64,000 nt of DNA from Adineta ricciae. Lineage: Eukaryota > Rotifera > Eurotatoria > Adinetida > Adinetidae. The notes beneath the pieces were generated by a model. That model saw only the letters and a list, made by a program, of their open reading frames with translations. It was not told where the DNA came from and made no database searches. Positions 1 to 64,000 of this stretch are shown one piece after another (position 1 is the stretch's first letter; each line of letters begins with the position of its first letter). The stretch lies in assembly GCA_905250025.1 (NCBI GenBank), contig CAJNOJ010000012.1, positions 682,001 to 746,000 of the forward strand. The letters run 5' to 3'. Position numbers and translations under genes: made by a program.

Positions 1-650
1 CAGTATGAAATTAGGCATGACAATATTCACAAATGTTCCCGACAAAACAACGATGACATCGTCAGTTTGACACAAATGCTCGAATTCACTCAGGAAGCGA
101 TGAGCATCATAGTATAATTTACAATTTTCACCATTGATTTCCGCAAATATACGAATGATATGTTTTGTTCGAGAATTTATGGATGAAAGTCCACCATCGC
201 ATCTTCATCGATTCGCACTACACTGTTATTTCGAGAGTCAGTGTCCAATACTATGTATGATTCTTCCATGAACGAAATAAGTTCGAAGAAGAAGTGTTGT
301 TTAGTCATCGATGCGTATGAGTAAACAGAAACAAAGTAAATGGTTTTCTTTCGCGTTCCGTCATGATGAGTTGTAATTTGAATCAATTTAGACAAAATGT
401 GGATGGAAAATGTCAGGCTAAAGAGGTGAAAATGGCAACCGATGGATATGAATAGACAAGTAGTAAAAAGTCATATCCCTTCTTCACCCTGGGAATGAAA
501 TCCTGAAATAAATTTACTGTTTCGTGATCACTAAAAGTTTCAAGGACGATATACAAACAAAGATCTTCTTGTCTAAAATGCTTTTCTTTTTGGTCATTCA
601 CGCACGACGAAATGACATCGGACGCTTTTGACTGTTGACTGAGGAGAAAA
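1..650 (-). pseudogene. Degenerate hypothetical gene, copy 1
   Basis: On the minus strand, downstream of the 135-aa gene, coding-like segments line up with those at 28351-29030 but frames are broken in both copies. Here the segment ending at 177 loses one base after its Val-Asp-Phe, relative to the other copy, and reaches a stop. Nearer position 1, two bases are missing where the other copy reads Cys-Glu-Glu, giving a second frameshift before a conserved stretch with the motif VIVVLSGT. Between copies there is also a clean 3-base indel in a Phe run, which suggests it was once coding. Function not recognised; the VIVVLSGT region loosely recalls the N-terminal region of rotifer TPR/ADP-ribosyltransferase-like proteins, but this is weak. 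Alternatively it could be short exons of a real gene. Confidence 0.35.
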
Positions 651-779
651 ATTGTTTCGAAAAATGAAATAGTGAAATGTAACGTGAGTCATTTGCAAGA
701 GAACGGAATGAAAAAGAAAATAACGTGTGTATATTTCTGTTTGTTCTACAGCGATACAATGTAGATCATAAAACTGAAA

Positions 780-1187
780 TTAAGCGCGAACATCTTCAAT
801 ATACTGTTCAAATACTTTCAAACAATCATCAAAATTATAGAATTTCGTTGGTTTCTTGTTGCAAAAGTTTTCATTATTTTGAATTGCGTCGTATCCATTC
901 ATTCCACCGAGTAAATGAACGTAAAATCTGTCAGGTGCATCACGTCGAGACATATCCATGGAGAAACCAAAAGAGCATCCAAATCCCACAGAAACATTGG
1001 CGATTTCTACCATATGAGATGGTCGTTGTTTAAAAACATCCAGTTCTCGTTGAAGCGCTTCTAATGACAAAACGCCTGTTGTCTTATTCAATTGTGTCAA
1101 CTGATCTTGTGTCAATCCCAATATTTTCTCAATAATGTCGTTCACAGTCGATAGTAATCCATCAGTTTGTAATTCACCAAAATTCAT
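780..1187 (-). CDS. Hypothetical 135-aa protein, copy 1
   Basis: Complete 135-codon frame starting with Met-Asn-Phe-Gly and ending with TAA. The copy at 29135-29542 has exactly the same length and start and stop positions, with about a dozen scattered amino-acid differences and no indel, which supports a real protein. It looks soluble: an amphipathic first 55 residues rich in Leu/Gln (possible helices), then a Gly/Phe-rich middle (GFGCSFGFSMDM) and a C-terminal half with YVHLLGGMNGYDAI. No signal peptide or membrane segment. I do not recognise the family. It is divergent from the membrane-protein gene at 1643, with about 455 bp between them. Confidence 0.6.
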   Translation of the reverse strand: MNFGELQTDGLLSTVNDIIEKILGLTQDQLTQLNKTTGVLSLEALQRELDVFKQRPSHMVEIANVSVGFGCSFGFSMDMSRRDAPDRFYVHLLGGMNGYDAIQNNENFCNKKPTKFYNFDDCLKVFEQYIEDVRA

Positions 1188-1642
1188 TGTTTTTTGTTCT
1201 TCGGCGATTATAGAATGTGCTTTTATACTTATTTTTCGCTCCTTCTGACATAAACGAAGCCTTTTCGACGAAAAAGAATGTTATCGAAAAATAAACCGCC
1301 GCACTACATTTTCTACTGTTACTTTACGTAAAAATTCTTTAAATCATAGCCAAGAAGGTGGCACAATCGCTCTGAGTCGGCGACAATCATCAGATGTCAT
1401 CCTTCTGTATCTTTTCTTCCTTAGTATACGATCGTAAGGGTCTCTGACGCAAATAATATTGACGATCGGATATCTCTATTTGTTGAATATATTAAATATA
1501 CATCATTGTCATTCTGTGTAACCTATAAGTCACATATGCATAAATATGCATTCAAATATTAGCTCACCATACAGATTACTCATATAAATTTACTAGATAT
1601 TCTTCATACGTATTTTGTTTTGAAAAACGTTGATTTCTTTCT
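1188..1642. other. Shared upstream region of two divergent genes
   Basis: No gene seen. It lies between the starts of the minus-strand 135-aa gene and the plus-strand membrane-protein gene, so it should hold both promoters. The homologous stretch 29543-29998 is strikingly alike, including the AT-rich part with two ATGCATAAATATGCATT-like palindromic words near 1535-1555. No TATA box or initiator can be assigned with confidence. Confidence 0.5.
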
Positions 1643-2674
1643 ATGGCATCGATTGGTGTTCCTGTCTCTTCGTCGAATTTTAGTATTGATTCAGAAATGT
1701 ATGTATTTCAATCAACACTGGAACTGTTTCAGGGAATCAGTGATAAAATCATTCTCTCTATCTACTCCATTGTACTTCTCGTTAGTGTTATACAGACATT
1801 CTGGACGAATAAACATGTCGATCGATTCTTAGCTTTCATGATGGAAGCGTATTCTGATGGAAAATTTGGATCAAGTCAAATATATTATCGTCAACGAATT
1901 ATCACCTGTTATCGATACGACCAACGATATTCTTACATTCCCAATCCGAATCGATCCGTCCTACTTATATTCGCCATTCATATTCAAACCTTTCTAATGA
2001 TCGGAATTCAAACAGTATTCGATCGACGAAAAGAAACTATTAATGATTGCTGGTCATTTCATATGCCATATGAAGTACTTCAATGTGAAGACCAAAGAGA
2101 TCCATGTGGATATAACGATACTGCAGGAACGAGCCCAAAATGCGCGTTTTATCACTTTGAAATGACCAACCTAATCACGGTAGTCACGTCGATTGTTACT
2201 TGGCATTATGCTCTGAGATATTTCGCTGTGAAATTGATTCGATTCGCTCGTTGGGCAATGTTTCGTGATAATGACCAACCGCGAAAAGTATGCTGGTGCT
2301 GTTGTCTGGCAACACCGCGCTGTTTACGAATTGCAATGTACTTTCAATATGGGTTTTTCTGGGTCAATATGTTGGCTGTCGTTTTGTGTGGTTTCATATT
2401 GAATATAATGATCTTTCGTTTGTCAATGAACACATTCGGGTCCGTTTGGGCACCAATAATCATAGCAGCAGATGGAATATGCTCACTATTCTTATCAGTG
2501 GGACCTGAATTATTACAAAACTGGCTGAATGCAACCATGAATGGTAAAGTCCTGTTAATTGTAGAACAACAAGAGTTGTACCTGAACAAGGTCGAACCAT
2601 TAGTTTCCTTGATCGACGAGAAAGATGAAGTGCCGACATCATCCAATGCCAAATGTCGAGGTTGTTGTTGCTAA
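1643..2674 (+). CDS. Multi-pass membrane protein of unknown family, copy 1
   Basis: Single-exon 343-residue frame, preserved in full at 29999-31030. By eye it has four or five hydrophobic segments: about residues 36-53, 105-125, 172-195, 235-262 and 268-290. Between the second and third lies a loop with four Cys (CW, QCED, DPCGY, PKC), probably extracellular and disulfide-bonded. A cytoplasmic-looking loop carries a CWCCC cluster, and the C-terminus ends CRGCCC; both clusters resemble palmitoylation sites. The conserved YIPNPNRS follows the first long hydrophilic region. The start at 1643 is the first ATG in frame; an overlapping frame from 1620 is a shadow. No known channel or receptor family was recognised; it may be lineage-specific. 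Confidence 0.75.
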   Translation: MASIGVPVSSSNFSIDSEMYVFQSTLELFQGISDKIILSIYSIVLLVSVIQTFWTNKHVDRFLAFMMEAYSDGKFGSSQIYYRQRIITCYRYDQRYSYIPNPNRSVLLIFAIHIQTFLMIGIQTVFDRRKETINDCWSFHMPYEVLQCEDQRDPCGYNDTAGTSPKCAFYHFEMTNLITVVTSIVTWHYALRYFAVKLIRFARWAMFRDNDQPRKVCWCCCLATPRCLRIAMYFQYGFFWVNMLAVVLCGFILNIMIFRLSMNTFGSVWAPIIIAADGICSLFLSVGPELLQNWLNATMNGKVLLIVEQQELYLNKVEPLVSLIDEKDEVPTSSNAKCRGCCC

Positions 2675-3036
2675 TGTCTGTGATACATTTTTTACTGTGT
2701 CTACCCATTGTATTCATTTCTTGTTAATATCACCTAGACTATCATAGTCGAGACGCTATTATGTGTCGTTCGTACTGTTTTCATGATTAAATGACAAAAA
2801 ATTTTGAAGTTCAATAAATTATAAATCAATTCATCTTACTCGCTGCCAGTGTCTTAAAACATTTCGTCTAATAATCTTTGGTATCATTCAGTGCAAAGTG
2901 CCTCCTAAGACAATCGGTTTTATTTATCATACGCTCTGATATTTATTTGTAATAATAGTGAAACAACAACATGTCTTACAAACATTTATTCGATAGCACT
3001 TCATTGGAGTAGAGTTCAAAGGATAGGACGAGATTT
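2675..3036. other. Convergent 3' intergenic region
   Basis: No gene. It separates the 3' ends of the membrane-protein gene (plus) and the NRPS-like gene (minus), so it holds both 3' UTRs. An AATAAA lies at 2813 for the plus gene. Several TTTATT words between about 2929 and 2990 could be AATAAA signals for the minus gene. The equivalent region of the other copy is 31031-31387. Confidence 0.5.
2813..2818 (+). promoter_or_regulatory. Candidate poly(A) signal of membrane-protein gene
   Basis: AATAAA about 140 bases after the stop codon of the 343-aa gene. The same word is kept at the equivalent place (31169) in the second copy. Confidence 0.5.
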
Positions 3037-6000
3037 TCAGGTAGAATGTCTAATTGGAATGCCTTGCCAAGAGGTTTGAGGAGGAATTACTTCGCCTTTG
3101 ATTACTAAACTTAATGGTCCTAATTTCGAAGCTGTGCTTAAGCGTGTATTGGGTAACATCCTTGCTGAATAGGCAAGATTTGCTTGATCTTCAATACTGA
3201 TTTCAGCCATTTTCATCACACGATCTTCGAACAAATGAGTTTGAAGTTCTGTTCCAGCATCGAGCACAACCTGATTGCCGATATTAATTAAATCGAATTC
3301 AGTAATTTCAATTGTATTAATGTAACAATACTGGCCAATTCTTACACCAAAACAACGCAAGACGGGAGCGATCAGGAAAGTTCCACGCAAAAATTCCAAT
3401 AAAAGTCCTGCAGCTAATTGCTCGAAAGTGACTGTAACGAAATCCGATAACCACACGAACCAACTCCATAGAGGATAATAATTAGTTCGATATTTTCCCA
3501 CCAGCAACCATTTCAGAGCAATACAAAGCAATGTAGATGGTATTGCAAGTATAGCGAAGTATAAAAGAGGTACGAGAAATAATGAATAGCCAAAATCAGC
3601 GGACTCGTTCAATTGCTCGAAGATCTGAGTCGCTATACCGATTTCTAGAACAATGACAATTCGCGGTAGAAACACACGCACTGTATCGATACAAAAACGT
3701 TGAACAATCACAGAGATGTTGGGTTGGTATGTCAAGTTTTCTGAAATATCACCAGCAACTTGTTCTCGATTCGGCAAGATAAACGCTGGTGAACCAAGAC
3801 ACGATTGTTTTGCTTGCATGCCATCAGCAACGAGAGACATGCATCCAATTAAACATTCATTCGGTATTTGCTTTCCGTCGGGAACGATAGCGGTATTTCC
3901 AATGAAAACACGTTTGCCAATCGTTGTCCGTTGTAAATGCATCTGCCCGAATCGAATGTATGGATCACAAAGAAGAACATTGTCAGCGATGAAACATTCA
4001 TCACCGATTTCAACTAACGAATGAACCATTCCTATCGCCGTCGATACTTCACAACGATTACCAATCTTCATTCCTAATGTTCGGAGAAAAGGCACCATAT
4101 ACAGCGTAGCATAAAATGTATGGATAATATGTAATGCAATGTCAAGAACTCGATCGAATAACCATTTTCGTATGTAAACAAATGATTGCGTACTGTAGAC
4201 GCCTACCGTTAGAGTACCAATAAACAAAAAGCGAATAACAACGATTTGTACAATAACTAAACATGTATATAAGATGCCAACAGGAACACCGAAGATAAAC
4301 ACTTCTATCCAGTCGTTAACTGATTTTAAATCTACATATTCGAAGAGAATAAGACCTGGAATCGTTGGAATAAAATAGAAGAATGGTATGAAGAAAACAA
4401 CGATCACAGTGAAAATGATTGGAGTGATTAGAGATTTGAATTTATTCTTGGTTGTGCCGTAAGTCAATGCTCCTATATCGACATTATGCGAATAGGTAGC
4501 TGGCGAGCCATGCCATACTTCGCCGGTAGGTACGGATGTATTAGATGGCAGAAAGGATAAATCATCTAATTCAGAATAATCATTCATTTTTGTTTGTCCA
4601 TTTAGTACACTTCGACTTCCGACATAAACATATCTGTCGATACAAATGCGACGAAATTTCAACGTATAATCTTCGACAAAGGCGGTCTGAAAATGCACTT
4701 CTGATGATATGGTGGTTTCATTATCGATTTCCAATAGATCAGGTGCGGCACAACTGATAGAGCCCAAATGAACATTACGGCCAATTCTTGCACCGAGAAG
4801 TCGATAATATATACTCATCAATGGGCTATCCGCTAATACACCTTCCATAGCTAGATTTCGTAATTGCTCGACAGTCCACCAGCGCAGGTACATCCAACCC
4901 CATAATGGAAAGTCACCTTCTTTATATCGACCAATCAGTATCCATTTGATTAAAACAGGAAAACTGTATCGAACTATCATTGTAACAACTAGTGTTCCAT
5001 AGGCGACAAGACATGCATAGCCAAGATCATGTTCGTGCAACAGTAAAACAAACGTTATGTATGGTAAAAGAAGTTCCATGGAGGCAATTGTACCGAGTAT
5101 CAACATTACTAGTAATTGGTAAATGCTACACAGAATGATTCTTGTCAGAGAAGGTTTAACGTAAGCAGCAAAAGGTTTCGCGATGCTTTCGTCGTTCTTC
5201 TTTTCAATGGATTGATTAGTTAACCGTTCAGCAAGTTTAGTTGCGGTTTTGCATTCGTACAAATCGTGCAGAGCAACACTTGGAAAGTATTTTCGTAATT
5301 CAGCGATTGTAAGTGCGGCGATCAATGAATGACCACCAAGATCGAGGAAAAAATCATTATTTGGCTTTACTTGTTGATGTGGAAAACTCTTCTGAAAAGT
5401 ATTAATAACAACGTCGATTGGTTGACTATTCCCATTTGGCTCGTTGATAGTATGCTCTACTGCAATGTTGGAATTAATTTCTACTTTGGAAAGTTTTGGT
5501 TTTTTCATGTCATCTATTAACAAGAGAGCTTTGCGATCTATTTTGCCGCTGGGTAATCGAGGCATTGCTCCATCGACTTTAATTAATCGATCAGGTACCA
5601 TGTAAGAAGGCAGCCGTTGTCTGAGTTCTTCTCGCATTTGTGATTCGGTCAAGTTGCCCACGACGAAAGCGATCAACTGCTCATGAACAACAGCCACAGC
5701 AGCAGATATAACTTGACCTTCTAATCGGAGTAATTCCTGTTCGATTTCATCAAGTTCCATACGAAAACCGCGAAGTTTAACTTGAGAATCAATTCGTTCG
5801 TGGAAAAAGATCTGCCCGTTTTGAATCGACACACGATCACCTGTGCGATAACCGTATTCCGTGAATTTTTCTTTAGTCAGTGCTTCACGATTAACATAAC
5901 CCAGAGCAACACCTGGTCCGCGTATACATAATTCACCGATTGTTGTAGAAGTTGGCTGACCCGTCTCCTCATCGAGGAAACAACATACATAATTAGGTAA

Positions 6001-6079
6001 CGGAGCACCGATGCTAATTGGTTGGCCAGGACGCAGAGATTGCACAGTAGCAGCAACTGTTATTTCAGTAGGACCATAC
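3037..6079 (-). CDS. NRPS-like poly-amino-acid synthetase, copy 1 (3' part)
   Basis: This is the larger second exon of the gene seen complete at 31388-35384; the 5' end is cut off by the N at 6080. What remains starts at the adenylation core motif YGPTE and holds YRTGD, RGFRMELDEIE, the A10 motif LPSGKIDRKAL, a carrier domain with LGGHSL (phosphopantetheine Ser), then about 730 residues alternating hydrophobic segments with left-handed beta-helix-like repeats. There is no condensation or thioesterase domain. This layout is that of bacterial epsilon-poly-L-lysine synthetase-type enzymes. The frame is open throughout. Its missing first exon is probably the fragment at 41563-42379. The apparent N-terminal extension read across the N is artificial. 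Confidence 0.85.
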
Positions 6080-6080
6080 N
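6080..6080. other. Single-N assembly join 1
   Basis: One undetermined base. To its left is the NRPS-like gene on the minus strand; to its right a glutamate-receptor tail on the plus strand. Both genes are cut mid-domain. In the homologous copy the NRPS frame continues without interruption at 34430, so the join is not biological. Some scaffolders write a single n where contigs are linked with zero or negative estimated gap. Confidence 0.9.
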
Positions 6081-6534
6081 CTATGTCACGAACAGTGTTT
6101 ATTGTGACTTGATGACTGTTGGTGTTGAATTCAGTCAAAGTTCCTATCATTTGCCGATCAAAAAGGGTTGGATATACGAAGATGAACTCAATGCTGGTAT
6201 TTTATCCTTGATCGAGTCTGAGGAACTGGAACGAATACAAACTAAATGGTTCCGAACACAGCGTTGTAGTAGTGCGAATGCATTCGATGCGAAAACAAGT
6301 TCATTGTCATTGAAACAGACCGGCGGTGTATTTATTGTGTTTCTGATTTTTGGTGTAATAGCTGTCATTATACAAGCTTCTTCCGTAATACGAGAATACA
6401 TCTTATCCCGTAAAGATGCATCTTCACAGAATAACGGGACCCCGGAATCAGCTCCACCCACTCCGGATATTCATCTGACCCCCCTGTCAACTGTTTCCCA
6501 ACGGAACTCCGACCGATTCCGAAACTTCCACTGA
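6081..6534 (+). CDS. Ionotropic glutamate receptor, C-terminal fragment
   Basis: After the N, the frame begins inside the S2 half of the ligand-binding domain and reads about 150 residues to a TGA. Recognisable are YCDLMTVGVEFSQSSYHLPI followed by a conserved-style stretch with LNAGILSLIESEELERIQ and TKWF, as in the end of S2 of animal iGluRs. The hydrophobic M4 helix (GGVFIVFLIFGVIAVIIQAS) and a short Ser/Pro-rich cytoplasmic tail follow. The product would be a ligand-gated cation channel subunit. Everything upstream (ATD, S1, pore, first part of S2) is missing because the assembled piece begins here. Which iGluR subfamily cannot be told from this part. Confidence 0.85.
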
Positions 6535-7118
6535 TTGCGGAGTCGGATGACTACGCTAATATTGCTAATGTTTCTCTTTTTTTTATCAAATTATATTAAA
6601 ATAGAATTAATCAAGGCTAGATGAGCAATGGTTTTAACGATGAGAATCTAGTTTGACGTATCGTTACTTGTGCATCATAATCAGTAACTAACTTCAATTA
6701 TTATTTTGATTGCAGAAAATTCTCAGGGTCAGTCCAATGTACAAACGTTACGAACTATTCAACGTAGATGTTTATTTCTTAGTCGAACTTGTAATACCAC
6801 GCATAAGTAGAATGTTAATGAACGAATCATGATCATGCCTAACGAGCTTGTTTATTTCATTACTTGCGTCTTTTATATTTATTATTTCAGGGAGATTGTA
6901 CGACGAAGAATTTCGACAAGAATGACTTGTTGGCAATCGACTACACAGCAACCATTCTAACTCATTTTCTCCATTAAAAAAACAGTGCAACATGAAGAAA
7001 AACCGGATGGAATGCACTGTCTTTATTTGTAATATTAGTGAAAGAAGATGTTGTTTGTCGAGAGTCAAGACCTCATAATAAAAAGAAATACAAAGAAGCG
7101 ACCTTTGAAAAACATTAT
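6535..7118. other. Intergenic, convergent 3' ends
   Basis: No gene seen between the glutamate-receptor tail and the minus-strand GPCR. AT-rich; short frames on the minus strand at 6772-7122 have no recognisable content. Confidence 0.5.
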
Positions 7119-8084
7119 TCATTCATATATAGTTTCTTGCATACCGACGGGAATAACTCGATAATGTTTTAAAGTAAAAAGATCTCTCACTGACGATCGG
7201 ATTGTCGCTCGAAGACGCGCTGAAGAAAGAAAGTAGATGTAGAATGACGAAGCAAAATTTAACGACACAATAAACAAAGTGATTTGATCAATCAGAAGTT
7301 CAACAACGATCTGATCATAACTTCTCATCGCACGTCCATCCACCGTTGCTATTGTATAAATAAGAAATATGCTTCGGGGTAGTGTACATAGAACACTGAA
7401 GACCGTTTGTGCAATCATCATTCTTGTCATCTGTTGTTCCCACATTGATGAACGCGCTCGAACAGGTTGTTGTTGTTGTTGAACATGACTGTGTGTGACA
7501 AGACGAATATTACGATACGTCAACATACAGAATATCATCAGAACAAAAAGCGGAAGAAGAGTAGAGAAGATGGGTGCAAGAAAATACACAGAAACTCGAG
7601 CAAAAAAAGCATTCGTGAATACACAACTAGATATCGATGGAAGTACATCACAGTAGATTAGATAAGGAATGTTGATCAACGTCCACACAATAAAAGGAAA
7701 CGGAAAAATACAACGAGCAGTATGAAGTGAACTGAGCTGACGGACAGTGACAGATCTTGATGTGCATGCCCACCGATCGAATGCGGATAAACAAAGAAAT
7801 GTCATCGCAGATGCAACTGTTAACTGACTAAAGAAAACCAAGAGTTTACATGAAACGGAAGATGTTGACATGGATGTCGACGGAATACTCTGAAGAAGAA
7901 CAATCAACAGAATGGCAACATCGGAGAGTGATTGGCCAACAACATAATAAACAGTTGGGGAATGTCGACATTGTTTTGTTGTAGTGAAAACAATGAGAGA
8001 AACGAAAGCGCCTGGTACTCCGATAGAGAAAAGGATGATCGGAGACCAAAAAGAAAGATCAGCAGCTGCTTGAAGAACGGACAT
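7119..8084 (-). CDS. Class A (rhodopsin-like) orphan GPCR, copy 1
   Basis: Intronless 321-residue seven-transmembrane protein. Hydrophobic helices begin near residues 15, 47, 82, 127, 165, 220 and 262. Class A marks: Asp55 in TM2 (SLSDVAILL), DRW at 103-105 in place of DRY at the end of TM3, Cys79 before TM3 paired with a Cys in loop 2 (SISSCVF). A polyglutamine run (QQQQQ) lies in the third intracellular loop. The NPxxY of TM7 is not evident; SFYIYFLSS occupies the place. It resembles the large orphan, peptide-receptor-like families of rotifers. Nearly identical to the gene at 22007 up to residue about 305, after which the C-terminal tails are unrelated. Confidence 0.85.
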   Translation of the reverse strand: MSVLQAAADLSFWSPIILFSIGVPGAFVSLIVFTTTKQCRHSPTVYYVVGQSLSDVAILLIVLLQSIPSTSMSTSSVSCKLLVFFSQLTVASAMTFLCLSAFDRWACTSRSVTVRQLSSLHTARCIFPFPFIVWTLINIPYLIYCDVLPSISSCVFTNAFFARVSVYFLAPIFSTLLPLFVLMIFCMLTYRNIRLVTHSHVQQQQQPVRARSSMWEQQMTRMMIAQTVFSVLCTLPRSIFLIYTIATVDGRAMRSYDQIVVELLIDQITLFIVSLNFASSFYIYFLSSARLRATIRSSVRDLFTLKHYRVIPVGMQETIYE

Positions 8085-8090
8085 GTTTTA
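7163..8090. repeat. GPCR duplication unit, copy 1
   Basis: About 928 bases match 22072-22999 in the same orientation with only a handful of differences. The match starts about 6 bases upstream of the GPCR start codon and stops about 45 bases short of its stop codon. Flanks on both sides are unrelated, so the duplicated or converted tract is practically the coding sequence alone. Confidence 0.85.
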
Positions 8091-9165
8091 TTTTGATGTT
8101 TCAATGGAAACTATATGTAGATCGAATTCTCTCTGCTAGCGACGGAATATGGTCATGAGCATCTTCGCCATATGTCGTATCAACAATGACATAACTTAGT
8201 TTTTGAATAAAAAATCCGTTACAGAGAAATTAACACAAATATATATTTGTGCATTTTATACAAGCAGAGAGATACGGTACTCAGTGAAAAAGTACCTACG
8301 TGAAAAATACGACATGCTGGAAAATATGAGATGAGATGTCTTTTCATTTGCAAATTACAAATGCACTCATTCATACCAGTTAAATAGTTTTTTTGATTCT
8401 GAAAGCAATATTCTCAACGCGCGAATAATTAAAGAAAAGCAAATATTCGACTTTCTATTTATGTACATATTGATCTCATGCTTTTATTTTGATCGGCATG
8501 GGCGGTTTCATCGAGAGTGCACTACTAACACAATGAATCATGTCTTTTTCTTCAGTGCAATTTATTTGCTTTTCTCTCTAACAGAACTATTCATTTACAA
8601 AATCCGCTCAGTGCATATCTTATTTCGGTTGGCTTTTAGCGAAATGCACTATCATTGACAACAAGCCTTTGACAGGCATCTTCATACGTATCATCAGACC
8701 AGATCTTGCTAACACACATTGTCGGATAAGTGATCACTTGAATTTGATAGAATCTAGTATGTTTATGCGTGTATTATTAACGGAAAAATGAAGTCGATGT
8801 TTTTTTCTTCGGAAATTAATCACGTAACAGTTTACATTAGTCTTTTTTAACGAAACACCACGTGCTCGATGTTTTCTAGAGAAGAATGTTTGTGCATGCA
8901 TTATTAACGAGTTTGTTCGCTCGTTCGTTTTACGTCAATAAAACATAAAATCCTGAGAAGTGTTTATACAGAAATTAAAGAGCAATTACGCGTATGAAAA
9001 TGGATTTGCACACAATTTTGATCGTAAGAGAATGAGAAGCATAAATGCAATATTTTCTGACTGACGCATAGCTGCATAGGTGAGGGAAGAGATACTAACA
9101 TTTATACTTGAATACATCTTTGAAAACTAGCAGTTTTAGAAAAGCGTTTCCACTCTGAATTTCAC
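8085..9165. other. Intergenic, divergent upstream regions
   Basis: About 1.1 kb between the start of the minus-strand GPCR and the plus-strand flavin oxidase; both promoters should lie here. A 65-codon frame at 8461-8658 has no recognisable content. AT-rich homopolymer runs only; no mobile-element ends seen. Confidence 0.5.
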
Positions 9166-11166
9166 ATGTCACATCCGTCAATTCCGACTGTAAACCAATT
9201 TCGCAAAGACCATCATATCTGTTTTGAATCACGAAACGATGAGTCATACGAGGCGTGGATGGATTGCTTTCAACAACGTGTTTCAAATGAACATATTATG
9301 AAGAACATGACCCATGATCATTCTTATGATTATCATAGTAAAAGCATACAAAAAGTACTTTCTGAAAAGCCACAACCGACTTCTGATGTCAGTAATTCAC
9401 AAAATCCATCGATTCACAGCAATACAGGCGATGCTCAGTCGAGAAAACTATTGAAAGTACTTGGACCAGATTTTCCATTCGCCTACGATGACTATCTCGC
9501 TCACTCAGTTGGAATAGGCTCGGTACCTGAAAGTGTGTATGGTACCGAGGTGGCTATAATCGGAGGTGGACTCTCTGGAATCATCACGGCTTATGAATTG
9601 ATGAAATTGGGTTTTAAACCAGTCGTATATGAGGCAGAGGAGATCGGTGGCCGCATGCGTTCTGTACGCTTCAAAAACCATCCTGAAGTTGTGGCAGAAA
9701 TGGGAGCGATGCGATTTCCATTGTCATCTGTAGCACTCTTTCATTACATCAATCTGTGCGAGCTCGAAACAAAACCGTTTCCGAACCCACTATGTCCTGC
9801 TACCCCCAGTACAGTAATCGATCTGAACGGCGAGGTGTGCTACGCACACACTCTCGAGGATTTGCCGGATATATTTCGTAAGGTTGCTAGCACGTGGTAT
9901 AATACTTTGAGTAGTTACGCCAGACTGGAAGATATACAAACTGCGATTCACAATCGGGATGTAGCTACGATCAAAAGGATTTGGAATTCATTGGTCAAAC
10001 AATTAGATACACAAACGTTCTACGGTTTTCTCTGTAACTCACCGCTATTCAAATCTTTTCAACAACGTGAACTATTTGGCCAAGTTGGCTTTGGTACTGG
10101 TGGCTGGGACACAGACTTCCCTAATTCGATTCTTGAAGTACTTCGTATCATTTTTACTCACTTCGATGACAACCACCATTTCATTGTCGGTGGTTGTCAG
10201 CAGTTGCCGGTTCGTCTTTGGAAGCAATCGCCAAAAAACATGACACATTGGCCTGCCGGCACGACGTTGCAGAGTCTACATGCGAATGGACAGTCTAAAA
10301 AAGCTGTAACACACCTTCATCGCATAGATGCGAACAAGATCGTAGTGACAGACGCAGATGGAAGTAGTCATACTTATTCTGCAGTTGTCTTCACTGCACA
10401 TAAATGGACGCTGTTGAATCAGATTAAATCAGATCATACTCTTCTACCGGTCGATCAGTGGATTGCAATCGAACGCACTCATTATATGGGGTCTACAAGA
10501 CTTTGCGTTCTGGTCGATCGACCCTTCTGGAAAGACAAAGATCCCGTGACTGGACGCGATTTGATGAGTATGACGTTGACTGATCGATTAACTCGGTCTA
10601 CTTATCTATTCGACGATGGTCCAGCTCGCCCGGGTGTCATCTGCCTATCCTATACGTGGGGCGATGATTCGTTGAAGTGGCTAACTCTATCGGCAAAGGA
10701 GCGTCTCGACGCAATGTTACGGTGCATACATAATATATATCCTAAGGTCAATGTTGAAGAGCACATCATTGACGATCCAGTTACTCTGTCATGGGAGACC
10801 GAACGTAATTTCATGGGAGCGTTCAAGAATAATCTACCTGGCCAGTATCGTTACCAAGTGCGTCTATTCACTCATTTCATGCAAGATTATATTTCGGAAA
10901 AAAGCCGTGGATTTTTCATCGCTGGTGATGATGTATCGTGGACGGCTGGATGGGCTGAGGGTGCTGTTCAAACAGCACTCAATGCAGTTTGGGGAGTTAT
11001 GCATCATTTTGGTGGCAACACTCACCTTGACAATCCAGGTCCTGGAGACATGTTCGAACAACTTGCTCCACTGGTTCTAGAAGATGAGCATGCTCCATGG
11101 CTATCCTCTTCTAGAACCAACCGGACGTCGACAACATGCGCACGTATACGTTCCGGTACATTGTAA
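9166..11166 (+). CDS. Flavin amine oxidase, tryptophan 2-monooxygenase/L-amino-acid oxidase-like
   Basis: A single uninterrupted 666-residue frame. After about 125 low-complexity residues comes the FAD dinucleotide-binding fold: VAIIGGGLSG (Gly motif about 133-138), the ribose-binding Glu in VVYEAEEIGGRMRS, then GAMRFP (180-185), a hallmark of the bacterial tryptophan/lysine/phenylalanine monooxygenase and L-amino-acid oxidase group rather than animal MAO. Further marks are GFGTGGWDTDFPNS, FIVGGCQQLP and the C-terminal FAD motif FIAGDDVSWTAGWAEGAV. The family oxidises the alpha-amino group of amino acids with FAD; IaaM members make indole-3-acetamide from tryptophan. Substrate cannot be set from sequence. 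Lack of introns beside intron-rich neighbours, and the bacterial/fungal-type motifs, suggest horizontal acquisition. The first in-frame ATG was used. Confidence 0.85.
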   Translation: MSHPSIPTVNQFRKDHHICFESRNDESYEAWMDCFQQRVSNEHIMKNMTHDHSYDYHSKSIQKVLSEKPQPTSDVSNSQNPSIHSNTGDAQSRKLLKVLGPDFPFAYDDYLAHSVGIGSVPESVYGTEVAIIGGGLSGIITAYELMKLGFKPVVYEAEEIGGRMRSVRFKNHPEVVAEMGAMRFPLSSVALFHYINLCELETKPFPNPLCPATPSTVIDLNGEVCYAHTLEDLPDIFRKVASTWYNTLSSYARLEDIQTAIHNRDVATIKRIWNSLVKQLDTQTFYGFLCNSPLFKSFQQRELFGQVGFGTGGWDTDFPNSILEVLRIIFTHFDDNHHFIVGGCQQLPVRLWKQSPKNMTHWPAGTTLQSLHANGQSKKAVTHLHRIDANKIVVTDADGSSHTYSAVVFTAHKWTLLNQIKSDHTLLPVDQWIAIERTHYMGSTRLCVLVDRPFWKDKDPVTGRDLMSMTLTDRLTRSTYLFDDGPARPGVICLSYTWGDDSLKWLTLSAKERLDAMLRCIHNIYPKVNVEEHIIDDPVTLSWETERNFMGAFKNNLPGQYRYQVRLFTHFMQDYISEKSRGFFIAGDDVSWTAGWAEGAVQTALNAVWGVMHHFGGNTHLDNPGPGDMFEQLAPLVLEDEHAPWLSSSRTNRTSTTCARIRSGTL

Positions 11167-11224
11167 TGAGAACATTTCTATTCGTAGATTTATGTAGTTT
11201 TTATACAGTTCAAAAAAATGTCTA

Positions 11225-14200
11225 TCACATATGGTCAAGTACGAGTTTTCGATATGCACTGTTACGCACTATTAATTCTCTGTGTGTGCCAGACTCCAAG
11301 AGACGTCCGTTAGGACCAAGGACACAAATAACATCACACGACTGGATCGTAGAAAGTCGATGAGCAATAATCATCACTGTTCGAGATGCATCATCTTGTC
11401 TTGCAGCATTCAACGATTCTTCGACCAGCTACAAATCAAAATAGAAAGGTTCTTTTGTTAGGACATCAAAGAATTTTCATTCACCTGTTCATTGTGTACA
11501 TCGAGTGCGCTAGTCGCCTCGTCAAGCAATAGAATTTTTGGTTTACGAAAAAGGGCTCGTGCAATAGCAATACGCTGTTTCTGACCACCGGATAAATACG
11601 AGCTCCCATTCAATCCTACGGGTGTGTCATAACCCTAAAAAGAGTACTTCTGTATTTGTAAGTGCAAAAGAAGCCGGAGAACTGACCTGTGGTAATATTT
11701 CTATAAAAGTATGACAATGTGCTCGTTTAGCTGCATCGACAACGTCTTCATGAGTATATGTGTTTATCAGGCAACCATATGAGATGTTTTCGGCCACAGT
11801 GAGACCTAGTATGAGATTTGGTTCCTGGTTAACAAGACCAATTTGTGCTCGTAACCATCCCAGTTTTAAGGATCGCACATTATGGCCATCGAGCAACTAT
11901 GTGAAAAGTAGTTCAAAATTAAAATCTCGAATGTATGCCTTACTACACGTCCTCGATTACAGTCATAGAATCGTTCAAGTAATTGTGCCAGAGTCGATTT
12001 ACCACAACCACTCGAGCCAACAATTGCTACCCTCATACCTTCAATTGACAATTGGTGTTAAGTCATATAATGAGAAATATCGCTGAAAAGTACCAACCGG
12101 CTCGTACTGTTAATTGAAAATTATGCAGCACATTGACTGAACTGCGTGTCGGATAAGCAAAAGTTACTCGATCGAATTGAATGGCTCCAGAGAAATCCTT
12201 CTGTTTATCAAAAGTGAGAATGCTATTTCTTTTGAAAGTCAACTCACAATTTGTTGACCTTCTGTAGACATATTATCAATCAGGGGAATACGTTCAAACA
12301 ATTGATTCAAACGCCTCGCGGCCGCTGTTGTTCCACCCAATTCGGTTGAACTATTCATTATATGCTCACAGAACCTCTCACGTCAGTGGAGTTCTACTTA
12401 CATCATTGCCGATGTTTGTATGACATCAAATGAAAATGGTACGAAAGCGAATAATCTACGAGAGCCACGACTTTGTTGAGGTATTTTATCGGATATTTCA
12501 ATAACTTACAAAACGATGCGCTGATGGTCAATAAGACCTTCGTCCAGGAGAACAACGGCCAGCTCACCAAGACAAGGCAAGATCAATGTCGCTATCGGGA
12601 ATGAGAATGCAAACGCTACACCACCTTTGAATACACTCGGTTTAATTATTCTACAAAAGCAATGTGAAAAATCGTTCAAGTTCCGAAACATCTTCTTCGT
12701 GCTACTTATAACTTCGATCGATAACATTTTGAAATTGATCCAACAAATGTTCTTCTCTGGTCAGTTGAAAAACGGTCCGGATATTCCGTACAGTTTGCGT
12801 GATCAACGCATTACAATCAGATAAGAAACTATCAATCTTTGTCTGTAGGCGACTCTTTCTTCGAACGTCGATGATCGCACCAGTCAGTTCGAATAGAATC
12901 AAACCAAAGACCATCAAAGTCAATTGCCAAGAAAATATCAGTCCAATAATCAGCGCAACCAACAATAACGATAAAGATTCAATAAGTAATCCCAGACGAA
13001 CATTTGTCAACTATAATATATCAAAGAAGAAATAATTAAAATGATCTTGAATTGCGGCAAGAACTGCGTACCGATTGAACAGCCATTGCATCTGCTGAAA
13101 GACGTGCACAGAGAGAGCCCGTATTATTTTCACTTTTATCAAACCATGCCACCTCTTGTCGTAATATGTATGCAAATGATTTCATTCGCAACCGATCTGT
13201 TAAGCGGGCTCCAGACACGGCCAGACAAACATACTTGTATAAAAAAAAAGACAAGAAAAAAAACATAGTTCATTTTCCTCCTATCCTCTCACACGTCTCG
13301 CTGCTGAGAACAACTCTTACGTGAACAATTTTGGTCAAATTCACTCCAATACCCAAAAGAAACATAATACGTGTGAATTGAATTACTTTATTCATTTGCG
13401 CGGATGGATCACATTGTTGAAATGCCTTTCAAGTAGGATTCTGTAGAAGATTATCAAAGAAAAAGTTTTGATTAATTATACTTACACTGATCGTTTCTGC
13501 AAGAATATACGCAAACGATGGATAAAATCCACCAGCAACGATACCAGATAGACAAATAACGATCAAGTAAGGCCATTCAGAAGCATTTAACTTAAATAGT
13601 TTAATCAAACAACCCAATGAACCTTGCGAAGACTATGAAACGATAAGAGTAATCATTCGATAGTTGCAACATTAAACATCAACTGTACCTGATGTACTTC
13701 ATCCATCATTTGTTTATCATTGTTCTCTTCATCAGTTATTACCTCTTGTTCGTGTGTGCTGATGTCTTTCATAGAAACGTTGTCTAAATCCGTTGACGTC
13801 AAGTCTTCACAAGGTGTTAAATTCACCTGCTGTTTTATCGCCGATTGATAATAAAAATTCCTCGCTGCGAAAAGATCGTCATGTGAACCCTGTTCAACAA
13901 TTGACCCGTCTTTCATAACTATGATCCAATCCGCATAGCGAATAGTTGAAAGACGATGCGCAACGATGATAGTCGTTCGGCCTAGATTGATGATTTCATG
14001 ATTTCTGAATATATACACAGTTCGAGCCAATGACCTTACCGTTAGTAGTTTGCTCGATGGTTTCTTGTACGATCTTTTCACTGGATGAATCAAGTGCACT
14101 TGTTGCTTCGTCCAGTAAAAGCAAGCTTGGTTGTCGGATGAGAGCCCGTGCCAACGCAATCCGTTGTCGCTGACCACCACTGAGTTGCACACCTTGATCA

Positions 14201-16671
14201 CCAATGACTGTTTCATATCCCTTTTACAAATGATCATATTGTCTGAAGTAGACTTTGAAATCAGTTGAGATTACTTGAGGAAGTATATCGATAAAAGGAT
14301 GAGCATTGGCTTGTTTAGCAGCTTCGACAATCTCCTCAAAAGTGGCATTCTCCTTTCCGTATCCGATATTATTTCGAATTGTTGTTGCAAAAAGAACCTT
14401 CGAATAAAGCTAAGTTGTTCTAAACAACTGAATATATGTATCGAGTACCGGCTCTTGACTAACAAGACCAATATTTTGACGTAGAGCTTTTCGATCAAAG
14501 GTGTTGATCGGATGGCCATTGATCCGAATTTGCCCGTCGAGTGGATCGTAGAAACGAAGTAAAAGTTGAATACAAGTGCTTTTGCCTGATCATTACAGCG
14601 CAAAAACAACCGCGAATATTCGAATACCTGACAATTAATCTTACCACTGCCTGAGCTACCGACAAATGCGACAGTTTGGTTCGCTTTAATTCGAAATGAA
14701 ACTTTATTCAAAGCCAACCGCTCCTCACCGCTTGGGTACGCAAAGGAAACATTGTCAAAAACGATTTCAACCGTGGGTTCACCATCCGGACAAGTTAATG
14801 TACTCTTGTGAATTGCTTGAGCAACTGGTACGGAACGTATTCTTGCCTGTGCTTCTTCACAAACCTGTTAAATATAAGAGACATCACTTTAGAAAACTGT
14901 ATAATCTTGAATCCAATGGAAGAGTTAGACAGTAGCACATTTCTTCAAATATGGTGCTAGTTACTTTGCTTTCTTCAAGAAAATCCATGATTGGTAGAGC
15001 AATTGTACATGCATCGAGAAATGTTTTCATGCTTGGCGCCAGATAGCCAAGAAACTGCATACCTTCGGTTATAGACGTAACAACCTATACATCCATTCAA
15101 AGAAAGTTTAGCAAGAGAAGAATTGTACCACAACAATCTGACGAATGCTCAATGATGGATGTCTTCCTGTTATTTTAAGCCACGTTCCAGCTAGATAGCC
15201 AAGTGCACTCGTCCAGTAAACGAATGTTGCCAACACTCCAACATAACAACCATAGAGAAATCCTTTTCGGAGTGCATACTTGACATTATGTTTCAACTTC
15301 GATTCGTAACTAATTATATAAAAATACAAAAGAATACTGATATTTGATCTACACAAAATCGACATTCTAACCGCATCTGTTCGTTGTTCTGTGCATTAAA
15401 AGCAATGACTGTTCGAATACCGCTAAACACTTCCTCAGCAACCGTTGCTGCCTGCCCATACGATTTGATTTCGGAAAGAGTCGCCTGAGCCGTTAACTAT
15501 ACAAACGAAATATCATCTGAAGTCAGAAATAGAGTATTTAAAGCTACCTTTGATAAAACGAATGCTGCGCCCACACTGAGTGGTTCTGCGATGCAAACAA
15601 CTAAAGTCAATTTCCAATCGACGACTAATGCGAGAATAAAACTGCTGATAACAAAGATAAAACCAGAAAAGATAGCTGCACTCTTCCAACCAATGCCTGA
15701 CTGTACAACAGCAACGTTTCTAGTGAGAAAAACGTGTGCATATGAAATATTAAAAATAAGTCAAACTCACTCGAACAAGTTGGAGATCGACGTTTCGGTA
15801 ACATCAAAGTATGATACTTCCTAAATGATCGATGGAAGAAAACGTAATACTTCTCTGACGAGAAAGAAATGACATACCCGGGTGAGCGTGGCTTTGAATA
15901 GTTCTACTCTAATACGATTTGCCAATCGACAGGAAGTCAATTCAAAGAAAACGTATTGAATGTAGTAAACCAAGATTTGAATCAATCCAATAACTTGAAG
16001 AAAACGGAACATTGCAATATCATTCTTTAGTTCAATCGATCTAGTCACCAGTCTCTTTCTGTAGCTAGATTTACATTGAGATTTCAATTACACTCACCAA
16101 CTAGTTGGATGACATTTGTATGCACATTATTGTAGAACGATGCTCTATTTATCGAATTATCAATTGAAGTCGTGTTCGAGACGTTAGACGTCAAACAGAG
16201 ACTGATTAAGTAGAAAATGAAACGAAAGTTTTTGTATTAGTTTCGTATGAACTATTGGGAATGATGAAAATAAGATCATTTCATATATACCTAGGCGACG
16301 TATTATTGTACTGGCAAATAGTTGTGTTGGAATCTGTACATTGAGCTGACGATATGCGTTCGACAAATAAACCGACTAATTCACCAAAAATAAAAACAAA
16401 AAACACATGGCCAATAGCATAGATAACTGCCGCCAAAATGCCGACAAGTATCATAACGTAATCCGCAGTATTTCCAAAGCTCAACTGACAAAAAAGTTTT
16501 TAATTTACAATCATATTTCAAACAACATAAGATTGGTTCTTTCTTTCTTGCTAAACTCACCAATTTCTTGAGAATGACGATGGAACCAATCTGATTCGTA
16601 GTTGTTTCTGAGTTTATTTCTATCTTTCGAGCAGGTCTCAATCGCGCGATTAAACTGTAATAAATGCGCAT
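11225..16671 (-). CDS. ABC transporter subfamily B, full P-glycoprotein type
   Basis: A multi-exon gene with a full TMD-NBD-TMD-NBD plan; introns are about 50-100 bp. The start is ATG at 16671 (exon 16561-16671), with the first membrane helix in the next exon ([13 protein letters not shown]). NBD1: Walker [12 protein letters not shown] split by an intron near 14640, [19 protein letters not shown] near 14390, signature QLSGGQRQR and Walker [14 protein letters not shown] near 14100-14190, H-loop [13 protein letters not shown] near 13940. NBD2: Walker [14 protein letters not shown] near 12020, signature YLSGGQKQR and [13 protein letters not shown] at about 11520-11610, H-loop IAHRLSTI near 11360. 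All catalytic motifs look intact, so it should be an ATP-driven exporter of hydrophobic compounds at the plasma membrane. It ends 58 bp from the convergent oxidase gene. Exon limits other than those given are approximate. Confidence 0.88.
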
Positions 16672-17101
16672 TCTGATGTATCTGATCCTATCGACAAGAA
16701 AACCTACCGATCGATAAATCTTAATCGCATTCTATTCGATTGCAACTATCTACAAAATGAACATATTTGTAGTCGCTCTTGAAAATTCGGTTGCTTTTTT
16801 GTGTAAATATATGCCCTTCTGAAGTTAATAAGGAAAAATGAAGTTAAATAACATGTATTGGTAACCGACGCAAAAATATGATTCGATTTCAATTTATCTG
16901 AAAGCTGATTAAATTGACATAGAAATGCAATGCGCAATAGGTTGGGTTTCTTTTGTCAGTGCAAATAAACTTACGAAGCCAACAATTCGCCCCGAAATCG
17001 ATTTTACATAGAAAGAGTTATAACAATTTATTAGTTGCGCACAACAATTTATTTAACAACATCAAGTAATCTCGTGTGTTAAAGACGAAATGAAGTACAA
17101 T
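16672..17101. other. Intergenic
   Basis: Upstream region of the ABC transporter gene and 3' flank of the next GPCR on the same strand. AT-rich; no gene or repeat recognised. A non-coding 5' exon of the transporter is possible. Confidence 0.4.
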
Positions 17102-18079
17102 TTAAATTACTTTTCCATTCGTCGCATCACGAGTGAGATTCGTTTGCTCTCTCCCGTTCGTCGCTTCCAGTGGATAGACTCGTCTTATACGCTGAAATGA
17201 TTGTTTCAATTCCTTATGCAACTTCGGCAACGAACTAATAATAATAAATGGCAACAATTGATGCACGAAATTTGTAATGTAGAAGAAATAATTTAATTGA
17301 ACGTCAAGAGCGAATGTGGGTGACCATAAAGCTTCGATTACACCGACGATAACTTCGGGTGTGATTAACAATAAATATAGAGCTGAAATGAAAACAAGTT
17401 GAATAATCATACGCTTTTGTCGATTCCATTCGACTGGGCGGCCTTGTTTGGTCCTTTGCCACACAACACGAACGAAAAGAAAAAGATTGGCAAGTGAAAT
17501 AATGCTGATCGGCAATGCGTAATGAGCGAGCCAATCATATGTTCCCCAAAGTGGAATAAATGGGTAACATGGACTGCCACAGTATGGATAAGTATAATCC
17601 CAAGTGTTATTACAAGACGATGGGAAGAATATCAGAACAACATAGAGAGTCGGTGTATAACAAAGACAAAGAAGTAAAGGTAGATAATGAAACAAAATCA
17701 AGTATAACTTTCTTTTCATTCGTAAACTATGAAAGATAAATAAATGCCGTTCGATGCAACACCAAGCGATAAGCATCAGATTCACAGTTAGTAAAGAATA
17801 ATTCAACCAAGTCCATACTGTACAAAATGTCTCGGTTTGTAGAATAGCGATACCCCATCGGAAAAAGTAGAGACTAAAGATCGCATCTGTCATCTTCTCA
17901 ATGAAACTGACGGTGAGTACACATAGAATAACATGATTTTGCGGAGATTTGACAATCTCTTTCCGCCAATGACGAATCAGATAGATAAACACGCAGATAT
18001 CACACAAAAGTGATGGACCAATTGTTGTTTGCAAACATGCATATTTGATTAACCGAAGGTTTTCACTAAGATCCGCCAT
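17102..18079 (-). CDS. Orphan GPCR-like seven-transmembrane receptor
   Basis: Intronless 325-residue frame from ATG at 18079 (MADLSENLRLIKY); upstream in-frame codons to 18295 lack an ATG and look non-coding. Seven hydrophobic segments are visible. TM3 ends with ERH in place of DRY (AWCCIERHLFIF). The Cys in FCTVWTW before TM3 and several Cys in the second extracellular loop (CGSPCYPF) fit a class A disulfide. The C-terminus is hydrophilic with RIRRVYPLE and a Thr/Asn-rich tail. Not similar by eye to the other two GPCRs here. Ligand unknown; probably one of the expanded rotifer orphan receptor families. Confidence 0.75.
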   Translation of the reverse strand: MADLSENLRLIKYACLQTTIGPSLLCDICVFIYLIRHWRKEIVKSPQNHVILCVLTVSFIEKMTDAIFSLYFFRWGIAILQTETFCTVWTWLNYSLLTVNLMLIAWCCIERHLFIFHSLRMKRKLYLILFHYLPLLLCLCYTPTLYVVLIFFPSSCNNTWDYTYPYCGSPCYPFIPLWGTYDWLAHYALPISIISLANLFLFVRVVWQRTKQGRPVEWNRQKRMIIQLVFISALYLLLITPEVIVGVIEALWSPTFALDVQLNYFFYITNFVHQLLPFIIISSLPKLHKELKQSFQRIRRVYPLEATNGREQTNLTRDATNGKVI

Positions 18080-19136
18080 TGTTCGATGTGATTTATTAAT
18101 AGATGATCTACAAAACGGAAATTGATATGTCCATGATTTACAAACAATAGAAATAACATAAAATCTAACTCGTCGTCTCCCGCTGTATATGTGTTCTGAA
18201 TGAAAGAAAATAGGTTCTTTTAACGTCTGAGATGTAGTCTCGATGTTTTGTCCTCTAAAGTCTAAACAAATTCCATTCGTAGTTAATCTAATCACTAATC
18301 TATCAAAAAATATGTACTAATAGGATTGCTGATAGGTACTGTATAGAATTTCCCCAAAAGACAGTACCAGGATTATGAACGAACAATAGGCATAAAGAAC
18401 TTAACTCGATATCCCGTGAATTTTAATCCAAGCTACGGCTCGGAAAAGCTCTTTCAATCATGAGAAATACTCTTAGCACATTGTTATTCTGCGCATCAAT
18501 ATTTAAAAAAAAGGAAGTTCTACGTTTTCGCTAACATCTCACAGATTTTATCGATATGAGAGACGTATTGAGAGAGTGTGAGATAGAGAAAAGAAACCGG
18601 ATGAACTTCAGCAGAAAAGGTTATTCTTTTCATCCTGTCTTTCTGTAATAAGTGAGGAAAGAAAATTTTGTTGTATCTGAACTCATCTTCGGTGACTTAT
18701 ATCAAATACAGTATGGAAAACAACCGAAACATTCGAGGAAAAGATCCGTTGAGATAGACACGAATTCCCTATAATTCGTCTGGATCAAACAAAAAAGAGT
18801 TTTTCTATCTCCTAACAATGAGAGAATAAGGAATAGTGTTTCCTTGTAGAAAAAAAAAATATAAAGGAAAATAAATTACTTTCCACCGGATATTCTTTCA
18901 TAGTATTCAACGTCGACGGGTAAGATCAGGAACATCTTATTAAAAAAAGAAACCTTATAACACAATTACATCGAGGTACTCAAATAATTAAAAAAGAGAC
19001 TTTATCAAATGCGGCATGATAATATTTTCTTTGCCAAATAAATCTTAAGCAGTCAACGTTCAAAATAACATGAGTATCTGAAAATTCTGTCTTTTTTTTA
19101 ATTAATGATTAAATCAAACACAAATAGTCGCAGAAT
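18080..19136. other. Intergenic
   Basis: About 1 kb upstream of the GPCR and downstream of the CRT-like gene. AT-rich with several A/T homopolymer runs (for example near 18850). No gene, RNA or mobile element recognised. Confidence 0.4.
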
Positions 19137-20363
19137 TCACCAGAGAAACTCAGTTGGATGTTTATCTATCAACGATGTTTCTTCGTCCACCTGGCGATCT
19201 GTTCCGCCACTTTGATACAAAACCATACCGATGAAAACAATTGGTAATGCGCCTAGATTAAATCCAATATCCCAGCCTGTGACATCCACCACTCCAGCCC
19301 ATCGATTTATGCCAGGAAAGATAAACCAGAACGACGTCGATAGCAATGGAGAAATGGAACTGACTATCGCAAGCCAATTCGCCGATGTATGATCGGTAAG
19401 AAACGTACCAATAACACTAGCCAGTAAACAAGAAACGATGTATAACATTCCGGTACCGGCAGCAATGTGACATCGATCGTTGAGTGTATGACCAACGTTG
19501 AAAAGACATTTGAAACCATCGGAAAATGAACTCCACCATTGATCAATGCTATCTGATGTGCCAAAACCTGGTACTAAGTCAAGCGGAAAACATAAAACAA
19601 TAATAGTTACTTGAAACATCGTTTCAACTGCTTGAAAATAGATGACTGAAAAACGAGTAATTTTCTCTTCTCGTTCTCGGGCATACTTTGTAAATTCTAC
19701 TTGTAGTCTTTCTTGTATAATAGTTTTGATAGCGCTCGGTATACAACCAAGAATATACACGAATGGCCAGTACCAGCCTTGTTTTAGAGTGGTATCAGCA
19801 GTTCCATCATGAATTTGTTTAAACGTTGGTATAAGACTGAATATTACACCGAGAAGGACGAAACCTATACTGCTAAAGTGTAACCAACGGTAGTTTTTCT
19901 TTAGAAGAAGTTTTGAAAATATAAATGTGAATGGAATTGTGATTTGACTGAGTATAGATGTGATTGCTGGTGGTACACGACTACCGTGCGAACTAAATGT
20001 GATCAACAGAGCGTTGGCGGCATCAAAGATACTGACGTAAAACATATATCTTATCCATCGCCATTCACGCATTGCCGGAGTGATTTGTCCTTTGTATGCA
20101 AACCAAAATGTGATGAGAACACAGAAGAAACCGTAGGCAAAGGCACCGAAAAACGTAACGAAATAAACACCAGTTAATTTCGGGAAACTGGCGAGAAACA
20201 GTGCCAAACCGATAGTCTGACCAGTATTGAAGATTATACACAAAGCAGAAAGTACAATGGCGACATGATGAAAGCTAAGATGCCATCGATGACCAATAGT
20301 GAAACCCGGGTGATGGGAAAACGTTCTCCATGCAAATATCGACGAACACTTGCGTCTGATCAT
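19137..20363 (-). CDS. CRT-like drug/metabolite transporter
   Basis: Intronless 408-residue polytopic protein with about ten hydrophobic helices, starting at ATG 20363. The stretch SRVPPAITSILSQITIPFT, followed by a helix and KLLLKKNYRWLHFSSIGFVL, is the signature region of the CRT (chloroquine-resistance transporter)-like family in the drug/metabolite transporter superfamily. CRT-like proteins sit in lysosomal or digestive-vacuole membranes and move small organic cations, amino acids, peptides or glutathione-type solutes. The C-terminal tail has acidic-dileucine-like features (DEETSLI), which fits lysosomal sorting. Substrate unknown. SLC35-type transporter is the alternative within the same superfamily. 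Confidence 0.75.
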   Translation of the reverse strand: MIRRKCSSIFAWRTFSHHPGFTIGHRWHLSFHHVAIVLSALCIIFNTGQTIGLALFLASFPKLTGVYFVTFFGAFAYGFFCVLITFWFAYKGQITPAMREWRWIRYMFYVSIFDAANALLITFSSHGSRVPPAITSILSQITIPFTFIFSKLLLKKNYRWLHFSSIGFVLLGVIFSLIPTFKQIHDGTADTTLKQGWYWPFVYILGCIPSAIKTIIQERLQVEFTKYAREREEKITRFSVIYFQAVETMFQVTIIVLCFPLDLVPGFGTSDSIDQWWSSFSDGFKCLFNVGHTLNDRCHIAAGTGMLYIVSCLLASVIGTFLTDHTSANWLAIVSSISPLLSTSFWFIFPGINRWAGVVDVTGWDIGFNLGALPIVFIGMVLYQSGGTDRQVDEETSLIDKHPTEFLW

Positions 20364-20687
20364 GCTTTTGATAAAAGTTTCTCATGGGCATGCCTTTTTG
20401 TTATTATCAAAGAGAAAAATTCTTATCTTAATGTTAAAAGGTTGATTTTATCTAACAAAGTGAAAATAAAACGAATATTGTGTATTAAAGTCAACTAAAT
20501 AACATGTCATCTTGAGGATATTGATTTGGAAAATCTAATGCTCTTCTTGACATTCTCAACAACATACATATAGGTGAAGAATAAGGTTTTCAGTAGTTTA
20601 TTTTTGAACGGAAAATGGCAAACATATTAAATTCCGTTCAAGTATTCATTTACAGTAAGTCATATATTCAAAGAGTGTTAATTCAGC
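20364..20687. other. Intergenic
   Basis: 324 bp between the CRT-like gene start and the ceramidase stop, both on the minus strand. Nothing recognised. Confidence 0.4.
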
Positions 20688-21518
20688 TTATTTAGTTTCT
20701 TGTAAAAGATGAAAATGATCGCTATTATTTTCGCTAACGTAATATCGAAAGAGAAAATAAAGCGCCAGAGCATTAAGTAAATGCCATGCAGCATGCCCTT
20801 GAATGAGTGAATCTGGATCACACAATAAGCCATTATCTTTGGAAAAATTCCAGATAAGAAATCCCATGAAGAATGCAACTAACGTGGCTATGCCCCATCG
20901 TTTCCTTATGTTCGAATGTTGATAAAAAATAATCAGCATTTCATTGACTATAATCAATGCTATAAATATTGCGAAAACCAAATTACCAATAATTCCAAAG
21001 ATCGGAACTTCACCCGGCACCTGAACGGATATTTCACTTATGCCAAGAATCAGTAGAAAGATAAGCAAGAAATGTGTTCGATTCAAACAGAAGAATCGTT
21101 GTATACTGTAGGCAAATAGAAAAGCACAGACGAAGCTCATAGAAAGATGATCTAATTCACCACCGAGATTTGTACACGAAGAATGCATGACCATCGAACC
21201 TGGACCAAGGCAAACAACCAATGATGAGAAGAAAATGATCATAAAGTCACTGTTGGTAAGCACGTTAGAGTTCTCTCTTCGCGATCCCCATTGCATTTCA
21301 CCAGCAATGATCAATCCGACAATCACGAAACCTAAGGCACTCCATGTATTGGCAGGCTCGTTGATCCATCCTTCATGTGCTCTCTCACAATAGGCACTGG
21401 TTTTTTTCTTCATACACCGTGTCCATCGAAACCCAGTTGCTGCCAATAGTATCGATAGAGTGCATATCGCTACAAATAGTGGCACGCCAAAAATCAGATA
21501 GTTTTTCTTACATTGCAT
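20688..21518 (-). CDS. Alkaline ceramidase-like membrane hydrolase
   Basis: Intronless 276-residue protein of the ceramidase (CREST superfamily) type. The N-terminal helix is followed by YCERAHEGWINEPANTWSAL, the usual family opening. Zinc-site residues are all present with the expected spacing: His112 and Asp123 (MHSSCTNLGGELDH, 11 residues apart as in human ACER3) and His242/His246 (GHAAWH, four apart). About seven hydrophobic segments. The enzyme should hydrolyse the amide bond of ceramides within ER/Golgi-type membranes, giving sphingosine and fatty acid. The short C-terminal tail is hydrophilic. Lack of introns could reflect transfer from bacteria, which also carry this family, but nothing here decides that. 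Confidence 0.85.
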   Translation of the reverse strand: MQCKKNYLIFGVPLFVAICTLSILLAATGFRWTRCMKKKTSAYCERAHEGWINEPANTWSALGFVIVGLIIAGEMQWGSRRENSNVLTNSDFMIIFFSSLVVCLGPGSMVMHSSCTNLGGELDHLSMSFVCAFLFAYSIQRFFCLNRTHFLLIFLLILGISEISVQVPGEVPIFGIIGNLVFAIFIALIIVNEMLIIFYQHSNIRKRWGIATLVAFFMGFLIWNFSKDNGLLCDPDSLIQGHAAWHLLNALALYFLFRYYVSENNSDHFHLLQETK

Positions 21519-22006
21519 GATACAGTAATATGAATAGCTCGAAATTATCGAGAGCTGACGGCAGTAACAAATAAGAGATATTTGTGATGTGTATAGCTGC
21601 TGTCATCGAAAACAACCTTGTTTTTTTTTCTTAATCATCCCGATGCATTTTAATGAATATAATACACGTGTTTACATATATTTGGTATGAAATTAGCGCA
21701 TCGCTTGATTACTCACACGCTAAATAGTTGAAGATGAAAAAGAACGCATTTTTTTGCGTTTACAAACACCAACACTCTATTTTTGCAACCAAATTCACCA
21801 CATCGCCTAGATCTCCCATGCTTAAAACATTTCCAGATGACAATAATATCAGAATTTTATCTAATATGAATATTTTTAAACGATAGACGGCCGACCTCAG
21901 ATTATACTTTTATTTTATTGAAATATACTAAGAAATGATTACAGGAGAAAACGAATCAAAAGTTACTTAGTATAACAAAGAAGAAGGGATACACTTTTGA
22001 CGACAC
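21519..22006. other. Intergenic
   Basis: About 490 bp upstream of the ceramidase and downstream of the second GPCR copy. Nothing recognised. Confidence 0.4.
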
Positions 22007-22993
22007 TCAGTGCTGTTTTGTTGCTGTAAACGGATGTGTTGATAGAGGCATGCTAAAAGGAACGACTTGATTATGTTTTAAAGTAAAAAGATCTCTCATT
22101 GACGATCGGATTGTCGCTCGAAGACGCGCTGAAGAAAGAAAGTAGATGTAGAATGACGAAGCAAAATTTAACGACAGAATAAACAAAGTGATTTGATCAA
22201 TCAGAAGTTCAACAACGATCTGATCATAACTTCTCATCGCACGTCCATCCACCGTTGCTATTGTATAAATAAGAAATATGCTTCGGGGTAGTGTACATAG
22301 AACACTGAAGACCGTTTGTGCAATCATCATTCTTGTCATCTGTTGTTCCCACATTGATGAACGCGCTCGAATAGGTTGTTGTTGTTGTTGAACATGACTG
22401 TGTGTGACAAGACGAATATTACGATACGTCAACATACAGAATACCATCAGAACAAAAAGCGGAAGAAGAGTAGAGAAGATGGGTGCAAGAAAATACACAG
22501 AAACTCGAGCAAAAAAAGCATTCGTGAATACACAACTAGATATCGATGGAAGTACATCACAGTAGATTAGATAAGGAATGTTGATCAACGTCCACACAAT
22601 AAAAGGAAACGGAAAAATACAACGAGCAGTATGAAGTGAACTGAGCTGACGGACAGTGACAGATCTTGATGTGCATGCCCACCGATCGAATGCGGATAAA
22701 CAAAGAAATGTCATCGCAGATGCAACTGTTAACTGACTAAAGAAAACCAAGAGTTTACATGAAATGGAAGATGTTGACATGGATGTCGACGGAATACTCT
22801 GAAGAAGAACAATCAACAGAATGGCAACATCGGAGAGTGATTGGCCAACAACATAATAAACAGTTGGGGAATGTCGACATTGTTTTGTTGTAGTGAAAAC
22901 AATGAGAGAAACGAAAGCGCCTGGTACTCCGATAGAGAAAAGGATGATCGGAGACCAAAAAGAAAGATCAGCAGCTGCTTGAAGAACGGACAT
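22007..22993 (-). CDS. Class A orphan GPCR, copy 2
   Basis: Intronless 328-residue receptor, about five substitutions different from the gene at 7119 over the first 305 residues (for example Val to Ile before Cys79, Ile to Val in TM5, Val to Met in the tail). The same DRW at TM3, TM2 Asp and polyglutamine in the third loop are present. After LFTLKH the tails part company: this copy ends with a Ser/Thr/His-rich sequence (FSMPLSTHPFTATKQH) while the other ends MQETIYE. Tail sequences govern phosphorylation and trafficking, so the copies may differ in desensitisation rather than ligand. Same strand as copy 1, about 14.9 kb away. Confidence 0.85.
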   Translation of the reverse strand: MSVLQAAADLSFWSPIILFSIGVPGAFVSLIVFTTTKQCRHSPTVYYVVGQSLSDVAILLIVLLQSIPSTSMSTSSISCKLLVFFSQLTVASAMTFLCLSAFDRWACTSRSVTVRQLSSLHTARCIFPFPFIVWTLINIPYLIYCDVLPSISSCVFTNAFFARVSVYFLAPIFSTLLPLFVLMVFCMLTYRNIRLVTHSHVQQQQQPIRARSSMWEQQMTRMMIAQTVFSVLCTLPRSIFLIYTIATVDGRAMRSYDQIVVELLIDQITLFILSLNFASSFYIYFLSSARLRATIRSSMRDLFTLKHNQVVPFSMPLSTHPFTATKQH

Positions 22994-22999
22994 GTTTTC
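22072..22999. repeat. GPCR duplication unit, copy 2
   Basis: Partner of 7163-8090 at a constant offset of 14909 bases with no indel noticed. Both ends are abrupt: just upstream of the start codon the flanks become unrelated, and shortly before the stop codon likewise. Confidence 0.85.
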
Positions 23000-23681
23000 T
23001 TTTGTTGCTCTATGCTGTAAATGCGTCTGTTTAATCTTTTTCTAAAATATAGTGGCGTCGTTTACAAAGTATATTTTCTTCCTCCATATTTCTACAACCT
23101 TCTTGGACAGAAATATGGAACGATCAGTTTTAGACATGTCAGCGGAAAAAAGAACTTCTTTGAAAAATATGTTCTTACGATGATTCTTTCTGTCAACAAC
23201 AGAATGGTCACGAGCATCCCTAGCATTGATCATCATGTCAAAAACGATCTGATTCGATGAATAGTTGCATTGAACTTTCGAGTCTAATAAACCATTTTGT
23301 CCTGAAGAAGAAACTTTTTAGTCAAGGTTAATCATTTAGATCAAATTAAGCCTCTCATTCAAGTGGAAAATGACACTTATATTCATCGCAAAATATTCAT
23401 CAAAAACAATGTACGCATATATAGACGAACTCTACAATTCTTCGGGTTCAGTTTTCATCTTATCAGAGTTTGGTTTTAAGTGTTATTCTTTATGAAAAAC
23501 GCACATGAGATTCTGTTGGAGTACTTGCAAAGACACGCGAGTTTCATTATGGTAGTTATGTCACGCTTTTTATTAAAGAGCAATCAATATAAAATATGTG
23601 ATAAGAGAAAATACAAGTTCTTTTACATCAGTTTGTTAAAACGAATGGTCCCAAACATCCGCACCGTACAGCTGACAAAGC
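22994..23681. other. Intergenic
   Basis: About 690 bp between the GPCR and the E2-type gene. Short frames on both strands at 23021-23260 and 23480-23692 carry nothing recognisable. No repeat ends seen. Confidence 0.4.
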
Positions 23682-25795
23682 TTATTTTTTAAATCGTTTC
23701 TGACAATGCTGTGAATAACGGTCATCATATGTTGTTCGACGGTGACTTCGACGATCATCTTCATACGATGGTCGTATATTCGTGTAACCCTGCCGGTTCG
23801 AAATTTTAACTGAACTTATAAGAAAATTGACCATATCTTCTGATGATTCAATGATATCATCGATTCTTATTTCTTTCATAAGTTGCCGATAGTCATTGAT
23901 TGCTTTGATGTCTCGTAGACGTTTTTGAAATTTTTCGACAACTTGATCTGACGGATATCCAAACGCTTTGTCCAATTCTCTAACAATAATAAGCACAACA
24001 AATGGAACTTATTCGAACGCCAAGGCCAAACTTACTCTTTGACTCCCGGATATATAAATGTTTCTGCCATCGCCAAGTTGAATACTAGTAAATGATTCGA
24101 TACTTGAGCAACTTGAAATATGTCCTGCAGATGTCGTGATTTGATGCATAGTAATTCGCGTACAACTTGTTTTTGCTCTATCCAAAAGATTTGTCGAGCA
24201 AAATACTCTTCATAAATGTATTTTTTTATCTGAGCAAAGCGATACTTTTTCGACAGGGCGATCTTAATTAAAAATTCACCCATATCAGGTACACGTTGCT
24301 TTTGTCGATTGCGTCGATCGCTGATAAAATCGGCAATAGTTTCATTGATACCGCCGTCTACAAAAAAATCGAATTAGATTCTTAAAAGCTGAAACGATAA
24401 TCTTACCTAGTTGAGGGTAAATATCAATAAAATGCATTAACAAACGTAGGAAGTGACAATAAGCTTCGATAGCTTGTTTTGATTCGTACATTTCACCATT
24501 GAATAATTGTACAACGGTTTTATTCATCAGTGTTGTCAGTACTTTCAATGCCATCTCTGGTACGAAATCATTTCGATGGATACCGAGTGCAGTTCCTCTA
24601 TCGATGATGCTGATACTATTTTCAATAATCGTTCGTCCTCGTTCGAAATGCTCGGCATTGACGAAGATCGGTAACCAATGATTGTAATCTTTTCCCGTTA
24701 CCGAACGAAACTTGTGATTTTCGTAGAAGTCTAGCTTTTCCTCGCCCGATTTTTGTATCTCTGCAACATACGCATCGTATGAAATCAGCTCTAAGATAAT
24801 TTCGGACGATAGACGGGAGCGATGGTCACGTTTGATCAGCAGGGGATAACCGAGACAGATTTGATCTTCAATTACGTTTTGTTTTGTGACACCACAAGTC
24901 AGTTTCTCCACTAATTCATGATGTAAGCGATCGTGTTCACGTTGAGCTCTTTCTTGCTCTTCGTCCACTTTCGGGCTCGATTGTATTTCAGCATAGTCAA
25001 CGATTGGAGGATTAACATTTTCATATGAATGACCACATGTTATACACCGAAAGTTTTTAACCATCTCTCGCAATTGATCGACGAGCTGCGGAAGTGGATC
25101 ATGGCCGAAGTCAGGGTCAGCAAAAAACGTGACGATTTGAAGAAGTATCGTCGATAAAGTATAGCCCGGACTATGAGAAATCAAGCAAATATTCAATCTA
25201 GTTCTAAATAAATCAAAGATAACTACCTCCATCCACTTGCTTGTTTAGCATTACCATCATCAACCATGCGAAAATGTGCGGCATAATTAGTTAGTAAATC
25301 GTTGCATAATGCGTGGCCGTTTCTGTAAAAAAACGACAAATACGATATCACAAAGGAAGAAGAAAATATTTTTCCATTCGTACATATAATCATCATGAAT
25401 GTGAAGATGATAACGTTGATCGAATTCTAGACCTGGTGCTATATTACCAGCAGGACCTGTCAATGGATAGTCATCTGGTATATGAAGAATCAGGTGAATG
25501 ATTATCCCACGGTATGGTCCATCACTGATCAATACCTAAATAAGAATATATCGTTCATTTGTATTCGTATATAAATTGATAGTTCTATTTCATACATTAC
25601 AGTGAAGAACAAATGGATTCGACTCATCGGGACAGCACACACTCAGTCCTGGTATTGGATTTTTATCAAGATCTTTTAGATCCCTAAAGAGTTTTTATAA
25701 ACATTTTCTTTTTTCCTTGTTTCAGTACCTATATACCTTATGATTCGTTTCGTGGCAGCATTTCTCGTATTTTGTGGTCGAAACGCGACACTCAT
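23682..25795 (-). CDS. E2 ubiquitin-conjugating-type protein with long C-terminal extension
   Basis: Multi-exon gene. Exons read directly: 25737-25795 (start MSVAFRPQNTRNAATKRIIR), 25596-25683, 25384-25535, 25227-25322, then larger exons down to the stop at 23682. The first 180 or so residues form a UBC fold: DLDKNPIPGLSV, GPYRGIIIHLILHIPDDYP, then NGHALCNDLL with the probable catalytic Cys, and SPGYTLSTILLQI. A putative zinc-binding pair FRCITCGHSY follows the UBC domain, and about 400 further residues are mostly helical, with no domain I know. E2 enzymes carry ubiquitin as a thioester between E1 and E3. The C-terminal part may recruit a partner or substrate. The last exon ends in a basic Arg/Tyr-rich tail. 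Later splice junctions were not all resolved. Confidence 0.75.
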
Positions 25796-26234
25796 CAATA
25801 TAACGGCTAGTAATGAAAAATTAAAAGCTTCTAAATGAAAAATATATTGTATTTATATACATAGGAAGAAACCCGCTCTCGTATGAAGTGTCTTTGTGAT
25901 TGCATAACGCAAAGAAAACCATCGTTTCGCAATAAGAATGGGGATTGACTGTAGAAGAAAGAAAAAGACACGTTGATCGTGAAATGCTATTACTCAGATG
26001 ATTGCGTATGGAGATTGCAAGTCGAGGCCACTGTTACTCAACATTAAGAAGTAAACAAGATATGTTTTTGTCGTGAAATCATGCTATTTAACTAGAATTA
26101 CTTCTCGAGCTAATTACTAATATCTTTAACATAATTCTACGGACGTATTTGAGATTACAATTTTTTGCTATTCGATTTTTTTCAACCCAGCAATCTACTA
26201 TCCCTAACTAATTTTGTAAGATACAAAAAAGAAA
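25796..26234. other. Intergenic
   Basis: About 440 bp upstream of the E2-type gene. No gene recognised. Confidence 0.4.
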
Positions 26235-26621
26235 ATGATATTTGTGTTGATACCAGGGTTACTGTTTGCATGTGTTCCACATATCGACCGCGATAAAGCT
26301 AGATGTTCTAACCTTTTGACCGATAAAAACTGTTCATTCTATTGGTGCATCGGTTGTTTCTCTCCTATATGACCGAGCTTGTGATTGATGTATGCAAGGG
26401 AAACATGTGTGAGTACATTTAATCTCACATACTATACTATTTCAGTTTGTCAGTGTGGTCAAAATACAGCAAATACCACAGCAGAGAGAAAAATCTGCTA
26501 TGACTATTTTTCGTTACAATATTCTAGTAGTCGCAACGATATAATCTATGGAACTGTCGATAGCTGTGTCAACTACAACAATATTCTACTGGAATCGTCA
26601 GACTGTTTTATTAAATGCTAA
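26235..26621 (+). CDS. Candidate small secreted Cys-rich protein (tentative)
   Basis: An ATG at 26235 opens a 45-residue frame with a signal-peptide-like start (MIFVLIPGLLFACVP) and then closely spaced Cys (ARCSN, KNCSFYWCIGCF). A second segment follows, with a plausible intron (donor GTGAGT near 26409, acceptor TTTCAG near 26446) leading into a Cys-containing stretch (FCQCGQNTANT, KICYDYF, DSCVNYN, DCFIKC) ending at 26621. The two parts are one base out of frame near 26367, so this is a broken gene, a different splice pattern, or two unrelated frames. No family recognised. Codon patterns are too short to test by eye. Confidence 0.3.
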
Positions 26622-26747
26622 ATAACAGACGAAAGAAAATGACTCAGTAATTGCACCATACACAAACAAACAAGAATCAAAAATTTGTTGTCGTTTTTAT
26701 GATGATGAACCGGATAGTTTTATTTATGAATAGATATTTGAAATACG

Positions 26748-27653
26748 CTAAAATAGTTCTGCATTATTCGAAGTACTACTTGTATATGTTCCACCACTAA
26801 GTATAATACTGATCCGTTATTTAATATACATGCTGTGTAATGCCCTTGTGGATATGACATACTTTCAGTAGAAGTCCAAGTTTTATTTGATAGATAATAT
26901 AATTCAGTACTATACTTCCACTAGAGCTGAAGCCGCCAGTAACTAGAACGTGACCATTATGTGATACGGGTACCGTATGATACATTCGTGCATTATTCAC
27001 AGCACCAGTAGGCGTCCAAACTCCTGTTACAGGATCGTACAACTGAGCTGTATTTATAGGAACGCCTTGACTATCAGTGTCGTCTATTATTAAGAATTTT
27101 TCATTTCGTGAAAGAGATGCGGTTTGCATAGCGCGTTGCCTGGTCACACTTCTATTATTTAACCATCCTATAAAAACCATAATCAGTCTTATTTATTCGT
27201 GTATAAAGTTCAATCAGTAGAATGCAGTAAATAAGTCATTTGTAAATCTTCAGATAATCATTCTGTTACTTTTAGAGTTGTACGAACTGATCGACGCTTT
27301 CTTCAAATATTAGAATTTATCTTACTCGATACGTTGGTGACTAACGCAGATGTGCTCGTTGTTGTTGACGTCCGCGTTCGTATTGTCATTGTCGTTGTTT
27401 CTTTATTCGTCATTTTGATTGAAACCATTCAAGAATCTGATATACTCGTCCTAGACGACGTACAATTGTTGCCTTCACAATCGCTTGAGCTTGACATGTG
27501 ATATTTTGGTCGAGTATAAACACTAATAAGCACGACGATGAAAATTCTTAACAAAATTATACAGATAATACCTGAGTATAAAATGAATCGTCGACGTTTG
27601 CTATATTGACATAGGCAACACAGCAAATAGCTCAGTTTATTTCCCGTATCCAC
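26748..27653 (-). pseudogene. Kelch-repeat membrane protein, frameshifted remnant
   Basis: On the minus strand it opens with MDTGNKLSYLLCC, a basic stretch and one hydrophobic anchor (FILYSGIICIILLRIFIVVL), then a Thr/Ser-rich linker and kelch-type blades (LYDPVTGVWTPTGAVNNARM, VPVSHNGHVLVTGGFSSSG). This type II membrane plan with kelch blades is common in rotifers. The frame breaks twice: near 26915, where the next blade (ELYYLSNKTWTSTESMSYPQ) continues in another frame, and near 26795, where one base is missing within NNGSVL before SGGTYTSSTSNNAELF and a TAG at 26748. Only about two and a half blades remain, too few for a closed propeller. A short intron seems present near 27180-27340. Pseudogene is favoured; sequencing error is possible for one break. 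Confidence 0.65.
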
Positions 27654-28350
27654 TTTGGCTTTATTTTGAACATAATTCTGAATTTTTCTACGTTCTCATC
27701 TGTAGCTATCGTCTCAACAATCGACACTCAATTGAGATCGTTACGAAAACAATTCGTGGTTCGAAATACGACACAAAGATTAAATAAAACTTCTTTTTCA
27801 TCGAATATCACTTTTTTCAGACCTATAACTCGCTAAAATTTGAAATATAATCGATTCATGCGTTGGCTCCGAAATGGCTAAGTCTAGTACAATTTCAAAA
27901 TTTATCGTAGTCGATGTAAACCCATTGAATGACATTAACTCACCGATATTCTGTCGTATTTTATTATAATTCAAGAGTGGTCATATTCACATAGCCTCGG
28001 TGCACCATTAACAACTTGTCAATGACATTTTACTGTTGTAAGTCATGTAGCTCTCGAAGTTGTTTTGACTGGCCCTTGATGTAAAATCAAAATGCACTGA
28101 AAGTCTCTATATATAATGTTCTCAGCGCTTTATTCACGACTGAATAAAAGAAACTATCTCTCGTATACCATTCGATCGCTTTTTTAAGTTTATAGAAATT
28201 ATATAGAAGTTTCGAATTTCGCCCATAGCTTGTAGTAATGATTCATTTGTACAGATTTTCGTCACTTTGTGACGTTCGAGTAAAGGTTTGCAAGTTTCAC
28301 CCTGAGTACTGGTACACAGTATTATTATTGAGAGAAGTTTTTCATTAATG
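27654..28350. other. Intergenic, left border of block A2
   Basis: About 700 bp with no recognisable gene. Sequence similarity to the start of the window begins near 28351-28380; left of this no partner is available because the window starts there. Confidence 0.4.
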
Positions 28351-29030
28351 AAGATTGAATCAGCTTAGACAAGACAACAGTCACAAGTGTTCCCGACAAA
28401 ACAACGATGACATCGTCAGTTTGACACAAATGTTCGATTTCACTCAGAAAGCAATAAGCATCATAGTATAATTGATAATTTTCGCCATTGATTTCCTCAC
28501 AAATATACGAATGATATGTTTCGTTCGAGAATTTATGCATGAAAAGTCCACCATCGCATCTTCATCGATCCGTACTACACTGTTATTTAGAGAGTCAATG
28601 TCCAATGCTATGTATGATTCTTCCCTGAGCGAAATAAGTTCGAAGAAGTGTTATTTGGTCATCGATGCGTATGAGTAAACAGAAAGAAGGTAAAAGATTT
28701 TCTTTCGCGTTCTGTCATGATGAGTTGTAATTTGCATCAATTCAAACAAAATGTGCATGGAAAGTATCAGGGTAAAGAGGTGAAAATTGAAACCGATGGA
28801 TATAAATAGGCGAGTAGGAAGTTGTCCTACTCCTTCTCCATCCTGGAAATGAAATCCTGACATAAATTTACTGTTTCGTGATCATCAAGAGTTCCAACGA
28901 CGATATACGAGCAAAGATCTTCTTGTGTAAAATGCTTTTCTTTTTGGTCATTCATGCACGGCGAAATGACATAGAACACTTTCGACTGTTGAGTGAAAGG
29001 GAAAAATTTGTTCGAAAAACGAAATAGTAA
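28351..29030 (-). pseudogene. Degenerate hypothetical gene, copy 2
   Basis: Counterpart of 1-650. Here the segment near 28651 has an in-frame TAA where copy 1 reads Gln (after the shared YASMTK), and a Phe codon is missing just after. In contrast, the part nearest the low-coordinate end (28325-28540, containing ICEEINGENYQLYYDAY and DDVIVVLSGTL) is open here but frameshifted in copy 1. The two copies thus carry different lesions. Product unknown. Confidence 0.35.
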
Positions 29031-29134
29031 AACGGAACGTGAGTCATTCGCAAGAGAACGAAATGAAAAAGAAAATAACATGTGCATATTTCTGTTTGTT
29101 CTACAGCGATACAATGTAGATCATGAAGCTGAAA

Positions 29135-29542
29135 TTAAGCGCGAGCGTCTTCAATATACTCTTCAAATACTTTCAAACAATCATCAAAATTGTAAAATTT
29201 CGTTGGTTTCTTGTTGCAAAAGTTTTCACTATTTTGAATTGCGTCATATCCATTCATTCCACCGAGTAAATGAACATAAAATCTGTCAGGTACGTCACGT
29301 TGAGACATATCCATGGAGAAACCAAAAGAGCATCCAAATCCCACAGAAACATTCGCGATTTCTATCATATGAGATGGTCGTTGTTTAACAACATCCAGTT
29401 CTCGTTGAAGCGCTTCTAATGACAAAACGCCTCTTGTCTTATTCAGTTGTGTCAATTGATCTTGTGTCAATCTCAATATTTTCTCAATAATGTCGTTCAC
29501 AGTCGATAGTGATTCATCAGTTTGTAATTCACTAAAATCCAT
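29135..29542 (-). CDS. Hypothetical 135-aa protein, copy 2
   Basis: Same length as the gene at 780-1187, starting at Met-Asp-Phe-Ser-Glu (ATG at 29542) and ending with TAA. The frame extends upstream to 29650 but the first copy has no such extension, so the shared ATG is preferred. About 12 substitutions separate the copies, mostly conservative, with the central GFGCSFGFSMDM and LLGGMNGYDAI kept. No recognised domain. Confidence 0.6.
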   Translation of the reverse strand: MDFSELQTDESLSTVNDIIEKILRLTQDQLTQLNKTRGVLSLEALQRELDVVKQRPSHMIEIANVSVGFGCSFGFSMDMSQRDVPDRFYVHLLGGMNGYDAIQNSENFCNKKPTKFYNFDDCLKVFEEYIEDARA

Positions 29543-29998
29543 TGTTTTTTGTTCTTCGATGATTATAAAATGTGCTTTTATACTTACTTTTTCGTTCGTT
29601 CTGAGATAAACGAAGCCCTTTCGATGAAAAAGAATGCTATCGAAAAACAAACCGTCACACTACATTTTCTACTGTTACTTTACGTAAAAATTCTTTAAAT
29701 GATGGTCAAGAAGATGACGCAATCGCTCTAAGTTGGCGACAATCATCAGGTGTCATCCTTCTCTGTCTTTTCTCTCTTAGTAAACGATCGTAAGGGTCTC
29801 TGACGCAAATAATATTGACGATCGGATATCTCTATTTGCTGAATATAATAAATATGGATCATTATCATCCTGTATAACCTATAAGTCACATATGCATAAA
29901 TATGCATTCAAATATTAGCTCGCTATACAGATTACTCATATAAATGTACTAGATATTTTTCATACGAATTTTGTTTTGAAAAACATTGATTTCTTTCT
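29543..29998. other. Shared upstream region of divergent genes, copy 2
   Basis: Counterpart of 1188-1642; holds the presumed promoters of the 135-aa and membrane-protein genes. No gene seen. Confidence 0.45.
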
Positions 29999-31030
29999 AT
30001 GGCATCGATTGGTGTTCCTGTCTCCGCGTCGAATTTTAGTATTGATTCAGAAATGTATGTATTTCAATCAACACTGGAATTGTTTCAAGGAATCAGTGAT
30101 AAAATCATTCTCTCTATCTATTCCATTGTGCTTCTCGTTAGTGTTATACAGACATTTTGGAAGAATAAACATATCGATCGATTCTTAGCTTTCATGATGG
30201 AGGCGTATTCTGATGGAAAATTTGGATCAAGTCAAATATATTATCGTCAGCGAATTATCACCTGTTATCGATACGACCAACGATATTCTTACATTCCCAA
30301 TCCGAATCGGTCTATCCTACTTATATTTGCCATTCATATTCAAACCTTTCTGATGATCGGTATTCAAACAGTATTCGATCGACGGAAAGAAAGTATTAAT
30401 GATTGCTGGTCATTTCATATGCCATATGAAGTACTTCAATGTGAAGACCAAAGAGATCCATGTGGATATAATGATACTACAGGAACGAGTCCAAAATGCA
30501 CGTTTTATCACTTTGAAATGGCCCACCTAATCACGGTAGTCACGTCGATTGTTACTTGGCATTATGCTCTGAGATATTTCGTTGTTAAATTGATTCGATT
30601 CGCTCGTTGGGCAATGTTTCGTGATAATGACCAACCGCGAAAGGTGTGCTGGTGTTGTTGTCTGGCAACACCACGCTATTTACGATTTATAATGTACTTT
30701 CAGTATGGTTTTTTCTGGATCAATATATTAGCTGTTGTCTTGTGTGGTTTTATATTGAATGTAATGATCTTTCGTTTGTCAATGAACACATTCGGATCCG
30801 TTTGGGCACCGATAATCATAGCAGCAGATGGAATATGTTCACTATTTTTAACAGTGGGACCTGAATTATTACAAAACTGGCTGAATGCAACCATGAATGG
30901 TAAAGTTCTGTTAATTATAGAACAACAAGAGTTGTACCTGAACAAGGTCGAACCACTAGTTTCCTTGATCGACGAGAAAGTTGAAGTGCCGAAGTCATCC
31001 AATACCAAATGTCGAGGTTGTTGTTGCTAA
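29999..31030 (+). CDS. Multi-pass membrane protein of unknown family, copy 2
   Basis: 343 residues, same length as the gene at 1643, with no indel. Roughly 20 substitutions, mostly conservative (Val/Ile, Ala/Thr, Ser/Thr). All loop Cys, the CWCCC cluster and the C-terminal CRGCCC are retained; one Cys (APRC region of copy 1) is Tyr here. Strong preservation suggests both copies are under constraint. Family unknown. Confidence 0.75.
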   Translation: MASIGVPVSASNFSIDSEMYVFQSTLELFQGISDKIILSIYSIVLLVSVIQTFWKNKHIDRFLAFMMEAYSDGKFGSSQIYYRQRIITCYRYDQRYSYIPNPNRSILLIFAIHIQTFLMIGIQTVFDRRKESINDCWSFHMPYEVLQCEDQRDPCGYNDTTGTSPKCTFYHFEMAHLITVVTSIVTWHYALRYFVVKLIRFARWAMFRDNDQPRKVCWCCCLATPRYLRFIMYFQYGFFWINILAVVLCGFILNVMIFRLSMNTFGSVWAPIIIAADGICSLFLTVGPELLQNWLNATMNGKVLLIIEQQELYLNKVEPLVSLIDEKVEVPKSSNTKCRGCCC

Positions 31031-31387
31031 TGTCTGTGATACATTTTTTGCTGTGTCTGCTCATTGTATTCATCTTTTGTTAATATCACCTAGACTATCA
31101 TAGTCGAGACGCTATTATGTGTTGTTCGTACTATTTTTATAATTAAATGACGAAAAATTTTCAAGTTCAATAAATTATCAGTCAATTCGTCTTAGTCGTT
31201 TTCAGTATCTTAAAAAATTTCCTCTGATCTTTGGTACCGGTCAGTGCAAAGTTCCTCCTTAGACAATCGGTTTTATTCATCATACGCTCTGATATTTATT
31301 TGTAATAATAGTGAAGCAACAGCATGTCTTACAAACGTTTATTCGAGTACTTCATTGGAGTAGAGTACAAACGATAAGACGCGATTT
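31031..31387. other. Convergent 3' intergenic region, copy 2
   Basis: Counterpart of 2675-3036, with 3' UTRs of the membrane-protein and NRPS-like genes. No gene. Confidence 0.45.
31169..31174 (+). promoter_or_regulatory. Candidate poly(A) signal, copy 2
   Basis: AATAAA about 140 bases after the stop codon, conserved in position with 2813. Confidence 0.5.
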
Positions 31388-34300
31388 TCAAGTAGAATGT
31401 CTAATTGGAATGCCTTGCCAAGAGGTTCGAGGAGGAATTGCTTCGCCTTTGATTACTAAACTTAATGGTCCTAATTTGGAAGCTGTGCTTAAGCGTGTAT
31501 TGGGTAACATTCTTGCTGAATAGGCGAGATTTGCTTGATCTTCAATACTGATTTCGGCCATTTTCATCACACGATCTTCGAACAAATGAGTTTGAAGTTC
31601 TGTTCCAGCATTGAGCACAACCTGATTGCCGATATTAATTAAATCGAATTCAGTAATTTCAACTGTATTAATGTAACAATACTTGCCAATTCTTACACCA
31701 AAACAACGCAAGACGGGAGCGATCAGGAAAGTTCCACGCAAAAATTCCAATAAAAGTCCTACAGCTAATTGTTCGAAAGTGACTGTAACGAAATCCGATA
31801 ACCATACGAACCAGCTCCATAGAGGATAATAATTAGTTCGATATTTTCCCACCAGTAACCATTTCAGAGCAATACAAAGCAATGTAGATGGTATTGCAAG
31901 TATAGCGAAGTATAAAGGAGGTACAAGAAATAAAGAATAGCCAAAATCAGCGGACTCGTCCAATTGCTCGAAGATTTGGGTCGCTATACCGATTTCTAGA
32001 ACAATGATAATTCGTGGTAGAAACACACGCACCGTATCGATACAAAAACGTTGAGCTATCACAGAGATATTGGGTTGGTATGTCAAATTTTCTGAAATAT
32101 CATTGGTAACTTGTTCTCGATTCGGCAAGATAAACGCCGGCGAACCAAGACACGATTGTTTTGCTTGCATGTTATCAGCAACGAGAGACATGCATCCAAT
32201 TAAACATTCATTCGGTATTTGCTTTCCGTCGGGAACGATTGCAGTATTCCCAATGAAAACACGTTTGCCAATTGTTGTCTTTTGTAAATGCATCTGTCCG
32301 AATCGAATGTATGGATCACAAAGAAGAACATTATCAGCGATAAAACATTCATCACCAATTTCAACTAATGAATGAACCATTCCTATCGCTGTTGACACTT
32401 CACATCGATTACCAATCTTCATTCCTAATGTTCGGAGAAAAGGTACCATATACAGCGTAGCATAAAATGTATGGATAATATGTAATGCAATGTCAAGAAC
32501 TCGATCGAATAACCATTTTCGTATGTAAACAAATGATTGCGTACTGTAGACACCTACCGTTAGAGTACCAATAAACAAAAAGCGAATAACAACAATTTGT
32601 ACAATAACTAAACATGTATATAAGATGCCAACAGGAACACCGAAGATAAACACTTCTATCCAGTCGTTAACTGATTTTAAATCTACATATTCGAAGAGAA
32701 TAAGACCTGGAATCGTTGGAATAAAATAGAAGAATGGTATAAAGAAAACAACGATCACAGTGAAAATGACTGGAGTGATTAGAGATTTGAATTTATTCTT
32801 GGTTGTGCTGTAAGTCAATGCTCCTATATCGACATTATGCGAATAGGTAGCTGGCGAGCCATGCCATATTTCACCGGTAGGTACGGATGTATTAGATGGC
32901 AGAAAGGATAAATCATCTAATTCAGAATAATCGTTCATTTTTGTTTGCCCATTTAGCACACTTCGACTTCCGATATAAACATATTTCTCGATACAAATAC
33001 GACGAAATTTCAACGTATAATCTTCGACAAAGGCGGTCTGAAAATGCACTTCTGATGATATGGTTGTTTCATTATCGATTTCCAATAGATCAGGTGCGGC
33101 ACAACTGATAGAGCCTAAATGAACATTACGGCCAATTCTTGCACCGAGAAGTCGATAATAGATACTCATTAATGGGCTATCCGCTAATACATCTTCCATA
33201 GCTAGATTTCGTAATTGCTCGACAGTCCACCAACGCAGGTACATCCAACCCCATAACGGAAAGTCACCTTCTTTATATCGACCAATCAGTATCCATTTGA
33301 TCAAAACAGGAAAACTGTATCGAACTATCATTGTAACAACTAGTGTTCCATAGGCGACAAGACATGCATAGCCAAGATCATGTTCATGCAACAGTAAAAC
33401 AAACGTTATGTATGGTAAAAGAAGTTCCATGGAGGCAATTGTACCGAGCACCAACATTACTAGTAACTGGTAAATGCTACACAGAATGATTCTTGTCAGA
33501 GAAGGTTTAACGTAAGCAGCAAAAGGTTTCGCGATGTTTTCGTCGTTTTTCTTTTCAATGGATTGATTAGTTAACCGTTCAGCAAGTTTAGTTGCGGTTT
33601 TGCATTCGTACAAATCGTGCAGAGCAACACTGGGAAAGTATTTACGTAACTCAGCGATTGTAAGTGCGGCGATCAATGAATGACCACCAAGATCGACGAA
33701 GAAATCATTATTTGGCTTTACTTGTTGATGTGGAAAACTCTTCTGAAAAGTATTAATAACAACGTCGATTGTTTGACTATTCCCATTTGGCTCGTTGATA
33801 GTATGCTCTGCTGCAATGTTGGAATTAATTTCTACTTTGGTAAGTTTTGATTTTTTCATGTCATCTATTAACAAGAGAGCTTTGCGATCTATTTTGCCGC
33901 TGGGTAATCGAGGCATTGCTCCATCGACTTTAATTAATCGATCAGGTACCATGTAAGAAGGTAGCCGTTGTCGGAGTTCTTCTCGCATTTGTGATTCGGT
34001 CAAGTTGCCCACCACGAAAGCGATCAACTGCTCATGAACAACAGCCACAGCAGCAGATATAACTTGACCTTCTAATCGGAGTAATTCCTGTTCGATTTCA
34101 TCAAGTTCCATACGAAAACCACGAAGTTTAACTTGAGAATCAATTCGTTCGTGGAAAAAGATCTGTTCGTTTTGAATCGACACACGATCACCTGTGCGAT
34201 AACCGTATTCCGTGAATTTTTCTTTAGTCAGTGCTTCACGATTAACATAACCCAAAGCAACACCTGGTCCGCGTATACATAATTCACCGATTGTTTTAGA

Positions 34301-35384
34301 AGTTGGCTGACCCGTCTCCTCATCGAGTAAACAACATACATAATTAGGTAACGGAGCACCGATGCTAATTGGTTGGCCAGGACGCAGAGATTGCACAGTA
34401 GCAGCAACTGTTATTTCAGTAGGACCATACGAATTGAATATCACCCGACTTTCTTTCCACCACCGATTAACAAGTGTCTAGAGGTCATAAACATTATCGT
34501 ATGAAGAAGCGCTTTATTTTGTATTATATCTCTTTTACCTGTGGACAAGCTTCTCCGCCGGTATTGATGAGACGAATTTTCAATGCAGGATCGTCGGACA
34601 TCAAAAGCAGTAGCGTTGGCACACAAAACAAAACCGTGATTGAATGACGACTGAAGAATAAATGTAATTGGTCACTATTTAAAATATCTGTTTTAGACGC
34701 GATGACCAAAGTTGCGCCCACAAAGTACGAAAGAAATGTTTCTTCAAGAAACATATCAAACGCAGCTGAAGAACCCTGATAAACAACATCATCATACTTG
34801 ATTTGCATCGCTTCATTATCAGCGCGAATGAAATGGCAAATACTCTGATGACTGATTGCAATCGCTTTTGGTTTGCCTGTCGAACCCGACGTACAGATGA
34901 TATAAGCTGGTAAATTTCTATGAGTATTTACGGTTAATTGAGCAATTTTATAGATACTATCACTTTTCTCGACTACGTGTTCAACATTGAATGCTGATGG
35001 GTGTGTTATCGGACGACGTGAATCGACAAGGAGAAGTGCGACTTGCAAATCTTCAAGTACTTCATTGACACGTTCCTCGGGCGCATCAGCATCAAATGGA
35101 ACATACGTTGCACCGGTCATCAAAACAGCGAGAATGGTAACGTGTAACTGAGCTGAGCGTGCCAGCCATATAGCTACTCGATCACCTGTACCGATGTGTT
35201 TTGTTTGCTGTAAAACTGCAGCTAAACAGGATGCACGTTGATAGAGCTGGTGATAGGTAATCTCTTCATTTTGCCAACGAATAGCGACTTTATCGGGAAA
35301 GTTTTGTGCTGTCTGAATGAAGATCTCATGCAGAAGTTCATCTTTTAGTAGATCAGGTCGTTCTGGTCCAAATAGAGTTGTCAT
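31388..35384 (-). CDS. NRPS-like synthetase, epsilon-poly-lysine-synthetase architecture (complete)
   Basis: Two exons, 34539-35384 and 31388-34477, separated by a 61-bp GT-AG intron, give 1311 residues. The start is the first in-frame ATG (MTTLFGPERP); upstream codons lack one. Adenylation domain: TSGSTGKPKA (165-174), FDMFLEE with Asp210 that would hold the substrate alpha-amino group, NSYGPTE (297-303), YRTGD (375-379), SGKIDRKAL with Lys477. Carrier domain: LGGHSL, Ser549 for phosphopantetheine. The rest, to 1311, alternates membrane helices with hexapeptide-type beta-helix repeats in about three related units. No condensation or thioesterase domain. Streptomyces Pls, which makes epsilon-poly-L-lysine, has this order and, from memory, 1319 residues. 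So a membrane enzyme joining amino acids without a template is likely; the amino acid is not determined. A bacterial origin is inferred. The single small intron argues it is truly in the animal genome. Confidence 0.85.
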
Positions 35385-37753
35385 TGTCGGAGTTCTCTCA
35401 ATTATCACGTCATCTAAAATACCATTATGAAAATGCCGTGTTTGGCAAACGATTTCCAGTATCAAAGTAAAGTGAGTGTAACTTACTCGTTTATAATATC
35501 ATATTTGCGTATGGTAATCCTTTTCGCGTTGTTGATTCTTTCAATAATACATAATAGAAAACTTCCTATTCATAAGAAAAAGAAAAAAAAATTCAAAGTA
35601 ACGCAAAAAAAGCTTTTCTCTTTAATTCTTAAAAAGAAGCGCAAACCATGTGACCATACTCTCTTGTAAACACTTCTTCGACAGGAAAAAGAAAAAGCAT
35701 AATTTCCTCATTGAATTACAGATCATTATTAAAATACAATAGGCGACATTGTGCAATGAAAAGGTCGGACTGAATTTGCATGTCTTTTATTCAAATTGAT
35801 GATATACTACAAAATAATCCAGTAAACTTATGTTTATTTCGCATATGTGAGTCGGGTGAATTACTGTCATTATATAGGTAATATTATGGGCGGGGTCTAC
35901 AATGAATAGATTACTGTTCACCTGTACTTTTATATCACGAATAGGTCATGGCAATACAAACAAATTTCGTTGTCGTTGCACTTTTGGGTATCAATTTTGT
36001 TTTGATTATTCAAGATTCAACGTGATAAACTTTTTGTGCTCCCTTTAAAGCAACTAATGACTTGTCAGGAGTGTGTCATGTTGCATATAAAATTGCTTTT
36101 CTTAGGTGTGATGGACAATAATGAAAACTTGCTAAGATAAATATGTATACCAAATACTTTTATACTTCTGTTAGCAGAAAATTTCTGCGTACTCATTGGT
36201 TGGTAATAGAAGATATAACATAATCAAAGTTAACCTACCTGTGCTTGTATTGTTCATCAAATGTGAGAATGATCGCTTATACCCTTCGGGATGACGCAAT
36301 CATCTTCAAAATCACAATTGTATCTTTTTCTGTGTCGAATGCAACTTATATAGAAACACAAATACAATAAAGTCAGAAAGAAAAGGTCAATGACCGGTGA
36401 CAAGGTTAATAAGTGCAGTGCATGACCGTTTCAATACACTTTTCTTGGTAGAGTTCATTGCATTCTCCAATTACATTCTAAGACAGCTTATGTGTATTTC
36501 TTGGTATGGTCTCATTTGTCTCATCGCTTCGTAGTTTTTGATGCATCATTAATGAAAATCTTTGACTTCATCGTAGAAATTCAATTCTTAAATCTGCAAA
36601 CACCTCACTCGGAGGTTCTTCAGATGTACAAGCGTTGATCATCAGAAACTTTTCAATCTTGTTTGATTGGGAAAAACGTCAAGTTAAAATCACACATACT
36701 CAAAATCAAAGCTCATCGAACATGTTCTTCTCATGTAAAGACGATGTGTAAACAAGACAAAATGATTTACTCATCTCCGAATTCTCCTGTGTAAAGAAAA
36801 CGATAAAATACATTTTTAATGGTGAATCCAGCTCGCACTCATCGAGTAGAGAAACATTGGAAGAAGATGAATCGTTTTCATACTTTTGTCTCTCGGAATC
36901 TATCATTCAAGCCTCCAGTAAATAATCGAACTACGTAGTACAAAAATAGACTAAAACTCTGATTATTCCCGAAAAAATATATTTGAACTAGTCTTTGTTC
37001 TTTAAACATTTCTTATGGGAACATAGCGTGTGGAAACAGAAAACAAGAACGCAATTTTTCCTTCGCAGTTTACTACAAGTAATCAATAATAAATGAAGTT
37101 CTTTTATTTCTGCGAAATTCACAAAAAAAAACAAGCGTCTATTGTTTTTTGAATATTCTGGATCATCTTTCACTCAAGAGAAACATTTTACGCGTTCTCG
37201 AAATATTGAAGTTGAAGACGATCATATCTGGGCTACTCCCTTCCTCATTGTTATTCGCCGTGCTCATTTGATAACTTAAATTTTACTATTGTTATTCTTA
37301 AGAAACTTTTACGAAAAAGTTCTAACAACGACCGAATTCGCGAAGATCTGCGATGTACAGGTCACCGAAATACAAGTTGGCTAATATGAAAAGAAAAGAC
37401 TTTAGTTTTAGAGCGAAGCCTTATTCCGATCTATTTCGGTACTCCTATGACATACTTTAGGAAATGTTCTAGTTTTAAAAAATAGTTTAGACAATGTTTT
37501 CAAAGAACTTAAAATTATCTTCCGAATACAAAGAAGTCATGAAAGTCAACAAGGAAAGACATGACTATTGTCCGTAAACGAGTTTTCTTGTTTGTGTTCA
37601 GTCTTGTTTCATCTCATCAATAATGATCGAGAAATTCAATTTCTTCTCCGCAGTTTCAAAGCATACAACTTATAAATATAAAGGATTTTCTCGAAGACAA
37701 AACTCATTTCAGTACTTTACACGATCGATCAAATCGCAAACATTTTATCCATC
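35385..37753. other. Intergenic between NRPS-like and polycystin genes, copy 2
   Basis: About 2.4 kb between divergent genes, alignable to 42380-44603 but with many small indels, as expected of mostly non-coding DNA. It contains the upstream regions of both genes. A 61-codon minus frame is noted separately. A (GA)n microsatellite lies just beyond, at about 37863-37880, inside the first polycystin intron, and is shorter in the other copy. Confidence 0.5.
36988..37173 (-). other. 61-codon frame conserved between copies (uncertain)
   Basis: A frame starting MKDDPEYSKNNRR has the same length, start and stop as the frame at 43839-44024, while the surrounding DNA carries indels. About 14 residues differ, many non-conservatively, so constraint is weak. 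Cys/Lys-rich C-terminus; no family recognised. Might be a short exon or chance. Confidence 0.2.
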
Positions 37754-40700
37754 ATGGATAGTTCATATCTGTGGTGGATTATTCTGATGGGTATTGGTTC
37801 GACCACAGGTAAATTTAAAATAAGGATCATTGGTTCATTCGCAGAAAAACGAACTCATGTCTCGAGAGAGAGAGAGAGAGTAGCATTCTAAGTAAGATAA
37901 TGCACTCCAAAGCCAATGGCTAAAACAAGAGAGATGTCTATGATGAATACAGAAAATGCGTCTGCAAATTTTTCCGTTAGAGCTTTGACTGGCTGATACT
38001 ATCGAAGAAATTAATCGAATGTTTTCTTTTGCTTTACTAGCTGTTTCATTTTACCAACCGAAGTTTTGTCCAAATGTAACGTGGAATACAAAGGCTACAA
38101 CATTTGTAGGGACCAATGTTATTGGTACGCAGCTTATGTCGATCTTCATCGATACCAATGACAATATATACGTGTCCAGCACCCAATATAACCAAGTCAT
38201 TGTATGGAGTAAAAATAGCACTACTCCAACAGCATATATTTCTGGCAATTTAAAGCAGCCCTGTGGGCTTTTTGTTACTACAGCAGGTGATATTTTTGTT
38301 GACAACGGCTTTTCATATGGTCGAATAGAAAGATTTTCATCAAACGGAACACAATACAGTCCTGCCATGTATATCAGTTCATATTGTAATGGGCTGTTTA
38401 TTGACGCCAACGACACACTATACTGTTCGATAAATCAAGCACATGTCGTTGTTAAAAGATCATTAAATAGCAACTCAAGTGCTACTTCAATCGCTGCTGG
38501 CAAGTCAAACAACAGTGGATATGCATTAGACAAGCTGTATAAACCGAATGGTCTCTTTGTTGACAACGACTTTAACCTATATGTAGCAGACTCTGGAAAT
38601 GCTCGAATCCAGCGATTCCAACTTGATCAATTGAATGCAACCACAATAGTAGGAAACGGTTCGAATCAATCTGTGCCACTCAGTTATCCTACAGGAATCA
38701 TGTTCGATGCCGATAATAATTTGTACATTGCTGATTACCACGCTAATCGCATTATAATATTTGCTGCCGGCGGTTATCGTTGCCTTCCATCATGCTCGAC
38801 TACTGCGGGTCCAGGATCTACTCAGCTGAATGCGCCTTCGTGTATGGCTTTTGATCGTTACGGAAATATGTTCGTAGCTGATCAACTAAATGGTCGTGTT
38901 CAGAAATTTACTCTTTTAACTAATTCATGCGGTGTGTTCTTTTGAGCTTGATCTTTTCTCTTTTAAACAATAAATATCAATGTTTGAATATTTTAGATTC
39001 AACGACGCTTGCCCCCTCAACGACACAAGTTATAACAGGTTCATTAATCAGCGCATACTCGTGAGTAAAAAGAGAAAGTATTTATTTTTTCAGGATCTAC
39101 CACATTGACAACATCGACAACTACATCAGTATCCTCACAGTATATATCATCGACCGAGGACGCGACAACGGAACCATCACGGGTATCGACAACTACCACA
39201 ACGACGATCACCTCTCAAATAATACTTTCGAATCAAAGTACTGCTGTTGTATAACATCCATGAGTAGGATACCAACTAGAATATTTCTAGGTTGTTCTCC
39301 GAATGTTACGATTGTTCCAACAGCATCAAGATTGAGTTCACCATTGCAAGTTCGTCGCAGTCAGAATTTTTATTTTGTATCATTGATTACACTCGGTTGC
39401 TCTCAATTATTCTCGATCTCGACAAGCTGGACAATTACCTACTGTACATCAACATGTTCTAAGCAGGTTCAAATAAACGGAACAATTCTTACCACGTACA
39501 GTGATTTATACATTCCAGCTCAAGCACTTTCATATGGAATTTATAAGTTCGAATTAACAGTAACAATGGTTGATATGCCTTCGTTACAGACAACATCGTC
39601 AGTTTACGTTCATATTATCCCATCAGCTGTCACAGCAAATCTCATCCAATATGGAACCTCGATGGTCACCATCGGATACAATCAAGATCTGTTACTTGAT
39701 CCCGGATCATTTTCCGTTGACTTAGATGAATCATATTTCAATGCTACGGTATGAATGTCTCCACGAATAGTGTATCATTGTCATTATTGTTTTCTTTTAG
39801 AACTGGAAGTACAAGTACTACTGTCGAATCTACGGTCAATATAACTTTCCTAATTTTCAAGGATCATTAATCACGATTGATGATCCAACGGTTGACCCTT
39901 TCAATCGACCATGTTTGTCCAATCAAACCGAATGGCAGTTTGGTAATTCTATCCATTCATCCGTAACAATTCTCTCTCATTCGCTCCAGTCCAATCGCAC
40001 ATATCAATTCATGGTTTTGATGGAGAATCGCGATAATTCCTCTCTCCAAGGAATTGGTTATCTTCTCATCAATGTTGAAGATACTCCAAAACAATTGATT
40101 GGTGTCGGGTAAGCCACTCTTGGAAAACATATTGATGTAAAGAGGTATTTGATCTAGATGTATCATTCAAACAATGTGTGTTCCAAATATGGAATTTCAG
40201 TTGGTTAATCCATCAACACAAGTCGCATTATTCTCTGCATGTCTTAGCAACTGTTCGACTATTATAAATATCACTTGGAATATTTATTCGGGATCGATGA
40301 ACTCGTCTTCAAATGTTACTCAATGGACTTTATTCAACCAAACAAACTCCTACGAAAACATTTGGTTTTTTGGTATGTATAATTTCGATTCTTTCCGACA
40401 CCTTTGAAAATGATTAATTTAGGACGAAACACGAGTAATTTCACATCAATAAATCAACTATTCCTAATGAATCCACAAGTCAGTCTTTGGCGATTTGAAG
40501 CTCTTTATCAATTTGCATCTGAATCAAGCTCCAGCGCATTGAATTTCGTCATCAATCAACCACCATCGAATGGTTCGTGCTCGATCTTTCCATTAGCTGG
40601 TACAACCGACACATTATTCACCATTTCGTGTTCAAATTGGTTTGATGAAGATGGTATCAAAGACTATTCTCTCTATTTCTGGGCACCTGAAAAGGTCGAG

Positions 40701-41561
40701 CGATCAATGGTCACCTTTTCTGTCATTTCCACCTTTCAAGTTCGATTACCAGCGACTAGTCGAAATACTTCCCTAACCTATCTAACGATTTCTATTCGAG
40801 ATGAACACGATAGTATTCAGGAAGTCAACATTACCTCAGTGACAGTCACTGAAGATTTATCGGAAATAAATGATTTACTGAACAATAAAACATCGAATTC
40901 GATTGTTCAACTGCTTTCCGGCAGCAATCAAAATACTGCTGGACAAATTTTGAGTTCATTATCTCAACAATTGAATCAGTTGAACCTACAAAATCTTGAC
41001 GAAGCCGTGTCAAACCAAATTCCATTATCTACAATTTCAATTTCTCAATTGGACCAACAAAGAACACCACAAGCACTTTCCCTGTCGAATAGTTCGGCAA
41101 TGAACAACTTCACTAAAAATTTGAATTCTCAAGCAAATGTTCGAGAATATCTGATCAATTTTACTGAAACTTTTCCGATATTCACATCGAATAGTATCGC
41201 GTTTCAAGCATTCATTCTCTCTCAATTAACAGAAGCAACAAATCAATTGACACGATCATCAGCGGTATAAAACATTACTTTGTCCTTTCATCTAAATCTC
41301 TATTTTTCTTGTAGATAACGGCGTCGAATAAATGCTATCAGTTGGCGAATAATCTAAATGCAATATCAACAAAAATTACTTACGAAGACGTCCAGATTAG
41401 TGCTGAACAAATAACGAAATGTATTACAAATGTTTTAACAGTAATTCATCAAGATTCTCCGTTGAATGCTTCCATCTTCACTTTTTTCAATCCTAGGCTA
41501 TCAATGGACCATTGCAAGGACGAACAACAGCTCTTGATCTGGACTATTCTCGTGCTAATGA
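37754..41561 (+). CDS. NHL-REJ polycystin-like protein, copy 2 (5' half, cut by assembly)
   Basis: Same gene as 44604-53013. The first exon encodes a signal peptide (MDSSYLWWIILMGIGSTT). The next large exon carries NHL beta-propeller repeats (for example LYVADSGNARIQRF and LYIADYHANRIIIF). A Thr/Ser-rich linker exon (39094-39237) is 33 bases longer than in copy 1, in frame. REJ-type exons with many N-glycosylation sites follow. The copy stops at the N at 41562, inside an exon of the extracellular region (GRTTALDLDYSRAND), before the GPS, PLAT and channel parts. All frames read are open. It is broken by the assembly, not by mutation. Confidence 0.8.
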
Positions 41562-41562
41562 N
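41562..41562. other. Single-N assembly join 2
   Basis: Left of the N is the plus-strand polycystin exon; right of it is the minus-strand first exon of the NRPS-like gene. In the intact polycystin copy the left sequence continues smoothly (equivalent of 48374), and in the intact NRPS copy the right sequence continues (equivalent of 34567). Two unrelated genes are therefore joined artificially. Confidence 0.9.
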
Positions 41563-42379
41563 TGAGACGAATTTTCAATGCAGGATCGTCGGACATCAAA
41601 AGCAGTAGCGTTGGCACACAAAACAAAACCGTGATTGAATGACGACTGAAGAATAAATGTAATTGGTCACTATTTAAAATATCCGTTTTAGACGCGATGA
41701 CCAAAGTTGCGCCCACAAAGTACGAAAGAAATGTTTCTTCAAGAAACATATCAAACGCAGCTGAAGAACCCTGATACACAACATCATCATACTTGACTTG
41801 CATCGCTTCATTATCAGCGCGAATGAAATGGCAAATACTCCGATGACTGATTGCAATCGCCTTTGGTTTGCCTGTCGAACCCGACGTACAGATGATATAA
41901 GCTGGTAAATTTCTATGAGTATTTACGGTTAATTGAGCAATTTTATAGGTACTATCACTTTTCTCGACTACGTGTTCAACATTGAATGCTGATGGGTGTG
42001 TTATCGGACGACGTGAATCGACAAGAAGAAGTGCGACTTGCAAATCTTCAAGTACTTCATTGACACGTTCCTCGGGCGCATCAGCATCAAATGGAACATA
42101 CGTTGCACCGGTCATCAAAACAGCGAGAATGGTAACGTGTAATCGAGCTGAGCGTGCCAGCCATATAGCTACTCGATCACCTGTACCGATGTGTTTTGTT
42201 TGCTGTAATACTGCAGCTAGATAAGATGCACGTTGATAGAGCTGGTGGTAGGTAATCTCTTCATTCTGCCAACGAATAGCGACTTTATCGGGAAAGTATT
42301 GTGCTGTTTGAATGAAGATCTCGTGCAGAAGTTCATCTTTTAGTAGATCAGGCCGTTCTGCTCCAAATAGACTTGTCAT
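41563..42379 (-). CDS. NRPS-like synthetase, 5' fragment (first exon)
   Basis: About 272 residues from ATG at 42379 (MTSLFGAERP) to the N, matching the first exon of the complete gene at about 97%. It includes TSGSTGKPKA and the FDMFLEE substrate-anchoring motif. It stops just before the exon end (ALKIRL), so the last 28 or so bases of the exon, the intron and the start of exon 2 are absent. It is most likely the missing beginning of the copy at 3037-6079, which starts 137 bases further on in the reference copy. Confidence 0.85.
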
Positions 42380-44603
42380 TGTAGAAGTTCTCTCAATTAT
42401 CACGTCATCTAAAATAGTATTATAAAAATGCAGTGTTTGACAAACAATATTCAGTATAAAAATGAAGTGAGCGTAACTTACTCGTTTATAATATCATATT
42501 TGCGTATGGTAATCATTTGCGCGTTGTTGATTCTTTCAATAATATATAATAGAAAACTTCCTATTCATGAGAAAGCGAAAAAAAAATGAAGGTAACGCAA
42601 AAAAAAACTTTTCTGTTTAATTCATAAAAGGAATAGCAAGCCATGTGACCATACTCTCCTGCAAACATTTCTTTGATAGGAAGAAAAAAAGTAATTTATT
42701 ACATCGTATGAAAAAGAAAAAGCATAATTTCCTCATTGAATTACAGATGATTATTAAAATACAACAGGCGCCATTGTGCAATGAAAATATCGGACTGATT
42801 TTGCATGTCTTTTATTCAAATTGGTGATAGCTATACTACAAAATGATCCAGTAGACTGATGTTTATTTCGCATATGTGAGTCTGGTGAATTGCTGTCATT
42901 ATATAGGTAATATTATGGGCGGGGTCTACAACGAATAGATTACTGTTCACATGTACTTTTATATCACGAATAGGTCATGGCAATACAAACAAATTTCGTT
43001 GCCGTTGCACTTTCGGGCATCAATTTTGTTTTGATTATTCAAGATTCAGCGTGATAAACTTTTTGTGTTTCCTTTAAAACAACTAATGACTTGTCAGGAA
43101 TGTGTCATATGAAATTACTTTTCTTAGGTGTGATGGACAATAGTGAAAAATTTCTGAGTATTCATTGGTTGGTAATAGAAGATATAACATAGCCAAAGTT
43201 AACCTACCTGTGCTTGTATTGTTCATCAAATGTGAGAATGATCGCTTATACCCTTCGGCATGACACAATCATCCTCAAAATCAGAAAGAAAAGGTCAATG
43301 ACCGGTGACAAGGTTAATAGGTGCAGTGCATGACTGTTTCAATACACTTTTCTTGGTACAGTTCATTCCATTCTCCAATTCCATTCTAAGATAGCTCATG
43401 TGTATTCCTTGGTATATTCTCATTTGTCTCTTTGCTTCGTAGTTTTCGATGCATCATTAATGAAAATCTTTGACTTTATCGGGAAACTCAATTCGTAAAT
43501 CTGCAAACACCTCACTGGGATGTTCTTCAGATGTACGAGCGTTGATTATCAGAAACTTTTCAATCTTGCTTGATTGGGAAAAACGTCAAGTTAAAATCAT
43601 GCATATTCATTTCTGAATTCTCCTGTGTAAAGAAAACGGGAAAACACATTTTTAATGGTAGAATCCAGCTCGCATTCGTCGAGTAGAGAAACATTGGAAG
43701 AAGATGGATCGTTTTCATATTTTTGTCTCTCAAAATCTATCACTCAAGTCTCTAGCAAATAATCGAGCTAGATTGATTAATGATTAGTACAAAAATCGAC
43801 TAAAAATCTGATAATTCCCCGAAAAAAATATATTTGAACTAGTCTTTGTTCTTAAAACATTTCTTATGCCAACAAAGTGCATGTAAACAGAAAACAAGAA
43901 TGCACTTTTTCCTTCGCACTTTACTGCAAGTAATCAATAATAAATGAAGTTCTTTTATTTCTGCGGAATTCATAGAAAAAGAGAAGCGTCTATTGTTTTT
44001 TGAATATTCTGGATCATCTTTCATTCAGGAGGAATGTTTCACGCGTTCTCTAAGTATTGAAGTTGAAGACGATTATACCTGGGCTACTCCCTTCCTCATT
44101 GTTATTCGCCGTGCTCATTTGATAACTTAAATTTTACTATTGTTATTCTTGAGAAGCTCTTACGAAAAAGTCCTAACAACGACCAAATCCGTGAAGATCG
44201 TCGATGTAGAGGCCACCGAAATACAAAAATTGGCTAATATGAAGAGAAAAGACTTTAGTCATAGAGCGAAGCCTTATTCCGATCTATTTCGGTACTTCTA
44301 TAGCATACTCAGGAAATGTTCTAGTTTCAAAAAACAGTTCAGACAATGTTTTCAAAGAACTTAAAATTATCTTCTGAATACAAAGAAGTGATGAAAGTCA
44401 ACAAGGAAAGATATGACTATTGTCCGTAAACGAGTTTTCTTGTTTGTTTTTAGTCTCGTTTCGCCTCATCAATAATGATTGAGAAATTCAATTTCTTCTC
44501 CGCAGTTTCAAAGGATACAACTTATAAATATAAAGGGTTTTCTCGAAGACAAAACTCATTTCAGTACTTTACACGATCGATCAAATCACAAGCATTATCC
44601 ATC
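42380..44603. other. Intergenic between NRPS-like and polycystin genes, copy 1
   Basis: About 2.2 kb, homologous to 35385-37753 but missing some blocks (for example the counterparts of about 36120-36190 and about 36310-36385). Promoters of the two divergent genes should be here. No further gene recognised apart from the uncertain 61-codon frame. Confidence 0.5.
43839..44024 (-). other. 61-codon frame, partner copy (uncertain)
   Basis: Partner of 36988-37173, same length and ends. MKDDPEYSKNNRR start, Cys/His/Lys-rich end. Weak evidence for coding. Confidence 0.2.
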
Positions 44604-47600
44604 ATGGATAGTTCATATCTGTGGTGGATTATTCTGATGAGCATTGGTTCGACTACGGGTAAATTTGAAATAAAGGTCATTGATTCACTCGTAGGAAAGT
44701 CGAGTTCATGTCTTGTGAGAGAGAGAGCAGCATCCTAAGTAAGATAATGCACTCCAAAGTCAATAGCTAAGACAAGAGCCATGTCTATGATGAATACAGA
44801 AAATGCGTGTACAAATTTTTCAGTTAGGGCTTTTACTGGTTGATACTATCGAAAAAGTTAATTGAATGTTTTCTTTTGCTTTGCTAGCTGTTTCATTTTA
44901 CCAACCGAAGTTTTGTCCAAATGTAACGTGGAATACAACGGCTACAACATTTGTAGGGAGCAAAGTTATCGGTACGCAGCTTATGTCGATTTTCATCGGT
45001 ACCAATGACAATATATACGTGTCCAGCGCCCAATTTGACCAAGTCATAGTATGGAGTAAAAATAGCACTACTCCAACGGCAAATATTTCTGGTAATTTAT
45101 ACCAGCCAACTGGGCTTTTCGTTACTACAGCAGGTGATATTTTTGTTGACAACGGCTATTTATATGGTCAAATAGAAAGATTTTCATCAAACGGAACACA
45201 ATACAGTCCTGCCATGTATGTTAGTTCATATTGTAACGGGCTCTTTATTGATGCTAACGACACATTATACTGTTCGATAAATCAAGCACATGTCGTTGTT
45301 AAAAGATCATTAAATAGCAACTCAAGTGCTGCTTCAATCGTTGCTGGCAAGTCAAACAAAAGTGGATATGCATTAGACAAGCTGTATAAACCGAATGGTA
45401 TATTTGTTGACAACGATTTTAACCTATATGTGGCAGACTCTGGAAATGCTCGAATCCAGCGATTCCAACTTGATCAATTGAATGCAACCACAATAGTAGG
45501 CAACGGTTCGAATCAATCTGTGCCACTCAGTTATCCTACAGGAATCATGTTCGATGCTGATAATAATTTGTACATTGCTGATTACCACGCTAATCGCATT
45601 ATAATATTTACAGTCGGTGGTTATCGTTGCCTTCCATCATGCTCGACTACTGCGGGTTCAGGATCTGCTCAACTGAATGCGCCTTCGTTTACGGCTTTTG
45701 ATCGTTATGGAAATATATTCGTAACTGATCAACTAAATGGTCGTGTCCAGAAATTTACTCTTTTGACTAATTCATGCGGTGTGTTCTTTTGAGCTTCATC
45801 CTTTTTCTTTTAAACAATAAATATCAATGTTTGAATATTTTAGACTCAACGATGCTTGCCCCCTCAACGACACAAGCTATAACAGGTTCATTAATCAGCG
45901 CATACTCGTGAGTAAAAAGAGAAAGTATTTATTTTTTCAGGATCTTCCACATTGACAACGTCGACAACTACATCAGTATCCTCACAGTATATATCATCGA
46001 CCGGGGACGCAACAACGACCATCACCTCTCAAATAATACTTTCGAATCAAAGTACTGCTGTTGTATAACATCCCTGGGTAGGATACCAACTAGAATATTT
46101 CTAGGTTGTTTTCCGAATGTTACGATTGCTCCAACAGCACCAACATTGAGTTCACCATTGCAAGTTCGTCGCAGTCAGGATTTTTATTTTGTATCATTGA
46201 TTACACTCGATTGCTCTCAATCATTCTCGATCTCAACAAGCTGGACAATTACCTACTGTACATCAACATGTTCTAAGCAGGTTCAAATAAACGGAACAAT
46301 TCTTACCACGTACAGTGATTTATACATTCCAGCTCGAACACTTCCATATGGAATTTATAAGTTCGAATTAACAGTAACAATGATTGATATGCCTTCCTTA
46401 CAGACAACATCGTCAGTTTACGTTCATATTATCCCATCAGCTGTCACAGTAAATCTCATGCAATATGGAACCTCGATGGTCACCATCGGATACAATCAAG
46501 ATCTGTTACTAGATCCCGGATCATTTTCCGTTGACTTAGATGAATCATATTTCAATGCTACGGTATGAATGTCTCCACGAATAGTGTATTATTGTCATTA
46601 TTGTTTTCTTTTAGAACTGGAAGTACAAGTACTACTGTCGAATCTACGGTCAATATAACTTTCCCAATTTTCAAGGATCATTAATCACAATTGATGATCC
46701 AACGGTTGATCCTTTCAATCAACCATGTTTGTCCAATCAAACCGAATGGCAGTTTGGTAATTCTATCCATTCGTCTGTAACAATTCTCTCTCATTCGTTC
46801 CAGTCCAATCGCACATATCAATTCATGGTTTTGATGGAGAATCGCGATAACTCCTCTCTCCAAGGAACTGGTTATCTTCTCATCATTGTTGAAGATACTC
46901 CAAAACAATTGATTGGTGTCGGGTAGGCCACTCTTCGAAAACATATTGATGTAAAGATATATTTGATCTAGATGTGTCATTCAAACAATGTGTGTTCCAA
47001 ATATGGAATTTCAGTTGGTTAATCCATCAACACAAGTTGCATTATTCTCTGCATGTCTTAGCAACTGTTCGACTATTATAAATATCACTTGGAATATTTA
47101 TTCCGGATCGATGAACTCGTCTTCAAATGTTACTCAATGGACTTTATTCAACCAAACAAGCTCCTACGAAAATATTTGGTTTTTTGGTATGTATAATTTT
47201 GGTTCTTTCCGGCACCGTTGAAAAGGATTCATTTAGGACGAAACACGAATAATTTCACATCAATAAATCAACTATTCCTAATGAATCCACAAGTCAGTCT
47301 TTGGCGATTTGAAGCTCTTTATCAATTTGCATCCGAATCAAGCTCCAGCGCATTGAATTTCGTCATCAATCAACCACCATCGAATGGTTCGTGCTCGATC
47401 TTTCCATTGGCCGGTACAACCGACACGTTATTCACCATTTCGTGTTCAAATTGGTTTGATGAAGATGGTATCAAAGACTATTCTCTCTATTCCTGGGCAC
47501 CTGAAAACGTCGAGCGATCAATGATTACCTTTTCTGCCATTCCCACCTTTCAAGTTCGATTACCAGCGACTAGTCGAAATACTTCCCTAACCTATCTAAC

Positions 47601-50600
47601 GATTTCTATTCGAGATGAACACGATAGTATTCAGGAAGTCAACATCACCTCAGTAACGGTCACTGAAGATTTATCTGAAATAAATGATTTACTGAACAAT
47701 AAAACATCGAATTCGATTGTTCAACTACTTTCCAGTACCAATCAAAATACTGGTGGACAAATTTTGAATTCGTTGTCTCAACAATTGAATCAGTTGAACC
47801 AACAAAATCTTGACGAAGCCGTGTCAAACCAAATTCCATTATCTACAATTTCAGTTTCTCAATTGGACCAACAAAGAACACCACAAGCACTTTCTCTGTC
47901 GAATAGTTCGGCAATGAACAACTTCACTAAAAACTTGAATTCTCAAGCGAATGTTCGAGAATATCTGATCAATTTTACTGAAACTTTTCCGATATTCACA
48001 CCGAATAGTATCGCGTTTCAAGCATTCATCCTCTCTCAATTAACAGAAGCAACAAATCAATTGACACGATCATCAGCGGTATAAAACATTACTTTGTCCT
48101 TTCATCTAAATCTCCATTTTTCTCGTAGATAACGGCGTCGAATAAATGCTATCAATTGGCGAATAATCTAAATGCAATATCAACAAAAATTACTTACGAA
48201 GACGTCCAGATTAGTGCTGAACAAATAACGAAATGTATTACAAATGTTTTAACAGTAATTCATCAAGATTCTCCTTTGAATGCTTCCATCTTCACTTTTT
48301 TCAATCCTAGGCTATCAATGGACCATTGCAAGGACGAACAACAGCTCTTGATCTGGACTATTCTCGTGCTAATGACTTTCCTGCTGATTATGATACTGAT
48401 CTGGAATCTGCATGGTCAAATCCAAGTATGTCTCTATGTTTTCGTCAGATGACGAGAGATCTGATTTTGTTCTGAAAAGAATTGTTTGCTGATGGCGATG
48501 ATTTTTCATGGAGTACAATAGAGAAGAATCGAAATCTTTACTATCAAAAACAAGCACAGAACCAAGTCAGCCAACAAACAAATCAATCACTTGCCTTCTT
48601 AACGTCCGCACTGAATAATCATTTGAATATCGGCCAAAACTTCACTATCAATGCATCATCGATTTTTATGTCATTACAAGTAATGTCGACGGAATCTCTT
48701 TCAAATCAAATCATCAAACCAATTAACAATGCGCAAATTCAACTTCCATCCATTATTCAGTCAAACGATCGTTCAGTATCACTTCGAGTATGTTTTTCTT
48801 CATCTGATTTCTCGTTGCTATTTTCATCTTTATTAATTTTAGTCAATTGTTCAACCACTGGCACCAGCAGATCAATCGCGTTCATATACAAATCTTTCCA
48901 GAACCATTTCCCTTTCGATTCTTGATCGAAATGGAAACGAACTTTCATATCCAACATCATCCAATAATCCATATCGATTTGTGATTCCACGAGATTCAAA
49001 TCTCATTCTTCCGTCGATGGTATCACAAAATGTTACTTCGATGAACAGCATCCAGCACCATCTTCTGTTCAACCTGCATTATGTTGATTTGTCTCACTCG
49101 AGTGGTGTGTCTGTATCGGTTCACATAGGAATGAAACCATTAAATCCGAGTCTCGGTTATTTATTAATTTATAAATTTGACAGTTCGCCAGTGTTGAACA
49201 GTTCAATGTCTCAAATTGATAAGTGGTCTTTATTTTGTCCTTCAAGTTTGTCACTTTTCCATGAAACTTTTCGAATAATGCGGAGGTCATCATTTCAGAT
49301 TTGACCATCGACAACATGTATACTTATTTTATCAATAATCAACTAACAAACAACTATGAATCGCTGATCTTTGGTTTACGTGAACTGAACTCGACCGAAA
49401 TGCTTCACTATTGTTCAACTCCATCGACCGATCCGCCCATCACTAACGAACCATTCCATTTTACATCGAATTATGAACTTCGCCTGTACACGTCCGGTTG
49501 TTACTATCTTGATTCAAATAATCGATGGCAATCCGATGGATTGATTGTAAGTCATTTCTACGTTACAAAATAAAGTTCTTTTTCTTAATCCTTCAAAAGG
49601 TCGGTTCATTGACAAATGTGAATGAAACAGAATGCTTATCGACTCATTTAACAACGTTTGCAGGTGGATTTCTTGTGTTACCAGCACCTATCAACTGGAA
49701 TTATGTCTTCGCAAATGCTGATTTCAATCGCAACAAAACAATTTATATCACCGTAATCTGCGTTTCTATTCTTTATCTACTCATAATGACCTATGCACGC
49801 TATAAGGATAAAAAGGACATTGAAAAAGTAAGATGCGATGTATTTATTTCAAAATGCGAAACTGTTTCATTTCAGTTGGGAGTGCTTGCATTGGAAGATA
49901 ACCGTAAGGAAGATCAGTATTGCTATCAAATCATTGTCTTCACTGGAAATCGAAAGAATGCTGGAACCAAATCTCGAGTTCATTTCATTCTTGCTGGTGA
50001 TGAAGATGAAACACAAGTTCGAACCTTCAATCATTCCAAGCGACAGATATTTCAACGTGGCCAAGTGGATTCATTTGTGATGACTATTCCTAAATCATTG
50101 GGAAAACTGAATTATATTCGTGTTTGGCATAACAATCAAGATAATTCATCGTGGTTTTTGAAATATTTGATCGTTCGTGATTTACAAACATTGGAAAAGT
50201 CGTATTTTATTTGTCAACGATGGTTTGCCATTGACGAAGATGATGGACGTGTAAGTGCTTCTACTGCGTAATATTCAGTGTTCCATGTTTGGAGTTTTAG
50301 ATCGAACGTCTCTTACCCGTGTCAAGTGAATTGCAAATGGATAAATTTGCGTATATTCTGTCCAAACAAACCTATTATAATATCTCTGAAGATCATCTAT
50401 GGTTCTCGATCTTTTCTCGTCCACCATCGAATACATTCACACGTGTTCAACGATGTACCTGCTGTTTCGTGTTACTACTCACTTCAATGTTGTTAAACAT
50501 TCTCTACTATGATCAAAAGAATGACGCAAAAAGTAGCACCGGTGGAAAGAGTAGTCTGTCGTTTGGTCCATTGTACATCACACCTGAACAGGTTTGTCAT

Positions 50601-53013
50601 ATCCTTCACATTTCTACTTTTATTGTTCTGTTGCGAATGTATAGATTGGAATTGGTATTATTGTTGAGTTGTTGGTATTCATTCCAAGTTTATGCCTCAT
50701 TCAGTTCTTTCGACGTATTCAACCGAGCCGAACACCAGTTTCACCTCTACGTCAAACGCTTTCTCAAATCAAGTCAATACCTACGATTTCATCCGGCAAA
50801 CCGAACACCAAGAAGTCATTCCGATTGAAATTTCCGTGGTGGTGTCTATTTCTTGCATACGGTTTGTCATTTATCACAGCTTTCGTGTCGATCTTCTTCA
50901 TCATTGTTCGTGGAATCGAATTTGGCGATTTGAAAACTCAAAAATGGTTGACTTCGTTGATTAGTGGTTTCTTTTCATCAATTCTTCTTCTTGAACCAAT
51001 CAAGATTTGTGCATTAACAGTGTTCTTCGCTTGTTTTATTCGCACTTCTGATAAAGATAAACAAGCAAATGAGTACTTAGATGATGAAGCACAAATTGAT
51101 CTGAATAACGATGAAGAGTATTTACAATCAACAAAACAAGTTCGCTCTGCATCATTCATCTCTCGATCGCAATTGCAATTCAGTCCATTGAGTGAATGGG
51201 AGTTAGAGTTTCTACGCGAAAAACGTTCACGAGAGAAGAAAATGCAATTGATTATGCGAGAAGTTCTTTCTTATATTTGTTTCCTTGTTCTTCTCAATGT
51301 TGTCATCTATTCCAATCAAGTTGACCATCAATTCGAACAAGTCAATCATCTGAGAAAATATCTTATTAATTTAAGAGGCAATGAAAAGGTTCGTGAAGAA
51401 TATTTCTCTACGGAGACGATATTTACTTCGTTATTATTTAGATTTCAACCATCGATGAGTATTGGAACTGGTTAGAAACTGATTTTGTTGAGAAGATTCG
51501 CGCACAAGACTGGTACAATGGTGATCCACCTCGAAATCTCTCGGGTTACTTCGATGACAAAACAAATCGACTGATTGGATGGGTCAGAATGAGACAAATA
51601 CGAGTCAAATCTGAACCATGCTCACAGTGGAATTCTTCGTGTGAATATGATTTGGGTTTATTAAATGAAGAGAAGCGTTCATTCCAACCAGGGTGGATGA
51701 ATCAAACCATTCAATTATCGAATTTGTCAGTTAACAAAGCGTTTCAATATACGGATGATGGCTATGTCTATGAATTTCGTGGTCGACTATCCACTCTTCG
51801 AAGTAATCTTTCCGTACTTCATCAATTCAGTTGGATTGACAAGCAAACGAGAGTTATTGAAATCCAGTTGAACTTGTTTAATCCAAACGTGAATTTGTTC
51901 GCTTCAGTGAAACTTCAAACAGATTTTCAGTCAACTGGAAGCATACGATTTCAATCTTATATCAATCCGTTTTCATTTCAAAGTTAGTAGTCATCTTCGA
52001 CATCTCTTTTCTAACAGTTCCTTGCTGTTCTAGTGATGTCAACCCTATCTGAATTGTTTTGTAGCATTGCCTACTTGATGTTTATCATTTATATGATGAT
52101 CGAAATAATTCAATCAATCAGACGAATGAAAATCAAGTATTTTCACGATGTTTGGTCTTATATTAACATGGGTATCATCATTTGTTCCTGGACTAGTCTG
52201 TTAATCTTCGTATTGAAATATCAAGAAGCAAAAGCAATCGGAAAGTTCTTCAAGGAAACCAATGGATATGATTATATTGATTTAGAATATGCAGTTAGTT
52301 TAGATCAATTATTGAAAAATTTTCTTAGCCTCGCTCTGTTTCTTGGTTGGATCAAATTTGTTCGCCTTTGTCGATTCAATCGTCGTATCAGTCTCTTCAT
52401 TCAAACACTTCAACATGCCAGCAGAGCACTCTGGTCATTCTCGTTGATGTTTGGAGTAATCTTCATCGCATTTCTTTGCTTATTCTACTTGTTATTCATA
52501 TCAAAATTGTCAACATGTGCGAATCTGTATCGAACAGCGGTAATGTTGTATGAGATAATCTTGATGAGCTTTGATGCACATGAGTTGATCAATGGTTCAT
52601 CATTTCTCGGTCCATTTGTTTTTACTCTATTTACTCTTATCGTCGTATTCATTTGTTTGAGCATGTTTCTCACGATTATCAACGAAAGCTTTCGTTATGC
52701 TCGGGATAATCTTAAATCTCAACGAACAGAGGACGAGATTATCTTTACATTTATGATGAAACGATTTCAATGTTGGATTGGTTCGTTTATTGTGACCTCT
52801 TTTAGTACATAAACATATTTTCTCATTTAGGAATATCTAATGATTCATATGAGCGCGATGGCATGATGCCAGAGAAATATTATACCCCAACTGATGCGTT
52901 CCCGAATAAAGTCGATCAGCTATTGACTGCATTGGATCGAGTATGTTTTCTCCAATGAAATACTAGTGTATTTGATGCTGTCCTTCTAGATTTACACAAA
53001 TCAGCGACAATGA
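44604..53013 (+). CDS. NHL-REJ-GPS-PLAT polycystin-1-like membrane protein (complete)
   Basis: More than 20 small exons. First junctions read: 44604-44658 (signal peptide MDSSYLWWIILMSIGSTT), 44888-45778 (NHL propeller, about six blades), 45844-45885, 45941-46051 (Thr/Ser linker), 46105-46562, 46615-46922, from 46972. REJ-type extracellular exons follow. The GPS has NETECLSTHLTTFAGG near 49625-49670, where autoproteolysis would fall between Leu and Thr. Then come the first membrane helix, a PLAT domain at about 49880-50240 (RVHFILAGDEDETQVRTF, IRVWHNNQDNSSWFLKYLIV), more helices, the polycystin extracellular domain at about 51470-51985 and the channel-type helices at about 52035-52700. The last exon is 52990-53013. 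Polycystin-1/PKDREJ proteins sense ligands or force and partner with TRPP channels. An NHL propeller at the N-terminus, instead of LRR, WSC or lectin modules, is unusual. All parts read are open. Confidence 0.85.
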
Positions 53014-53548
53014 ACTTGGAGAATATTTATCATTGCACATAGAAGCTTATAATTCTAGATGCTTTTCGTGTTGTAAAGCAGTATTTAGATGTTTGAGTAT
53101 ATTCGAAATCGTTGTTGTTTTGAGGATAGATGTTGTATGTGCTGATCTCAAACAATAATGTGTCATATAATCATGAAAAAAATTCTTATCACACTTGTTC
53201 TCTTCAGCCATTTAAAATAAAATATCTGTACCATAGAAGACTTAAATGTTGCCTTACCGAAGAGAAATATATACAGTCACGTGTTCATATGCCGTGGTGA
53301 CTATATCATACCTACAAAAGTGGTCACTTATGTCCGTTTGAAAATAACAATGAAAAACTGCGAAGTCATCATACGCATCTTTATCTATTTATTTACCTTG
53401 TGATATCAAGTAAAGAAAATGAATGACAATGATCAAATAACAGAAACACATGGCCCCTGTTGCGTACGATGCTAATGCTGGTGACCTAAATGTATGTAAA
53501 AAATAATTCTTCAGTTTTTAAATTTTACTAATTCTGGAACATTCTCAG
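53014..53548. other. Intergenic
   Basis: About 535 bp between two plus-strand genes. Nothing recognised; a TTCTCAG directly before the next ATG could be a splice acceptor for a 5' UTR exon or trans-splice site. Confidence 0.4.
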
Positions 53549-55236
53549 ATGGACGAAATCAATGCTCCGACAAAAACAACAACGGAATCACCATCTCTAG
53601 ATAGTATTATTCGACAATGTGGTGATCTTGGACTTTACCAGTGGATGCATATTTTCTTTCTAAATCTGATTTCTATGAGTGCTGGAATAGTTGCTTTCTA
53701 CTATGTGTTCGGTGCAGCTGAACCTCTTCATCGATGTCAATTACCATCATCCGTATGGCCACATGATACGCATTATTACTCAGTCAATCAAACGCATCAA
53801 GATTTGATCAATACTTATATTCCAAAAGACAAAGATGACAAATTGGATAAATGCATGCGTTATACAACAGTTAATCGGAGCCGAATATTAGTCAATTGTC
53901 CGAACGGTTGGGCTTACGATCGATCTGTTTTCGGTTATACATTCACTGAAGAGGCTGATCTTGTTTGTCGGAGTGAACCAAGGAAGAGTTGGTTGTCGAC
54001 ATTGATGCAAACAGGTGGTTTCTCATTGGTTATAATCGGAACTTTAGGTGATAAATTCGGACGAAAGCGAACGACAGCTATAACAACAGTTTTCCTATTC
54101 GTATTGTGTATTATGACACAAATTTTCATGCAATGGATTCCAATGACAGTGAATGTAAAGTAATTCGCTGAATTTGAATTGATGTTCTAGGCTGTTAACT
54201 TATTTCCTGACTTCATAGATTCGGCCTGCTGCTGGTGAACCAATTGATTTCTGGTCTAACAGTCGCAACCTACAGTATGGCTTTCATTCTGATGATTGAA
54301 TTAACATCAGCAGCACATACAAGTCTTGTGGGAAACACCGCACTAACTGCATTTACAATCGGAGAGGGTGTCCTTACGCTTTTTGCTTATCTCACAGTCG
54401 ATTGGCAAAAATTGAAATGGGCTAGTACGGCTTTTATTGGTGTTATTCTACCCTATCTCTACTTTATGCCAGAAACACCGCTCTATCTTTATTCGAAACG
54501 GCAATACACGGCACTCGAAACAGTTTTACGCCAAATTGCAACGCGAAATAAACGAAAGGAAATCGACTGGTATCCATCGTATCAAGAGTTTGTACACAAT
54601 CAATCACTCAATGAAGTTAACCTTGAATCTAAGACATCGTTTTCCAAACAAGTTCGCCAACTATTTTCTCACAAATCCAGTATCATCAAGTTATTAATCA
54701 CCTGTCTTCTTGGTTTCACGACATACATGCTCTACTATGAAATCAGCTATGACCTGGAAGTCATCAACATATCACCATATCTTGGAGTCCTTATTGGAGC
54801 TGTCGTTGAAGCGATTGGTTATGTATCTGGTTCTGCTCTTATTGTCACACGACTTGGTCGAAAAGGTACCTTCGTCATAATGATGAGTCTAACGGCGATT
54901 TGTATTCTCATCATACCTTTCATTGTTAAACATAGTGCAATCGGTACTGTGCTCGTGACACAATTAGGAAAATATGCGGTATCGGGAGCGATTGCTGTTT
55001 CTTGGATTTTCGTTCCGGAACTTTTTCAAACTTCAATCCGAAGCACTGCAAATGGACTCTTTATTACTTTTAGTCATCTTGGTGCTATTATTGCACCAGT
55101 AATCAACACTTCCATTAGTGACGAATATCTATCGATATCGTTCTATATCTCATCAGCGCTAGCCGTAGTCGTTCTTTTGTTAACGCTGATTTTACCCGAG
55201 ACAAAAGATAAATCGATGGATGTGGAACAAGATTAG
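53549..55236 (+). CDS. SLC22-type organic ion transporter (MFS)
   Basis: Two exons, 53549-54159 and 54219-55236, joined through a 59-bp intron (donor AA|GTAATT, acceptor CATAG) give 542 residues, normal for SLC22. The N-terminus opens cytoplasmically with SIIRQCGDLGLYQWMHIF, as in organic cation/anion transporters. The large first extracellular loop holds Cys and N-glycosylation sites (VNQTH, VNRSR, NCPNGWAYD). GDKFGRKR after TM2 is the MFS loop signature; PETPLYLYSKRQ and the closing LPETKDKSM are family marks. Twelve helices are expected. It would move organic cations, anions or carnitine-like solutes across the plasma membrane. Substrate is not predictable. Confidence 0.85.
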
Positions 55237-55632
55237 ATTGATCTATGACTTATTGATCGTTTTTGTATCGCTTTTATTCGTTTCATTTTATTTAATCTTC
55301 TGAGTCATCTGTATTGATTGAAGAACGGTATTTTCCAGTGTTATTACGAGAGAACAGAAAAAACACACAGCACATGACACACCATCGTTTCTTGTCTTTC
55401 GTTCTGTAACCTTGACGGTATACACACGCGTGTCCGACGTGTTATTGCATCATCAGTATATTTCGCTATCACTTTCACCCAGTGGTGAAATACTTTCTCA
55501 ATCTTTTCTAACTCAATGAAACAATGAATACTTCCACATCGTCACTATTGCATCATTCGGTAAAAGCCAGTGATAAAGTCGTACCGATATATATACGCAA
55601 AAAACATCGATACTAGAATACATTTGGACAAA
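55237..55632. other. Intergenic
   Basis: About 400 bp between plus-strand genes; nothing recognised. In-frame codons from 55570 precede the chosen start of the next gene but lack an ATG. Confidence 0.4.
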
Positions 55633-56427
55633 ATGGAACTAACGGACAAACTTCTTATTCGTGGTGTGGATCAAGACATTACTGCCGATGAGTTTCGGGA
55701 GGAATTAATAAAACAATATCATGGTATCAAACGTGTGGAACGACTGTACAATCCAAAAAGCAAAAAACCAACAGAAACGATTCGAGTCGAACTTGTAACA
55801 GCAGAACATTCGGAAGCATTTCTTCAAACTGGTTACATTAACTTCGACCAACTTCGATGTTCAGTCGAACCTATCAAATCACGAAGATTTACTCGAAGAC
55901 AAACTGCAAGTAATACAGAATCCGATCATCAGTCGGATATTTCCTCCAACGAACAACAACGTTCGAAAAAACTTCTTGTCCATGGTGTTCCAACAGATAT
56001 CCTCATGAATGACTTAGGAGAACAATTGTCGAAAGTCTATCCTGGCATTAAACATGTCAAACGATGGCTTCTAAACGATGAAGCACAAACAGTAACGGAA
56101 CGCGTCCAAATTGATTTCAATTTGCCAGCACAAGCTGACGCTGTTCTTCAGAATGGTTACATACATTTTCAGAAACATCATTGGCCAGTAACATCGTACG
56201 TAACACGTTCTCGTCCACGATCGGAACCCGATTTTGTAGATGATACTCAATCAGAGCATCAGTCTGAACCAGAACTACAGCCAGAAGTGTTAACCGAACA
56301 AGAAATTCATCAAATCTTTGACGAACAAAAGAAACAATTAGCACAATTGATCGCTCATTTCGACGCTCAACTCAACAGCACGATAGCTTCTCAAGCTGTA
56401 AACCAGCCTCGGTCAGCACGCGCCTAA
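55633..56427 (+). CDS. Protein with two RRM-like repeats
   Basis: 264 residues from ATG at 55633 (MELTDKLLIRGVDQ). Two clearly related units of about 80 residues: the first DKLLIRGVDQDITADEFREE to GYINFDQLRCSVEPI, the second KKLLVHGVPTDILMNDLGEQ to GYIHFQKHHWPVTSYV. Each has the beta-alpha-beta-beta-alpha-beta spacing of an RRM and ends in a strand like those of the RRM in ORF1 proteins of non-LTR retrotransposons (output pattern NGYIxFxxxxxxVxPY). A Ser/Glu-rich linker joins them, and an acidic Gln-rich helix (EIHQIFDEQKKQLAQLIAHF) closes the protein, possibly for oligomerisation. No CCHC knuckles and no reverse transcriptase follow. RNA-binding role inferred; it may be a free-living gene or a domesticated ORF1 piece. 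Confidence 0.55.
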   Translation: MELTDKLLIRGVDQDITADEFREELIKQYHGIKRVERLYNPKSKKPTETIRVELVTAEHSEAFLQTGYINFDQLRCSVEPIKSRRFTRRQTASNTESDHQSDISSNEQQRSKKLLVHGVPTDILMNDLGEQLSKVYPGIKHVKRWLLNDEAQTVTERVQIDFNLPAQADAVLQNGYIHFQKHHWPVTSYVTRSRPRSEPDFVDDTQSEHQSEPELQPEVLTEQEIHQIFDEQKKQLAQLIAHFDAQLNSTIASQAVNQPRSARA

Positions 56428-56503
56428 TAGCGGCGATACCAAAGGTGGGCTGAGTCTCTCCCACAGACATTTGAGACTCGTTGTGAACACATCTTGTCAG
56501 ATT

Positions 56504-56509
56504 TTTATT
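56504..56509 (-). promoter_or_regulatory. Candidate poly(A) signal of EXOG gene
   Basis: TTTATT on the plus strand, i.e. AATAAA on the minus strand, 35-40 bases after the EXOG stop codon. Confidence 0.45.
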
Positions 56510-56528
56510 TATGAAAAAGAGGTTTTTC

Positions 56529-56534
56529 AATAAA
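56529..56534 (+). promoter_or_regulatory. Candidate poly(A) signal of RRM-like gene
   Basis: AATAAA about 100 bases after the stop of the RRM-like gene and only 10 bases from the end of the convergent EXOG coding sequence, so the two 3' UTRs must overlap. Confidence 0.45.
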
Positions 56535-56543
56535 TCCATCACT

Positions 56544-57678
56544 TCAATCATCATGTTTCAGCTTTTGTGTATCAAGTTCAGCTAACCGTTTTGCGTATGC
56601 AGAAGTCAACCATTTATCGATGGTTGCATATCGTTTGCTTTCGACTTCATTCCAAAGTTTTTGCAGTTGCTCCATTGTTTTGCACCGACGGACCCTTCTT
56701 GCATACTCAATCTGCTCAATCAGTTCATGTGACATAGCATCTTTGCCTAACAGTTCACATGAAGTTTTATCACATAGAAATGGAACTTCATCTACACGAA
56801 TTTTTTTATGGAATAGATGTAATCCCGTTCTTCGTTCGACATTCGCAAGTGAAACTGCGAAATCAGTCAATAATCGATTTCGATCAATTGGTTCATTGGG
56901 AATAACGAAACAGCCAACACCCATATCGCGCTGATTTTGATTTTCAACAAGAACACATTTGAATAGATGAGTCGGAACATGTACCTCATTTTCACCGATA
57001 ACATTGTATGTCATTTGCTTTATTGGAAAATCATCATCCGCATCCTGTTGAATACGGGAAATGTTGATAAAGTGTCCGTAAAAAACACATACTCACCAAT
57101 GACTTCTGTTCGTTGGGAATGAATAGAGGTCCAGTGATGACATGAACAAAATCGAACTGCTTGGCGAGATTTCGAGTAAAATATTCAATGCGTTGCCAAT
57201 AATTTCCATTATTATCAAGGTCTTGCGGAACAATATTTGCCGATAAAATGAATGTTTCATTCATGGCTTCTTGACTACCGTATTTATGATCGCCAGCTGG
57301 CGCCATATGGCCTCTTGACCAGCCCGAATCATAATAATCTTCATTTGTTGCTTGAAATTCTGTGGGTACCATTTGGCATTGAGACTGGAATTCCGACCGG
57401 GTACGAGTACTTTTCGGTTGAAACGAACATTTCGACAAATAATCGCGTGAAAGCGAATAACCAACCCAGGAAGGAATTCGTCGTGCATAATCGATGGATG
57501 TTATGTATTGACGGTAGTATTCAAGGTTCTGCGATGATGGTAGACCGTACTTGATGAAATTCAAATAAGGATTTCTTTCGAGACGAGACGAACGTTGAGA
57601 GTGAAGATGATCGATAACATTCGATAGAAACAAGCCAGTTACTGCGCCAGTCGAAAAGAATATTAGACATCGTCTCAT
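56544..57678 (-). CDS. EXOG: EXOG-type mitochondrial DNA/RNA non-specific nuclease
   Basis: Two exons, 57097-57678 and 56544-57044, with a 52-bp intron, give 360 residues, close to human EXOG. An N-terminal hydrophobic helix (LIFFSTGAVTGLFLSNVI) fits the EXOG mitochondrial inner-membrane anchor. The beta-beta-alpha-metal active site reads SRGHMAPAGDHK, the Ser variant that marks EXOG (EndoG has DRGH). The metal-binding Asn and helix follow as NNGNYWQRIE. ETFILSANIVPQ and HVITGPLFIP are family marks. The second exon carries the C-terminal wing-like region typical of EXOG. The enzyme is a 5'-exo/endonuclease that trims flaps and damaged ends in mitochondrial DNA. Catalytic residues are all present. 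Confidence 0.88.
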
Positions 57679-58678
57679 TTTCTTTTCTCTTTTCTATGAG
57701 GCGATTCGATGAATGTATGTATAAATACATTCATTCCAATAAAAAAAAAATATGTGTGAATTAGATTAGTTTCGCTTCGTATACATTTATTGATGTATCA
57801 AATTGAGCGTGTAAAGTGTATTCATAGCGTATGATCCAATGCTCGTGTTAATTTCATTCACGGCTATGGGACTTTCCGTCGAATATATGTGAAATATTTT
57901 TCATTTAAATTCCGTGTTAAAAATATCATATCGAGATTAAACAGTTTCATTTAGAAAGTTTAATAGTCAGCGACGTGCGGGTAATACATAATCAACTCCG
58001 GAGACATTGTACACCACATTTTCCATGAAATGGAGGAGATAGTACTGAAGTATTACCTAATAAAGATGCTGCAGACTCTTCGAACTATATCGTCGTTCTG
58101 TTGGAAGTTTTGAATTTTAATGCAAGTAAATCAAAGTAAACAGATGTACTGTCTTTATCTCTGTTCCCGGACCAATAAGGTGCGCGATGTACCTATTTAC
58201 CGAACATTGTACCGGTAAATTGAAAATATGTTGGTGTATCTAAAATACGAGCGTGCCAAACCTAATCAGCAGCATCTGATGGACTTTCTTTAACACCCAT
58301 TTGCGAACCAGTATAGAAATTTTCTAGTTCATGCACATAGCATTGAATACATCATCTATAGTCATACTTATCTCGACTAATCTTTCTGATATGTATCTAC
58401 GATCATCAGATGGAGTTCCTACGCGACTCTCTTTATTTATACAAGTTTCTATGCTGGCTGCTACAGTCATGAGAATGAAATTTGACAAGCGTAAACTCGC
58501 ACGAACTAATGCATCCAGTATTTCAGAGAGAGAGAGAGCCTACTGCATATCTTGTTTGCCATTATTGTTCATAAATCTTGTGGTATAAGGCAGTCTGAAT
58601 AGTGTCGTGAAAAATGAAAAAGTTAAGTAGGCGTCTTGTATTTAATTATTGAAGTTTATTCAGGGAAGAAAAGATTAA
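57679..58678. other. Intergenic
   Basis: About 1 kb upstream of EXOG and downstream of the TPR gene. Contains a short (AG)n run at 58525-58538. The 85-codon frame at 58331-58588 reads through this repeat and has no recognisable content. Confidence 0.45.
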
Positions 58679-59708
58679 TCACAACTTTCTCGCTTCAATG
58701 CTTTCGATCAGTTCGAGTGTTTTCCGTACTTCTTCCTTACTGCTGTCTAGCGTTTTCAATTGGATATCCCGTGCTCGGCAAGCATATTCATATGCTTCAT
58801 CAAGTTGTTGTTGCCTCTGATAGATTTTCGCCAAAATGTACAGTGCTTCGGCGAGTCGTCGATGATTTTCAGGAAGTGTCGCTTGAAGAATGTCTACCGC
58901 TTCTTGTGCCGATTGAAGTGCAGTCGATAGGTCGTTTTTATCAGATAACACGTCAGCTATATAAATTAATGAAAAACCAATATATGGATGTTGTCGCGGT
59001 AGACTTCTCATATAGATATCTATAGCTGCTTGGTAATGTTTGAGAGCTAAATCACTACCGTTTTCTTTTGCTCGATACACTTGACCTAAGTTATGATGAC
59101 TAATACCAATTTCAGCATGATCACTAGGTAATGTTTTTTCACTTATTGTTAAATCATTTATGTAATACATAAGTGCTTCATCAAAATGATTTAGAGCCAG
59201 ATGAGCAAGACCAAGATTGCAATAGGACACAGCTATTTCAGGATGATTATGGGGTAAACATCGTTCTTTCATTGCCAATGATTGTTGATGATAATCAAGT
59301 GCTTTTTCAAAATCATAATGGTTATAATATGCCAAGCCGATGTTGTTTAAACTTGTTGCTATGTCCGGGTGGTCATGCGAGAATAGACGCTGTTTCATTT
59401 CTAATGCGCGAATGTCGTACTCTAGTGCCAATTCGAATTTGCCCATACGGTCATAACAAAGACCAATATTATTCAACGCTTCGGCGATGTGCACATGATC
59501 TTTCGGAAGTGTTTTTTCACTCATGATCAAACATTCAATATGTTTCTCTAAAGCAAGATTATATTTTCCCATACTGTCATATAACAAACCAATTCCACCT
59601 AAAGTTTCACCTAGGTCCGAATGACCATTTGGAAATATTTTATGTTGTATAGTAAGTGCTCTCTCATATTCAACCATAGATTCAACATACTTACCTTCTC
59701 GGTATAAA
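58679..59708 (-). CDS. Kinesin-light-chain-type TPR protein (5' end missing)
   Basis: About 340 residues, truncated at the 5' side by the N at 59709. Seven to eight tandem 42-residue TPR units are visible, with the kinesin-light-chain/nephrocystin pattern (SLNNIGLAYYNHYDFEKALD, ALNNIGLCYDRMGKFELALE, SYCNLGLAHLALNHFDEAL) and the inter-repeat HPDIATS / HPEIAVS element. It ends in a helix ESIEARKL. Such arrays bind peptides or proteins. In bdelloids, many of these arrays follow an ADP-ribosyltransferase or receiver-like N-terminal part, which would lie in the missing sequence. True partners are unknown. Confidence 0.8.
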
Positions 59709-59709
59709 N
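59709..59709. other. Single-N assembly join 3
   Basis: Left of the N a minus-strand TPR gene is cut in its repeat array; right of it plus-strand polycystin sequence begins within an intron (TCTCCATTTTTCTCGTAG acceptor). Two unrelated genes again meet at an N. Confidence 0.9.
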
Positions 59710-62700
59710 TCTCCATTTTTCTCGTAGATAACGGCGTCGAATAAATGCTATCAATTGGCGAATAATCTAAATGCAATATCAACAAAAATTACTTACGAAG
59801 ACGTCCAGATTAGTGCTGAACAAATAACGAAATGTATTACAAATGTTTTAACAGTAATTCATCAAGATTCTCCTTTGATTGCTTCCATCTTCACTCTTTT
59901 CCATCCTAGGCTATCAATGGACCATTGCAAGGACGAACAATAGCTCTTGATCTGGACTATTCTCGTGCTAATGACTTTCCTGCTGATTATGATACTGATC
60001 TGGAATCTGCATGGTCAAATCCAAGTATGTCTCAAATGTTTTCATCAGATGACGAGAGATCTGATTTTCTTCTGAAAAGAATTGTTTGCTGATGGAGATG
60101 ATTTTTCGTGGAGTACAATAGAGAAGAATCGAAATCTTTATTATCAAAAACAAGCACAGAACCAAGTCAGCCAACAAACAAATCAATCACTTGCCTTCTT
60201 AACGTCCGCACTGAATAATCATTTGAATATCGGCCAAAACTTCACTATCAATGCATCATCGGTTTTTATGTCATTACAAGTAATGTCGACGGAATCTCTT
60301 TCAAATCAAATCATCAAACCAATTAACAATGCGCAAATTCAACTTCCATCCACTATTCAGTCAAACGATCGTTCAGTATCACTTCGAGTATGTTTTTCTT
60401 CATCTGATTTCTCGTTGCTATCCTCGCCTTTATTAATTTTAGTCAATTGTTCAACCACTGGCACCAGCAGATCAGTCACGTTCATATACAAATCTTTCCA
60501 GAACCATTTCCCTTTCGGTTCTTGATCGAAACGGAAACGAACTTTCATATCCAACATCATCCAATAATCCATATCGATTTGTGATTCCACGAGATTCAAA
60601 TCTCATTCTTCCGTCGATGGTATCACAAAATGTTACTTCAATGAACAGCATTCAGCAAGATCTTCTGTTCAATCTGCATTATGTTGATTTATCTCAATCG
60701 AATGGTGTGTCTGTATCGGTTCATATAGAAATGAAACCATTAAATCCAAGTCTCGGTTATTTATTAATTTATAAATTTGACAGTTCCCCAGTATTGAACA
60801 GTTCAATGTCTCAAATTGATAAATGGTCCTTATTTTGTCCTTCAAGTTTGTCACTTTTCCATGAAACTTTTCGAATAATGCTGAGTTCATCATTTCAGAT
60901 TTGACCAGTGACAACATGTATACTTATTTTATCAATAATCAACTAACAAACAACCATGAATCGCTGATCTTTGGTTTACGTGAACTGAACTCGACCGAAA
61001 TGCTTCAGTATTGTTCAACTCCATCGACCAATCCGCCCATCACTAACGAACCATTCCATTTTACATCGAATTATGAACTTCGCCTGTACACGTCCGGTTG
61101 TTACTACCTTGATTCAAATAATCAATGGCAATCCGATGGTGTGATTGTAAGTCATTTCGGCTTTACAAAATAAAGTTCATTTTCTTCCTTCGAAAGGTCG
61201 GCCCATTGACAAATGTGAATGAAACAGAATGCTTATCGACTCATTTAACAACGTTTGCAGGTGGATTTCTTGTGTTACCAGCGCCTATCAACTGGAATTA
61301 TGTCTTCGCAAATGCAGATTTCAATCGCAACAAAACAATTTATATTACCGTAATTTGCGTTTCTATTCTTTATCTACTTATAATGACCTATGCACGCTAT
61401 AAGGATAGAAAGGACATTGAAAAAGTAAGATGCGATGTATTTACTTCAAAATGCGAAACTGTTTCATTTCAGTTAGGAGTGCTTGCATTGGAAGATAACT
61501 GTAAGGAAGATCAGTATTGCTATCAAATCATTGTCTTCACTGGAAATCGAAAGAATGCAGGAACCAAATCTCGAGTTCATTTCATTCTTGCTGGTGATGA
61601 AGATGAAACACAAGTTCGAACCTTCAATCATTCTAAGCGTCAGATATTTCAACGTGGCCAAGTAGATTCATTTGTCATGACTGTTCCTAAATCTTTGGGA
61701 AAACTGAATTATATTCGTATTTGGCATAACAATCAAGATAATTCATCATGGTTTCTGAAATATTTGATCGTTCGTGATTTACAAACATTGGAAAAGTCGT
61801 ACTTTATTTTTCAACGATGGTTTGCCATTGACAAAGATGATGGACGTGTAAGTGCTTCTATTGTAATAGTCAGTGTTCCATGTTTGGAGTTTTAGATCGA
61901 ACGTCTTTTACCCGTGTCAGGCAAATTGCAAATGGATAAATTTGCGTATATTCTTTCCAAGCAAACCTATTATAATATCTCTGAAGATCATCTCTGGTTC
62001 TCGATCTTTACTCGTCCACCATCGAATAAATTCACACGTGTTCAACGATGTACCTGCTGTTTCGTGTTACTACTCACTTCAATGCTGTTAAACATCCTCT
62101 ACTATGATCAAAAGAATGACGCAAAAAGTAGCACCGGTGGAAAGAGTAGTCTGTCGTTTGGTCCATTGTACATCACACCTGAACAGGTTCGTTATATCCT
62201 TCTCATTTCTACTTTTATTGTTCTGTTTCGAAAGTATAGATTGGAATTGGTATTATTGTTGAGTTGTTGGTATTCATTCCAAGTTTATGCCTCATTCAGT
62301 TCTTTCGACGTATTCAACCGAGCCGAACACCAGTTTCACCTCTGCGTCAAACGCTTTCTCAAATCAAATCAATACCTACGATTTCATCCGACAAACCGAA
62401 TACTAAGAAGTCATTCCGATTGACATTTCCGTGGTGGTGTCTATTCCTTGCATATGGTTTGTCATTTACCATAGCTTTCGTGTCGGTCTTCTTCATCATT
62501 GTTCGTGGAATCGAATTTGGCGATTTGAAAACTCAAAAATGGTTGACTTCGTTGATTAGTGGTTTCTTTTCATCAATTCTTCTTCTTGAACCAGTCAAGA
62601 TTTGTGCATTAACAGTGTTCTTTGCTTGCTTTATTCGTACTTCTGATAAAGATAAACAAGCAAATGAATACTTAGATGATGAAGCACAATTTGATCTGAA

Positions 62701-64000
62701 TAACGATGAAGAATATTTACAATCAAGAAAACAAGGTCGCTCTTCATCATTCATCTCTCGATCGCAATTGCAATTCAGTCCATTGAGTGAATGGGAGTTA
62801 GAGTTTCTACGCGAAAAACGTTCACGAGAGAAGAAAATGCAATCGATTATGCGAGAAGTTCTTTCTTATATTTGTTTTCTTGTTCTTCTCAATGTTGTCA
62901 TCTATTCCAATCAAGTTGACCATCAATTCGAACAAGTCAATCATCTGAGAAAATATCTTGTTAACTTAAGAGGCAATGAGGAGGTTTGTGCGGAATTTTC
63001 CTCTACGAAAACGATATTTTCTTCACTATTGTTCAGATTTCAACCATCGATGAGTATTGGAACTGGTTGGAAACCGATTTCGTTGAAAAGATTCGCGCGC
63101 AAGACTGGTACAACGGTGATCCACCTCGAAATCTCTCGGGTTACTTCGATGACAAAACAAATCGACTGATTGGATGGGTCAGAATGAGACAAATACGAGT
63201 CAAATCTGAACCATGCTCACAGTGGAATTCTTCGTGTGAATATGATTTGGGTTTATTAAATGAAGAGAAGCGTTCATTCCAACCAGGATGGATGAATCAA
63301 ACCATTCAATTATCGAATTTGTCAATTGACAAAGCGTTTCAATATACAGATGATGGTTATGTCTATGAATTTCGTGGTCGACTATCCACTCTTCGAAGTA
63401 ATCTTTCCGTACTTCATCAATTCAGTTGGATTGACAAGCAAACGAGAGTTATTGAAATCCAGTTGAACTTGTTTAATCCAAACGTGAATTTGTTCGCTTC
63501 AGTGAAACTTCAAACAGATTTTCAATCAACTGGAAGCATACGATTTCAATCTTATATCAATCCGTTTTCATTTCAAAGTTAGTAGTCATCTTCGACATCT
63601 CTTTTCTAACATTTTCTTGCTGCTCTAGTGATGTCAACCCTATCTGAATTGCTTTGTAGCATTGCCTACTTGATGTTTATCATTTATATGATGATCGAAA
63701 TAATTCAATCAATCAGACGAATGAAAATCAAGTATTTTCACGATGTTTGGTCTTATATCAACATGGGTATCATCATTTGTTCCTGGACTAGTCTGTTAAT
63801 CTTCGGATTGAAATATCAAGAATCAAAAGCAATCGGAAAGTTCTTCAAGGAAACCAATGGATATGATTATATTGATTTAGAATATGCAGTTAGTTTAGAT
63901 CAATTATTGAAAAATTTTCTCAGCCTCGCTCTGTTTCTTGGTTGGATCAAATTTGTTCGCCTTTGTCGGTTCAATCGTCGTATCAGTCTCTTCATTCAAA
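59710..64000 (+). CDS. NHL-REJ polycystin-like protein, copy 3 (middle part)
   Basis: Matches about 48108-52405 of the complete gene. It starts at a splice acceptor in the extracellular region and runs through the GPS (NETECLSTHLTTFAGG), first helix, PLAT domain (IRIWHNNQDNSSWFLKYLIV), the polycystin extracellular domain (62990-63582 region) and the first channel helices to the window edge. All exon frames stay open; changes from the complete copy are mainly substitutions (for example Asn to Cys in ALEDNCKED). The 5' part is missing at the N and the 3' part lies beyond the window. In its first 250 bases it is closer to the 44604 copy than to the 37754 copy. Confidence 0.8.

Follow-up and report, generated by a model that had tools for sequence, protein, structure and literature searches.

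A candidate homopolymer synthetase of the Pls/PosA family in the bdelloid rotifer Adineta ricciae

The enzymes closest to the gene described here are PosA, the delta-poly-L-ornithine synthetase of Acinetobacter baumannii, and the epsilon-poly-L-lysine synthetases Pls (Streptomyces albulus) and Epls (Epichloe festucae). What is said of them, and of nonribosomal peptide synthetases (NRPSs) in animals, draws on portions of four papers (PMC10522769, PMC7179176, PMC10531068 and PMC11258130). In PosA, Asp217 and Glu221 of the adenylation pocket are essential, the S313A substitution causes a 183-fold loss of efficiency and His260 is a non-contacting residue; position 2 of the pocket is Met for ornithine, Ala for lysine and Phe for diaminopropionate (PMC10522769). 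With the lysine enzyme, no polymer formed when its adenylation and carrier domains were used by themselves, so the terminal domain is required (PMC10522769). Epls, with its antifungal product, indicates that a eukaryote is able to use an enzyme of this type (PMC7179176). It was stated in 2023 that some Metazoa have homologues; the kind of gene is thus already known, and it is the host that is unusual. The word "rotifer" is absent from the main text of that study (PMC10522769).

A survey of animal NRPSs relied on antiSMASH 4.1.0; neither Pls nor lysine occurs as a word in the main text (PMC10531068). The bdelloids A. vaga and A. ricciae carry NRP/PKS genes that are induced by a fungal pathogen (Nowell 2024, PMC11258130), and the present gene resembles these in being horizontally acquired and of NRPS type. 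The automated screen of both species in that study demanded adenylation, carrier and condensation domains jointly, so that a condensation-free protein falls outside it (PMC11258130). Our literature search, mostly at the level of listings, found no further report of a polylysine-type synthetase from a rotifer or other animal, and none of a nonribosomal cationic homopolymer produced by an animal.

Here we describe a gene from a window of 64,000 nucleotides of the A. ricciae genome (the window being the whole stretch of DNA analysed). Its product has the architecture of Pls and Epls and, like PosA, the order adenylation, carrier, terminal membrane/beta-helix domain. Unlike PosA, it is encoded by an animal gene with an intron. 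We consider it probable that the gene encodes an animal homopolymer synthetase of Pls/PosA type and of bacterial descent, working by the mechanism proposed below. The synthetase is intact, conserved and under purifying selection, and with it the question of an animal-made cationic homopolymer becomes testable in a rotifer. If this reading is right, a simple antimicrobial polymer would join the chemical defences of presumed microbial origin in bdelloids.

Gene structure and predicted fold

The gene has two exons and is encoded on the minus strand. Exon 1 (34539..35384) encodes residues 1-282, the first part of the adenylation domain; exon 2 (31388..34477) encodes residues 283-1311 and the stop, covering the adenylation remainder, the carrier and the terminal domain. 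Between them, at 34478..34538, is the 61-bp GT-AG intron claimed in the preliminary description, retention of which leads to in-frame stops. The product of 1311 amino acids comprises an adenylation domain, a carrier and a terminal domain of about 710 residues, and its coordinates, strand and length agree with the earlier account.

The curated Pls/PosA family model TIGR02353 scored 546.8 bits against the window protein (cut-off 423.1), aligning residues 618-1307 with profile positions 2-695 of 695. By this model, the gene belongs to the Pls/PosA homopolymer synthetase family, and the domain order bears out the Pls-type architecture that had been proposed. The amino-acid adenylation model TIGR01733 also exceeded its cut-off (334.2 against 317.4). 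With the exons scanned separately, AMP-binding and PP-binding passed the Pfam cut-offs, while AMP-binding_C (24.3 against 24.5 bits) and the hexapeptide repeats (23.0 against 27) fell slightly under. The same listing contained no condensation or thioesterase domain, as had been claimed. The carrier domain spans 33572..33733 (minus strand, residues 531-584), and its phosphopantetheine-bearing Ser549 (33677-33679) is a serine in 203/203 homologues. The adenylation motifs had been called intact, together with Asp210 and the carrier serine; the analysis supports this for the adenylation and carrier motifs alike, with Asp210 and Ser549 both in place.

The terminal domain (residues 600-1311) was modelled with AlphaFold2 using 53 homologues, giving a mean pLDDT of 92.2 and a pTM of 0.92. 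The model contains three tandem units, each of which combines two paired helices and a beta-helix with a short strand and small helices. Unit 1 occupies 32798..33526 (residues 600-842; a predicted membrane helix pair and a left-handed beta-helix), unit 2 32084..32797 (residues 843-1080) and unit 3 31391..32083 (residues 1081-1311), all on the minus strand. Six membrane helices in three pairs are predicted by the model together with hydropathy. The three membrane/beta-helix units of the earlier account, whose loss in structure prediction had been named as a result that would speak against it, thus survive. The domain resembles the one modelled for PosA (PMC10522769, in part). Fold matches in the PDB (the best 50 of 524) were mostly hexapeptide acyltransferases, each covering a single unit, and no solved structure among these 50 covered the whole domain. 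No viral model matched at E 0.001 or better in the fold search.

A candidate active site lies in unit 3, where the motif QTHLFEDRVMK (31562..31594, minus strand, residues 1244-1254) has a conservation per position of 0.92-1.0 (rounded) across 203 homologues. The pattern H[LIMV]FE.R is present in 187/203; one homologue (P0003) is truncated upstream of the motif. When the three units are aligned with one another, the histidine of this motif is missing at the equivalent place in units 1 and 2, which fits a single active site in a pseudo-trimer.

The adjoining genes encode an amine oxidase and MFS-type and CRT-like transporters; from the Pfam listing of the window, no clear pathway link between them and the synthetase gene is evident.

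Substrate pocket and proposed reaction

The pocket code of the window protein, DMEFNGSVAK, is identical to that of PosA (DMEHNGTVSK) at 7/10 positions. Exon 1 encodes Asp210 (34755-34757), Met211 (34752-34754) and Glu214 (34743-34745), as well as Phe253, Asn274 and Gly276; Ser298, Val306, Ala307 and Lys477 follow in exon 2 (all minus strand). Asp210 and Glu214 correspond to the PosA residues Asp217 and Glu221, and pocket positions 1-3 are Asp, Met and Glu in both proteins. Complete codes were available for 201 of the 203 homologues; positions 1 and 3 are Asp and Glu in all 201, whereas at position 2 there are 177 with Met, 20 with Leu and 4 with Ala. The paralogue C383b carries Leu where the window protein has Met211.

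The bdelloid pocket differs from that of PosA at Phe253 (His260), Ser298 (Thr304) and Ala307 (Ser313); among the PosA contacts, the Met is kept, Thr304 becomes Ser and Ser313 becomes Ala. Ala307 occurs in every bdelloid sequence covering the site (window, C383b, P0001-P0005, P0007) and outside bdelloids in P0144 only among the 203 homologues. The closest non-bdelloid relatives in our trees (P0008, P0126 and P0127) all have the code DMEHNGTVTK, with His and Thr where bdelloids carry Phe and Ala. Given the loss caused by S313A in PosA, Ala at this site suggests that the substrate may have shifted.

When the pocket region was used as query, the best PDB match was PosA (8g97/8g95, 160.8 bits), followed by linear gramicidin synthase (118 as the sum of two domains) and Pls (7wew, 100.6 bits). 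With the whole protein as query, linear gramicidin synthase came first at 375.8 bits, again summed over two domains, and PosA scored 285. As judged from its residues, the pocket resembles that of the ornithine-using PosA more than those of the lysine enzymes, with one serious difference, Ala307. The substrate is likely to be a basic diamino acid. L-ornithine is our leading but tentative candidate, ahead of lysine or another diamino acid.

We propose a model in which the adenylation domain would activate one basic diamino acid, its alpha-amine held by Asp210 and its side-chain amine by Glu214. The activated amino acid would then be loaded onto the phosphopantetheine of Ser549. The terminal domain is envisaged as a pseudo-trimer in which acyltransferase-like beta-helices, fused in one chain, sit over six membrane helices. 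It would link amino acid after amino acid by condensing a side-chain amine with the thioester of the following unit, and would release a cationic isopeptide chain at the membrane. Its catalytic centre is probably the H-x-F-E-x-R of unit 3 (H1246, F1248, E1249, R1251). A cationic homopolymer is thus a plausible product, with a likely role in chemical defence and a presumed antimicrobial use.

Two other activities have to be weighed against this model. The bdelloid enzyme might have been neofunctionalised, loading a basic amino acid that is joined once or a few times to an amine or a surface, so that a small amide or short oligomer results. The bdelloid changes Phe253 and Ala307 and the long stem branch of the clade are in keeping with such a shift, and the beta-helix acyltransferases that match the fold act once per substrate. 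The retention of the QTHLFEDRVMK motif and of the entire tripartite domain argues the other way, and we rate this outcome as improbable. The strict epsilon-poly-L-lysine synthetase of the preliminary description is likewise doubtful. It agrees with a domain order equal to that of Pls and the fungal Epls (PMC7179176, in part), and the small Ala307 could open the pocket to a longer side chain; however, the pocket region fits Pls less well than PosA. Lysine as substrate also sits poorly with Met at pocket position 2, as in PosA, where the lysine-using members are reported to have Ala (PMC10522769, in part). The repeated condensation of a basic diamino acid, with ornithine as the first candidate, remains the preferred reading.

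Bacterial descent and copies in the genome

Relatives were sought among 5.8 billion proteins, and the statements in this paragraph refer to the best 120 of 7790 matches. The best came from Adineta steineri (74%) and A. vaga (72%, with a second A. vaga gene at 56%); a further A. ricciae protein (P0003), which is the copy on contig C356, had 87% identity over 78% of the length. Next were proteins without a taxon label at 36-42%, and then proteins with a bacterial label, the majority from Bacteroidota, at about 35-37%. No match carried a Rotaria label, so the class to which the window gene belongs (class I) is seen here only in Adineta and in P0006, which has no taxon label. Nor was there a fungal name among the labelled rows, which makes a fungal origin less likely; the trees were built without fungal sequences.

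Trees were built from chosen rows (58, 41 and 65). Of 80 genome loci, 23 were translated and 22 entered the tree. Two were left out because the longest frame was not the match (L064) or because only a short end piece was present (L059), and 56 further loci because none of their matches goes beyond query residue 658, so that most of the terminal domain is lacking. In the 58- and 41-row trees, nine rows form one bdelloid clade with an SH-aLRT of 100: the window protein, C383b, P0001-P0005 and P0007, all from Adineta, and the unlabelled P0006. Its sister is a metagenome clade (P0008 and others; SH-aLRT 96 and 99, and 83 in the terminal-domain tree), followed by Rhodospirillales bacterium 69-11 and Granulibacter. 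These relatives share 42% (P0008), 40% (P0126, Rhodospirillales 69-11) and 39% (P0127, Granulibacter) identity with the window protein. The stem branch of the bdelloid clade is long, at about 1.0 change per site.

In these trees the bdelloid clade nests inside bacteria, which indicates a gene of bacterial descent and, together with the animal gene structure, upholds the horizontal acquisition suggested earlier. The likely course is a single acquisition from a bacterium, perhaps an alphaproteobacterium, and a duplication before the Adineta species split. Matches to aminoadipate-reductase/Ebony-type enzymes alone had been named as a refuting result; instead, the best matches are Adineta proteins and bacterial Pls/PosA. 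The aminoadipate reductase model TIGR03443 scored 108.7 bits, far below its cut-off of 1030.1, and no reductase domain was listed, so an aminoadipate reductase was rejected.

Two further stretches of the window encode the same protein on the minus strand. One (3037..6079) corresponds to exon 2, residues 299-1311, with 96.9% amino-acid identity to the first copy, and ends at an N at 6080; the other (41563..42379) corresponds to exon 1 with 96.4% identity and begins at an N at 41562. About 137 bp of this second copy are absent. The window contains three single Ns, at joins (6080, 41562 and 59709). In a self-comparison, 11-6079 matches 28365-34430 at 94.3%, 41563-43286 matches 34568-36317 at 89.6% and 43587-48375 matches 36753-41561 at 93.3%. 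DNA upstream of the window (C12:662001-682000) matches 6367-26439 at 91.6-92.9%, and DNA downstream matches 52406-59667 at 92.3-93.4%. These DNA matches and single Ns, considered without reads, suggest that the window interleaves two haplotypes through single-N joins. On the same evidence a true tandem duplication was set aside, and what had been described as two diverged copies is best read as two pieces of a single copy on the second haplotype, separated by the scaffold.

Other copies lie elsewhere in the genome. The third, on C356, shares the window intron at an equal place and of equal length, but is truncated: a stop interrupts its frame near residue 1069, and similarity is lost after about residue 1162. 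Contig C383 holds an older pair of paralogues. One of them, C383b, does not share the intron of the window gene; its only counterpart is a GT-AG intron of 79 bp near residue 500. That the introns of these two paralogues differ, in a gene of bacterial type, suggests that introns were gained within the animal lineage.

Six comparisons gave dN/dS values of 0.15-0.22: 0.15 for exon 2 (dS 0.098) and 0.18 for exon 1 (dS 0.073) between the two haplotype copies, A and B; 0.17-0.20 for the C356 copy (dS 0.23-0.37); 0.18 between the window copy and C383b, with dS about 2 and hence near saturation; and 0.22 for the C383 pair, of which the terminal part was compared. The gene family is under purifying selection.

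Bacterial contamination or a chimeric contig would account for the bacterial affinity of the gene, and the assembly does have joins marked by a single N. Against this stand the GT-AG intron and the different intron of the paralogue, the two haplotypes with flanks that match over tens of kb, and neighbours of animal type. Public orthologues are moreover found in A. steineri and in A. vaga, where orthologue and paralogue both lie on one 18.1-Mb contig. Contamination therefore has a negligible probability, in line with the earlier view.

A probable second bdelloid class with a related membrane domain

A search of the genome with TIGR02353 gave 47 matches. Four of them, from the C383 pair and from both window copies (A and B), exceed the cut-off, and the C356 copy is below it at 371 bits. 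The remaining matches were far weaker and spread over some 15 places on 13 contigs; weak matches say little alone, since they also occurred in 13/14 control genomes, one above the cut-off. In six of seven weak loci that were partly scanned, an adenylation-type domain and a carrier precede the matching region, and in two a condensation domain does too. The seventh, L033 (on C233), a candidate for this second class (class II), shows the beta-helix part only, with neither adenylation domain nor carrier in the frame scanned. Five public proteins show the order condensation, adenylation, carrier, terminal region, the carrier match in P0290 being weak (E 2.2e-4). One of the five ends in a methyltransferase, one in a spermine-synthase-like domain, and in one the terminal region is preceded by a reductase-like domain.

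A profile built solely from bacterial-type Pls/PosA terminal domains was run on 113 proteins, of which 75 are labelled Adineta, Rotaria or Didymodactylos, two bacterial and 36 without organism. Eight bacterial-type proteins scored above 290 bits and 104 scored 65-219 bits. The last, P0313, was one of 105 first grouped as class II and was excluded because its 26.5 bits are at the level of the E. coli controls (WcaF, LpxD and LpxA, at most 26.1 bits; WcaB gave no match). The condensation family PF00668 is present in 39/113, in 0/8 of the bacterial type, and was not seen in the domain lists of P0001-P0203. Aligned by hhalign, 21 class II terminal domains matched the bacterial ones with 100% probability (E 2.1e-61, 601 columns, 20% identity), and a class II profile scored 195 bits on the window protein. 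Among class II proteins complete to the end of unit 3, 62/64 have the motif H.[FY]E.R; a slightly longer pattern is present in 67/113.

Taken together, these results make us fairly confident that bdelloids have a class of their own, NRPSs with condensation, adenylation and carrier domains that end in a diverged tripartite Pls/PosA-type membrane domain serving as a membrane release station, the window gene representing the unmodified bacterial form. In such proteins the membrane domain would replace the thioesterase as the station for release or transfer, and products would be finished at the membrane. A limited literature search found no earlier report of this class; if confirmed, it would be a bacterial polymerisation domain rebuilt as an animal-specific assembly line. 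In the free tree the two classes stand apart, although long branches meet there and a single clade was not rejected (AU test, p 0.193). The model of a class II protein from A. vaga (P0205) shows the tripartite pattern again, with an overall pLDDT of 79.7 and a pTM of 0.63, the terminal part being better.

Probable haplotype structure of the scaffold and gene neighbourhood

Within positions 662001-753000 of contig C12, stretches of two haplotypes seem to alternate along the scaffold, linked by single-N joins at window positions 6080, 41562 and 59709. With this interleaving, genes neighbouring the synthetase would likewise show up twice. Both haplotypes carry an NHL-repeat gene with additional open frames after it (window 37989-41290 and 44866-48084, plus strand). 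The same neighbourhood contains a flavin amine oxidase-like gene (window 9124-11166, plus strand; PF01593, 169 bits).

A third gene copy

A third copy of the synthetase gene was located on a separate contig (C356, locus L031, 3110-6659). Its reading frame is interrupted by a stop codon near residue 1069, and it has lost the greater part of unit 3, the last helix-pair and beta-helix unit of the terminal domain. A public A. ricciae protein (P0003), 1052 residues long, is encoded on a contig equal in length to C356.

Related NRPSs in bdelloids

The A. ricciae genome and public proteins point to a class of bdelloid NRPSs (here class II) that ends in a diverged Pls/PosA-like terminal domain, with members in Adineta, Rotaria and Didymodactylos. 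In A. ricciae, candidate class II loci lie on contigs C145, C509, C644, C926, C43, C233, C363, C297, C368, C615, C548, C110 and C247 (examples are L034, L036, L037 and L038). Seven of these loci were scanned over part of their length, and two of them showed a condensation domain, as did 39 of 113 related public proteins.

A spermine-synthase-like domain (PF01564) was observed in the class II public proteins P0289 and P0290 (Rotaria socialis) and P0296 (Adineta steineri); in P0290 it follows the membrane domain. This domain might take a polyamine as its substrate or serve to attach one.
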